In this document: piece after piece, positions 1 to 64,000 of the stretch
How the letters are laid out: each line of letters begins with the position of its first letter
Numbering within the stretch: the first letter of the stretch is position 1
Assembly (NCBI GenBank): GCA_963669155.1
Contig: OZ022585.1
Location: 9,675,525 to 9,739,524, forward strand
Source: Arbacia lixula
Lineage: Eukaryota; Echinodermata; Echinoidea; Arbacioida; Arbaciidae
Reading direction: 5' to 3'
DNA: 64,000 nucleotides
The notes under the pieces: generated by a model
What the model saw: only the letters and a program-made list of their open reading frames with translations
What the model was told of the DNA's origin: nothing
Databases searched by the model: none
Position numbers and translations under genes: made by a program

Positions 1-448
1 TTCCACGTACTAGTAATTGATCGAATGACAACGACCTGTACTGCAAACGTAATGTTTAATAGCCTTGAACTTAGGCTATCAAAATCGGGGATTCCCACTG
101 ACGTACAGAGGTCAGGGGAATTCCCGATTGGGACCGCGTTGCGACAGTACAGTACGTAATACATTAGTACAGTTATAGTTGAACCGTAGGCCCTACTGTG
201 TTTCGATTTAATAGTTACATCTAGACTGAGTTACTCTTACTGCAATTCCCCTAACTATTATCAATAGTTTCCCTCCATTTTTAGATTACCGATGATAAAC
301 ACGTAGCTGTGCCTGTATTGACATGTAGTCTATGCATCCAGATGGACCTGCAAGGCTACAGTCTGACATCAGTGAAAATGGACGTCTGATTATGAAACTT
401 TTCAGAGTATTTCCTCAAGACATTTGCTTACTTGTTTCGCCTTAGATT

Positions 449-453
<5 letters not shown>
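1..453. repeat. Direct repeat, copy A (intact)
   Basis: Bases 1-147 recur almost exactly at 738-862, and bases 289-450 recur at 2,757-2,915. The sequence is therefore duplicated in tandem, and the second copy is interrupted by an inserted element. Copy A also holds 148-288, which the second copy lacks. No coding sequence is recognisable. Confidence 0.75.
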
Positions 454-514
<61 letters not shown>

Positions 515-600
515 GAGAGAGAGAGATGGGGGGGGGGGGGCGGGGGGGATACAAGAGTGTAAGAAAGAGAGAGAAGGGAGGGAGAGAATGTGGTTAAATT
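454..600. repeat. (TA)n microsatellite, then GA and poly-G tract
   Basis: About 58 bp of uninterrupted TA dinucleotide is followed by GA repeats, a run of about 12 G, and purine-rich sequence. It lies between the two direct-repeat copies. Confidence 0.95.
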
Positions 601-737
601 AGGACTATATTTTCAAAAGTAAACTGATTGTTTGAATTTAATTTGTATTATATGGATAAAAATCATGAAAAAAGTGTGTATGTACGGGTGTGTTCGTATG
701 TGGATGTGTGTTCCTGCGTATGTGTGTCTTTTCTGTG

Positions 738-864
738 TTTCACGTACTAGTAATTGATCGAATGACAACGACCTGTACTGCAAACGTAATGATTAATAGC
801 CTTGAACTTAGGCTATCAAAATCAGGGGATTCCCCGTTTGGGACCGCGTTGCGACAGTGCAGGA
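738..864. repeat. Direct repeat, copy B, left part
   Basis: Matches bases 1-147 with few differences. It stops at the left end of the inserted element at 865 and resumes at 2,757. Confidence 0.75.
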
Positions 865-2756
865 AGCCCCTTTCACAATTGTTGCCAAACAGACTACAAC
901 GGCTTGCGACTCGAAATTTTTCCCGTTGTACGACTCGTTGTAGCCGTTGTACCACTTATTGTACGATCCAGATGCGACAAAATGGTCGCATCTCGGTCGG
1001 GAAAAAAAACCGTGCTGCTCCGATATTTTGAGCGACTGACGCGATGAAAAATAATTGCACGACAGGCAGTACGAGTGTTGTGCGACTTTGCACGCACTCG
1101 TAAGACCCCGAACGAGTGTTGCACGAGTATTTTCATGTCGTACGATGATGCATCCTGTCGTACGAGTCCGTTGTACCACCCTAAGACTATTGGAAGACCT
1201 GTCTTGCCCCCTTTGCAACGTTGTACGATTTTTTTTTTCACCCCCAATATAAGCTCGAGAACTCCTGAGCTTTCATCCCAAATGTCTGGACCATCCATAC
1301 TGTAAACATGGCTGCTGCTCGACCAATAGCTCCTGGGAGGCTCTTGCATTTGCTAAGCCTGAGAAGGCAAATTCAAAACGTTTAAGAAAAAAAAAGTAAA
1401 CTCTCTTTGATAACATGTGTTTGAAATAAAATAATGAAGGAGAACATGTTTGAAAAAATGTGATTTATGAGAATAAAAAAGATGTACAGATATAACATAT
1501 TTTCTTTTGTCATTAATCATGTTGTTTGAAACATGATATATATTTTCAAAGACATTTTATTAACGATAATTAATTTTATTGACCATGTTAATGTTTAAAA
1601 TAAAGTTTGAAATAAATGTTCCAAAATGGGTCAGTTGTAAATTAAATTGAGAGAGTTCATCAAGTAACAATAACAATCCAAACAAAAGTTCACTGTTCAT
1701 TTTCTTTATTTGACAAGTCTGACAAGTTCAAATGGATGATGATTGATGTGACGGCGCTGTTGCTGCCTCCTTGATTTAGTGGAATGAATCATTTCAAAGA
1801 AGAAATGAATGATCATGTCAACATTTATTTTAAACAAAAATTTCTTTGACAATGAAATGTTTGAAATAATAAAAGTTGATTCTCCTTTAATAGCATGTAT
1901 TTGAAATAAAAAAGAACGTTTTTGAAAAAACGTGATTTATGAGAATAAAAAAGATGTACAGATATAACAAATTTTATATTGTCATTAATCATGTTGTTTT
2001 AAAAATTATACATTTTTTCCAAGACATTTTGTTAACGAAAATGAATTCTATTCACCGAGAAAATGTTTAAAAAAGTTTGAAATAAATGTTCCAAAATAGT
2101 CAAATTATGATTTGAGTTGAGAGAGTTCGTCAAGTAACAATAAAAACAATCCTAACAAAAGTTCACTGTTCATCTTCTTCATCTGGAAGGGGGCACGCTG
2201 CTGCTGGTAGGGGGCCTGCTGCTGGAAGGGGGCCTGTAAATTGGGCTGCTGAAATCCTCCCTAAGGGTTCTGAGGGGTCCAGTGGTTGGATCATCTGGGG
2301 AGTGCTGGGGCGAGATACTGGGGTGGTGGAAAGGTGGTCCGCCCGATCCTGGTAGCGGCTCACCAAGTTGAAAGTGTCCCTGGTGAACTCTCGCCAGAGG
2401 GGTCTTGGGAGTGGTGTGTCGCACAATGGGTCGTAGCCTTGTACGATCGGTTGTAGTAGTCGTACAACGGGTCGCTAGGTCGCGCGACATATGGCGCTAC
2501 AAAACACATATGTCGTGCGACTTGGTCGCATCATCGTTCAACCGTTGCAGCCGTTGTACGACTGTTGCACCCGGAAACATGAAAATAATCGCACAATTAC
2601 GTCTCACGACTGTTGTATCCTGGTGCAGTGGTCGTTCACCTCTCGTACGATTTTATATATTGCTTGCGACTCAAAGACAACACTTCTACAACAGGACGGA
2701 AAAAATATTTTCGAAAAAAAGATCGCACGAGTGAGGCGCCAATTGTGAAAGGGGCT
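865..2756. mobile_element. Long-TIR DNA element with subterminal GTTGTACGAC motifs
   Basis: The ends are inverted repeats: agcccctttcacaattg at 865 and its complement ending at 2,756. Similarity between the ends is weaker but continues inward for roughly 390 bp. Both arms are crowded with variants of GTTGTACGAC, as expected for transposase-binding subterminal repeats. The interior is AT-rich and holds two direct repeats. A short minus-strand open stretch (2,426-2,163), rich in proline and ending in an acidic DEEDEQ, could be the remnant C-terminus of an element protein, but I do not recognise it. No clear target-site duplication is visible. It looks like a non-autonomous element of unknown superfamily. 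Confidence 0.7.
1398..2182. repeat. Two internal direct repeats (about 315 bp, offset about 470 bp)
   Basis: 1,398-1,715 and 1,868-2,182 share long blocks, including tgatttatgagaataaaa and caaaagttcactgttcat, in the same order and orientation. They form the AT-rich core of the 865-2,756 element. No gene is visible in them. Confidence 0.75.
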
Positions 2757-2930
2757 AACACGTAGCTGTGCCTGTATTGCAATTTAGTGTACGCATTCAG
2801 ATGGACCTGCAGGCTACAGTCTGACATCAGTGAAAATGGACGTTTAATTATGAGACTTTTCAGAGTATTTCCATCAAGACGTTTGCTTCATGTTTCGCCT
2901 TATATTTATTTTAGGATTGATATTTTGGTA
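2757..2930. repeat. Direct repeat, copy B, right part
   Basis: Matches 289-450 of copy A, for example acacgtagctgtgcctgtat. Together with 738-864 it gives the pre-insertion sequence, minus about 140 bp present in copy A. Confidence 0.75.
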
Positions 2931-3149
2931 AGTAGGGATTGAGCTTTGAGAGGCTTGGCTATAGTACGCTATACTTGATAATAGCGTAATGTGGATTGAA
3001 GCATTTCAGCTACTAGTGCTGATGACATAATACTATAGTCCAATCAATCTACCGATTTTAAGGGGGTAACCTCACACTAATCTAACATGATTTATTTCAC
3101 TGCAATGCATTGCATTATGGTCCCTAAAAACCGGAAAAAAGTTCCCCAA

Positions 3150-3900
3150 AATTCAAGCATGGAAATTTGCATTTTATGCAAATTAGCATTTGTGACACAT
3201 GACTGAGAATTCAGAAAACACATGTTATGGGACCTAGGTACCCAATTAAAGCGATTTAAGTGTGCAAACCAATGTTTGTGAGGTCAGTGAAGATGATAGA
3301 CATATCTATAAGTTGATATCATTAAGCTAATTTGCATAATTATCCCTAAAAAGGCGGGAAAAGCCAGAGAAAATTATGTTTTTCATGTTGTTGTTCATAA
3401 TTACATGGTTAAAGAAATTTAAATGCTGAAACCAAAGCTTTTGAGGTCAGTAAAAATGATGGACATATCTATAAGTGGTTATTACTAAACTAATTTCCAA
3501 AATTATCCCTAAAAGGGTGCGAAAAGCCAGAGAAAGTCATGTTTTTCATGTTATTCTTTATAAGTTCAGGATTAAAGAAATGCAAGTGTGTGAACAATAA
3601 TTTTTAGGTCAGTGAAGATGATGGATATATTTATAAGTTGTTTTCATTAAGCTAATTTGCAAATGATGCATCATTTTCAGTTAAGGGGGGGGGGGGGAGA
3701 AAAAATGTATGTTTTTCTAATGTTATTGTTCGTACATGATTCAAGCAATGTGTTGGAACGAATTATTTCAAAGTTGTGATAGTGATTTATGATGGATACA
3801 TGTTCAGATGAATGCAATGAATTTAATTTGCATAATTTGCAATATGTTTCCTAAAATGCGGGAGGGGGAGGACAGAGAAAGCCACTTTTCCTCTGTTTTT
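3150..3900. repeat. Tandem units of about 165 bp in the left arm
   Basis: Four to five degenerate units recur, each with a TTTGCATAATTATCCCTAAA-like block, an AAAGCCAGAGAAA block and a GGTCAGTGAAGATGATGGA block. The complementary units lie at 8,780-9,320. Confidence 0.8.
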
Positions 3901-4313
3901 TCTCATAGGTACATGATCAATGGTTTCAAATTCTTGTTCATAATATCCAAACCAACAGTGTAGTTGTAGTGATAGAGAATTAATAGTATCGCACTATAAA
4001 TTGACATGACAGGACCCAACGTTTATGTCATGGTTCAAACCAATGTAATTAATGTAGGTAAGTATACTAGGAAGGCCTACGTTTCCAGGCTGATATGTGC
4101 ATCTTCTCTGTATTATGAAAATTAGTTTTTATTATTGAGCACCAACAAGTAGTCCTTCACTGTAAGTGTATATGGAAACTCTCATTGATGATAAACCTTG
4201 AACAAAGACATCAGAACTGCAAAAGTGATATAAACACAAGGGTGCTATAACGGAATCCCATGGCCAAATCAATGGTTCACATCAGCTTCAACACAAATAG
4301 AGTGAATGAATGG
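3901..4313. other. Inner left arm and LINE edge, no intact gene
   Basis: Up to about 4,150 this is the inner end of the left arm, pairing with 6,990-7,110. The remainder may be the distal 3' part of the decayed minus-strand LINE that the MITE split. No open reading frame of note. Confidence 0.5.
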
Positions 4314-5037
4314 AAGCAGGAGACCGTCAAAAACACGGAATTACGTCGTGTAGCAATTGGAATTGCCACACGACCTAAATAATTGCGTCATGTGGTAATT
4401 CCAATTGGCACACGATGTAATCATTTAGGTCGTGTGGCAATTCGAATTACTACACGACGTAATCCTGAATTTCTGCCCAACGATTTAAAGACACGACCAT
4501 AAGAAATAAGTGTCGCTTCATCAAATAATTAAGGTCGTGTAGTAATTCAAATTACTACATGACCTAAATAATTACGTCGTGTAGTAATTCGAATTGCCAC
4601 ACGAACTAAATATTAAGGTCGTGTGGCAATTATTTGCCACACTCAGTAATTCCGATTTACCACAGTACGTAATTCTTTAAATCGTTGAGCAGTAGTTCGG
4701 AATTACGTAGTGTGGTAAATAATTGCCACACAACGTAAATATTTAGGTCGTGTGGCAATTTGAATTACTACACGACGTAATTATTCAGTTTATGTATTAT
4801 TTCGAGTTACTACACGACCTTAATAATTTAATCTAGCAAATCTCATTTCTTAAGATCGTGTCTTAAATCGTTGGGCAGTAATTCGGAATTACGTCGTACA
4901 GTAATTGGAATTGCTACACGACCTAATTACGTCGTGTGACACTTGGAATTGCCACACGATGCAATTATTTAGGTCGTGTGGCAATTCCAATTGCAACACG
5001 ACGTAATTCCGTGTTTTTGACGGTCTCCTGCTTCCAT
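4314..5037. mobile_element. Palindromic MITE with 8-bp target duplication
   Basis: Ends are near-perfect inverted repeats of about 60 bp beginning AAGCAGGAGACCGTC on the left and mirrored on the right. ATGAATGG flanks both sides (4,306-4,313 and 5,038-5,045), a good 8-bp target-site duplication. The interior is a mosaic of variants of TCGTGTGGCAATT and its complement, so most of the 720 bp can fold on itself many ways. It has no coding capacity. The 8-bp duplication suggests a hAT-type mobilising enzyme (inference). It interrupts the minus-strand LINE remnant. Confidence 0.8.
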
Positions 5038-5039
5038 AT

Positions 5040-6720
5040 GAATGGTTCATGTGTATCATACAAATGAGTTAAGACGCTTGTGCACCTTACTCTTGAGTGA
5101 TGGGTGCCATTGTCATTGATTTCATCAACTACTTGGTCTGACAGACTGTTCAGACTTAAACTGCAATATGGATGAATGTTCTGACAGCAAAGACAGTCCG
5201 GGAGGTGGGTATCGTGAGAGCATGGCGAGGCATGGGGAAGCAAGTAGCTCTACGAACGACATAGGGCTGTGGTAGCAAGGCTTTCAGGTCTGGATGTCAC
5301 AAGCTTGTATGCATCTTATACAGGACAGTTGATGCCGTCACTTGGCGCCTTTGGTGGAGGTATGATCTTCAGCTTTGCTCTTGCTTCCTTTCCCTTGTGT
5401 CTATGACACGCAGTGCTTTCCTTGGATTTAATCAAGTGAAGGGTGGAAGGACTGGCACTCATCTAGGAAAGAGAGGCATATTTCATCATACTGCGTATCT
5501 GTGCCTTGATGACAGTTGCTCTACCCCTGACATCAAGTTTGCTTGCAACTTTCCTGCAGAGCACACAATCATTGTCCTACTCTTGAAAAATTGTTTGAGA
5601 TGGGCTTTACCCAGGTCAGCTTACTGTCGAAATGTCGATTGTATACCCCAGAATCTCTAACTCCGCCATTTCAGCCAATTTGGTAATACCAAACTGAAGA
5701 CCTTCTGGATATAGTAATAGCCTTGCATTTTGATGGTTCGCAGGTCACCTTCCATCGGTTTGCCCAGATCCCCATTTTCACTAGTTCTATATTTAGGCTT
5801 GCTGCTTAGCTTAAGTATGTGGCTTTGATCTCACAAAATAAAGTAAAGTCATCTGCGTAGAGGTAGAGATAATTTGCTACCTCATTACCAAGTTCATTAA
5901 TGAATACTGAGAACAAAATTGAGCACAGTATTGACCCATGAGGGACTGAAGCATTGGTGGAGGAATTGTTTGATGAATGATCAGTTTTGATGGAAAGATA
6001 TGATAGGTAACTCTTGACCCAAGCCGCTGAAAGCAGTTTATCAGGTATCTCTTTTGAGTAAAACTTAGAGCAGAGACCGTTGTGCCACACCTTGTCAAAA
6101 GCTCTTTTGATGTCAAGGGCAATCAGGAGTACCTTGTTGCCTTCATCCAGAGAGTTTGACCAGTTTTGGATGAGGATATTCAAAATGTCTGCTGTGCTAT
6201 GGTGTTGTCTGAAATATCTATCTGATTTAAGATGGTCTCCTGGAAGGTAACTCTGTTGGTGCTGTATGACAGCATCCATTACCCTTCTGATGACATGGGG
6301 CGGTACATGGATGGATTACATTTTGAACTGTCTCGTGTGAATAGGGATGACAGTCTTCCAATGGCTCGAGAAAACATCATAGTACATGTAGAAGCAGAGC
6401 TCAAACAGCATGGAATCAAAATGGTCTTGCTAGTTTTGCACTTCAGGATTCTGGCAGGAATTTAATCACGGCCAGTGGCTTTATCAGGCTGCAGGTTTCA
6501 CAGAAGTTTTCTAACGTCTTTAGGCCTTGAATCTATTCTTTTCATGGTTCATGTTGTTGAATGTTAAAGTTCTAAGGCTGCGTCCTCTGCATTGTCAAGC
6601 TGGCATTAAGCAGCAAAGTTCTGGCAGAGTTGTTCAGCCTTGTCTCTTGCTGATCATTTTTCTTGTTGGTCATCTTGCAACACCAAAATTCTAGTTCTGG
6701 TTGACTCTGCAGGCAGGGTG
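5040..6720 (-). pseudogene. Decayed non-LTR retrotransposon reverse transcriptase
   Basis: Read on the minus strand, this is a broken reverse transcriptase. The best stretch (6,279-5,806) has the finger/palm block ALDIKRAFDKVWH, a degraded SVPHGSILCSILFSVFINEL block (normally VPQGSxLGPLLF) and the catalytic YADD in YLYADDFTLF. Upstream (about 6,720-6,280), out-of-frame pieces resemble the region before RT motif 1. Downstream (to about 5,050) are fragments of the LINE C-terminal region such as LEILGYTID and CRKVASKLDVRGRA. Multiple stops and frameshifts make it non-functional. The endonuclease domain is not seen. Clade is uncertain, Jockey/CR1-like. Confidence 0.8.
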
Positions 6721-7379
6721 TTGTCAGGTACCTTGGCTCCTGTTCATTAAAGGATTGCCAAAATGCATTTCCTCTCAGTGTGCAATAGATTGTTTAATGA
6801 AATGGAGGCTGAGATGTTCATTGTTATGCCAGTTTGAGAGTGATTTATTGTTTCCGAACAAAATTATTGTTTCACAGACTTGGGGTACGTGTCACTGTCC
6901 CACATCATGTCAAAATTTGTCTTTGTTCAAAGCTTATCATCACAAAGACTTCACACATACACTTAGTGGAGGACTGATTGCTGGTGCATAATGATAACAA
7001 CTAATTTTCATTCCATAGATAACATGTTCACATAATCTGAAAACTTACCCAGTATACTCACCTATATTCAATAAATGGAATGGAACCATGGCATAAATAT
7101 TGGTAATGTCATGCCAATTTAAAGTGCAATATATAGATTGACTCCTCTTACTGCGATTGAATGTGGATTTACACATTACCCAAATCAGATTCATTAGATC
7201 CATCCGAACAAGTGTCCATTATAATTCACTATGAAACTATTACTTTTAACGCTTACATTGCTAAATTAATCTTGTGCTTATAAAAAAATTAGAAGAAATG
7301 GGATTTTTTTTCTGCCCCCCCCCCCCACAATTCTAGGGATAGTTATGCCAATTATGCCATTTAGATGTCCATCATATTT
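6721..7379. other. LINE edge and first part of right arm
   Basis: 6,721-6,990 has no recognisable gene. 6,990-7,379 is the inner portion of the right arm, complementary to the left arm. It ends at the LINE insertion near 7,380, and the arm resumes at about 8,776 (tatgaaaccattggttcc). Confidence 0.55.
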
Positions 7380-8775
7380 CATGAACTACATGTAGACTTT
7401 AAAAGAGCCTTTGACTCTGTTTCGCATAATATTTTACTTGATAAATTGTCAAGATATGGCATAATGATACCGAATTGGATTGTTTTAAGAACTATTTTTG
7501 TGGTCGGCAACAATGTGTATCTTTTCAGGGCATTATTTCAGACTTTCGGCCTATTCTTTTTTCTATTTTTATCAATGATATATGCAATATGTCTTATTTA
7601 CATGAAACTAAATTATGCTTGTATGCAGATGATGCCGCATTATCTTGTAAGGCCCGAGATGTGAATGTTGTCTCAAAAATATTACAAAAAGAATTAAAGA
7701 AAATATGTAGATTGATAGAATCTAAAACCTTAAAACTTAATTTGACGAAATGTAAAAGTATGCTGATTGGTACAAAAAGAAAAGTGCAAGACGCTGCCTT
7801 AGTTGTTAAATACAAAGGTGAAGCCATTGAACAGGTACATGAGTTTAAATACTTGGGACTTATATTAGATGAGTGTTTTAATTGGAATGGGCATATTGAC
7901 AAAGTTTTCAGTAAAGTATCGAGAATAATTGTATATATTAGGCATATCAAATCGAATCTTCCCCACAATATTTTAGTGATGTTATACAATGGATTGATCT
8001 TGCCGCATATTATGGTATTGTTATTTGGGGCAAAAGTGCACAATGTAATATATATAAAATACAAAAATTCTAAAAGCGATACGCTCGACTTGTATTAAAT
8101 GCGGATTTTTTGACTCCCCATAAAGAGCTTCTCTCCAAGCTGAATTGGCAATGAATTAGACAAAGACGGCAATACCAGTATTATGTTATTATGTTTAAAA
8201 TAATGAATGGTTTGGTACCCGAGTATCTAAAAAATGTGGTTACTTTTCGTGAAATTAATTTTGAAACGAGGTATGCTATTTCTTGCCCTCTCAAAATTAG
8301 CAGACCACATACAGAACACTATAAGAAATCTCTTCATTATGTGGGCTCGAATTTATGGAATGATTTGTCGCCACACATACGCGCGATGACTTCCCTCTCT
8401 TTATTAAAAAAACAGTGCAAACTTTTGTCTTTTTGTTACTCTTGATTGCAACATATTTATATATCCAATATACTACAATTACGAATTCTGTTTATACATC
8501 ATCGATATGAGATATTGATTTTGCTCCTCTTTCAGACGGTTTGATTTGACTATTTTATTATTGTTTTTATCTTGCTTATATGTACCATGACTATTTGTTA
8601 TTGTATTCATCTTGTTTCTATGTATTATGATTACTTTTTATTGTATTTCATTTGTTTATATGTAATGTGATTTTTATTGTACAGGGCCCCTTGGTAGAGC
8701 AGTTTTTTATTAACTGAAAGGGCTACCCTGTTTAAATAAAACTGAATACATAAATAAATAAATAAATAAATAAAT
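7380..8775 (+). pseudogene. 5'-truncated CR1-like LINE inserted in right arm
   Basis: The plus-strand reading gives VDFKRAFDSVSHNILLDKLS, then after a frameshift ILFSIFINDI, the catalytic LYADDAALS, and a C-terminal region including HEFKYLGLILDE and ETRYAISCPL. At least two frameshifts or stops break it. The 3' end has a short conserved segment (CAGGGCCCCTTGG ... CTGAAAGGGCTACCCTGT) and a (TAAA)n tail at about 8,745-8,775. The same 3' segment and tail end the LINE at 42,735-45,479, so the two are one family. It begins inside the RT domain, as usual for 5' truncation during target-primed reverse transcription. Confidence 0.85.
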
Positions 8776-9525
8776 ATGAAACCATTGGTTCCAACACTTA
8801 CATTGCTTTAATCATGTATTTGAAAAAAACCCCATGATTTTCTGTGGCTCCCCCCTACCCCCCTTTGAGGGATAATTATGCAAAGTAGCTTAATGATATC
8901 AACTTATAAATATGTCCATCATCTTCAATGACTTCATAAACATAGGTTTTAACACTTACATTTCTTTAATCATGTACTTACAAACAATAACATGAGAAAC
9001 ATGACATTCTCTGGCCTTTCCCGCCTTTTAGGGATAATTATGCAAAATTATGCAAATTAGTTTAATAATCACCACTTATAGATATGTCCGTTGTCTATCC
9101 TCTTTACTGAACTCAAAAACATTAATGTCAACACTTACATTTCTTTAATCATGTACTTATAAACAATAAAATATGAAAAACATGATTTTCTCTGGCTTTT
9201 CCTGCCTTTTTATGCAAATTATGCAAAGTAGCTTAATGATATCAACTTATCGATAAGTCTATCATCTTCACTGACCTCACAAACATTGGTTTGTAAACTT
9301 AATATGCTTTAATCGGGTACCTAGGTCCAAAAACATGTGTTTTTTTTAATTCTCATGTAACTCAAATGCTAATTTGCATAACATGCAAATTTCATAAATT
9401 CCCCAAGCTTGGAATTTGGGGGACTTTTTTCTGGTGTTTAGGGGATCATACTGAAATGCAATGCAGTGAAATAAATTCTGTTGCAATTAGTGAGAGGTCG
9501 AAGTGCTAGTTTGACTGGACTATCA
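8776..9525. repeat. Right arm with inverted tandem units
   Basis: Complement of 3,043-3,900, with the same approximately 165-bp units (TTAGGGATAATTATGCAAA) and the same terminal block (atgcaatgcagtgaaataaa). It carries no gene. Confidence 0.75.
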
Positions 9526-11063
9526 AATATTAATGCAGAACAAAGGCAGAGATCGAAACTGAGCGATTGCTGATATAAGCTGATACATACCTGCCAACTT
9601 TTGCTCAAGAAAATTAGGAATCCATATCGCGTTACCTTAAGGTACTAAGGGGGTAGGTGGGGGTGTCCCTCCTTCCATAGAAAGTGCAGATTTTTTGAAT
9701 TTTTTTAAGCTGAAAAGGGCAATTTCCTGCATTTTTATGTCATTGTTTCTACACATTTCCACACAGCATTTTCACACATGCCACACTAGCCTACATGTAC
9801 ATGTGAATACCTTGGTTTGATGGCAGTCCTACTTCTGGCTGCTGGAGCCAGCCAAACCCACAGCAGTAGCCCGCTTTGCTTTCTGTAAGACTTCATCGAA
9901 TGATGAACAGCATGGCAGGGTGTTTCAGCTGCAAACAGTCCCATCCTCCTGATCATGAGATTTCCCAGCATGCTTGTTGACAAGGACGACCGGAATTCAG
10001 TTTCGTTCTTGTTTACAAGGTAAAATATCCGCTCACAATCAGCATTGCTGTGGTGCATAACAGTCACTACTTATGGAATTTTGCACAAGGAAGGGTACTT
10101 GGGCTTGCCAGTTGCAAGTGACGTCAGTTTTGAGATTGAATGCCACACCTGGTCAATCCTCAAATCGGGTTGAAGAATATCTTCTGTCAAACTGTCAGCT
10201 TGGAAATTGCAGAATTCTCCTTCAACCTCTTCCTTCTCTTGGGCTGATAGGGACTCAGGAAATTTCTTCACAAAGAACAACCACTGAGACAGCTTGATTC
10301 TTGCACGCTTTGCTTCATCAATTATCTCAGCATTTACAAGTACACCATCCTTGAATGGGTAGGATTTCTTCATGCATATACACGCAGTCACATAATATTG
10401 CCTTACACTTACATAGAATTGCTCAACATCACAATCTTTGTTCTATTGAATGAAATAACGAGCTGGTTGTCCAATGAATAGATCATCATAATCCTTTGAT
10501 TTGCTTCAGATTGAAAGTCTACCTCATACACCTTAGACTGGGGTACTCTAGCTACAATATTTGGTTTAACAAATCGAACTAGCAAGCTTCTAAGCTGGTT
10601 ACACATAACATCGTGCAGTAAATGGATGCATGGTTCATCTCTTTGCAGAAAGAACATTGGCTCCCTCAAAAATGTGAATCGTTTTTTTTTTCATGAAGAG
10701 ACGGTAGAGCTTGTAATGTGGGTCTTTCATAGTTGTGTAGACTTTGTGAGATTTTGTAGATGCATAAGTAAATCGTTGCGACTTTTCAGCTGCTGTCTTG
10801 GGAAGATTGGCACTACATGATTTCATTGCTGCAGCTTGAGCTTTTCCTGACAGCAATTTCTCAGCTGTTTTGCCCAAAACACCAGTCTTTGAAGTACTTG
10901 GCTGGGCTGAAGTCTTTGAAGATACCGGATGTTGAGCAGTACCTCCCAGAATACTTTTTGAAGATGCTCCTTTAGCTGTTGTCTGTAGGACAGTCTGTAA
11001 AGAACTAGGTCGACTACATGTACCAATCTTTGAAGAAGCTACTTTTGAGTTTTTTGTACAACA

Positions 11064-14000
11064 TTCTTTGAAGTATGTGGCTGGGTTGCAAGCTTTGAAG
11101 TACTAAGCTGGGTTGCAAGCTTTGAAGTATGTGGCTGGGTTGCAAGCTTTGAAGTATGTGGCTGGGTTGCAAGCTTTGAAGTATGTGGCTGGGTTGCAAG
11201 CTTTGAAGTATGTGGCTGGGTTGCAGGCTTTGAAGTACTAAGCTGGGTTGCAAGCTTTGAAGTATGTGGCTGGGTTGCAGGCTTTGAAGTATGTGGCTGG
11301 GTTGCAAGCTTTGAAGTATGTGGCTGGGTTGCAGGCTTTGAAGTATGTGGCTGGGTTGCAGGCTTTGAAGTATGTGGCTGGGTTGCAGGCTTTGAAGTAT
11401 GTGGCTGGGTTGCAAGCTTTGAAGTATGTGGCTGGGTTGCAAGCTTTGAAGTATGTGGCTGAGTTGCAAGCTTTGAAGTATGTGGCTGGGTTGCAAGCTT
11501 TGAAGTATGTGGCTGAGTTGCAAGCTTTGAAGTACTTGGCTGGGTTGCAAGCTTTGAAGTACTTGACTGGGTTGGAAGCTTTGAAGTATGTGGCTGGGTT
11601 GCAAGCTTTGAAGTATGTGGCTGGGTTGCAAGCTTTGAAGTATGTGGCTGGGTTGCAAGCTTTGAAGTATGTGGCTGGGTTGCAAGCTTTGAAGTATGTG
11701 GCTGGGTTGCAAGCTTTGAAGTACTTGACTGGGTTGCAAGCTTTGAAGTATGTGGCTGGGTTGCAGGCTTTGAAGTATGTGGCTGGGTTGCAGGCTTTGA
11801 AGTACTAAGCTGGGTTGCAGGCTTTGGAGTACTTGGCTGGGTTGCAGGCTTTGAAGTATGTGGCTGGGTTGCAGGCTTTGAAGTATGTGGCTGGGTTGCA
11901 GGCTTTGAAGTATGTGGCTGGGTTGCAGGCTTTGAAGTATGTGGCTGGGTTGCAGGCTTTGAAGTACTAAGCTGGGTTGCAGGCTTTGAAGTATGTGGCT
12001 GGGTTGCAAGCTTTGAAGTACTTGGCTGGGTTGCAGGCTTTGAAGTATGTGGCTGGGTTGCAGGCTTTGAAGTACTAAGCTGGGTTGCAGGCTTTGAAGT
12101 ATGTGGCTGGGTTGGAAGCTTTGAAGTATGTGGCTGGGTTGCAAGCTTTGAAGTATGTGGCTGAGTTGCAAGCTTTGAAGTATGTGGCTGGGTTGCAAGC
12201 TTTGAAGTATGTGGCTGAGTTGCAAGCTTTGAAGTACTTGGCTGGGTTGCAAGCTTTGAAGTACTTGACTGGGTTGGAAGCTTTGAAGTATGTGGCTGGG
12301 TTGCAAGCTTTGAAGTATGTGGCTGGGTTGCAAGCTTTGAAGTATGTGGCTGGGTTGCAAGCTTTGAAGTATGTGGCTGGGTTGCAAGCTTTGAAGTATG
12401 TGGCTGGGTTGCAAGCTTTGAAGTACTTGACTGGGTTGCAAGCTTTGAAGTATGTGGCTGGGTTGCAGGCTTTGAAGTATGTGGCTGGGTTGCAGGCTTT
12501 GAAGTATGTGGCTGGGTTGCAGGCTTTGAAGTACTAAGCTGGGTTGCAGGCTTTGAAGTATGTGGCTGGGTTGGAAGCTTTGAAGTATGTGGCTGGGTTG
12601 GAAGCTTTGAAGTACTTAGCTGGGTTGCAGGCTTTGAAGTACTAAGCTGGGTTGCAGGCTTTGAAGTACTAAGCTGGGTTGCAAGCTTTGAAGTATGTGG
12701 CTGGGTTGCAAGCTTTGAAGTATGTGGCTGGGTTGCAGGCTTTGAAGTACTTGGCTGGGTTGCAAGCTTTGAAGTACTAAGCTGGGTTGCAAGCTTTGAA
12801 GTACTTGGCTGGGTTGCAGGCTTTGAAGTACTAAGCTGGGTTGCAGGCTTTGAAGTACTAAGCTGGGTTGCAAGCTTTGAAGTATGTGGCTGGGTTGCAA
12901 GCTTTGAAGTACTAAGCTGGGTTGCAAGCTTTGAAGTACTTGGCTGGGTTGCAGGCTTTGAAGTACTAAGCTGGGTTGCAAGCTTTGAAGTATGTGGCTG
13001 GGTTGCAAGCTTTGAAGTATGTGGCTGGGTTGCAAGCTTTGAAGTATGTGGCTGGGTTGCAGGCTTTGAAGTATGTGGCTGGGTTGCAAGCTTTGAAGTA
13101 TGTGGCTGGGTTGCAAGCTTTGAAGTATGTGGCTGGGTTGCAGGCTTTGAAGTATGTGGCTGGGTTGCAAGCTTTGAAGTACTAAGCTGGGTTGCAGGCT
13201 TTGAAGTATGTGGCTGGGTTGCAAGCTTTGAAGTACTTGGCTGGGTTGCAGGCTTTGAAGTACTTGACTGGGTTGCAAGCTTTGAAGTATGTGGCTGGGT
13301 TGCAGGCTTTGAAGTATGTGGCTGGGTTGCAGGCTTTGAAGTACTAAGCTGGGTTGCAGGCTTTGAAGTACTTGGCTGGGTTGCAAGCTTTGAAGTACTT
13401 GACTGGGTTGCAGGCTTTGAAGTATGTGGCTGGGTTGCAGGCTTTGAAGTACTTGGCTGGGTTGCAGGCTTTGAAGTACTTGACTGGGTTGGAAGCTTTG
13501 AAGTATGTGGCTGGGTTGCAGGCTTTGAAGTACTTGGCTGGGTTGCAGGCTTTGAAGTACTTGACTGGGTTGCAGGCTTTGAAGTATGTGGCTGGGTTGC
13601 AGGCTTTGAAGTATGTGGCTGGGTTGCAAGCTTTGAAGTATGTGGCTGGGTTGCAAGCTTTGAAGTATGTGGCTGGGTTGCAAGCTTTGAAGTACTTGAC
13701 TGGGTTGCAAGCTTTGAAGTATGTGGCTGGGTTGCAGGCTTTGAAGTATGTGGCTGGGTTGCAGGCTTTGAAGTACTAAGCTGGGTTGCAGGCTTTGGAG
13801 TACTTGGCTGGGTTGCAGGCTTTGAAGTATGTGGCTGGGTTGCAGGCTTTGAAGTATGTGGCTGGGTTGCAGGCTTTGAAGTATGTGGCTGGGTTGCAGG
13901 CTTTGAAGTATGTGGCTGGGTTGCAGGCTTTGAAGTACTAAGCTGGGTTGCAGGCTTTGAAGTATGTGGCTGGGTTGCAAGCTTTGAAGTACTTGGCTGG

Positions 14001-17000
14001 GTTGCAGGCTTTGAAGTATGTGGCTGGGTTGCAGGCTTTGAAGTACTAAGCTGGGTTGCAGGCTTTGAAGTATGTGGCTGGGTTGGAAGCTTTGAAGTAT
14101 GTGGCTGGGTTGCAAGCTTTGAAGTATGTGGCTGAGTTGCAAGCTTTGAAGTATGTGGCTGGGTTGCAAGCTTTGAAGTATGTGGCTGAGTTGCAAGCTT
14201 TGAAGTACTTGGCTGGGTTGCAAGCTTTGAAGTACTTGACTGGGTTGGAAGCTTTGAAGTATGTGGCTGGGTTGCAAGCTTTGAAGTATGTGGCTGGGTT
14301 GCAAGCTTTGAAGTATGTGGCTGGGTTGCAAGCTTTGAAGTATGTGGCTGGGTTGCAAGCTTTGAAGTATGTGGCTGGGTTGCAAGCTTTGAAGTACTTG
14401 ACTGGGTTGCAAGCTTTGAAGTATGTGGCTGGGTTGCAGGCTTTGAAGTATGTGGCTGGGTTGCAGGCTTTGAAGTATGTGGCTGGGTTGCAGGCTTTGA
14501 AGTACTAAGCTGGGTTGCAGGCTTTGAAGTATGTGGCTGGGTTGGAAGCTTTGAAGTATGTGGCTGGGTTGGAAGCTTTGAAGTACTTAGCTGGGTTGCA
14601 GGCTTTGAAGTACTAAGCTGGGTTGCAGGCTTTGAAGTACTAAGCTGGGTTGCAAGCTTTGAAGTATGTGGCTGGGTTGCAAGCTTTGAAGTATGTGGCT
14701 GGGTTGCAGGCTTTGAAGTACTTGGCTGGGTTGCAAGCTTTGAAGTACTAAGCTGGGTTGCAAGCTTTGAAGTACTTGGCTGGGTTGCAGGCTTTGAAGT
14801 ACTAAGCTGGGTTGCAGGCTTTGAAGTACTAAGCTGGGTTGCAAGCTTTGAAGTATGTGGCTGGGTTGCAAGCTTTGAAGTACTAAGCTGGGTTGCAAGC
14901 TTTGAAGTACTTGGCTGGGTTGCAGGCTTTGAAGTACTAAGCTGGGTTGCAAGCTTTGAAGTATGTGGCTGGGTTGCAAGCTTTGAAGTATGTGGCTGGG
15001 TTGCAAGCTTTGAAGTATGTGGCTGGGTTGCAGGCTTTGAAGTATGTGGCTGGGTTGCAAGCTTTGAAGTATGTGGCTGGGTTGCAAGCTTTGAAGTATG
15101 TGGCTGGGTTGCAGGCTTTGAAGTATGTGGCTGGGTTGCAAGCTTTGAAGTACTAAGCTGGGTTGCAGGCTTTGAAGTATGTGGCTGGGTTGCAAGCTTT
15201 GAAGTACTTGGCTGGGTTGCAGGCTTTGAAGTACTTGACTGGGTTGCAAGCTTTGAAGTATGTGGCTGGGTTGCAGGCTTTGAAGTATGTGGCTGGGTTG
15301 CAGGCTTTGAAGTACTAAGCTGGGTTGCAGGCTTTGAAGTACTTGGCTGGGTTGCAAGCTTTGAAGTACTTGACTGGGTTGCAGGCTTTGAAGTATGTGG
15401 CTGGGTTGCAGGCTTTGAAGTACTTGGCTGGGTTGCAGGCTTTGAAGTACTTGACTGGGTTGGAAGCTTTGAAGTATGTGGCTGGGTTGCAGGCTTTGAA
15501 GTACTTGGCTGGGTTGCAGGCTTTGAAGTACTTGACTGGGTTGCAGGCTTTGAAGTATGTGGCTGGGTTGCAGGCTTTGAAGTATGTGGCTGGGTTGCAG
15601 GCTTTGAAGTATGTGGCTGGGTTGCAGGCTTTGAAGTACTTGGCTGGGTTGCAAGCTTTGAAGTACTAAGCTGGGTTGCAGGCTTTGAAGTATGTGGCTG
15701 GGTTGCAGGCTTTGAAGTACTAAGCTGGGTTGCAAGCTTTGAAGTATGTGGCTGGGTTGGAAGCTTTGAAGTATGTGGCTGGGTTGCAAGCTTTGAAGTA
15801 CTAAGCTGGGTTGCAGGCTTTGAAGTATGTGGCTGGGTTGCAGGCTTTGAAGTACTAAGCTGGGTTGCAGGCTTTGAAGTATGTGGCTGGGTTGGAAGCT
15901 TTGAAGTATGTGGCTGGGTTGGAAGCTTTGAAGTATGTGGCTGGGTTGCAGGCTTTGAAGTACTAAGCTGGGTTGCAGGCTTTGAAGTACTAAGCTGGGT
16001 TGCAGGCTTTGAAGTATGTGGCTGGGTTGCAAGCTTTGAAGTATGTGGCTGGGTTGCAGGCTTTGAAGTACTTGGCTGGGTTGCAAGCTTTGAAGTACTA
16101 AGCTGGGTTGCAAGCTTTGAAGTACTTGGCTGGGTTGCAGGCTTTGAAGTACTAAGCTGGGTTGCAGGCTTTGAAGTACTAAGCTGGGTTGCAAGCTTTG
16201 AAGTACTTGGCTGGGTTGCAGGCTTTGAAGTATGTGGCTGGGTTGCAAGCTTTGAAGTATGTGGCTGGGTTGCAAGCTTTGAAGTATGTGGCTGGGTTGC
16301 AAGCTTTGAAGTATGTGGCTGGGTTGCAGGCTTTGAAGTATGTGGCTGGGTTGCAAGCTTTGAAGTATGTGGCTGGGTTGCAAGCTTTGAAGTATGTGGC
16401 TGGGTTGCAGGCTTTGAAGTATGTGGCTGGGTTGCAAGCTTTGAAGTACTAAGCTGGGTTGCAGGCTTTGAAGTATGTGGCTGGGTTGCAAGCTTTGAAG
16501 TACTTGGCTGGGTTGCAGGCTTTGAAGTACTTGACTGGGTTGCAAGCTTTGAAGTATGTGGCTGGGTTGCAGGCTTTGAAGTATGTGGCTGGGTTGCAGG
16601 CTTTGAAGTACTAAGCTGGGTTGCAGGCTTTGAAGTACTTGGCTGGGTTGCAAGCTTTGAAGTACTTGACTGGGTTGCAGGCTTTGAAGTATGTGGCTGG
16701 GTTGCAGGCTTTGAAGTACTTGGCTGGGTTGCAGGCTTTGAAGTACTTGACTGGGTTGGAAGCTTTGAAGTATGTGGCTGGGTTGCAGGCTTTGAAGTAC
16801 TTGGCTGGGTTGCAGGCTTTGAAGTACTTGACTGGGTTGCAGGCTTTGAAGTATGTGGCTGGGTTGCAGGCTTTGAAGTATGTGGCTGGGTTGCAGGCTT
16901 TGAAGTATGTGGCTGGGTTGCAGGCTTTGAAGTACTTGGCTGGGTTGCAAGCTTTGAAGTACTAAGCTGGGTTGCAGGCTTTGAAGTATGTGGCTGGGTT

Positions 17001-17715
17001 GCAGGCTTTGAAGTACTAAGCTGGGTTGCAAGCTTTGAAGTATGTGGCTGGGTTGGAAGCTTTGAAGTATGTGGCTGGGTTGCAAGCTTTGAAGTACTAA
17101 GCTGGGTTGCAGGCTTTGAAGTATGTGGCTGGGTTGCAGGCTTTGAAGTACTAAGCTGGGTTGCAGGCTTTGAAGTATGTGGCTGGGTTGGAAGCTTTGA
17201 AGTATGTGGCTGGGTTGGAAGCTTTGAAGTATGTGGCTGGGTTGCAGGCTTTGAAGTACTAAGCTGGGTTGCAGGCTTTGAAGTACTAAGCTGGGTTGCA
17301 GGCTTTGAAGTATGTGGCTGGGTTGCAAGCTTTGAAGTATGTGGCTGGGTTGCAGGCTTTGAAGTACTTGGCTGGGTTGCAAGCTTTGAAGTACTAAGCT
17401 GGGTTGCAAGCTTTGAAGTACTTGGCTGGGTTGCAGGCTTTGAAGTACTAAGCTGGGTTGCAGGCTTTGAAGTACTAAGCTGGGTTGCAAGCTTTGAAGT
17501 ACTTGGCTGGGTTGCAGGCTTTGAAGTATGTGGCTGGGTTGCAGGCTTTGAAGTATGTGGCTGGGTTGCAAGCTTTGAAGTATGTGGCTGGGTTGCAAGC
17601 TTTGAAGTACTAAGCTGGGTTGCAAGCTTTGAAGTACTAAGCTGGGTTGCAGGCTTTGAAGTATGTGGCTGGGTTGCAGGCTTTGAAGTACTTGGCTGGG
17701 TTGCAGGCTTTGAAG
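11064..17715 (-). repeat. 27-bp coding minisatellite, about 245 copies, in frame
   Basis: A strictly 27-bp unit repeats with no length change for about 6.65 kb. In the transposase frame it reads as the 9-residue TSK-L/P-A/P-TQ-P/L/S-H/S, for example TSKLATQPH, giving about 2,200 residues with no stop. The region replaces the normal low-complexity linker between the RWLSLG block and the DEPCIHLLHD block. Flanking unique sequence still contains SSKTSAQPSTSKTG-like peptide, the likely seed. Units differ at only a few sites, giving a small alphabet: TATGTGGC, TACTTGGC, TACTAAGC or TACTTGAC combined with GCAAG, GCAGG or GGAAG. Confidence 0.97.
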
Positions 17716-18159
17716 ATGATGGTTGTTTGACAGTGCCTGACACAAAAGACTTTGTAGACTTTGAAAGGCCACCAGATGCACCTTTAGCTGCTGTCTGTAG
17801 AACAGTCTTTGTCTTCTATTTCTTAGTAGGAGCATTGACAGAGGAGTCTGGTCTGCATCTCTTCAGGGTAGATGGAGGCATGTTCTTTTTGTCTTCTTCC
17901 ACAAAGAATGCCAGCAGTGCATCCCATTGTTCTAACAGTCTATCAATGTAATGGCCCAGGGAAAGCCAACGGGTGGCAACATGTTTCACAATCTTATGCA
18001 CAGGAACTCCTGCCTTCCACTGAAATGATTTCAACTCCTGCTTCCGTTTACTGCTTTTCTCCAGGTAGTAAAATATATCCACTTGGAGATCATCCACCTG
18101 AACTGGCAGTTGTTTCGCAGCTTTGCCTGCTGCCAGATGCATGAGATGGCAGGGACAAG

Positions 18160-18680
18160 CTGTGAAAAAAAGAGAACAAAAAATATATAAATACTGTGTT
18201 TCTAAATATCATCATTAGTAAGGCAAAAATATATTAAGAATCAACAATGAAAAAGTGTACTGCAGGAAATTGAATCTAAGAAATGGAGGTGGGCTGGTCA
18301 TTTGGCCAGGAGGAAAGACGATTGATGGACACATAAATTATCTGCCTGGACCCCCAGACCTACATGTAAAATCAGAGGAAGAGGCAGGCAAAGTAGGAGG
18401 TGGATGGATGATATTGATAATTAGAGAATATGGTAGTGTGACATGGAAACGAACGGCACAAGATAGATAAAAATGGAAAAATGATGAGGCCTTCCTTCAA
18501 CAGTGGAGAGAATTGGGCTAGATAGATAGAAACACGAAACAAAAAATGGAGGAATGGACATACATAGACTTCAGTTGTATATGAGATCAGCAAAATTTAA
18601 ATTACAATGAAATTTTTCTTACCAGCAACATGGAGGGATGGACCTAGTGGTAGTAGATATGCTCACACTCCCTTCACTTA
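18160..18680 (-). other. Probable intron of the hAT gene, donor mutated
   Basis: On the minus strand the acceptor is textbook (a pyrimidine-rich stretch then CACAG, at 18,160) and is followed directly by the CPCHLMHL coding block. The preceding coding block (SADNASAMLG) ends at about 18,681 with ggataagtg, where a donor would read ggtaagtg. The 520 bp between has no hAT homology. Confidence 0.6.
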
Positions 18681-20129
18681 TCCTAACATCGCGGATGCAT
18701 TGTCAGCTGAAAAGCAGACTAGATTTTTCCACGGGATTTCATGCTTGTCCGTTTCTGCAGCCAATGAGTTGATGGCTTGTCACATTCTTGCAAAGACAAG
18801 ATGACAGATTTCACTTTGCCGGTGCTAAGATCGCAGTACCTCACACCAATTGGATACAGTTTCACATCCTCATAATCTGTACTGTCGTCGGTCGCCATAC
18901 TAAACGGGTGGGTACGAATGGCTTCTAAAATCTCTTGCCTAGACTCAGTTAATTGCAAGTGTTTCAACAATGTATGAGGTCTTTGTTCTTCTGCATGCAT
19001 ACTTCTTGGCAATTTCAGAGTCAGGAAACGTTTTTCGGAAGAGGTTGTTGTTGGTCAGCCACGGTCACAGGCAAGTTATGCTCGTTTATGAATTCAGTGA
19101 ATTGAGTTTCTGTATTTATTACATTCATATCTCGACAAGGACTTGAAGATGTGAAGAGGTTGGAGATTGGCCTGGTCTTGTTCCTTAACTTGCTGAGAGG
19201 TTGATGCTTTTTTTGAGTTCATGTGCTTTTGAATATCGCCTCAATGACTGATTCCGAAATCGACGGAACAAATAGTACAAAATGCGTGGTGCTCACCAAG
19301 TTTGGATGAAGAAACTGGGTATATTGCTGACTGTATTCCTTTCTGAACTTTTGATACGCGCGAACCTTATTCCCTGTCTCTGATTTCTTCATCCAATTAT
19401 AATCTAAGTTACAATCCACTCGGTCCGGTTTCCGGCGTTCTTAACTCAAAATCAACGATGGCTTCGTTCGATGTACACGGTCATGCAGTCCCACTTACAA
19501 TCATCGGCGTTTGTTCTGATTATCGCGAGCTAGATGTCTGCGGTGTTCCGCGCACACTGTTGTATACTACACGCGATGCAATGGTTCCGCTGCAAAACCA
19601 GGGCGCAAAACCATGCCGTATACGGTTCGCAGACCCCACGTAGTTTTATCGCTATAGGCGCAGAAACACGAGCATGCATGTGGAGGAGAGCACAACATAC
19701 TGTTATTGCGGCAGAGGTCGCGATTTTTTTTTTTCACCACTATGTTGTGGATCTAGTCGTAGCTCAAGCCGTTTTCCATGTTTTTTTTTTTAATTTGGAA
19801 TATCGAGAGTACAATTCGGAATTCGAAATGGGGATGAAAAAATCGGAATAATTCCGCTCAAATCGGAATAGTTGGCAGGTATATAAGTTCCTCATCTAAA
19901 CAATAATGTTATCTTTATTGAAAAAATCATCCAAACTTAATTTTTTGGGCCACGTACAAGCAAGACACAATCATTAAGTGTTCAATGTAATGTTTTAAAT
20001 ATCTTAGAATGTGATTTTTTATGAATTATTATGCGTATATACAATAAACATGATTCTTGCTGTAATATCATGAACAATTTTCCATTCTAATTCTGATTCT
20101 TTTATTCTTTTCCCTCCTTATTTGTTCAG

Positions 20130-20225
20130 TGACTGTCAATATGGGTGTACCAAAGAGACTTCTAGTGGCCGCTGTGCTGACTGCGTGGGTCATCTGCACA
20201 CAGGCTCAGCAGCTGCAGCCACTAG
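20130..20225 (+). CDS. Ig receptor exon 1: start codon and signal peptide
   Basis: A pyrimidine-rich acceptor (ccttatttgttcag) precedes 20,130, and ATG is at 20,141. The 28 codons give a basic start (MGVPKR), a hydrophobic core (LLVAAVLTAWVICT) and a likely cleavage after TQA, followed by QQLQPL. The exon ends one base into a codon at G|GTGAG, a phase-1 donor, as is typical before Ig exons. It is too short to stand out as an ORF and was found from the splice signals and signal-peptide pattern. The hAT element ends about 250 bp upstream. Confidence 0.75.
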
Positions 20226-21178
20226 GTGAGAAACACCTGACAAAAAACTACTTACCAGATGCAGACAAAAGACCTCCTGGGGGTCTCGTAACCCATTAAT
20301 TACGAGAACTGGGAATTCCCGTTTCCCGCAAAGTTTCCAATTCGTTTTTAAGACAGCCAAGGCAAGGGGTATACTTCCGAAATTATGATGCAGGACAATT
20401 TTTAAAATCTAAATTATCATGCTGCTGTACTTTGACAAAGGAAACAATTTCACAAAGTTTGATTTCTTAGAATTTAGTACAAGAATATGTCTTGTAATTT
20501 GAATCCACATTCATTTAATGCCATGATATGTCAGATTTGAATATCTCAAAAATTTTCCAAATTTTGCTGAAAAGTATAAAGGATCAATAATAAAAATTCA
20601 TTCATATTTTGCCAGTTTCTTCTTCTGTAACAAGGTAAAGGACGGATCATCATGAACATGTATTATCAAACCATAAATAGATGAATTTAAAAATCAACAT
20701 GAATCGTACACCCCTGCTTACTACAATTTTGTATCACACCTGACGAAGTGTTGCAGCGGCACACGAAACGTCGTGATCTTTCCGATTCCGTTTACATTAC
20801 ATTGCGAGACAAACGATTATCAGTAGCCATCTATCCGCAATGAGTAACATATTTAGCATGAATCGTACAGTTTGAACATGAAACAACAAAGTATGATGTA
20901 AATTTATATTAATTACTAGAAATATTTAAAAAGTAATTGTGTTTATTTGTCTCTTCTTGTGCATCTGCTTTTAAAATTGTTTTGATAGCTCTGCAGTGTT
21001 TTAGGTGAGAATTATGATAATTAGACTCAAGATATTTTGATCTTTGTTTATTTGTCACTTCTAGCGCATCTGCTTCTGAAGATAACTACTCATAGTTCAA
21101 ACCACATTGTTTTGGATGAGAATTTGATAATTATGTGTGCTAAGCCTCAATATATTTTAATCTGCTTTATCCTTTCAG
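20226..21178 (+). other. Intron 1
   Basis: AT-rich intron from GTGAG to the acceptor tttatcctttcag. The only structured item seen is a hammerhead-like motif at 20,732-20,778. No other gene or clear repeat was recognised. Confidence 0.7.
20732..20778 (+). ncRNA. Degenerate hammerhead-ribozyme-like motif
   Basis: The segment has CTGACGA (fits core CUGANGA, 20,740-20,746), a possible stem II GTGT/ACAC, GAAAC (20,765-20,769) and then GTC. Flanking ATCAC and GTGAT can pair as stem I. This order matches minimal type I hammerheads carried by Penelope-like retroelements. An extra A before stem II and an almost absent stem III make activity doubtful unless dimeric. A weaker cousin (GAAGGCG...GCCGAAAC) is at 57,785-57,808. 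Confidence 0.3.
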
Positions 21179-21472
21179 CAATAGCATCCAGTGCTGGGGG
21201 GAACACAAGCTTGCCCTGCAGTGCAAATTACACCAATCCGTATTCACTGAGATGGTTCAGACTGAGATATATGGAAACAAATCCAACTGCAATTATAAGG
21301 AGGTCATTAAATGTCACCAGCACTGGCATGCCAGAAAAATACAAGCTGGAGGAGTCAATGACCTTGAGGATCTTAAACCTGAACGAGTCTGATGTAGGAA
21401 AGTACTACTGTAAATACACGGCCCAAAATCTAAGCATCATTACTGATGAGTCCAGCACGCTGTTTATCACAG
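21179..21472 (+). CDS. Ig receptor exon 2: V-type Ig domain
   Basis: The exon runs from acceptor cctttcag to donor ACAG|GTTAGT, 98 codons, phase 1 at both ends. It has the Ig landmarks: first cysteine in SLPCSAN, the core tryptophan in LRWFRL, a strand E-like MTLRILNLNES, then DVGKYYCKY with the second cysteine in the D-x-G-x-Y-x-C pattern, and a final strand STLFIT. N-glycosylation sequons are NTS, NYT, NVT, NES and NLS. The spacing between the cysteines suits a V or short V/I set. This is the best-supported exon of the locus. The ligand is unknown. Confidence 0.92.
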
Positions 21473-23926
21473 GTTAGTATCCATCGAAGACCGTAGAGCG
21501 CTGTGAAACAGCGCAAGATTGATTACCCTCTCGTATTTTCACACAAGGAAGTGTAGTACGCCATGGGGTGATACCGCCGCCATTTTAGTAGCGCGCTGGC
21601 TGCATGGCAGAATGCACTGCGCGTATAATTAGAGAATAACACGAAAATGATGGGTGAATCCAGGAATATTTCTAAAAATGTATATGCTACCATGTATGAA
21701 CTGATCCGTCACCCCACCTCTCATTTTTCACCCTTTTGCTGTCACACATCCAGGCCTATACTTGTTTACACCTGCAATGTTGTAAAAAATAGACGACGTA
21801 GCCACAATTGTCCACGTTGATATTTGCTTGCATCCTTTTTTCTTTTCTTTTCTTTTCCATAAAGAAAACATATGTGTATAATATCATTTTACAGTTCATT
21901 ATGTATTTCTCATACCTCGAAAGGGGTCGACAGAAATAATAAATAAACTTAAAACTTCATCTGGGAACTTGCTTACCAAAATGGCGCCCATGTCGTACTA
22001 CAGCATTTTCGGAGAGTATATATATATATTTGTACCTTTGCGCAGTGCGCACACACTTTGACGGGGTGAAGACATCAGAGTCGCCATGAGAGTAGGGATT
22101 TGTGTTAGGGCAATTGTCACACAGAAACGATTTGCTGCCACTGCTTTACCATAATGACAACCGCACTGGGCCTTTACCATGTTTGCAGGGAGTGTCTCCA
22201 CTCTTACAAAGCAGCCGACTGCCATGGCTCTGTACAACCGGTAATTTTCGCGCTACATTTATTTCCGTGCTGTATTGTTTTGTAGACAAGTCTTTTTTGT
22301 ACGTGAAAACTAATATCCCGTGAGTATGTTGTAGGTGTGCTGTGCCATGAAAATTTACTCGCATGAGAATTACCAGTTTAACAGTACATGGAGATTGCTA
22401 CGTGAAGCAAGTTTCTTGCGTTACCATGACAGGAAACAAGCACCAACAAAGTACAAGTGGTAAGAGGCAGTAGGAAAAATGTTTCCGTGTGAACGGAGCA
22501 GAGTGTGGGTGGGCCGAGGCAGGGAAAAATGGTTCACGAAGTAAGGTTGATAATTGCCTGGCATCATAAGACAACTCCCTCATCATCTCTGAAGACCCAT
22601 GATATTTTTGAATAAAGCTTTGTGTAAGACTTGTATGGAGATGATGTTGCAATATGTATTCTACTTTACCTATGTAGTCTCACAGGTTTTTTCTTAATCT
22701 TTTTTTTTTCATAAGTCATATTTGTTACAGTTATGTACATAAATGCAAATATGATTTATTCATTTGAAATGATTGTACATGTATACCTGCACTGTAGACT
22801 GAATGATACAAGTATCTGGATTTTCGTATTCAGTGTGTTTTTTAAATTAATAAACCACATTGAATCCAATTGATTTAAAGTCCATTGAACATTGGCAAGC
22901 TATATATACTGTATGTGGCATATACAGTACAGTAAAATAATATCATCTCTATGTAAGTACATGGGACACTCAAATGACTTGACCTAAATTTATGCCGATA
23001 CCAATGAGATGTGAAGTTATTTCATGACATCTTTATGTATACATGCATTAGCCTTGCAACACATGCTACGAGAGGAAGCTGGCTTCAAAGATTGCATTTA
23101 CTTGGACATGGATAATTTTCACACATGTTATGTGGAACATACATGTGCATTAGTATATGTTTTTTTAGTTCACGTCTTTACGATGTTTTTGATATGGGGA
23201 TTGGCATGGAAGGTGTGTGTGTGTGGGGGGGGGGGGGGGAGGGGGGTCAGGAAGAGCAACACGCTCCAGTACCCACGTAGAGCACAAACACCTATTGTTC
23301 CCAGACCCATGTCTGCTGAATAGGGTGACTCACACGCACCCCTCTCTACCCCCATTCATTCAGCGCGGCACTATTGTGGGCGTTTGGTAATTCTTCCATT
23401 TTCTTTTCAGTTTGTTTTCTCTCTCTCTCTCTGTCTCTCTCTGTCTCTCTCTCTATCTCTCTGTCTCTCTCCCTGTCTCTCTCTCTCTCTTGCTGTCTTC
23501 GCTCTAAAGCTAAGCAAACTTTACGGTCCCATGCCCTCTTGCAGGACTTCAAAATATGTCCAGACTGACTGGCCACCACTGAAAAGCAAAGATGCCCTAA
23601 AACCGCAAAGCAAAGCGCTACAACTTGTTTTCCCCTAGACAGTTCTCTCTCTCCCCTCCCCCCCTCTCTCTCTCACTCTTTCTCTCCCTGTGTTTTTCTC
23701 TTCTCTTCTCTTCTCGTCTCCCTCTCACTTTCTCTCTCTTCTCTCTCCCTCTCCTCCTTCCTTCTCTTCTCATTTCCTCCTCTTACCATTCTTCTCCCTC
23801 TCTCTCTCACACTCCATTTCATGGTAACAGTAACTAGTAAACAAACCTGATTATTTTTCTATTTCTGGCACAGGAACTCATGAATAGAACCAATTTTAGC
23901 TCTTTATCCCAATAAAACGTCCCCAC

Positions 23927-23970
<44 letters not shown>

Positions 23971-24679
23971 TATTTTATTATTCAACTCACTCCCCCATTC
24001 CCTCTCTCTCTCCTTCTGTTCTCCCTTGCTGTATTTATCAAAAACATGTCTATTTCTCCCCAAACCCCAATCTGAAAAAAGTCTGAAACCAGCATAACAA
24101 AAATCCCCCCTCTCCCTTTCAGCCCCCCCCCCCCTCTCTGATTTGACATTTGAACAAGTGCCTATTTAAACTTGTTTACTCCGACATTTTGACGTCATCA
24201 GAGTTATGCTCCAAATGGTGGTTGAGCTCATAAAAAAGTTTTTTTGAGAGGAGAAACAGTACAGAAGCATGCAATTTCCTGTATTCAAACATCAAAATAA
24301 CGATTGTACTTACACCATATACTGAGAAAATATATCAAATTCGAGAGAATGATGGAAAATAAATATCCATAATGCTGTGGATCTATACTTACAGCTATCC
24401 ATCAACAAATTCATCTCTGTCTCTCTATATTTTTTATTAACCTATATGTCCAGATATATTGGACAGAACAAAATCGACACTACATTGCCTAGAGCTCTTT
24501 TGTAGACTGTACAAACTAAATTAGTCAGTCAATAAGTGTGACTGACATGTATATAGAGCCTAGCTCCTCCTTATGTAGTGCAGGGCATGGATGGTGAGTA
24601 AGATTCTAGTCTACTCTACCAGACTTGCATTTTCAGATAGTGCCGGCAGCACACGAGGAGGAAAAAGCACTCAACACCT
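21473..24679 (+). other. Intron 2, first part: no gene seen, microsatellites
   Basis: No coding exon is recognised. The stretch holds poly-G (23,225-23,248), CT repeats (23,414-23,492), a long pyrimidine tract (23,640-23,815) and CT repeats (23,931-23,967). ORFs here come from dinucleotide repeats or are isolated and unlike any family. Confidence 0.7.
23414..23967. repeat. CT/pyrimidine microsatellite cluster
   Basis: Three CT-rich tracts separated by short unique sequence. They encode only SLSLSL-type or ERER-type peptides in any frame, so they are not genes. Confidence 0.95.
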
Positions 24680-24830
24680 CAGGGCCCTGTTGCATAAAAC
24701 TTACCATCGATAGTAATTATCCTATCAATGGCAAATTCTATGGAAACCTTGAGTTTGATTGGCTGTCGAACGATGCTACCATTGATGACAGAGTTACCAT
24801 TAATAGTACGTTTTATGCAACAGGGCCCTG
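24680..24830. mobile_element. Short MITE with TIR cagggccctgttgcataaaa
   Basis: Left end cagggccctgttgcataaaa and its complement at 24,811-24,830 flank about 110 bp that itself contains short inverted blocks (accatcgat / accattgatg). A target duplication is not clear. This is a compact non-autonomous element in intron 2. Confidence 0.8.
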
Positions 24831-25460
24831 GAGTCTAGAATCCTAGACTACGCTGAAGAATGCAGGGGAGTGAAACACCTGGAAAGAGGAGAAACAGCTG
24901 ACCCAGGTTGACCCCTAATTCTCACCTGAGACTGTCCCAAGAATGCTGTCTGTCACAGCAGCCCCCCCTCAACCCCCGCCCCCCCCCCCACACCAAAATC
25001 ATAAATTAAGTCAAAACTGATTCAGTGGTGGAACGTCCATGAAAATTGATGATGACAAGAATTTCGTACCTGTGGCAGTGGCTGTCAGTTTCATGCATAA
25101 CTCCCACAAATTTGCGGAGATACTTTCAAGACACTATCAAATATTTGGAGTTGGGAGGAAATATATCTTTTTTTTTCCGGGATCCACGATGTGGTTTACA
25201 TTCTCAGTCTTATTTACATGCAGTCCTCAATCAGTGGACCTCCCTTCTCTTAACTCCTCTGATGTTAAAAAAAAAATGATATTAAGAAACACAAACATAA
25301 ATATTCATAACATGAAATGTGACCACTGTTTGAATCAAGCCATTTCAGCGCCACTATGAAACCGTGTACGCAATATTCTACGAAAACTCAAAATGCTGCA
25401 CTATTAATACATGGGTATGGAAAAACATGTAACTTCCAACTAAGATATGTCTGTTGCACC

Positions 25461-25700
25461 ACAAATTGTCGTCCCTGCACAAATTGTCGTCGGCGTCAAT
25501 TTGTGCAAAATTTGACAAAACCTGACACCACAAATTGTCGTCCCCTGCACAAATTGTCGTCGGCGTCAATTTGTGCTGCAGGTGATGTTCCCATTTTTCA
25601 TCCTCACGGACGACAATTTGTGCAGGCAAACTGATAGCTCGTTGCACAAATTGTCACCCCTTGCACAAATTGTCACCCCTTGCACAAATTGTCACCAGTC
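25461..25700. repeat. CACAAATTGTCGTC inverted motif array, left tip
   Basis: About eight copies of CACAAATTGTC in both orientations, several arranged as head-to-head palindromes (cacaaattgtcgtcggcg then tcaatttgtg). The matching array is at 30,745-30,890 in inverse order. Confidence 0.9.
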
Positions 25701-25750
25701 CCTGTCTTCAAAATATTGCCATGTGTGGTTGTGCCTGTGATGTGTACGTA

Positions 25751-25754
<4 letters not shown>

Positions 25755-25789
<35 letters not shown>

Positions 25790-25864
25790 TGTGTGTGTGC
25801 GTATGTATGTGAGTGTGTGTGTGTATGTGTGTGTGGGCGGGTGGGTGTGTGTGTGTATGTGTGT

Positions 25865-25907
<43 letters not shown>

Positions 25908-26150
25908 TGTGTGTTGCGCGCGTGCTGGCCATGCTGGCGTATGGGCTAGGTTGTTTGCGTGTGCGTGTGTTAGCGATGAGTGTTGAGCTGGTATGTATGT
26001 GTACGTGATGGGGATGTTGAGGTGGGTTTGTGCAATATATGTGTGCGTAACTGTGCAAGTACGGAATATTACGTGTGGGTGCATGGTGATGGTGGTGGTT
26101 GTGTGATTGTGTGTGTGTGTGGGGGGGGGGGGGGCGAGCGCGCGTGTATG
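25755..26150. repeat. (GT)n microsatellite
   Basis: Long imperfect GT array with ATGT and GCGT variants and a terminal G run. Open frames through it (CVCVCV, or HTHTHT on the other strand) are compositional. Confidence 0.97.
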
Positions 26151-28395
26151 TGTACATTGTGTAGATGTGAAGTCGTGTATTTGTGTTGAGGAATTACCCA
26201 ATGGGTTTTGCATCGCCCTCTGTTTCATTGTTCTATAAATATAATAACAATTACACAGTGACGATGGTCATCGGGGTTACTATATTGGTGTGATTACAAA
26301 AAAGAAATGTCATGATAGTGAATGGAATTATAAACAAATATCAAAATATGATCACCCTTACGATCGTGCCAATAAGGCAAAATGAAAATAATTGACAATG
26401 CTCTAGAGTAAAGACAGCGAGTCAGTTAAAGTCAAATTTCATTATCTCCTTCTAGGAATAATACGAAAGCAGGGGAAACAGTTTATGAATTGTTTATTCT
26501 GGTATTGCCCCACTTTTATGTGTTAGAACTCAAAACTTGACTGTGTTAACTGTCTTTATTCTCTTAGAGCAGTATTTGTGTTAACTGAACGTACACCACA
26601 CACACACACATACACAAAAACACACACGCACACCACCATACAAACAGACATCCACACCCATACACTTACCAACCCACACTAGTGGAGTGGATAAGGTGAA
26701 TAATTGTGCACTTTTGTGTACAAGCACCAAATTTGGCACACATGTTCAAAATCATATTTCGGACAATATTAGATATAGAGGTATCTCAAAATGTTTTCAG
26801 GGACACCTTGGTGCAGCCCCCAAATTGCCCCAGGGGCACTTATATGTTATTAACTTCTTTTCGAAAACGCACGGCCGGACTTGAAAAAAAAAACCTTGAT
26901 AGGAATCATCCTTAGGCAATAGGTACCTTACCTCTTTTCAAATGTGTGGTCGTAAATGGCAAGAAGGCCGGGGGACAGCCCCCAAACTCCCCTGGGGGCA
27001 TTTTTATCTTATTTTGGGACATTTTCTCAAGAATAAATAACTGTATTTTAACCAAACTAGATAGGAATCATCCTGTGGTAATAGGGAACATTAGGTGTTA
27101 GATTTGGGGTGCACAAGTGGCAAGGGGCTGGGGAAGGGGGGGGGGTATTCCCCAAAACGCCCCAGGGGGGAGTTTTCTTTTATTTTTCTAATACTTTTTC
27201 TCAAGAATAAATAACTGGAACCACCCTTAGGTATTAGGGACCTTAAGTTGTTAGAATGGGGGGGGGGGGGGGGGGGGGCAAATGCTCCCAGGGGGCAAAG
27301 TCCAGTGGTTTTGTTACCTTTTCGCAAAGGTACATGACTGTCTTTTAACCAAGTTGAAAGAAGTCACCTCGGGCCTAATTAGGTTGTAAAAAGTGGATAC
27401 ATATCTAAAAATGAATGTTAGATTTCATCAAAACTCGACAGATTATTCTGAGGCAATGGGAAAATTTGTTACAAATGGGGATCCCATCTGTCATGAACTA
27501 GCCACCCTCCCCCTTCTCCCTCGCCCACCACCTCAGAAATGCGCCTTGCGGTCCAAAATGTTAAGAAGAAAGGAGTGTTTTCTCAAATTTATCCAAACTG
27601 TGCAGTAACCAAGGATAATCTAACATACACATGTAGTCGCGTACTCATCTGATGAGGGGACAAGGAGGCCCCCCCCCCCCACCCTCGAAATTAATATAGC
27701 GCCTTACATGTCAATTACTATCTTGTTTTCATGGGGGGGGGGGGGACTTCGTTCCCTCCCTCAGTGCATGTCTTAACTTTTTTCTTTCGTCCTGCTAACT
27801 TTTTTCGACAAGCACCACATTTTGAACATATGTTTAAAATACTATCTGGAATGATATGAGATATCGTTTTGAGGCATTTAAAAATGTTATCAATTTCGCC
27901 ATCCTTCAGTATCATGACATAATAATACTTATAAATGTTTTAAGACTCTTTATAACCATATATAAGATAGTTAGCAGTGAACATGGTGAAAGAACAATCG
28001 GTAATGCTCAGAATATGAAAGAACAGTGATGCAATTATTATTTCCATAGAAAATAACTATAATGGAAAATATAAACAAATTAAATGTAGTCAATCAGTTT
28101 TCAAGATGGCCATTACAATTTGAATAAACAAAACACAAATTGTCACATCACTCAATGGTGCATGATAGTTGATTGTGAAAAGGCTAGATAGAATAGAAAT
28201 CCGTAAAAAAATCAGTGTCAATGGGAAGATAAAATTGATGCGCTAATTACTTAACTAAGAAACATAATGTTTGCTACATTAAGTGATGTAAATAAATGCT
28301 CTTTATTTATCTATTTTTTGGATAGATTCATGGTGACATTCTTTTCACACAATGCAATGTCATGTTCCTCTTCAGGAGCTGCTCATTCCATCATC

Positions 28396-28477
28396 TGTAT
28401 AAACTCTTGGTCCATCGCCTTTCCATGGACCGTCCCACGTGATAGGGTCCATGGTATGGCGGTAGACCAAGAGTTCT
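28396..28477. mobile_element. Hairpin MITE at the palindrome centre
   Basis: aactcttggtcca followed by cgcctttccatggacc is mirrored by ggtccatggtatggcg then tagaccaagagtt. The arms of about 35 bp leave a loop of about 10 bp. It sits near the midpoint of the 5.4-kb palindrome and may be a separate tiny insertion or the original fold-point. Confidence 0.7.
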
Positions 28478-30008
28478 GACAGAAATTTCCAGCCATTATG
28501 GATATAGCCACCAGTTCTGAGGCCTCAAAAACTACAAAGCTATAAACATTGTTTTGGTAGCTAATTTAGACGCCTACTTGAAAAATGGCGTCTCAAGGAC
28601 ATATGTTTAAGCGTCTCTATATCTAATTTTGTTTAGTTCATAATCATGAACCTATGTACCAAATTTGATGCTTGTAGGTAAAAGTGGAACAGAATAAAGC
28701 TAAATACATGGCTTTGGCAGTCATTTTGGACTCAATCTTTGATCCTCCTTGTCTCCTCCTCAGATGTGTACGTTAGATTATCCTTGTTTACTGTGCAGTT
28801 TGGATACATTCGAGAAAATATTCCGTTTTTCTTGAAATAATGGACCGCAAGGCGCATTTCTGAGGTGGTGGGGGAGGGGCTGTGCTGTCAGATGGGGTAC
28901 AATTGTCTGAGAATAATCTGTGGAGCTTTGATAAAATCCAACATTCATTTGTTACCATAAGTCCACTTTTTAGAGGTGACTTCTTTGAAGTTTGATTAAA
29001 ATCGAGTCATTTACCTTTGAGTAAAAAGGAAAACATAAGTGGAATTTACCCCCTTGGGGAAATTTGGGGCTAGCCCCCCCCCCCCCCCGTCCCTTGCCAC
29101 TTGCATACCACCATTTTAAGAACTTAAGGTCCCTTATACCTAAGGATGGTTCCTATCAAGTTTGGTTAAAAAGTTATTCATTCTTCTGAAAAAGTAGAAA
29201 AATAAGAAGAAGTTGCCCCATGGGGGCATCGTTTTTTTTCTCTCTCACTCCTTTTTTTCTTTGGGGCGGGGGGGGGGGGGGGGCTACCCCTCCCGGCACC
29301 TTGCGATTTGTGCCCCCCCCCCATTCTAACAACTTAAGGTCCCTAATACCTAAGGATGATTCTAGTTATTTATTCTTGAAAAAGTATTTAAAAAAAAAGA
29401 AAGTTTCCCCCGCCGCGTTTTGGGGGCTACCCCCCCCCCCTTCCCCAGCCACTTGCTTCTTGTTGTATCCCAAGTTTAACAATTAAAGTTTGCTATTACC
29501 TAAGGATGATTCCTATTAAGTTTGATTAAAATAAAGTTATTTTTTCTTGAGGAAATGTCCTAAAACAAGAGAAAAATGCCCCCGGGGGCGTTTGGGGGCT
29601 ATCCACCGGCCCCCTTGCCCCTTATGACCACACATTTTAACAAGGTAAGGTCCCTATTATCCAAGGATGATTCGTATCAATTTCAAAGTATCAAAGTCAG
29701 GGCGTGCGTTTTCAAAAAGAAGTAAAAATAACAAATGAGGGCCCCTAGGACACTTTGGTGGCTGCTCCCAGGCGCCCCTAAAAATGCCTCTATATCTAAT
29801 ATTGTTCCAAATATGATTTTGAACATGTGTGCCAAATCTGGTGCTGGTAGACAAAAGTGCACAATTCACCTCATATTTGTTGCTTAACCGCCCCACTATA
29901 TGACTGATTCACACAATTCTAGTCGACTAAATGGGGACTATTTCGGGCACAATACACACAAACCTTGATTCAATCCGTTGACCGCTACCCCATAACCCCC
30001 CCCCCCCC

Positions 30009-30009
<1 letters not shown>

Positions 30010-30057
<48 letters not shown>

Positions 30058-30605
30058 GATACACACACACTCACACATGCACGCACACACACACACACTC
30101 ACACACACGCACACACACACAATCACACACACATGCACGCACACACACACAGTCTCACACACACGCACATACACATACTTTTTTTTTGTTTTGTTTTTCA
30201 GAAATTTTTATTCAATTCCATTCAAATTATACATGACAAAAAAAAAAATAAACCGCAATTCCACTTGGTATTGCGGTTACAAATTAACAAAAAGTTACAA
30301 ATTTGATCACATTATTTGATCACAATAACAAAAATATATTATTTTCTTTGTACCATTGTCACAAAGTGAATTAACTTAGATAATTCATATATGTTTTACA
30401 TTTTAAATTAATATGAACACATACACCCGCACACACACACTCACACACACATGCACGCACACACACTCACTCTCACACACACGCACACACACACCCGCAC
30501 GCACACACTCACACACACACCCACTCACGCACACACTCACACATGCACGCGCGCAAACACACACACTCACGCACACACGTACACACACACACACACACAC
30601 AACGT
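30010..30605. repeat. (AC)n microsatellite, split by a retroposon
   Basis: AC-rich array at 30,010-30,178 and 30,417-30,605, interrupted by the insertion at 30,179-30,416. It is the counterpart of the GT array at 25,755-26,150. Confidence 0.95.
30179..30416 (-). mobile_element. Short retroposed fragment with 8-bp target duplication
   Basis: Sequence unlike the surrounding AC repeat begins with a poly-T-rich end at 30,179 (a poly-A tail on the minus strand) and is flanked by acacatac at 30,171-30,178 and 30,417-30,424. This is the structure of a truncated LINE or a SINE inserted by target-primed reverse transcription. It contains a short hairpin (aaccgcaatt / attgcggtt). Source family not identified. 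Confidence 0.75.
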
Positions 30606-30904
30606 GACCTTTTATTTTGGTTTGTGTGCACTTGAGTTATGTGTTGGTTTTCATGTATTATGTTTGTCAGGAATTATTATATTAACAAAAATGTAAGCCC
30701 CTAATGGCCTTGAAGGCTTCAACGTCATATTGAATGTGTTTCGAGGGGGACGACAATTTGTGGTGTCAGCCCCCTGCACAAATTGTCGTCGACGTCAATT
30801 TGTGCAGGGACGACAATTTGTGGTGTCAGGGTTCTGCACAAATTGTCGTCGACGTCAATTTGTGCAGGGACGACAATTTGTGGTGCAACATATGTCATTA
30901 AATT

Positions 30905-33900
30905 TCAGACAAAAAACAAGTGTAATAGACAGGAGTGTAAAACAAGAAATATCAAGGGGGAATTTCGAACTCAATCCTACGGTAATTAGATGGTATCAGG
31001 CCCTGCAAAGCATCTGAACTGGTGATAATGAGCATACATATAAATAAAACCAAAAACCAAAAACAATTCCCTTGTCATACAAATGGGGCAGTGTTACAAT
31101 CTGTCATACAAACTCACTGATCCATGGCTTGCAATCTCTCACAAAATTACACAGGGGCTTTGGGTGAAATTAAGCCCCTCCCCCTCTCCCCCCAGACTCA
31201 AAGCAAACAGAGCCCCCACAAATACCATAAGAGCCCCCCAAGGGTACAATGCAAAACATATTTTAGTTTGTTCCTGGCATAAGGCTTGTTAGTAACCTTA
31301 ACAAATCTATATTTCCCCTCACTGCTAACCATGCACTCTCTTGGGATGTGATATCAGTCAGGCTAGAGGAGGGAGACCTACATGTACATAGATAGAGATT
31401 TATGGTACACCCTGAGCTGGTTTCTATCTCCCCCCCCTTCCCCACCCCTCCCCTCCCGCCACCCCCTCCCCCTGCGAGCCATGTTTTTATGAGGGAGGGC
31501 TCCCTGACTATGTACCTGTATCTTCACAGCTGAAGCGGTTGATATCAAATGGCACAGGCATCAAACATCAGCTCAATCTTCATTACAATTTTTGGGTGCA
31601 TCTTGCAGTTTATCTCGTACCCTGCCCCCCCCCCCCCCCATCCCCCTCTCAGTATCCCACTCCCTTTAGACTATTTTTCAATTTGAGTGAAAAAAATGTT
31701 GGATTAAATGTATGTCCATTTTGTGTCCCATTTTTTAAATGAAGTACTAGCATCCGTATTCCTGTTACCTCTTTTATTGTAAGGTGTTTGTTTCTTTCTG
31801 TTCTCTTCCATTCTCCAAGTTTTCATTGTTTGCTTTTCTTTCATTCCCATTCCTTCCCTTCCATTTCTAATTTTTTATATCCTCCCATCTTTCTTTATGT
31901 ATCCTCTCCCAAGCCTAGCTAGCCCCTCCCTCCTCTTCTCTCTCCCCTATATGGACATTTCTTCCAGAGAAGAATCTCATGTTTACCGCTCAATAATCAC
32001 CATCTATAAGGGATGAAATATGGTTACCATGGAATGCAGTGTTTATTTGGGAAGGGGTGAGATGGGTTGGTTCAACAGCTACCCTGTTTTGCCCATTCAT
32101 GGCACAGTCCACTAGTGGATACCAGAGGCACTAATCTCCACACACAAACCTTTTTAGGGTCGTTTTCATGAGCCCAATGTGGCGAAATACCTAGCTAGTT
32201 CTGATCGGGATAGCCTAGCCAGATCATGAAATAGGAAGCTATATGGTCGAGAAAATTTCCCAAGAAATCTAGGGCTAGATGACCAAAAGGCTTGCTATTT
32301 CATGTAGCGTCTTCATTAGCCTGAAACTTTCTCGACCCCAGCATGCATCAGCGCGCACTGAGGCATTGTTTACATTAGATTTTTATACGTGCGTGAATGC
32401 GAGCTCACAACCGAATCCGTGTGGCCGGGGCCTACTTCCGTCGCACACTACGCATGCGCGAACATCAGGGAAATATCCCGAACGAGCTTACATATCCTGA
32501 GTTTCGAGCTAATGAAGACACAATTGCAACTTCAGGCTAGTTCCCCGGATCAGCAAACTAGCTCACTATTTTGTCTGATCGGGCTAATGAAGAAGCACCT
32601 TCTGTCTGTCATCATCGATCAAAGAGTTTGAAATGCAGAGGCTACTTCCCCTGTATGTTGTACAGACTTTTAAACAACTTATGTGCTGGACTTATTGGAC
32701 AGATTTTTAAAATCTTTGTTTGATTTGGACCCATCAATGTCAGGTACTGGCACACGACTTGTTTCAAGATGATGAAGTTTACAGCTCGAGTCCCTTTGGG
32801 GTCTTGAGGGGAAGCTAAGGAATTCTGTAATGGAAGTATTCATTCAAATGCATGACTTATCAAATTACTGTTCTCCTCCATATTATGGAGCATCAAAGAA
32901 AGTCAGACATTGTCAAATTGGAGGGGTGCCAAGAAATGGACAGCGCTCAAAGAAAATAGCATCTTTTGGACTTACAAGGTGAGGGAGGGGTAGCAGTGGG
33001 AATACAAACAACCATTTGACTGGTTATTACAGGGTTCAAATTTTGTTAACTTTCAATGATCTTAAAATTCTGACCTAATTCCACCCTGGAATTCTCATAT
33101 CAAACAAGAGTAGAACTCATGGTCATTGCGGAATGGTAGTCCACTGCTTACGGGTCTCATACAGTCTTCACCGCTCCCATCTACCCCTTCACTTTAACAT
33201 AAAGGTGAGATGTGGCTCGGCAGGTAAAGCTGATAGGCATCGTGCAGGCATGCTCTACAGTATGACACAGATGGCTATTGAGTTCATGTTTCTGTCTAGC
33301 AACGGCTCACAATACCAACAAATAAGACTGTAGATGGCAGGACAACTCTCACTGGCGCATCTCTGAGACATGATGAAGGGGGCTACACTAGCTTCCTCTC
33401 AAGTGAGATATAAACTATTGACCTCGGGTGTGTTTCACCAAGCTGTTCTTAACGCATTACTGGTCATCTTTTCTCATGCAAAATGAGATTCTGAATGATT
33501 TGGATTCCCATCAGCTAAAGTTGAATTCTGATCTTTATTAATTGTTGTTTTTAACAAGTGTCTGAATACAGAGTTTATGCTTTGTCACATTTCATTAGGA
33601 TTGTTGGAAATTAACTACCACTATGTTTAATCAGGAACAGAATGGGGTATCAAAGTTAGCACAAGAAATGGTCACCAGTTGTGTTTTTAAAAAGTCATTC
33701 GTAGCTTACAAACATCTTGGTGAAACACCCCCCCAGACATCTACCAGTACTTTGCCTGGTTTGTAAAAAAGAATTACACAGGGCCTAAGGGTGATTTAGC
33801 CCCTGTAAGACAAAAAAAGAGCCCCCACGAATAACGAGAGCGCCCCTGTGAAAAAGAAATCCTTGGAGAGGATAAAGCCGAACATTGCTCAGGGTGTCCT

Positions 33901-35260
33901 TTTCATGAATTATGTGAAATGTTTTCCCTGCCTCTATCTAATGCCAATGATACCTCATAATGTAACATAAGTGGCTGCCATTCTATTGTTTCCTTCGTTA
34001 TATTACTTGTAGCACAACTTGAAGATCGTATCAAGGTAAAAACAAATGCAGAAATATGGCTAAAACATATTTGCGTAATGGAGAAGTACTACCAATTCGT
34101 GTGGAGATCCCTAATAGGTAGGCGAAGGTGGATAATTAAAATAAAATATGGTACGAGTGGCCTGGACTGGAGGCTACTCCTGAACATTATTTCAGCATGA
34201 GTATACCTGATAGGTGATGACATATAGCAGGAGGGGGGGGGGGGGGCACAGGCTTGCAGAAAAGTACATGCCCCTTCCCAAACACAACCCAGCCATCATG
34301 GGCTCATTCACTCAACATGCTCAACATAAAAAGGAAAAGCTTGGTTTTAAGCCCTTAAAGCCCTTTTGTCACTGTGAAAAATTTCGCTTAGCCCCAGCAA
34401 TTGCGGTGCTAAGGCCCCCCCCTTTAGCCCCACCAATTTCCTGGGGTTAAGCTAAGCCCCGCTTCTGTTCTCACTGTGTTTTTGGAAAGTGGGCTAGCCC
34501 CACCGCAATTGCGGTGCTAAGAAAGCCAGTGAGAACACAAAAAAAAATAGGGATTTGTTACGGCAGGATATGAAGTAAAGTCGTTCTTTGAACCATGTGC
34601 CACGTTGCTGAAAAGTTATGTGTTCTCAACAGGTGCTGTTCAGGTGTTTGAACAATTATGAACATGATAGTGTGGCAACGGCTTCTCAGAGAGAACAAAA
34701 GAAATTTACTTTTCGCTTGTCCTGTTCTGTTAATTGCATTAATACTTCCATGAGCATAACAGGTACCGGCAAACACAAATAAAGCATGTTTTCTAGTAAA
34801 ATATCTCCGCTGTAGACAAACACCGTAAATGATAATACAGAGCTTAATATGTAATTGTGAGGATGGTTGAATCCCACAAATGCACAATATGTCGGAAAGT
34901 GAAGAAATTAGTCAATTTTGTAAGTAATCCAAATATCTTATATGTCTGATTTTTTTGTAATGATTTCTCATTACTTTTCGAAACAAAAGCAGAGTAAAGG
35001 ATCTGTCATAATCTGCCCTTAACTGCCTTATAGTTTGCAGCAAATTTGTCAAAAAAAGCTTCTAGAGACAAATGGGCAATTAAAGAAATTTATTTTTAAG
35101 TTGACAACAGCTAAATGTCGGCCCCGCACATGGAACATGAAAGCATAGTTATGATTATGGAATGCCTTTCACATTCATGAGCACGCTTTAGAACACATAC
35201 AGATGTTTGAATGTATTATGCTTGAGTTTCTTCTCCTTTCTAACACCTCCCTGGTAGTAT
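30905..35260 (+). other. Intron 2, later part: no firm gene
   Basis: Contains CT/C-rich tracts (31,420-31,470; 31,620-31,650), two related copies of a ttacacaggg...gagcccccac repeat (31,144-31,245 and 33,772-33,850), a possible Ig-exon relic (33,120-33,410), and an inverted-repeat patch with agccccaccgcaattgcggtg (34,385-34,530). No intact coding exon recognised. Confidence 0.6.
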
Positions 35261-35269
35261 GTAATGGTC

Positions 35270-36195
35270 CAATTTGACTAAATCATTGGTTTCAACTGGA
35301 ATCAGCTGGTAGATATACCAGTAAGGCCTCATGGTTTCAATTTGTCAAATGATATATCAGCATGTTTAATGGGTTTCAAGTGGGTTCAACTGATAGACAC
35401 CTATCGGGCTTAAATGTGCTCCAACTGGAATAAACTGGGATCTAATAGACCAATTTGATTAATGGGTTTCAGCTGGAATCAGCTAGTACTTATACCAGTA
35501 AGGCCTATTGGTTTAAAATAGTATCAACTGGTCTAATGATATACCAGTTGGTTATTGATTTTTAAGTGGAATTAACTGGTGAAATACCAATCGAGTTTCA
35601 ATGGGTTCCAACTGGAATCAAATTGTATCAGATGGTCTTATTTAATCAATGGGTTTCAACTGGAATCAACTGGCAGATATTCCATTAAGTCCTGTTGATT
35701 TCAACTGGTATCTCCTGGTCTAATTATATACATGTACCAGTGTGGTTAATACATTTCAAGTGGAATCAACTGGTAAATACACCCATTGAGTTTCTATGGG
35801 TTCCAACTGGTACCATCTGGTCCAGTTTGGTTTATGGGTTTTAAACTTAAATCAACGGATTTAATTATATACCAGGATGGTTAATGTGTTTCAAGTGCAA
35901 TCAACTGATAAATACACCCATTGAGTTTCTATTGGTATCAAATGGTCCAGTTCGGTTTATGGGTTTTAAACTGGTTTTACTTGGTATCAACGGGTGTACT
36001 GATTTATACCGGTATGGTTAAGAGGTTAATTGGTTTCAACTGGAATCAACTTGTATGTTTTCAACATGTGCCAGTTGGGTCAACGGGTTTCAACTGGGAT
36101 ATACTGGTATAAGTGGAGTTTACCAGTTGTGCCAACTGGTTTCAACTGGTACTAGTTGAATCCAGTTGAAACCAGGTGAAAATGTAACTGGTTTC
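35270..36195. repeat. Degenerate minisatellite of ggtttcaactggaatcaact type
   Basis: About 900 bp of degenerate units built from TTTCAACTGG, AATCAACTGG and ATACCAGT, ending in a short palindrome (aactggtttcaactggt ... accagttgaaaccagg-like). It lies just before the exon at 36,381 and is related in motif to the repeat at 50,620-52,165. Confidence 0.85.
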
Positions 36196-36380
36196 ACCTG
36201 TCTTTTTTTTTTACCAGAAAACTTTTAATTTCACAATGTGCTCATAATCACATCCAACCTGTACTAAGCCGAGGTTCAACAATGATGCAAGAAACTGCTG
36301 AAAATTTGTTATCTTTACATTTATCGTAAATATGTAGGGCTAATTATCCTTCTTGAATGAATGATTTTATTTCTCGCCAG

Positions 36381-36746
36381 ATGTGCCAATGTCAGGCTGT
36401 GAGCCTGTGTCTGAAGAGGGAGGCTGCGACTGTGTGGTAGACGGGGATGCAGCAAAGAATGTCACCTTCACTGCTAAGGGGTTTCCTCAGAAACCTTACG
36501 TCAGCCTGACAGATAAGGAGGGGAACCCCCTGCGAGTTCATGAGGGAATTCCCCTTCATGTTCAACCCGGTTACATCACTGCCCCATCCTGGGCTTTCAA
36601 CCCATCTCATCTATTAGAGGGAAGAAATGGGACCTTGTTCCTCAGGGTTAGCAGTAACATTAACTCCCCTTCAGGTTCAACTCCGAGCTTTCTTGAGACG
36701 AAGACCGTCTGCATCTTTAGAAATGAAATACCCACCCCGGCTAACG
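36381..36746 (+). CDS. Ig receptor exon 3: second, atypical Ig-like domain
   Basis: Acceptor ttctcgccag precedes 36,381, and the exon ends AACG|GTAATT. It has 122 codons and is phase 1 at both ends, so it fits exons 2 and 4. The start is cysteine-rich (CEPVSEEGGCDC). It continues with VTFTAKGFPQKPYVSLTDKE, which resembles the B-C strands of an I- or C2-type Ig fold but with threonine where the first cysteine is expected, and ends FLETKTVCIF. Sequons are NVT, NGT and NGT across the next junction. The usual D-x-G-x-Y-x-C is missing, so the fold call is moderate. It could be a non-Ig ectodomain. Confidence 0.85.
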
Positions 36747-37970
36747 GTAATTAAGTAAATCTTCCGCTTAGCAATGATTTGCTATTTTCATTAATACCGA
36801 TGTGTTACAAAAAAAGTGTAAGAATCAAGATATTTTCAGCTTCCTCACGTCTACACTTACCTTACAAGAGGACTGTCTGTACCTTCTATAATGAAGTACG
36901 CAGTCACTCTAGCTAATGGTAACTGAATAAAGGGGCAGCTTAGAAATTATTTTCTCTAGGAAAAAGATTTCCATGTGACAAGGGTCAAATTAATAGTCTT
37001 TCAAAAAATGTTATTCAAACTCTTAGTAGATGGAATTTTTTTCATCCATATGAAAAAAAAAACATGGTAAAAAGGCCACGAAGAACTCAATTATTACCAC
37101 CCCAACTCTAAAGTGGTGGAAGGATGGCGTACAAATAAGTGTGGGAAGCGCTGACCTATACTTGTCCAGAAATAGCAATATGAAAGCAGCATTTACTGTG
37201 TATGAGACTCGATATGAAACTTAGCTTTTTTAACACAATTATTTTAGGAATTGTTAATCTTTAGGATCAACTCCAAAGTAGATCCCCTCATGAAATACAC
37301 ATCCAGCACCATCTTGCTAGAAACCCTTGTTAAAAACATATCAAATTCGTGTAATAATTAGCTGCATTAAAGTATTTTTGTATTTGTCATTTCCTCTACA
37401 TTTTAAGAATATTTCACAATTCCTTATTTCAGTTTGAAAACAGGAGACAAAAGTTTTGTGATACGAAACAAAAATTAAAAATGGGGTTTCCTCTGTACAT
37501 TATCTTTATATAAATTTTATTTTATCTTCTATCACAGGTGGGTTTATTTACCCACCAAAATAGCAGCAACATTGTGTTTCTGACTCTGTAAGGGTTCTAT
37601 CACCATGGGAAACATTATTTATAAATCATCATTGTTCATGTTGATTTGTTAAAATTCTGCATTGTTGTACTCGGTGTTTAAAAAACCCACTTTTGACAGT
37701 TTTCAAAATCAAATCAAATGAAATCAAATCAATCTGAAATTGACACGTCATAAAGTCAAGGGATGTCAATCTTCTTTTTAGAAACTGGTTTGTGACATTT
37801 TATCAACTACTTTTCTTGCAATGATACTTTGAATATTAAATGAGATTTTAACTTTTGGACTAAATAATTTAGATATCAAAATTTGTTTGTATGAGATAAT
37901 TAATCCAGAAAACAACAAAGACCATTGTGTATCACACCTGTACATTCACTAGCAACTGCCATCACAGTTC
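36747..37970 (+). other. Intron 3, first part: no gene seen
   Basis: AT-rich sequence. 36,860-36,930 looks like a partial echo of the end of exon 3 (gaggactgtctgtacc ... cactctagctaatggtaact), suggesting a small local duplication of the exon end. A short hairpin gtgggtttatttacccac is at 37,540-37,557. Confidence 0.6.
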
Positions 37971-37974
37971 CATT

Positions 37975-40552
37975 AATATATTTTTTTTTACATATTTTTG
38001 CCCCAATGGGCAAGTTTATTTACAAAAAAATGAACACGTTTACAGAAGTCAAATCATGTACATTATTCAAACAAATGTTTCAACATACTCCATTTCAAAG
38101 TAAAATCTGTCCTTTTCCCATTCATATCATAAATGTAACATTCATCTAAATAATAAAAGTTTGTATTACCTTCTGAATCTTCTTAAAATCGGGTACAGTC
38201 TTGTTCAACCTCGAGAAGTATAATTGTTGTTTTACTAAAATGATAATACAATTCAAGGCATCATTTCGCTTTTCTTTATATCCAAACAAAATATTCTGTG
38301 GAGTAAATTTAAGAATAAACCTAGGAGATGACATCCACGTTTCTATTTTACTCTAAATATTTCTAATAAAAGTAAAAGAGGTGTTCAATTGTTTCCTTTA
38401 CAGTATAACAAAATGTACAGTACTCGGTATTACTGATCTTAGTTTGAATAAAGTATCATTTAAAAACACAATTCTATTGAAAACTTTGTATTGAAAATAC
38501 TTTATCCGAATGTTACTTATGAATCTGAAGATCATTCTATTAAATTCTGGTATTTTACTGTGATCCAAAAGAAAATTTGCATTTTTTCGACATTTTGTTG
38601 CAATGGTTTTGGCAGAATCTTTATTTCCTATCAAAAGTTTGTATATACTTTTACATCCCTTTTTATCACGCATTATAGGAGAAATATAAGGCATAACAAA
38701 TGGTTCACATATTCTATGAGCTAGGTTTTGAAATTTTTGATTAAACACACATCTTAGAACCTGAGAAATTGAAAAATATTCCAGAACATTGACTGTTACA
38801 CCGAACTTAGTTTCACATTCAGTTAAAGATATGATATTTCCTTCTCGATCTATTAAATCATTAATAAATCTTATACCCTTTCCCGGCCAGTGTTTAAAAT
38901 AAACAGACCTTCCATCTATTTGTATTCTACTATTTTTCCACAAAGGTTGCGCTAACCAATTGATATTTTCGGATTTTAAATTTTAAAAATAGCATGGCAA
39001 AAAATTCTTTCCAAAAAGGATTACTAAATCTTTTCCGATATGTTATGAAAATATTCATCCCCATAAAAAAGGTGGAAAGGCTGTCCTAAAGAAACTCCTA
39101 ATAGACTTTCTACGTCATCACATTTTCCTAATAGAATTCTTCTTAACCATGTCAATTTTAATGCTTTGTTAAAACAATCCACATCAATCATTTTCAATCC
39201 CCCTTCCTCGTATGAACCAAGTATTTGTTCTCTACTAATTTTATCTGGTTTTCCATTCCATACAAATTGAAAAAAAAAATTGCTTTAATATTTTTCATTA
39301 ATTGAGCCAATGGACTAGGGATTGAAAGAAAAAGATGATTGAATTGTGGCAATAAAAGGGATTTAACCACTGTAATCCTACCCAAAGGTGTAATATTTCT
39401 CTTCGACCATGAAATCATCTGTCTTTTCAATTTATCAAAAATCCTATCGTTATTGAAATCTGGGATCTTATTAATATTCACATGAAAATCTCTACCAAGA
39501 TAGCGAAAATAAGTATCCATTATCAAGTTTACTTCTACTTCATTGTCTCAAATTGCTTTTTTCAGGCTACCCAAAAAGATAATTTGCGTCTTTTGTGAAT
39601 TGAGTTTAAGTCCATTAAATTGAGTAAAAAAAGAAATAATCCCCAACGCTTTTTGAAAAGACTTATTTGAGCCAGAAATGAATAAGCAGTATCATGGGCA
39701 TATTGAAGAATTTTGAATTCTCTTTTGTTCACGTTGATTCCCTCAAACTGATTTGAATTCCTTATCCATAATGCAAGAATTTCGACACACATAATGAAAA
39801 GGTAAGGAGAAATTGGATCCCCTTGTTTACAACCCCTTTGAATATTAAATCTGTGTGACAATTGAGAATTAACAATGACGCTTGAGTAAGCATTACTGTG
39901 CAAGACATCCACCCATCTCTGAAAAGACGGTCCCACCCCAAAAAACGAAAGAACCTTTTGAAGGAATGCATGGGAAATACTATCGAACGCCTTTTCGAAG
40001 TCTAATAGCATTAAAGTATAAGGTAAATTTTGTTTTTTCCGCTAAAGCAATATCGTATATTATCCTAATATTTTCCCCAATAAAACGACCAAGTAAAAAT
40101 CCTTCCTGATCAGTGTGAATGACTACTGATAATACCTTTCGTAACCTATTTGAAAAACATGTAGATAAAATTTTGTATACAACGTTAAGAAGAGATATCG
40201 GTCTCCAATTTTTAATAAAATGACGGGGCTTATTACCTTTAGGGGTTAAAGTTATAAGACCTAAGTTTTGTGAAGGAGATAATTCGCTAGTCAAATAAGC
40301 ATTTTTGACACTTCGCCATAAATAAATGCCTATATCATTAATGAAATACTTTAAAAATTCAGCTGTAAAGCCGTCTTGACCGGGCGCCTTACCAATTTTA
40401 ATCTGTTTAACTGCATCAAGTATTTCTGAATAACGTATGTCCCCTTCTAAAACCTCACTTTCTTGCGGTGTAAATCTCCTTTCATTAATAATGCATGATG
40501 CTTCTGGCAGAAATGCGGTTGCGGGTTGGCATGTGTGATGCACAATGACCAC
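37975..40552 (-). pseudogene. Degenerate L1/Tx1-like LINE ORF2
   Basis: The minus strand carries, in order, KAPGQDGFTAEFLK (about 40,390), LTPKGNKPRHFIKNWRPISL (about 40,230), DFEKAFDSISHAFL (about 40,000), QRGCKQGDPISPYLFIMCVE (about 39,830) and YAHDTAYSF where the catalytic YADD should be (D to H). A connector follows (ITPLGRITVVKSLLLPQFNHL, about 39,400), then a C-terminal region with LIGNKDSAKTIATKCRKN and, near 38,300, LKFTPQNILFG. This motif set is typical of the L1/Tx1 branch. Frameshifts and stops are numerous and the active site is lost. A T-rich end near 37,981-37,990 is probably the poly-A tail. The endonuclease is absent, so it is 5' truncated. Confidence 0.85.
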
Positions 40553-40941
40553 TGCTGTGCTCTGAATAAACTATCTGATACACAGATTTTCAGATCAAAT
40601 ATTGTCTAAATGTAAAAATATCATTAAATATTCCCAGGATTATTAAAAAAGTATTTGACGAAATGTCACAAAGCCCGTCTCTAAAAAAATTGACATCCGT
40701 TGACTTCATTATGTGTCAATTTCAGCTTGACGTGAGATAAAACTAATTATTAATTATTTTTCAAGTGTCCAAAAGGTTTTTTTAACACCTAGTATATGGT
40801 GTTTGTTGTATGTTTTTTTCCCTGTTTTTCCTGTAGAGAAGCTATACAAGTTATCGATATGGTTCCTTCTTACTGTTGTGTTGTAGTGGTTATACAATAC
40901 ATAAACATGTTATGGTGTGCTAATTCTTTATATACCCACAG

Positions 40942-41040
40942 GGACCAGCTCGAATGAAAAACTTTGTGCTTTGCTGGTAATCCCAATCCCAGCAGTGTTG
41001 TTGGGGGTCCTATGGTGCATGCGGAAAAAACAAGAGTCTG
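40942..41040 (+). CDS. Ig receptor exon 4: transmembrane segment
   Basis: Acceptor tatacccacag precedes 40,942 and donor TCTG|GTGAGA follows 41,040. It has 33 codons, phase 1 to phase 1. It encodes a short stalk (GTSSNEKL), a hydrophobic helix (CALLVIPIPAVLLGVLWC) and a basic stop-transfer sequence (MRKKQES). This places the preceding Ig exons outside the cell and the following exons in the cytoplasm. Confidence 0.85.
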
Positions 41041-41119
41041 GTGAGACAAATCATATATTTATGTATCGCATGATGATATTAATTCAATTCAGTTTAATCC
41101 TGTTGTGACTGGAGATCTT

Positions 41120-41740
41120 GCCATTTGGCTATGAAATACAATGTAATAGAGAGAGACCTGTCATATTGACATTTGGTCAAATATTTCACATTTTATGACA
41201 GAAAAAGCAATATTTCATAATGTGACCTTGACCATTTCTCATCTGACCCACATCTTAATCACTTGATTGTCCTGTCATATCATAATTGTGCCTAGTTTGA
41301 TGAAATTCAGTGTAGTTACATGTATGTATAAAAATACATGTAAGGATTTGACCTTGACCTGTGATCTTTGACCTCTATGAACACAAATCTAATCAGTTTA
41401 TTTGTCTGTCACATATCAATATTGTACAAAATGATGAAAATTGATCCATTATTTCTAAAGTGTTCATGTAAAAAATGAAATTTTCGGATTTCACCTATGA
41501 CCTTTCACCTTGTATCAACTATCTGACCCATAATTTTATCACTGAATTGTCCTGTAATTCAACTTGGTGAAGATCGGTTTGATATTTCTGGAGTTATGTA
41601 AAAAGTGAAATTTCATAATTTGACCTTGACCTATGACATCTAACCTCTGACCTACATGACCCCAGATCTAGTCAAGGAATTGCTCTGTCATATATTATCA
41701 TTGCACCAAGTTTGAAACATAATGCCATTCGAGAACTTAG
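41120..41740. repeat. Dispersed repeat with TGACCT hexamers
   Basis: Four degenerate units of about 140-180 bp, each with one to four TGACCT hexamers (for example ttgaccttgacctgtgatct) followed by attgtcctgtcatat-like and accaagtttgatgaa-like blocks. It lies between the transmembrane exon and the next tail exon and is non-coding. Confidence 0.8.
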
Positions 41741-42116
41741 TTGCAGAGGCATAAAAATAGAGTTGTGGAAATACCATAGTAAATTTCTCAGTAAATACAG
41801 GAACTCCAAATCTATACCAGTTTCATGACTGTTGTAAACGGATAACACTCTACCTTTATAGGCTAATCTAAAATGCTACATTTATCCATAAACGTCTAGA
41901 GACTGTGACAAGGAACACCAAAGAAAGCAAAGAGATTTTACCTTTTTAATACATCTTTTACCTGTCTGAAAATATGATCACCATGGCAGCCCAGCTCTGA
42001 TCGATTGGCATTCCTGGGTATTACTTTGCGACTGAACAAAGATGTAAATATGTTTTCAAAGTACTGTTTTATCTTGCATGTTGCTGTCTGCTGCACCCTG
42101 CAAACAATCAATGAAG

Positions 42117-42220
42117 CTGGTAAAGCTTGTGTCTGTCTAAGCCAAGTCATCCCATCATGCTGTAACCGGAAGGCTTTCAGGGATAGCCTAGCTCCATCAG
42201 ACGCTACTCTGGATGGAGCG
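42117..42220 (+). CDS. Ig receptor exon 5: juxtamembrane tail (tentative start)
   Basis: The exon ends at GATGGAGCG|GTAGGT in phase 0, the phase needed by the next exon, and must start in phase 1 to follow exon 4. In-frame acceptors that satisfy this lie at 42,117, 42,126 and 42,147. I chose the first, but polypyrimidine support is weak for all. The peptide includes KACVCLSQVIPSCCNRKAF and then DSLAPSDATLDGA, cysteine-rich near the membrane, so palmitoylation is possible. Main support is that it restores the frame across the phase change. It could also be absent if exon 4 splices elsewhere. Confidence 0.45.
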
Positions 42221-42508
42221 GTAGGTATTCTTTATGATCCATATTCTCTTGTTTGTTAACCCTGCCCGCACAGGGCATAATGTCCCATGCTAAATACAAC
42301 ACAACTTGTTGCCTATGGGTCTGAGTGTTAAAAAGTGGAATGAGTCAGCTAATTAATGTGAATATATTTGCATGAGAGCTGTAGAATGTAGAATGTACGA
42401 GAAATGTATCTTTTATCTGAAGCTATATCAAGTCTGACATTGCAGCTTTTTATCATTAAAAAACACGTATTTCATAATATCCCTTTCTCTGTTTTTTCTT
42501 CATAAAAG

Positions 42509-42628
42509 GCACAGGCACCAACCGGGACTGACAGAGAAGAAGTAAAGAAATTTGAAACAGCCAGCATTGAAGTTTATAACAATAGTGACCAGTTAAACGT
42601 GACTTCTAAAGAAATCAATGTTGGAACA
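42509..42628 (+). CDS. Ig receptor exon 6: tail with YNN motif
   Basis: After tttttcttcataaaag the exon starts GCA CAG GCA and runs 40 codons to ACA|GTGAGT, phase 0 both sides. A second acceptor 6 bp downstream keeps the frame. The peptide is acidic and polar, with KFETASIEVYNNSDQL. Y-N-N fits the pYxN consensus bound by Grb2-type SH2 domains, so a phosphotyrosine signalling role is possible but inferred only. No stop occurs in this frame, whereas the other frame that follows exon 4 directly hits TGA, supporting exon 5. Confidence 0.7.
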
Positions 42629-42734
42629 GTGAGTACTTGTTATGCCCTGTGGCATTATGTTTCTGAAACTGTCCGTTTGTCTGTCCATTCATCGATCCGT
42701 CCGTCCATCCATAATTCGTTTCAGAGAAAACTCA

Positions 42735-45479
42735 GACAATAATTTATTTATTTATTTATTTATTTATTTTATTTCACGTTTTATTTAGACAGGGTAGTCC
42801 TTTCAGTCTCGAGGACTGCTTTCCAAAGGAGCCCTGTGATACAAATCACGTAAACATAACAAAATATGTAACATTCAAATACAATTAATACAAAGATCAA
42901 AGATAACAATAACAAAGACTAACACAAAAACACATTTGAAGAAGGGAAAAAAAAGTCACACAAATGTAAGTGAGTGAGTGACCCCCCCCCCCCCCCCCTC
43001 CCCCGGCCTAACGCAGTGCCCAGGTGTAGCTTATACGACGCACATCTGATTTAAATTTTGTGAGACTATTACAACAGTGAACAGTGATTGGGAGGCTGTT
43101 AAAGAGTTTACTACCACAATAGCAGATTGATCTTTTCATGTATTCAGTTCTAGGTGTGGGAACAAATAACGGGCTGCGGGTTGCGTAACGGGTTGTATAG
43201 TTAACATCTCTGCGTTGTATTAAGGTATTTAAGTAACGGGGAGCTTGCCCATGGAGGATTTTGAATACAAGTACCGTTTGTTGATACCGGGTTCTTTGCT
43301 TAACTGACTGCCAATTTAAAGTGCTTAATAGAAAACTTGCCGATGTGAATAAATCCATGCCAAGAACCATTCGAGCGTATTTGTTTTGCAATCGTTGGAT
43401 ACGTGAAATATTTGCTTGGGCACAGCTCCCCCATACTGTACAAGAAAAATCAATGTGTGGTAAAACAAGAGAATAAAACAGATCTATCATTATTTCTTTT
43501 GTAAGGTAACACTTTACTCTACGTATGCAGCCAATTGCTTGTGATATCTTTTTTACAACATGATCAACATGACTAGTCCAATTAAGACTCCCGTCCAACA
43601 CAACACCAAGATATTTAAATTCTTTGACATGTTCAAGGATATCATTTTTGTACATTATTGCCAATTTTTTACCTGTTAATTTACGGTTTGAACCAAACAG
43701 CATAGTTTTCGTCTTTTCCGAGTTTAAAAATAGGTCATTACATTGAAGCCATTTAGTGATGGTACCAAATTGTGACTGGAGTTTCAGTTGTACATCATGA
43801 ATATTCTTATCTGTACAAAATATAGCTGTGTCATCTGTGTATAAAGATAATTTACAGGATTCATCTAATATTAAATTAGATATGTCATTAATAAATATAC
43901 TGAACATGAGGGGTCCTAGAGTCGAACCTTGGGGAACACCAGATTTTACCTTTAAGTACTTGCTTAATGTTCCTTCTATTGAAACACAATGCAATCGATC
44001 AGTAATATACGATTTAAACCATTCTAATTCTAAATTACGTATTCCATACATCGATAGTTTTTTTAAAAGACGCGTATGAGAAATTACATCGAATGCTTTT
44101 CGCAAGTCAAGAAAAATTGCACCTGTGATATTACCAGAATTCATATTACGCAGAATATATTCTGAAATATCAGTAACACATGTTTGAGTTGAATGCATCG
44201 GTCTAAAACCTGATTGTATAGAAGATAACAAAGAATTTTCATCAAAGTATTTATAAAGTTGTGCATGAACAGCCCTTTCCAATATTTTTGCAGGTATGGG
44301 CAGTAAAGAGATTGGACGATAGTTGTTAATATCTAATTTATTTCCACCTTTGTAAAGTGGTATTATTTTTGCAATTTTAAAGTCAGTTGGGATCTCCGCA
44401 GTACGTAATGATACATTATAAAGAAAACTTAATGGCCTTGCAATGTAATCAGCAGCAAGTTTCAATAGTTTTGGGTGTAATTTATCAATTCCAACAGCTT
44501 TATTACAGTTAACTGACTTCAGTTCTTTAAGTACAAATTCTATTGTTATATCATCAAAGGAGAAACTTTCAGTGTTTTCAACTATCGTTGAACAAATATC
44601 AGTGCATGTATGATCGAGGTTTTTCATTGTATCTAAAATATTATTAAAATTCTTATTAAATGCATTAGCGATCTCTTGTCTGTCTGATACTAGATCATCA
44701 TGAAATTTAAGTTGATATTGAGTTGAAGTTCTTTTCTTACTTGGGAGTAACGTGTTCATTACTTTCCACTTGTTTTTTATATCACGACCAGCCTCTGACA
44801 ACTTATTACGATAATATCTTTTCTGTAATACTTTATTGAAATTATTAACTTTATTTCGACAGTTTTGGTATAGTTTCCAATCTTCAGGATCTTTTCTATC
44901 ATCATATCTCTTTTTCAAATAATCACGCTCTCTAGCAAGTTCCAAATATTCGTCAGTGATCCAGGGCACCTGTTTCATCTTTTTTCTAACTGTACAATAT
45001 GGTGCATGTTTATTACAAATAACCTCAAATGCCTGTTTAAATTCAATCCAAATTTCGTTCACATTTGTCTTTTCATATACACTACTCCAATCATAATTTC
45101 TAAGATCATGACAAAACTTTTCTACATCAAAATTACGAAATGATCTGAACTTGGATACTTTGGGATAACCTTTAGGCAAAGTTTCTTTCAATACAACATA
45201 AGTTAACAGATGGTCACTAATAGACGCAGATTGTATACCTGACGTTAATGAACCAAATGAATTAGACACCAAAATCAGGTCAATAAGAGTTTGGCTATGT
45301 GGAGTAACACGAGTAGGTTTCTTTATAATTTGAGATAGAGCAAACTCATTACATAAGCAACGAATCTTTTTGGAAAAATTACTCTCTTTTAACATATTAA
45401 CATTAAAATCACCCATAATAATAACACGGTCAGAATTAAGACATATTTGACAAAGTTCATGCAAAGATATGGCTGGCAA
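42735..45479 (-). mobile_element. CR1-like LINE, 5' truncated, ORF intact
   Basis: A minus-strand LINE occupying intron 6. Its 3' end (42,735-43,007) has a (TAAA)n tail at 42,740-42,770, then a hairpin-like segment with CAGGGCTCCTTTGG and CTGAAAGGACTACCCTGT, shared with the LINE at 7,380-8,775. The body is one uninterrupted ORF. The 5' end at about 45,480 cuts within the endonuclease domain. Confidence 0.88.
43008..45479 (-). CDS. LINE ORF2 protein: partial APE endonuclease plus reverse transcriptase
   Basis: 823 codons. The N-terminus lacks the first part of the apurinic-type endonuclease but keeps IIMGDFNVNM (residues 20-29) and SASISDHLL (about 85-92), two catalytic blocks of that fold. 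The reverse transcriptase has NNYRPISLLP (about 386-395), FLDLRKAFDVISH (456-468), SGVPQGSTLGP (513-523) and the catalytic LYTDD (546-550), where alanine is more usual than threonine. KEFKYLGVVLDGSLNW and a C-terminal CYCGSKLFNSLP complete it. Over 2.4 kb without a stop implies a recent insertion or recent activity of this family. It copies its RNA at a nicked target. With its 5' end missing it is unlikely to move on its own. Confidence 0.92.
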   Translation of the reverse strand: MPAISLHELCQICLNSDRVIIMGDFNVNMLKESNFSKKIRCLCNEFALSQIIKKPTRVTPHSQTLIDLILVSNSFGSLTSGIQSASISDHLLTYVVLKETLPKGYPKVSKFRSFRNFDVEKFCHDLRNYDWSSVYEKTNVNEIWIEFKQAFEVICNKHAPYCTVRKKMKQVPWITDEYLELARERDYLKKRYDDRKDPEDWKLYQNCRNKVNNFNKVLQKRYYRNKLSEAGRDIKNKWKVMNTLLPSKKRTSTQYQLKFHDDLVSDRQEIANAFNKNFNNILDTMKNLDHTCTDICSTIVENTESFSFDDITIEFVLKELKSVNCNKAVGIDKLHPKLLKLAADYIARPLSFLYNVSLRTAEIPTDFKIAKIIPLYKGGNKLDINNYRPISLLPIPAKILERAVHAQLYKYFDENSLLSSIQSGFRPMHSTQTCVTDISEYILRNMNSGNITGAIFLDLRKAFDVISHTRLLKKLSMYGIRNLELEWFKSYITDRLHCVSIEGTLSKYLKVKSGVPQGSTLGPLMFSIFINDISNLILDESCKLSLYTDDTAIFCTDKNIHDVQLKLQSQFGTITKWLQCNDLFLNSEKTKTMLFGSNRKLTGKKLAIMYKNDILEHVKEFKYLGVVLDGSLNWTSHVDHVVKKISQAIGCIRRVKCYLTKEIMIDLFYSLVLPHIDFSCTVWGSCAQANISRIQRLQNKYARMVLGMDLFTSASFLLSTLNWQSVKQRTRYQQTVLVFKILHGQAPRYLNTLIQRRDVNYTTRYATRSPLFVPTPRTEYMKRSICYCGSKLFNSLPITVHCCNSLTKFKSDVRRISYTWALR

Positions 45480-45480
45480 A

Positions 45481-45740
45481 TTCTCGGTGACACTGTCTAT
45501 TCATTGCAGATCAGAGGCAACGCTCAAGAAAGCTCATATCACACCTACAACATACTAAATGGGCGAGAGAAAAAAATTGGGAAAGAAAAACTGAAGGAGG
45601 ACAAAGCGAGGAATAGAAAAAACGAAGGTGGCAGAAATTGCATTGCAAAAGGAATGAAAGAATGGCCCTATCAACACCAGGATTCGAACTGGGGTCGCGT
45701 GTTCTTACAAACCAGCCTTAACCAGTTCAGCCACAAAACC
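45481..45740 (-). mobile_element. tRNA-derived SINE-like sequence
   Basis: Minus strand 45,740-45,672 resembles a tRNA-Thr(TGT): GTGGCTGAACTGGTTAAGGC (A-box region), GTTTGTAAGAAC (anticodon loop with TGT) and CAGTTCGAATCCTGG (B-box/T-arm). The acceptor stem does not pair, so it is a tRNA-derived head rather than a gene. About 190 bp of unrelated body follow to the LINE edge. It sits at the border of the duplicated block, which in the other copy (about 56,785) lacks it. Confidence 0.6.
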
Positions 45741-46040
45741 CTATTCACTTAACAAGTAAAACCTAATAGGTTATAGAATGATTTAGAAATCAATATTCAA
45801 GCTGAAATGTTGCCATGATCCCGACATCTGATTAAAAACGGAGACCTTAAATACAAAAGCTAGTAGACTCAGCTACAACATTTCAGAGTAAAAGGCCCAA
45901 GAATGAGCGAGATACAGCTTATCTAACATTGTCATGTCATTTCATGATAAGAAAAAAATGCCCTTCCCTTTGACATAACATGTACATACGTGTGATTTTT
46001 GGCATGAACTCTTCATGTGTTTCGCTCGGATTTTTGCACA
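45735..46040. repeat. Duplicated block, copy 1, upstream part
   Basis: Matches 56,785-57,070 at roughly 85-88 percent by eye, including gagtaaaaggcccaa, cttatctaacattgtcatgt and tttttgcacaa. Copy 1 then carries about 1.4 kb absent from copy 2. Confidence 0.85.
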
Positions 46041-47470
46041 ACCGCGTATTTCCCTATGGACGTCCCTTGTCCCATTGTTTTGCGAACAATTGCATGCAGC
46101 GGAGCGTGCCTACATCGTATATTTACAATTAAAAAAATCAATACATCCTCCAGCAGACCCAAGAAGTTCATTGAAAAAAGGAGAGGAGAAATTCAATAAA
46201 ACCCTCCTCAAAAACAATACCACGGTCAGGTTCACTGTTAGGACTCAATGTGAATGAGACCCTTTCATTGGAGAACCTTGACCAGGCTAAAAAAAATGCA
46301 GCATACAGGGGGTTAACGGGTGAACGTACGACGAGTTAATGCCCACAATAAAAGGTTTAGACCATGATGATGTCATGAAAATAAAAAATGAACGCTTCTA
46401 TAGAACAATGTCTCAGCTACAATATATTGTATAGGCATTGTGTTCTTAGTTTGTCCGTCAGTCCGCCCCGAATCCGTTCAGACAATATCTTGAGAACCGC
46501 TAACCTGATTTGCTGCAAACTTGGTACAAGTGTGCATTGCATTAAACCAATGAAATGTGTAAAATAGGGGTTAATGAACTTTGTGAAAAAATGCCACAAA
46601 TTGCCCCTTTTCACATTAAATCCAAATCCAATGATGCAATTCCAACCAAACATAATTAAAAGATGGATCACTACTAGGGGGTAGACTGGTGACATTTTTG
46701 GTGAAACTTTTGGAAGGTCAATGAACTTTGCAAAACTTGGCTGAAAATTGCCCCCAAATTGATATTTTTCACAATAAACACAAATCCAATGGTACAACCG
46801 CCATGAAAAAAACATGGTGCAGAGATGTATCACTTCATGGAGATAGACTGGTGAATTTTGGGTAAAATTCCTGAAAGGGGAAAGGTCAATGAAATTTGCC
46901 AATAATTAGCTAAAAATTGCCACCAAAGGGATATTTTCAAAACAAATCCAAAAACATGGGGCAAAGATGGATCCCTTTTGATATAGGTAGACTGACGACA
47001 TTTTTGTTGAAATTTCTCAAGGTCTGAGGTTAAAGGTCAATGAACTTTGCCAAAATTGGCTAAAGCTTTCCCCCAAATTGATATTTTTCATATTGAATCC
47101 AAATGTAATGGTTAAATTCAAAACAAACATGATACAGAGATGTATCACTTCATGGAGGTAGACTGGTGAAAGTTTTGGTAAAATTCCTGAAACTTCCTGA
47201 ACTTTACCCAAAATTGGCCAATTTTGAACAAACTTCATACAAGGCTTGATTTAAACTGTGGTTAGATAGGAAGTCAAAGAAGTAAGAGGTCAAAGGTCAA
47301 TGAACATTGCCAAACTTGGCTAATAATGGAAAAACAGAACCTGATATTTTCATTTCACATAGGAATTCAATGGAACATTACCCACCAAACGTTTTCTGAT
47401 AATAAATTTAAATAGAGCTAGCAAAGAGGCGGAGGCATGTTTTTCGCCTGCGCGGCAGTCGAATTGCTCT
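46041..47470. repeat. Insertion with tandem units containing AGGTCA direct repeats
   Basis: After about 350 bp of unrecognised sequence there are five to six degenerate units (46,450-47,400). Each has a ggtcaatgaactttgccaaa-like block, attgatatttttcacat-like and tggaggtagactggtga-like blocks. The last reads aggtcaaaggtcaatgaa. Absent from duplicate copy 2, so it arrived after the duplication. ORFs in it are compositional. Confidence 0.8.
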
Positions 47471-47822
47471 AGTTTACAATATTTGTTTTTACAAAACGTA
47501 TAGATGCACGCACAGACTTTCAACTTTGAAGCACCCGCATAACCTTGTTATTGCATGAACACAGCTCAAAATGACATGATCTGATGTAAGTAGTGTCAAA
47601 ACCATGAATTCAGTAAAAAAAAATGAAATTCTGACATTGTGTTTGCGTTACGCATGTACAAATGTGCGTACGCACTCGTGTACATGTGCAGAATTTTTTG
47701 AAATGCTTTAAATGGCCTGAAACATAATGTAAAACAATTTTCCTGTGCAGCCTACCTCCCCTTCTCCATTGCTGTAGTATGATGTAGTGAAATAAACTAT
47801 TGATCTTTTTTTGTTTGTTCAG
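47471..47822. repeat. Duplicated block, copy 1, intron before exon 7
   Basis: Matches 57,125-57,367, including gtagtgtcaaaac, catgaattcagt and gtgaaataaact just before the acceptor. Confidence 0.85.
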
Positions 47823-48029
47823 ATCTTTCATGATCCAGAGCGAAGAGTAACTCTCGGTGGGACAATCCTGCTGGACAACATACGCTCAGCTTCAAGAGAA
47901 ATGAAAGACAACACGAACACACTTGTGTGTCATGTACTTAAGCAGGGACGTGAAGAATTGTCAAATCAGGAGTCACCTTCCACAGCTAGTGGGAAGTTTA
48001 TTGGCGAAACTTCCTTTCCAAGAAGCAAG
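47823..48029 (+). CDS. Ig receptor exon 7: tail module, copy 1
   Basis: Acceptor ttttgtttgttcag precedes 47,823, and donor AGCAAG|GTACAT follows 48,029. It has 69 codons, phase 0 both sides. The peptide starts IFHDPERRVTLGGTILLDNI, continues through a charged middle with KQGREELSNQES, and ends SGKFIGETSFPRSK. It is the same length as exon 8, with identical conserved ends (GTILL, SAS, LSNQE, FIGETSF). I know no domain of this pattern. A gap-free in-frame pair of copies with conserved splice sites argues that it is translated. Confidence 0.88.
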
Positions 48030-48876
48030 GTACATGTACTTCTTACTAAGTAACATCTATGGTCATTAGGTCATTATTCTTTATAATGTGAATGTTGGTT
48101 TTAGGTTTTCAGCTCTTCATTTCGGATAGGATGTTTAATAACAGAGGTCCTGTGTATAGAAGAGTCACACTCTATGCATGTTAAAGACCCCATTTCACTT
48201 CTCCATTAAGAGCAGGGTGAAAACCCGATGGAGTGGACAGAAAGCCTGTACTGAAAAATAGGTGAGAAATGCCGACCCCTCCTGGTTTAACCCAGAAATC
48301 TATTTGGCCTTCAAATGGTATCAAATAAGCATTACAATTACCATACAACATAATATTATAACAATACTCGCTTTTGGCACAGTGTGGGTGGGGGCTGTTG
48401 GCTTTCTGTCTCTTCCCAGTCTTCCAAATTATTATATTGTGAATCTTTTATATACCAGACAAATACCGTTTTAAGGAACGGTGCAAAAATGAGGATTTTA
48501 CCATATTTCATTATTATTAGCCCCAAAAGGAGGATTCTTCGAATAGAACAAACAATCTGATAATGTTTGTTGTCAGAGTTGTTGAAAAGCTCAACTCTAC
48601 GTTAATGTACTTCATAACAAATTCCTGGTCAAACTGTTGGTAGCACCATGTAGTTTCATTATTTGATCTGGATCTGAACGTATTTGTACAAATGAATTAT
48701 GTATAAGTGCAAGAATTCTCAACTTTGACATGACAACAGGTGTTCCAGAAAATGTAGGCGTAAAGAAAGAAGTCATTCATGTTAAGACCGTGGGCGTAGC
48801 TGTCAATTAGAATTATAATACAAGCTTTCAAAGATAGAGAGAGATAGGGGTGGGGGTGGGGGGGGGGGGTGGGAGA

Positions 48877-48926
<50 letters not shown>

Positions 48927-50615
48927 GACTGAAACTGTAAGACGCCAGCGTAGATCTATGTTTAGATATTTCGGTCATTGACCTTTATCATGAATGAACA
49001 ATTTACATGTAAACACATTTGCATACTGCTCCGATGACGAGAAAAATTAAATTTCGTTGAGATCTTGCTCTCTTGGAATGTGTCATCATTTGTTTTCTAA
49101 TTTACTCATTTCAACAACATACTCTTACATATCTTATATAGTCACGTTCATTTCTTTATCCTGGGTCTCTGATGATATTTAGATGCAAAGCAATTAATTA
49201 ATTTGTAACATTGTGAGCAATAAAGTCACATCCTTTTGAATATACATGTATAGATAATAAGATATAAGATTTAAGTAGACTGTCAATACTAATTTTCTTT
49301 TCAATTATAAATTGGTTTCTTACATAATTTCAGAGAGATTAAAAGAAAGACACCTCTTGATTTAAAGGGCATGGATATAGTGAGGGTAGGATAAAAACAA
49401 GGGAAAAAAACTTGGTCGCCAAAACCTTATGTGTATAATTGTGACCTAGCTAGCAGCCCAAAATGAGACATGTGTCGCGATTGATCATGTTTGGGTTATG
49501 TATACCACCTTATTTTTCGTGCCCTAAGCTTTAATTTGATACTGCAATCATAGATTTTGGTGGCTTGGGCGCCGAGATGCAAGTACTTTGATGTAGAAAA
49601 TATAAACGGCAGTGAAAAAGAGAATCGGAGAAATTTGCTTTTAAGGAATACGATACGGTTTGGTTTCAAACTCATGTTGTCCCTCTGTCAATCGTGCGAA
49701 CATCAGCTAGATTCAGCGTTTCCAAGTGCGTAAAAACAGTTGAGAAATTACAATAATTCGTATACAGTACTAGAACCGACACCGATCGATATCCGCTTTT
49801 CGTGAATTTGCACGGCTATTGATAGACACCCAGACCTGGTCGTCGGGGGAGATATTTTGAATGAGAGACCGAACATAGTACATGAGTTTGTTTCTGCTAA
49901 ATTTTGTTTAATTGCAAGATATGAATCTTCAATATTTCTTTTAACAAATGTGAGTTTTAGCTCTTGATATAAAGTATAAATCCGTCCATTCTTGTAATAG
50001 AAATGATAGGAAGAAAAGAAATCTTCGGGCACTCGTCAAGCTGACGAGGTCAGCGTATTGCAAACGTTCAGCCGACAATAGGTGCAGTCATGTGATCGGT
50101 CGCTCTGGACAGCTCCGGCAGCAAGGCTAATGCATAATGCATGATTTGCAAAGACATGGCCTAGACAATAGATTTAGTCAAGTGTCGTTATATTCTTTCA
50201 CTACGAACATTTTAGTAGGTACAAACAAGCATGGATTGAGTTCATGCTTGCTCTGTGTTCAGCTTGCTATACTGCAAGTTCAACGTTTAAAGCGATTTAA
50301 GAAAACTGCCGATTTTTTTGAAGCTATTTGAATAAACTACCGGTTAATTATAAATATTGATAGAGCCCGCCCAATATTTAAGAAGCTATCAATGAACTCA
50401 ACGTAATATCATGTAAAGAAATCGGCGGTTTACCATGTTTACCGTAACTGTTAGCTAAGCCTGCTTAATAAGCTGCCGATTTATCATGACTATTGATAAT
50501 TTCCGACCCGCCCAGCCTTGACGGGAACTCCCGGTTAATCGTAACTATTGATAGAGCTCACCCCATATCATTTAAAGAAACTATTAACTCATCGTAACTT
50601 CATGCAAAGAGACCG
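48030..50615 (+). other. Intron 7, first part: AT repeat, no gene
   Basis: Holds poly-G (about 48,846-48,870) and (AT)n (48,891-48,923), flanked by sequence also found near copy 2 (atttcggtcattgaccttta against ttttcggtcatagaccttta at 57,990). ORFs are isolated and unrecognised. Confidence 0.6.
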
Positions 50616-50619
50616 TAAC

Positions 50620-52165
50620 TATTAGTAACTAGTAGAGTCTACTGGTCTGAAGAAGAACTGCAAAATCAAACCAGTAGAAACCAATAGAAAAAAAGTAGAG
50701 TCTAATGTTATTGAAGACCAGCAGAAACCAGTAAGATCTAATGGTTTGAAAATGATTGTGAAAAATTCAAAGTGAAACCAGTAGAGACCATTATTAGAGA
50801 CCAGTGAATTCCACGGGTATTGGAGACCAGTAGAAACCAAAAGAAACCAGTGAGATCTAATGGTTTGAAAAGGAGTGTGAAAAATACAAAGTCACACCAG
50901 TAGAAACCATTAGAGACCAGTGAATTTTTCTGGTATTGGAGACTAGAATAAACCAATAGAGACCAGTGCGATCTAATGGTTTGAAAAGGAGTGTGAAGAA
51001 AACAAAATCAAACCAGTAGAAACCAATAGAAACAAGTGATATCTAATATTTTGAAAAGGAGTGTGAAATATACAAAGTCAAACCAGTAGAAGCCAATAGA
51101 AACCAGTGAAATCTAATGTTTTGAAAAGGAGTGTGAAAATTCAAAGTCAAACCAGTAGAAACAATTAGGGACCAGTGAATTGTACTGGCATTGGAGACCA
51201 GTAGAAACCAATAGAAATAGAGATGCTCCTGAATATTCATGCATGTATTAGGCCTATTCACGTGTCATAATTTTGAATTTTCAAAAACTGGCAGATAACC
51301 AGATAAAAGTAATTTTACCAATAAATGATTTAAACATGAATGAATTTAAACATAAAATAGTGAATGTCACCTACTTAAGTGAAGACAATAATGATAACAA
51401 TTACTGTACGAAAATTACTCTTCTTATGTAAGTTGTACTAACCAGTATCTTATGAACCTTATAACCGTAGTACTATACAAAGTGTGTGAAGGAAAGAGCA
51501 GGAATTAGAATAGGAATAAGATAGGATAGAAATAAATTAGGATAGGAATAGGATAGGATAGGAATAAGTAAAGGATAGGATAAGGTTAGAACATTTAGAA
51601 AATATGCCATAAATCGGATTATCCTAAAATAAAATTTAATCAATATTAGATCAATATTTTTAACGTTGGACCAATGTCACATTTTGATTCCTACTAGTCT
51701 TCTAATGGTTCCAGTAGCTTTTCTGCTGGTTTCTACTGGTCTTCTAGTGGTCTTTTATTTGATCCAGTAGATATTCCTATTGGTTTCTACTGATATTCTA
51801 CTGATATATTTCTAATGGTTTCTACTGGAAATCATTTCACTTTCCATATTCAAACCAGTAGAAAACTTCCAGTAGAAACCAGTAGGAATCTTTCTTGAGC
51901 CAGTAAAGGTTCCTATGGTCTTCTATTGGATCCAGTAGAAATTCGTTCTGGTTTCTACTGGTATTCTACTGGTCTTCTATTGGTGTTCTATTGGATCCAG
52001 TAGAGATTCCTACTGGCTTCTATTGATATTTTACTGGTATTTTTCTCATGGTTTCTAGTGGAAATCACTTTACTTTCCATATTCAAACCAGTAGGAAATT
52101 GCCAGTAGAAACAAGTACAAATTCTAATGGTTATTTCTTACTGGTTTCTACTGTTTTTTGTCCTG
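50620..52165. repeat. Inverted minisatellite of ACCAGTAGAAACCA motif
   Basis: Left half (50,620-51,225) has many ACCAGTAGAAACCAATAGA units with a longer period of about 110-120 bp (ggtttgaaaaggagtgtgaa). Right half (51,690-52,165) has the complement, GGTTTCTACTGGT. The 450 bp between are unrelated, including tandem aggataggaata (51,510-51,580). The halves form a large imperfect hairpin. Confidence 0.88.
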
Positions 52166-52169
52166 GGTG

Positions 52170-53900
52170 TTCACGGTGATGATCATAGCGATCATTACGA
52201 TGGTCACTGGTGATGATGATGATCATTATCATAGGCACTGCGCGCGGCGTTGGCTTGGATCGATGATCAGTGATCGAATGTTATAATATCGGTCAATTGG
52301 TAGCGGCACAAACTTTTGAGAATTATGAGTCTTTTCAAAGAGCTGATAAACGAGCAGGATGCAAGATCATCTCCATTCCGGCGTGGATTTCTTAAAAAAA
52401 GAACGAGCAATAATCGCGCACAGTCGATTAGCAGGCAGTTACAAATAAAAGTGGGCGGATTAGAAGGCGGCTTGAGTGATGTGTAATGTGGGGACGCGGG
52501 GCGCTGCATGCAGGTATTCAGCGGCATTCAGCGGATATTCATGACAATGATGATGATGGTGATTATGATGCTCATCACTATAGTTACGACCATGGAGATC
52601 GATTATTACGATGATCAGGGTGATAATTACGATGATCACGGTGATGATGATGATGATGATGATACTAATTATAATAGATAGTGGGCGGATTTGAATACCC
52701 ATGAGAGACGTGGGAGGTGATTTGCTTATGGTACCGATCACTTGCATTTTATCTACAGCAATAATGATGATCATGATATTTTGCCCTCGACGTTTTAACC
52801 GTAAGTAGCGAAAAATAAATCTGTGTTGAGCTCTGACCAGTGCGTAGTAGAAAGAGCTACAGATCTAAGTGGTTCCTGGTTATTCGTTCATTAACCGAAC
52901 GCGACCCACACAATCATAAAGCAATGCATGCAATGCATCTACTCCGCACCACCGCGCCGATCTCATTACAAATCGGTGCCCGACAAACATGTGCATCAGT
53001 CGTACAAACCGCGAAAAATAAGCCAATGAACGGCGAGCGGTAACTAAGGGGACTTCAGAAAAACGATACAATTTCATATTTAGATCTATTCCTTTGGTCT
53101 GAAATTTTGACACATGATAGAAAAAACAATAGAAAATCTCATAGGACAAATACAAAATTTAGGTCGCATGTCTGAACCCCCCCCCCCCCCCACAGTTTAC
53201 AGAATTATATTGTAATAGTCGTGTTCATACGGCCATTTCGAACTTAAATTGCGGTCGTGGTCTCGTGGATAGATTTAACTTCGGGTTCGTTCAGCAGAGC
53301 ACTGCGATAAAACTAACTTAGCGCCGCTCGAAGTTAAAGGCTGTAAGTACAGACTGCAGTAGATACCACGCACACGCACAGGCTGTCGAGTGGATCATGC
53401 AGGGACATCCGTGCGGCCCTTTGCAGCGCAGTCACATTTTCGGATAGTACAGAGCAACTAAAAAGGCATTGATGCGGGGTGTAGCCGTGCATCGCCTCGA
53501 ATTTTATAGTTTATTAGAAACGCTGCGCTCCTATACCCTGTAACTCATTTAATATCACGTGCGCATCATTATGTGATAACCATATTGCCTTTTCATTGAT
53601 GGGTTAGGACGGGTAATCATGAAAGTTTGCGACTCTTCAAAGCGCGCAGAATAGAGTTTGTTTGCGCCATACACACTCTAGGAGGAGGGGTCATGCACCC
53701 CCCCCCCCCCTCCTCTTTCACCGCATGAAACGCGGTACGTTGCTTTGTTGGAATTTCTGAGCTGTTGTTGATTTCACTGCGCGTTGTCTAATGGCATCGC
53801 CTAGCTTGATCGATTGAAATTGAGCAAGGAGCTAAAAATATTCCAACTGCCTTCAAAGCTACATGCAACTGCAAGAGACAACTTAACTTGTAGTACACGC
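52170..53900. other. Intronic stretch with GAT trinucleotide repeats, no gene
   Basis: Clusters of gatgatgat/gatcat (52,180-52,230 and 52,540-52,780), poly-C runs (53,178-53,192 and 53,697-53,710), and otherwise unrecognised sequence. Short ORFs show no family motif. Confidence 0.6.
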
Positions 53901-53919
53901 AAGTAAAATATGGTTAGAT

Positions 53920-55060
53920 GAAAAGAAATAATGGTACATGGATCTATGTTGATGTTTCTCATTAATGATGTCTCTATAGTTATTGATATTATTTTCACAT
54001 GATTATATAATCTTCATAACATAGACTTCTCTCACAGATAACTTTTTCCATTTAAAGACATTATCACATGGACTCTCGATATTTGGGTCTCTCGATCTCA
54101 GAAAAATCAAGATGATTCTGTCATTATGAACATTACTTTCATTTAATTTTCACCTAATCATGATAATGCGCCTCCCGATCACTGAAAAAGCATTTATATA
54201 TACATATAAATATTTCTGGCGTTCTATACGCAATAAAAAAAAACGCGCTCCCTGATCATTAACATCCAATATTGCATGTTTTTGCTGACCTATCAAAACT
54301 ATTTTTGTACAACTAAATACTTGATAATAAGTCTCCGCTCTCAGAGAAATGTATGGATGACAATGCTACCGTTATGGATGTTACTTGCATCTTCATAATG
54401 CGTCTCCTGAGATAATTATACATGTTTATACTATTAATGCGCATTATTTTCGTGTTACAAGTTTTAGAATTACGTCTCCCGATCATTAAGAATATATGAA
54501 TGATGCTTAATCTGCCCTCTGGTTGGCCGGGCATAACAACGACTAATATCATGAAAATGCATCTCCTGAATATAGAAAAAATACATGTTTCTCCAGTTAT
54601 CGACAATATTTTCATTTGATTTGGATCTTGATAAATGGGGTCTTTCGATCTCAAAACATAGTAGGGATGATGATTCTGCATTTGTGGACAATATGTTCGT
54701 ATCATGATATCGTTCAAGAATCATGATAATGTGTCTCCCGATTGTTTAAAATATACTTGCTTCCATGCTGTTCGGGACATTATTTTGCATTCCTATTATG
54801 CTTTTAAAATCTTGATAACGGACCCCGGATTATTAAAACAGAAATACATGGATGAGAGTTCTGCAATTATTGGCCTTTTTTTCATGTGATTAGATTCTTG
54901 ATAAATCATTTCTGCCGTTACGGACAATGTTTTCATTGGATTAGAATCTTGATAGTGGGTCTCCCGATCTCAGAAATATATGAATGATTCTGCTGTTCCG
55001 TCGATTTTAATTCCATTAAATAATCATTACAATACTCAATCACGATCATAAATATTACAG
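53920..55060. repeat. Degenerate tandem repeat, unit roughly 130-150 bp
   Basis: Seven or so diverged units share attcttgataatg-like, gtctcccgatc, aaatatatgaatgat and ttatggacaatattttcat-like blocks. Frames are broken and it is not coding. Confidence 0.7.
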
Positions 55061-55496
55061 GAGTAAAAATTTCATGGCATTCCCTTGAAGCGGTCAACTG
55101 CACAACTGTGTATCAGTTCATCGGAAAATGAGAAAAGGGTTTCTTTTTTAAAACAAAAACGCCGCCATCCGGTCGGAAAGTTGACTTGTGATCGAACAAT
55201 AGAGTGCACTTCCGTGGTTAAGTTGCTCGTCGGGACGATGTGCGACGTCTTTGCGCATAACAAAGAGATAGGAAAATCAGTCAATCGGCAGCGCTCGCTC
55301 GTTCTATAGAAATCGTGAGGGTTTTATTTTTCGTCTCGCGAAATCTCACGCGATTTTGCTGCACCTAGATTATGGAATTCGACTTGCTCGCGAGATCTTT
55401 TGCTGGTGTCTTCTGTAAGCATACTGATCAGGAATTTTGTAGACAGGGATTGAGCTTACATGTTTCTTAATAAATATATTTTTTTTTTCGAAATGT

Positions 55497-56135
55497 GCCA
55501 AGTAATAACATTCAATTAAAACAGGCAGAAAAATATTGCAACTTCGAGATAAATATGTTGTTCTATTTAAATAAAGAAAAGTGAAAATAAACATATTTCA
55601 ATGTCAATCGCTTTTGAGCCCCCATCACTTATAGATCATCTGAAGCGGAATCGATTGTACTTTGTGAACATACCATTTTTTTTCAACCTCTCCTTGTAAA
55701 AGGGTCAGGGTTCAGCAAAATATCCACCAGGTTCAAATCCAAACTGCGTGAGACATGACGACGAAGTTGTGAGCTATCCTAACCAGCCAATAATAGTCCG
55801 CGACCCTTGAATCGCCGGTGGCATTTCGTTATTATCGTGGACTATGATTGGCTGGTTAGGATCGTTCACAACTTCGTCATGTCTCACGCATTTTGGATTT
55901 GAACATGGTTGATATTTTGCTGAATCCTGACCCTTCTACATGGAGAGATTGAAAATACTGGTATTTTCAGAAAGTACAATATATTCCGCTTCAGATGATC
56001 TATAAGTGTTTGCGGCTCAAAAGCGATTGACATTGAAACATAGAGTCTATTTTCATTTGTCTTTTTTGAATTAGAATCACATATTTATCTCGAATTTGCA
56101 ATATTTTTCGGCCTGTTTTAATTAAATAAATCCGG
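55497..56135. mobile_element. Palindromic element, arms about 300 bp
   Basis: Left arm landmarks (caatgtcaatcgcttttgag, tatagatcatctgaagcgga, gtgagacatgacgacgaagt, tcctaaccagccaat) recur reversed and complemented in the right arm, leaving a loop of about 40 bp at 55,805-55,845. The arms extend out to attaaaacaggc / gcctgttttaat. No coding capacity. Confidence 0.85.
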
Positions 56136-56784
56136 ACCTCCAACATACAGTTGCAAGTGAAAGCGTGCGAACATATGGTTTATTCATGGAGATATCGCAG
56201 TGTGAAAAGGAGACCTTTTTCGCGGTTCGAGAGTCCAAGTGAAGGTCACGACTACCGAGCTGAAAATAAAAGAAGCGTATTTTCTTGGGCCTGTCAACTG
56301 GCTGTAATTTAGTCGGGACGAAGAGCAACGATCAGTAAAAGGGTTTTTGTTCAACCGTCGCTCATCGTCGGTACCCGCATGAACAGGGAAGTTTATCCAT
56401 ATGCATAGAAGCCAATTCATCTGCAAGACACGCATTTTCATATATAAATCCATAGGCCATCGTCGCTACGAAGAGGTCTTGCTAACGAATTTATCCGTGG
56501 TGCCTAAGTTCTAGGCTGTGTGTTTCTTATTTCTTCTGCGCACAATCAGAGCTTAGTTTTTGACATCACACAAAGGTTATCCTTTTTTCGTTTCCTTTAC
56601 CATCTGATGAAAAAAGGAAGAAGGAAAGGGTATGTACTCTTTATTTACAGACTTGGTCGTAATTGCAGCAGTACGTATAAGAATAGTTCACCCTGAAATT
56701 ACGTTGGGTTTACTAGAAGCAGAAACATGAAAGGATCATAAATTAGTGTAGTTTTGATGAAAATCCCTTCAAGTAATCCATCCA
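56136..56784. other. Intronic gap between palindrome and duplicated block
   Basis: No gene, repeat or structure recognised. Short ORFs only. Confidence 0.5.
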
Positions 56785-57367
56785 AAAAAATTCCCATTCA
56801 CTGGACAAGTAATGTATAATAGGGGAAAGAACGATTCAAGCTGAGATTTCGCCATGAGCCCGACATCTTATTCACGAAAGCTAGTAGATTCAGCTAACAT
56901 ACGAAAATTGTAGAGTAAAAGGCCCAAACATGACCGAGATACGGCTTATCTAACATTGTCATGTCAGTTCATGATTAGAAATAAACGCCCCTTCATTTGA
57001 CATAACCCGAACATACGTATGTTTTTGACATTAACTTTTTATGTGTTTCTTTCGCATTTTTGCACAATCACTGACACACTTTCAGAATATTGAAAACAAA
57101 TTTCGAGTCACGGATAGTAATGTTTTTTACAATATGTTTTTTTTTTATTATTATTTTTTTTTTTTTACAAAACTCAAAGATCCTGCACCACCTTCTAAAT
57201 GCATGAACGCAGAATGACAAGATCTGATGTATGTAGTGTCAAAACAATGAATTCAGTGACAAAAATGGAATTCCTACCTCTTTTTACTTCCTCCCAGTGA
57301 AAGGACTGAGTATCACGTCGTGAAATAAACTACAGTGTATTGATCTTTTCTCCCCGTCTTTGTTCAG
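56785..57367. repeat. Duplicated block, copy 2, intron before exon 8
   Basis: Counterpart of 45,735-46,040 plus 47,471-47,822, joined by about 90 bp where copy 1 carries the 1.4-kb insertion. Contains a T-rich run (57,138-57,165). Confidence 0.85.
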
Positions 57368-57574
57368 GCCTTTGATGATCAAGAGCGAGGACTACCTCTC
57401 GCTGGGACAATCCTGCTTGCAGACATAGTCTCAGCTTCAGACGAAAGGAAAAGAAAGATCAAAGCATGTGTGGTTAGTTTAGTTAAACAGGAACTGGCAC
57501 AATTGTCCAATCAGGAGTTACATTCCACATCTAGTGGGAGTTTTATTGGCGAAACTTCCTTTACAGCAAGCAAG
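57368..57574 (+). CDS. Ig receptor exon 8: tail module, copy 2
   Basis: Acceptor gtctttgttcag precedes 57,368, and donor AGCAAG|GTATGT follows 57,574. It has 69 codons, phase 0. The peptide starts AFDDQERGLPLAGTILLADI and ends SGSFIGETSFTASK. By hand alignment with exon 7, 37 of 69 residues and 159 of 207 bases are identical, with no gaps. Of the differing codons only three are synonymous. It probably follows exon 7 in the transcript, though the two could also be alternatives, since both are phase 0. Confidence 0.87.
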
Positions 57575-57601
57575 GTATGTCTTACTAAGCATATAAACTT
57601 A

Positions 57602-57715
57602 ATAGCATTCAATCATAGCAATCATCATGGACATAGCAAAAATTAAGTGCGAGGAATACTTCAAAATGGACAATTTTTGTTATGTCCATGATGCTTGCTA
57701 TGATTAAATGATATC
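57602..57715. mobile_element. Hairpin MITE of about 110 bp
   Basis: Arms of about 40 bp: ttcaatcatagcaatcatca / tggacatagcaaaaatt against caatttttgttatgtcca / tgatgcttgctatgattaaa. The loop is about 25 bp. It lies 30 bp after exon 8. Confidence 0.85.
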
Positions 57716-58799
57716 AAGTGTTTATGCCATGTATTTTTGTTTATACAATGTATTTGTTCATGAATGTTTGTACTTCAGAACCTAAAGAAGGCGTCACAAG
57801 CCGAAACCTCGCATTAAAATTGTAATTGACAGCTACGTCCACGTTTCTAGCATAAATAAAACAAAAATAAAGAGAGAGGGGGGGGGGGGGGATAATGCAT
57901 GTGTATATATGAGGTTGCGATGGCGCTGCAAAAGTAGAGGTAAACACAAACAAATTGAATGAAACGCCGGAGAAGAAAAATTATTCAAATTTTCGGTCAT
58001 AGACCTTTATCAAGAATGAATGAACAAAATTCACACAAAACATTATTGCTTACGACGAGCGTGTTTTGAACCGAGACTAAGGGCGCTTACATATTGCTAC
58101 CTAGTAAACATGATAGGTGTAAAGTTCCTGCAGAAAAAAGGTGAATGAAAATTCAAAATCAATATTAGCCGGTAGACTGATTCGGGACCTTGGATGAGGA
58201 AATATAATTACATGTTACGTAGTAAGAAGACATGATAGGCGAAAAGTTAAGTATCCTATATTAGAGTAAAATCCACAGATGCCATAACTATTAATAAACA
58301 CCCACACGCTCTTCACCGGAACTACAAGTCTATCGTAATTATTGATAATGCCGGGCTCGTCTTTCGAAACCGGCAATCATTGAAAATTGCAGTGAAAATT
58401 TGGCTGCGCAGGAATGACTTAATACTTAGATAGGGACTATGTACTAACAGTGAATGTTCAATTAGGGGTTGTCGAAAAAAAAAAGAAATTTAAAGATGCC
58501 GGCAATTCATTCTTTAGGTGAATGGATAACCTGAAGAATAGGCAGCCAGTAGCTGAGACATACCTTTTCTTTTTCAACAAAATGTATTTGAAAAATGAAT
58601 TTATATAATCCCAACCCGGTTATTAAAGGGTTATTAAATTAGATAAAATAAAAGTTCCCACACATCTATGTGAAATTATTCACTAAAAAAAAATTTCACA
58701 TTTGTTTGCCGCAATAAAGTCTTATTTTGACGACAATTTGAATGACCGCACGCCTTAAAGTGACGCCAAAGGAGCCAAATGCCATAAAAGACTCCGCTG
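57716..58799 (+). other. Intron 8, first part: no gene
   Basis: Holds poly-G (57,878-57,892), sequences echoing 48,950-49,010 and 50,330-50,600 (extended duplication), and a weak hammerhead-like GAAGGCG...GCCGAAAC at 57,785-57,808. Confidence 0.55.
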
Positions 58800-59029
58800 T
58801 TAAGCTTAGATTGTACGTAAGTCAACACTAATTTCTAATAGACCTTTTTATGTATGCAAATTTTAATCACGCCGTTCAAAAAATACGTTATTATAGGCCA
58901 TGGGCCAGAAACCGAAAAGGTCCCCCCCCCTTAGCCACAATTTCAAACCATGTTTTTATGTTAGGTAGGACCCTCAGCTGTCAGAATCTGCCTGTTTGCC
59001 ATTGCGCTGGTGGTGGGTGTGGCCTCCAG

Positions 59030-61240
59030 GGCTGTTGCCATGGTAACATGTCAGTGAAATTTTGGAATTTGAGGAAGTTACAAAATTGCCATATATTTCT
59101 TAAATAGTAACATAAAAAGACAAAATTTGTGTCTAAGTATACATTTCAGAAGTTGCCCAGTTGATTCTGATAGGAATCTAAGGCAATTAAGGCCATTTTC
59201 ATGCGTAAAAAATGGTTATTGCCATGGAAACGATCCGAAAAAATGTATTTTTTTAGATAGCAATTCAAATATATGTTAATAGGCAACTCAAAGTCAAATC
59301 GCCGCTTCAAAAAGTGTGAATATTAAGATATCAGACTCATATCGATGAAGAATGAGGTATTTTTAAGTGCGAACAGTCATGCATAAGAGCACCGTTGCTA
59401 TGACAACACCACGGTGCACGAAATACTAAAATTACAGAAAAATAAGAAATTGCCATCTATTTATCATATGGCGACCTAAAAACACAAAATTAGTGTTCAA
59501 GTATACATTTATGAAGGTGCCCAGTTGATTTAGATTGGAATTTAAGTCATAACAGATCACAATAATGCCGAAAAATAGTAGTTGCCATGGAAACGATATG
59601 AACCAAGAAGGTAATTTTGTTTTAAAACCATTCAAATATATGTAAATACGCAGCAAAAAACCTAATCCAAGTTTATAGTTTTATGAATATTTAGTTGCCA
59701 GAATAGTAGCAATGAAGATTGAGTCATTTCTAAGTGATAACTGTCACCCATAAGATGACTGTTGCTATGACAACACCATGGTACCAAAAATATTGAACTT
59801 ACAGAAGTATAAGAAAGTGCCATTAATTTCTCAAATGTTGACATAAAAACACAATATTAACGTCTAAGTATACATTTATCAAGGCGCCCTGTTGATTCTG
59901 ATCAGAATCTAAGTCATGTAAGGTCATTATCATGCGTAAAATAGTCGTTACCATGGAAACGACATGTTAAAAGGGTATTTTTGTTAGAAAAGTATTGAAA
60001 TATCTGTAAATTTACAGCACAAAACCTAATTCTTCGTTAAGGTTTGGTGAATATTTACATGCCAGAATAGTTGCAAAAAAGCTTAAGTCATTTATTTGCA
60101 GTAACTGTCATGCAAAAAAATATCATTGCTATGACAACACCATGATGTCAAAAATACTGAAATTACTGAATTAGAAGAAAGTGTCATATGTTTCTCATAT
60201 GGTAACTTAAAAACAGAAAATACGTTTCTAGGTATACATTTACCATAGTCCACAGTTGGTTGGTTATGATTGTAATCTAATTCATTAGAGATCACAATTG
60301 TGCCTAAAATGGTTGTTGCCATAGAAACGCTGTGAAAAGAAAAAGCAATTTTGTAAGAAAAACATTCAAATATATGTAGGCCATGGGCCGCAAACCGAAA
60401 ACGTCTCCCCCCCCCCCTTAGCCACAATTTAAAACCATGTTTTTATGTTAGGCAGGACCCTAAGCTGTCAGAATCTGCCTGTTTGCCATTGCGCTGGTGG
60501 TGGGTGTGGCCTCCTGGGCTGTTGCCATGGTAACGTGTCAGTGAAATTTTGGAATTTGAGGAAGTTACAAAACTGCCATATATTTCTGAAATAGTAACAT
60601 AAAAAAAACAAAATTTGTGTCTAAGTATACATTCCACAAGTTGCCCAGTTCCTTCTGATAGGAATCTAAGCGAATTAATGACATGCGTAAAAATGGGTAT
60701 TGCCATGGAAACGATCAGAAAAGGGCATTTTTAGTTAACAATTCAAATATATGTTAGTAGGCAACTCAAAGCCAAATCCCTGCTTTTAAAAATGTAAGTT
60801 TTAAGATATCAGACTCATGATCAATGAAGACTGATGTATTTTTAAGTGCGAACAGCCATGCATAAGAGCACCGTTGCTATGACAACAACATGGTGCCAGA
60901 AGTAGTAAAATTACAGAACTATATGAAATTGCCATATATTTTTCATATGGTGACCTAAAAGCACAAAATCAGTGTTCGAGTATACATTTATTAAAGTGCC
61001 CAGTTGATAAAGATTGGAATTTAAGTTTTAACAGATCAGGATGATGCCTAAAAATGGTAGTTGCCATGGAAACATAATGAACCAAAAAGGTAATTTTGTT
61101 AGAAAATCATTCAAATATATATAAATACATCGCCTTAAACCTAATCCTAGTTTATAGTGTTATGAATATTTACATGCCAGAATGGCAGTAATCATGATTA
61201 TTGTCATACCTCGAATGACTGTTGCTATGACAACACCATG
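59030..61240. repeat. Tandem units of about 366 bp with RFX X-box-like palindromes
   Basis: GTTGCCATGGAAAC-like and GTTGCTATGACAAC-like 14-mers alternate every 180 bp or so (59,033; 59,219; 59,395; 59,581; 59,762; 59,947; 60,128; 60,315; 60,519; 60,700; 60,870; 61,058; 61,221). Many fit the X-box consensus RYYNYYATRRNRAC bound by RFX factors. The right arm repeats the pattern in reverse (62,383-63,473). The palindromic centre is the best conserved part of each unit. Confidence 0.8.
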
Positions 61241-61489
61241 GCGGCAAAAATAAAATTGATATCCTAAGCACGTACAAAGCGATACCAAGGTGATGTGAGG
61301 CACTTTCATCTCTTGTGCTTTCTTATCGCCTTGGTGAATGTATCTCGTTATTTGTGTGATTTCTTTTCAACTGATTTTGTAGGTGTTAGGCCATTGTCAT
61401 GGTATCTCACCATGGTACATGTATGTTGCATGCTCAGGATGAGGATGTCCAGCATACTAAGATACATGTACATGTTTTACAATGTGCAG

Positions 61490-61531
61490 GAAGAGTCTGT
61501 GGATGGTGACAGTGACGGAGGCGATAATTAA
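61490..61531 (+). CDS. Ig receptor exon 9: proposed last coding exon
   Basis: Acceptor catgttttacaatgtgcag precedes 61,490. The phase-0 frame reads EESVDGDSDGGDN and then TAA, a short acidic tail of 13 residues. It follows exon 8 in frame. The acceptor is moderate, and no AATAAA lies in the next 600 bp, so the true 3' end may be elsewhere or beyond the window. It sits in the non-repeated loop of the 58,800-63,812 element. Confidence 0.45.
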   Translation, partial: EESVDGDSDGGDN

Positions 61532-62180
61532 AATTGAATTGTATGGTATTATGTTTTCACTTTACTATTGAGTTTATAAAACTACATATGTATATGTATA
61601 TATAACATAAAAGTAGCGTAATACATCATATTATGGTATAATACATTCAATATTTTGCACCAGTGTATTGACATTGTACCTGGCAATTATGCATGACCTC
61701 GACAACCTTGAATTTCCGGATCTTATGTACAATCAGAAGCACAGTTACAAAAGTCATATACATGTACCTTGTTACTTTTGATACAAAAGTCATATACATG
61801 TATCTTGTTACTTTTGATACGTTTTGTGGTGTTTCCCAGGTTGAATTCTCTTATAATTTGTATTTTTGTTATGTACTTGCTAAAGCAACAATATTTGACA
61901 ACAAATCTTGAAGGCATTCGTCTGGAAAGCTTGAAATTCATAGCTCTATACACTTTCATTGTGTCTTTTGGTGCTAAAAGGGTGAGATGTATATATTTAA
62001 GTGATACATTGCGTATGCTAACAACCAAGTAGTTCACATTGATTACAAAATAGGCATGACCATAAACACCTAAGAATTCTTCAATAATATTGATTCATAT
62101 CATTTGAAAATATAAGCCATCATAATACTGCAAACTGGGATTAAGTTTTGTGCTACCCTTTTGCACTAAAAATCACAATT
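61532..62180. other. Loop of the inverted-repeat element
   Basis: AT-rich. Contains a tandem duplication of about 31 bp (acaaaagtcatatacatgta twice, 61,747-61,820). No gene besides the proposed exon 9. Confidence 0.6.
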
Positions 62181-63812
62181 TTTTCGTATCGTTACTATAG
62201 AAATACACATATTTTGACCGTGAACTTGACCTTAAATGACTAAGATTGCAATCAGAATCCATTGGGCACCTTGCAAGATGTATACTTAGACGCTACTATT
62301 GTGTTTTTATGTTACCATTTGAGAAATATATGGCACTTTCTTATATTTCTGTAAGTTCAATATTTTCAGTAACATGGTGTTGTCATAGCAACAGTCATCT
62401 TATAAGTGACAGTTATACTTAGAAATGACTCAAGCTTGATTGCTACTATTGTGGCATCTAAATATTCATCAAACTATAAACTAGGATTAGGTTTCTGCTG
62501 TGTAATGACATATATTTTGATGGTTTTGTAAAAGGAAATAAATTTTTTTATATATCGTTTCCATGACAACCACGATTTCTAGGTATGATCATGACCTTAC
62601 ATGACTAAGATTCCAATCAGAATCAACTGGGCACCATGATAAATGTATACTTAGACACTAATATTGTGTTTTTATGTTACCATTTGAGAAATATATGGCA
62701 CTTTCTTATATTTCTGTAAGTTCAATATTTTTGGTACCATGGTGTTGTCATAGCAACAGTCATCTTATGGGTGATAGTTATCACTTAGGAATTACTTAAT
62801 CTTGATTGCTACTATTCTGTCATCTAAATATGCATAAAACTATAAACTAGGGTAAAGTTTTTGCTGTGTGTGCACATATATTTCAATGGTTTTCTAACAA
62901 AATTGCCTTTTTGGTTCATATCGTTTCCATGGCAACTATCATTTTTCGGCATCATCGTGATCTGTTATGACTTAAATTTCAAGCTGAATCAACTGGGCAC
63001 CTTCATAAATGTATACTAGAACACTAATTTTGTGTTTTTAGGTCGCAATATGATAAATGTATGGCAATTTCATATTTTTCTGTAATTTTACTATTTCTTG
63101 CACCATGGTGTTGTCATAGCAACGGTGCTCTTATGCATGGCTGTTCGCACTTAAAAATACCTCAGTCTTCATTGATATGAGTCTGATATCTTGATATTCA
63201 CACTTTTAGAAGCGGCGATTTTACTTTGAGTTGCCTATTAACATATATTTGAATTGCTAACTAAAAAAATGCCTTTTTTCTTATCGTTTCCATGGCAATA
63301 ACCATTTTTGTGCATGATCTTGTGCTTAACTGGCTTAGATTCCTATCAGAATCGACTGGGCAACTTGTAAAATGTATAGTTAGACACTAATTTCGTATTT
63401 TTGTGTTAACGTTTGAGAGGAGGAAGGCAATTTCTAAAATGCCAATATTTCACTGATGCGTTCCCATGGCAACGGCTCTGTAGGCCACACCCACCACCAG
63501 CACAATGGCAAACAGGCAGATTCTGATAGCTGAGGGTCCTGGCTAAGATAAAAACCCAAAAGAAAATTGTGGCTAAGGGGGGGGGGGGGGATGGGGGGTC
63601 CAGGTAGCCCACAGTCTATTAATGGAACCTCAAAACTTGTCCGAGGTTTCTCCGAGTAGCAAAAACTAATATATTCAAAGTGCATTCGATCCATTGAATC
63701 TGAATGACAAGATACAGGTGAATGCAATAACGCGTTACTAGGCAGTTAGGGGGAAAGTTGTCAATACATTACGGAAATGGTCTATTGTTGACTTCCGTAC
63801 AATCTAAGCAGG

Positions 63813-64000
63813 AACGTGTAAGAACTGGAGTCGGCACGAAGAATAATTTATTCCTACACCAGTCGCGACCATTGATAGCACAATAGAATATTTGACGCAT
63901 TTGCTTCTTTGATCCAGTGGCGACCGCCGCAGAATATGCAAGACGAATTTTGGATGCATTTAGAGGAATATATATTTTGTATGCGCAGAAGATTTCAGAT
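63813..64000. other. Right edge of window
   Basis: Unrecognised sequence outside the inverted-repeat element. Confidence 0.5.

What the first reader, a model, noticed from the sequence alone, without database searches (positions are those of the whole stretch)
47823..57574. Duplicated cytoplasmic-tail exon diverging mainly by amino-acid changes
Exons 7 and 8 are the same length and phase with identical ends, inside a duplicated block. By hand: 159/207 bases identical, 37/69 residues identical, about 32 replaced codons but only 3 synonymous-only differences. Neighbouring intron from the same duplication is about 87 percent identical over a 96-bp stretch. An exon changing faster than its intron, and almost only by replacement, is a signature of diversifying selection. 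It is unusual for the intracellular part of a receptor.
Basis: partly seen in the sequence, partly recalled or inferred. Interest (0 to 1): 0.85.

Follow-up and report, generated by a model that had tools for sequence, protein, structure and literature searches.

The report
Fast-changing tail of duplicated Ig receptor
In this animal genome the inner, signalling half of a small immunoglobulin-type receptor has been changing its amino acids faster than neighbouring non-coding DNA changes, while the outer half has not, which is the reverse of what is usually seen in such receptors.

Summary
Exons at 47823-48029 (e7) and 57368-57574 (e8) are both 207 nt, phase 0; 158/207 bases and 37/69 residues agree; 32 codons are replaced, 3 differ only synonymously. 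Pairwise omega is 3.7-4.1, p 0.004-0.011. Introns of the same block differ by 14.7% (59/402); the exon's synonymous sites match them (11%), its nonsynonymous sites do not (27.5%), so conversion of introns alone does not explain this pair. Stricter counts are weaker (p 0.04-0.08).

Outside the window lies an inverted paralogue (gene 2) with one copy of the exon. With it as third sequence, the excess falls on e7 (omega 8.8, p 0.004; intron-anchored 3.8, p 2e-5); e8 and the gene 2 copy do not exceed 1 significantly. Between the genes, signal and Ig exons differ less than introns, while transmembrane, exon 5, T1, e7 and e11 exceed nearly all intron windows. For transmembrane/T1, old unconverted divergence or misalignment remains possible.

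Best reading: positive selection on the cytoplasmic tail, with e7 released by exon duplication. Function, splicing and species are untested.

The parts
20130..20225 (+). Exon 1: signal-peptide exon (MGVPKRLLVAAVLTAWVICTQAQQLQPL), ends phase 1
   Evidence: Splice scan; counterpart in gene 2, 25/28 aa
21179..21472 (+). Exon 2: V-type Ig domain (Ig1), phase 1-1
   Evidence: Pfam V-set E 5.5e-08; splice scan; gene 2 counterpart 79/95 aligned codons with the same aa
36381..36746 (+). Exon 3: second extracellular domain (Ig2), Ig-like by eye, no Pfam match, phase 1-1
   Evidence: gene 2 counterpart 95/121 aa; two places found in the 607 Mb genome at E<=10
40942..41040 (+). Exon 4: transmembrane exon (LCALLVIPIPAVLLGVLWCMRKK), phase 1-1
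   Evidence: Splice scan; gene 2 counterpart of 108 nt, strongly diverged
42201..42220 (+). Exon 5: 20-nt micro-exon, phase 1 to 0, joins TM to T1
   Evidence: Phase-consistent candidate; same length and site in gene 2
42515..42628 (+). Exon 6: tail exon T1, phase 0-0
   Evidence: gene 2 counterpart of 138 nt, 17/38 aligned codons with the same aa
45795..48050 (+). Duplicated block, copy A (intron plus e7)
   Evidence: Self-comparison
46556..47218 (.). Tandem-repeat array in copy A, not in copy B; an array of the same repeat, reversed relative to the gene, lies in the matching intron of gene 2
   Evidence: Repeat families D11 and D14; no match in copy B; matches in gene 2 intron
47823..48029 (+). 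Exon 7 (e7): accelerated copy, phase 0-0, 69 codons
   Evidence: AlphaFold model predicts helix 11-49
56834..57589 (+). Duplicated block, copy B (intron plus e8)
57368..57574 (+). Exon 8 (e8): copy closer to the single exon of gene 2, phase 0-0, 69 codons
   Evidence: AlphaFold model predicts helix 12-52

Best explanation
The two exons are tail segments of a type I Ig receptor gene (signal, two Ig-like domains, TM, phase-0 tail exons). An inverted copy of the gene (gene 2) faces it tail-to-tail. After an internal duplication, e8 stayed close to the single exon kept by gene 2, while e7 was free to change and was driven by positive selection, mostly on the predicted central helix (codons about 25-46). 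Other tail exons (e11, more weakly e9, and probably TM, exon 5 and T1) also changed faster than neutral between the two genes, while the Ig ectodomains did not. Inferred, not shown: the ectodomains kept a shared ligand and selection acted on which intracellular or membrane partners each receptor engages, so the two genes, and possibly e7 and e8 isoforms, send different signals. Shown here: the gene pair, the exon copies, the rates. Not shown: expression, splicing, binding, signalling.
For: Pairwise omega 3.7-4.1; nonsynonymous sites exceed the introns of the same block (Fisher p 0.0006) and synonymous sites do not differ from them. Third copy in inverted gene 2: introns near-equidistant (AB .154, AC .139, BC .168 of 273 columns) but exon-unique changes e7 27, e8 15, gene 2 6 of 195; only e7 is above its intron, p 0.005. 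Branch omega e7 8.8 p 0.004, anchored 3.8 p 2e-5; e8 2.4 and 1.3, gene 2 copy 0.48 and 0.48, none significant. Between genes: extracellular 244 codons omega 0.81, dN 0.091; TM to e11 300 codons omega 2.09 p 0.0012, anchored 2.16 p 6e-14. Same-length intron windows as diverged as the exon: T1 0 of 5599, e7 0 of 4597, e11 10 of 5404, TM 54 of 5911, exon 5 55 of 6821. e7+e9+e10+e11 together: S like intron p 0.37, N above intron p 2e-5, N vs S p 0.006. No gap or stop in e7/e8; a compensated frameshift is not favoured.
Against: One genome, no orthologues, no transcripts. The pair was chosen because it looked odd, so p values are not corrected. With adjacent changes merged, N vs S p 0.042 and N vs intron events p 0.084. 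e10 (2461 of 4489 windows) and e9 (532 of 5101) are not outliers in the window test, and e10's anchored omega is 1.17, p 0.51. For TM+exon 5+T1, synonymous sites are also raised (p 0.029) and N vs S is not different (p 0.30). Without anchoring, one omega for all three branches is not rejected (p 0.07). Codons 25-46 were delimited after seeing the data; no third of the exon reaches p 0.05 without anchoring.
Confidence: 0.57

Rival explanations
1. Gene conversion between the inverted genes (or between block copies) homogenised introns and Ig exons, and left the transmembrane and tail exons with old divergence; the exon excess is then age, not a faster rate.
For: TM+exon 5+T1 have raised synonymous divergence (12/51.7 against 12.0% in introns, p 0.029). 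Background divergence drops to 4.9% in the 3' part (68565-71877). Signs of patchiness in introns are borderline: dispersion over 64 windows of 100 columns p 0.058, longest identical run P 0.05. Conversion in introns and leader but not in Ig-domain exons is reported for CEACAM32 (PMC7042247, passages).
Against: Synonymous divergence does not differ from introns for e7/e8 (p 0.52) nor for e7+e9+e10+e11 between the genes (p 0.37). Intron divergence does not differ between 13 segments from 19.9 to 68.6 kb (p 0.16).
Confidence: 0.2
2. Relaxed constraint plus chance, helped by multi-nucleotide mutations and by selection of a striking example, gives an apparent omega above 1.
For: 49 differences fall in 33 runs (random 37.7, P 0.058); event-collapsed tests weaken to p 0.042 and 0.084; neutral simulation P about 0.045.
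Against: Nonsynonymous change exceeds introns, which relaxation alone cannot give; same direction on the e7 branch with a third copy and in other tail exons of the gene pair; frame kept.
Confidence: 0.2
3. e7 and e8 are alternatives (one per transcript), and the divergence is isoform specialisation of the kind seen in mutually exclusive exons, rather than conflict with a fast-changing partner.
For: Same length and phase, both with splice sites; e8 is nearer to the gene 2 exon and e7 changed more.
Against: The later tail exons e9-e11 are also phase 0, so phase symmetry does not point to exclusivity; no transcripts are held; other single tail exons change fast as well.
Confidence: 0.3

Closest known systems
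Paired Ig receptors of vertebrates (families such as KIR, SIRP, CEACAM; PMC5112662, abstract and passages)
   Same: Two Ig receptors in one locus with similar ectodomains and divergent transmembrane and tail exons.
   Different: Opposite signalling is not shown. Only a degenerate SSYDEV motif in gene 1 with the Tyr lost in gene 2; no charged residue inside either TM segment by eye. Here the tail, not the ectodomain, shows the selection signal.
Dscam tandem duplicated exons (PMC3236188, abstract and passages)
   Same: Duplicated exons of an Ig receptor diverging after duplication.
   Different: Those exons code for parts of Ig domains; [quoted passage not shown] Here the exons are in the tail and selection is indicated.
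Accelerated exons in primate segmental duplications (PMC3906575, passages)
   Same: Same logic: exon differences above those of adjacent introns in duplicated DNA.
   Different: A survey of human coding exons; not a contrast of receptor parts.
Avian Trojan receptor family (PMC4372362, abstract and passages)
   Same: Duplicated transmembrane proteins with contrasting selection on outside and inside.
   Different: Opposite polarity: positive selection outside, almost none inside; CCP and FN3 domains, not Ig.
Botryllus fester co-receptors (PMC12065747, passages)
   Same: Invertebrate Ig receptors whose tails carry tyrosine motifs, with changes of signal motif between alleles.
   Different: Allorecognition locus with an added sushi domain; no homology tested here.

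Membership tests
Paired Ig receptors | Members clustered in one locus | tested here: met
   Gene 1 and inverted gene 2 on contig C10, about 76 kb between their Ig2 exons
Paired Ig receptors | Highly similar ectodomains | tested here: met
   Ig1 79/95, Ig2 95/121 aligned residues; omega of signal+Ig1+Ig2 0.81
Paired Ig receptors | Opposed signalling motifs (ITIM against ITAM or charged TM) | tested here: inconclusive
   SSYDEV only in gene 1; YRRL in both; no charged TM residue seen by eye. The ITIM pattern and the charged-TM rule are recalled
Paired Ig receptors | Shared ligand and opposite function | not testable with these tools
   Needs binding and signalling assays
Mutually exclusive tandem exons | Homologous neighbouring exons, same phase | tested here: met
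Mutually exclusive tandem exons | Only one exon per transcript | not testable with these tools
   No transcripts held
Genes under positive selection | dN/dS above 1 with correction | tested here: met
   weaker with adjacent changes merged
Genes under positive selection | Repeated across orthologues or against polymorphism | not testable with these tools
   No other species or population data held

The most novel reading that the evidence does not exclude
A receptor pair with reversed selection: the ectodomain is held while the membrane-spanning and intracellular parts are in an arms race or in rapid re-wiring, with one tandem tail exon (e8) preserving the old partner interface and the other (e7) exploring new ones. 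The cytoplasmic tail itself would be the contested or recognised surface.
Probability: 0.22. Interest if true: 0.82.

Novelty: new variant of a known kind. Interest (0 to 1): 0.62.

Why it matters
Immune-type receptors are expected to vary outside and keep their signalling tails. A natural gene pair in which tail exons change faster than introns, and in which one of two tandem tail exons carries most of the change, gives a way to study how receptor output, rather than ligand binding, evolves. It would also be a clean case of exon duplication releasing one copy to change.

Tried and rejected
Compensated frameshift as the cause of clustered replacements: the ungapped alignment is best under all 9 parameter sets tried. 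Third copy in the window: none above noise. Viral contigs: 37 stretches matched a pattern, none encodes a relative. Solved structures: designed helical knot protein E 2e-5 with e8 alone, E 0.54 with the e7+e8 profile, so taken as helix composition. Pfam: no gathering-level family for either tail; e7+e8 gave one match at E 5.9 and the joined tails none at E<=5. Common origin of e7/e8 with e9, e10, e11: no profile match (e9 vs e10). The intron parts of the first three-way alignment were misaligned and replaced by narrower hand-chosen stretches; only the exon part is used. The codon ML had not converged and was replaced. The first intron-window test lost the segments with Ig1 and TM and was replaced. 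A first splice scan with strict thresholds missed most exons. Searches of the genome with T1, Ig1 and e10 did not complete, so the size of the wider Ig family is unknown. Not tested: the species. I saw no case like this in the listings; nothing else in print was searched.
Full report
WHAT IS THERE. The two exons are at 47823-48029 (e7) and 57368-57574 (e8). Both have 207 nt, are open in phase 0 only and have AG and GT at their ends. They share 158/207 bases and 37/69 residues; 34 codons are identical, 3 differ synonymously only and 32 are replaced; differences by codon position are 19, 19, 11. Each finds only the other in the window above noise. They lie in a duplicated block, 45795-48050 and 56834-57589, in the same order, with a tandem-repeat array in the first copy that the second lacks. 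An array of the same repeat, reversed relative to the gene, lies in the matching intron of gene 2, so whether it was gained by copy A or lost from copy B is open.

THE GENE. A phase-consistent model is: signal exon 20130-20225, V-type Ig exon 21179-21472 (Pfam V-set E 5.5e-08), second Ig-like exon 36381-36746 (no Pfam match), transmembrane exon 40942-41040, a 20-nt micro-exon 42201-42220, tail exon T1 42515-42628, then e7 and e8. Splice sites come from a simple matrix that I wrote from general knowledge. The micro-exon rests on the same 20-nt exon at the matching place in gene 2. Beyond the window, by comparison with gene 2, come tail exons e9 (extended coordinates 66294-66452), e10 (67640-67855), e11 (68051-68194) and a last exon e12 with stop (69869-69985), all entered in phase 0. 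That e7 and e8 are intracellular follows from their place after the transmembrane exon and is inference.

PAIRWISE TEST. NG86: S 48.5, N 158.5, 5.33 and 43.67 differences, dS 0.119, dN 0.343, ratio 2.89, Fisher p 0.012. Codon ML under four frequency models, kappa free or fixed: omega 3.7-4.1, p 0.0038-0.0105; on the F3x4 profile the grid values 1.5 to 12 lie within 2 log units of the best, 1.2 and 20 do not. Aligned introns of the block: 59 of 402 differ. Nonsynonymous sites exceed introns (p 0.0006; p 0.003 against the far segment only), and synonymous sites do not differ from introns (p 0.52). Intron-anchored omega is 2.3, p 1.4e-4; by parts, codons 25-46 give 4.57, p 1.4e-6, codons 1-24 1.90, p 0.068, codons 47-69 1.09, p 0.83; without anchoring the parts give p 0.08, 0.07 and 0.36. 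These limits were drawn after seeing the data. Results that weaken the case: a neutral simulation with 49 differences and no stop gives 3 or fewer synonymous-only codons in 4.3-4.7%; adjacent differences counted once give 30 nonsynonymous and 3 synonymous events, p 0.042, and 30 events against introns p 0.084. A shifted reading frame restored later is not favoured.

A THIRD COPY. The genome that holds the window (607 Mb, 590 contigs, species not named) answered three of my searches. e8 at E<=0.001 finds three places and e7 at E<=10 finds the same three: e7, e8 and one on the minus strand, C10:9781057-9781254. The Ig2 exon at E<=10 finds two places. The tool scores only its best candidates. Searches with Ig1, T1 and e10 did not complete. 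I fetched 100 kb to the right. The third copy belongs to an inverted gene 2 with counterparts of signal, Ig1, Ig2, TM, micro-exon, T1, one exon of the e7/e8 kind (66 codons) and e9-e12. No second copy of that exon was seen in the fetched 100 kb, of which 5 kb read N.

WHICH COPY CHANGED. On 273 shared intron columns the three are nearly equidistant (0.154, 0.139, 0.168), with 16, 24 and 20 changes unique to e7's block, e8's block and gene 2. In 195 exon columns the unique changes are 27, 15 and 6. Only e7 exceeds its introns (p 0.005; e8 p 0.74; gene 2 copy p 0.064, in the low direction). By codons, unique changes synonymous/replaced are e7 1/14, e8 1/7, gene 2 2/2; 11 codons in which all three differ were left out of that count but kept in the likelihood. 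On a star tree, branch omega: e7 8.8 (p 0.004), e8 2.4 (p 0.20), gene 2 0.48 (p 0.38); intron-anchored 3.8 (p 2e-5), 1.3 (p 0.39), 0.48 (p 0.17). A single omega for all branches is rejected with anchoring (p 0.0015) but not without (p 0.07). So e8 and gene 2 look like the older form and e7 moved. Two-sequence AlphaFold models predict one long helix in both (12-52 in e8, 11-49 in e7; mean pLDDT 73 and 76, pTM 0.42 and 0.43), so the replaced stretch sits on a helix that is predicted to be kept.

GENE 1 AGAINST GENE 2. Over 13 colinear segments from 19.9 to 68.6 kb introns differ at 849 of 7068 columns, 12.0%, without significant difference between segments (p 0.16). Exon differences: signal 8/96, Ig1 25/288, Ig2 36/366, TM 21/90, exon 5 7/20, T1 32/114, e7 37/195, e9 25/153, e10 24/204, e11 27/129, e12 2/117. 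Intron windows of the same length at least as diverged: 88%, 88% and 78% for signal, Ig1, Ig2; then TM 54 of 5911, exon 5 55 of 6821, T1 0 of 5599, e7 0 of 4597, e9 532 of 5101, e10 2461 of 4489, e11 10 of 5404, e12 5560 of 5560. The windows overlap, so these are not independent counts. e12 lies in a stretch (68565-71877) whose own background is 4.9%, so its low value is not clear evidence of constraint. Codon tests: extracellular 244 codons omega 0.81 (p 0.45); TM to e11 300 codons 2.09 (p 0.0012), anchored 2.16 (p 6e-14); exon 5 to e12 296 codons 2.10 (p 0.0024); single exons reach p 0.05 without anchoring only for e7 (omega 4.04, p 0.016). The anchoring used an earlier intron count of 662/5726 in which one short overlap was counted twice. 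Alignment of TM, T1 and e11 needs in-frame gaps and is uncertain.

WHERE THE RIVAL HOLDS. For TM, exon 5 and T1 together, synonymous sites are also raised over introns (p 0.029) and N does not differ from S (p 0.30). There, older divergence left behind by conversion, or misalignment, can explain the excess. For e7, e9, e10 and e11 together, synonymous sites match introns (p 0.37), N exceeds introns (p 2e-5) and N exceeds S (p 0.006). Signs of patchiness in the introns are borderline (dispersion p 0.058, longest identical run P 0.05). A case in which conversion affected introns and leader but spared the Ig-domain exons is reported for CEACAM32 (PMC7042247, passages).

READING. [quoted passage not shown] I do not file the pair there: opposed signalling was not tested, the transmembrane segments show no charged residue by eye, and the only motif difference is SSYDEV in e10 of gene 1 with the tyrosine lost in gene 2, which lies outside the window and may be chance. 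The avian Trojan family shows the reverse polarity (PMC4372362, abstract and passages); that this is the usual one is general knowledge. Dscam paralogous exons gave no evidence of positive selection, with low power (PMC3236188, abstract and passages).

VERDICT. What the tail binds, and whether e7 and e8 are used together, are open.

Noticed in passing
window 11014-17815: A very long in-frame tandem array (open frame of 2258 codons on the minus strand, unit reading TSKPATQPHTSK-like) beside what looks by eye like a transposase-type reading frame; no CG dinucleotide in 12001-16000.
   Followed up: no
window 43008-45500 (-): Open 830-codon reading frame that looks by eye like the reverse transcriptase of a non-LTR element, in the intron before e7.
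   Followed up: no
window 55510-56127: Palindromic element (84.5% identity to its own reverse complement over 627 columns) in the e7-e8 intron.
   Followed up: no
window 58922-63585: Large inverted array of about 366-bp repeats right after e8.
   Followed up: no
C10:9796707-9796802 (minus; L009): A partial second copy of the Ig1 exon in gene 2 (last 32 residues, 78% identical to Ig1 of gene 1).
   Followed up: no
gene 2 last exon, matching extended window coordinates 69869-69985: Gene 2's last exon ends 13 residues earlier than gene 1's.
   Followed up: no
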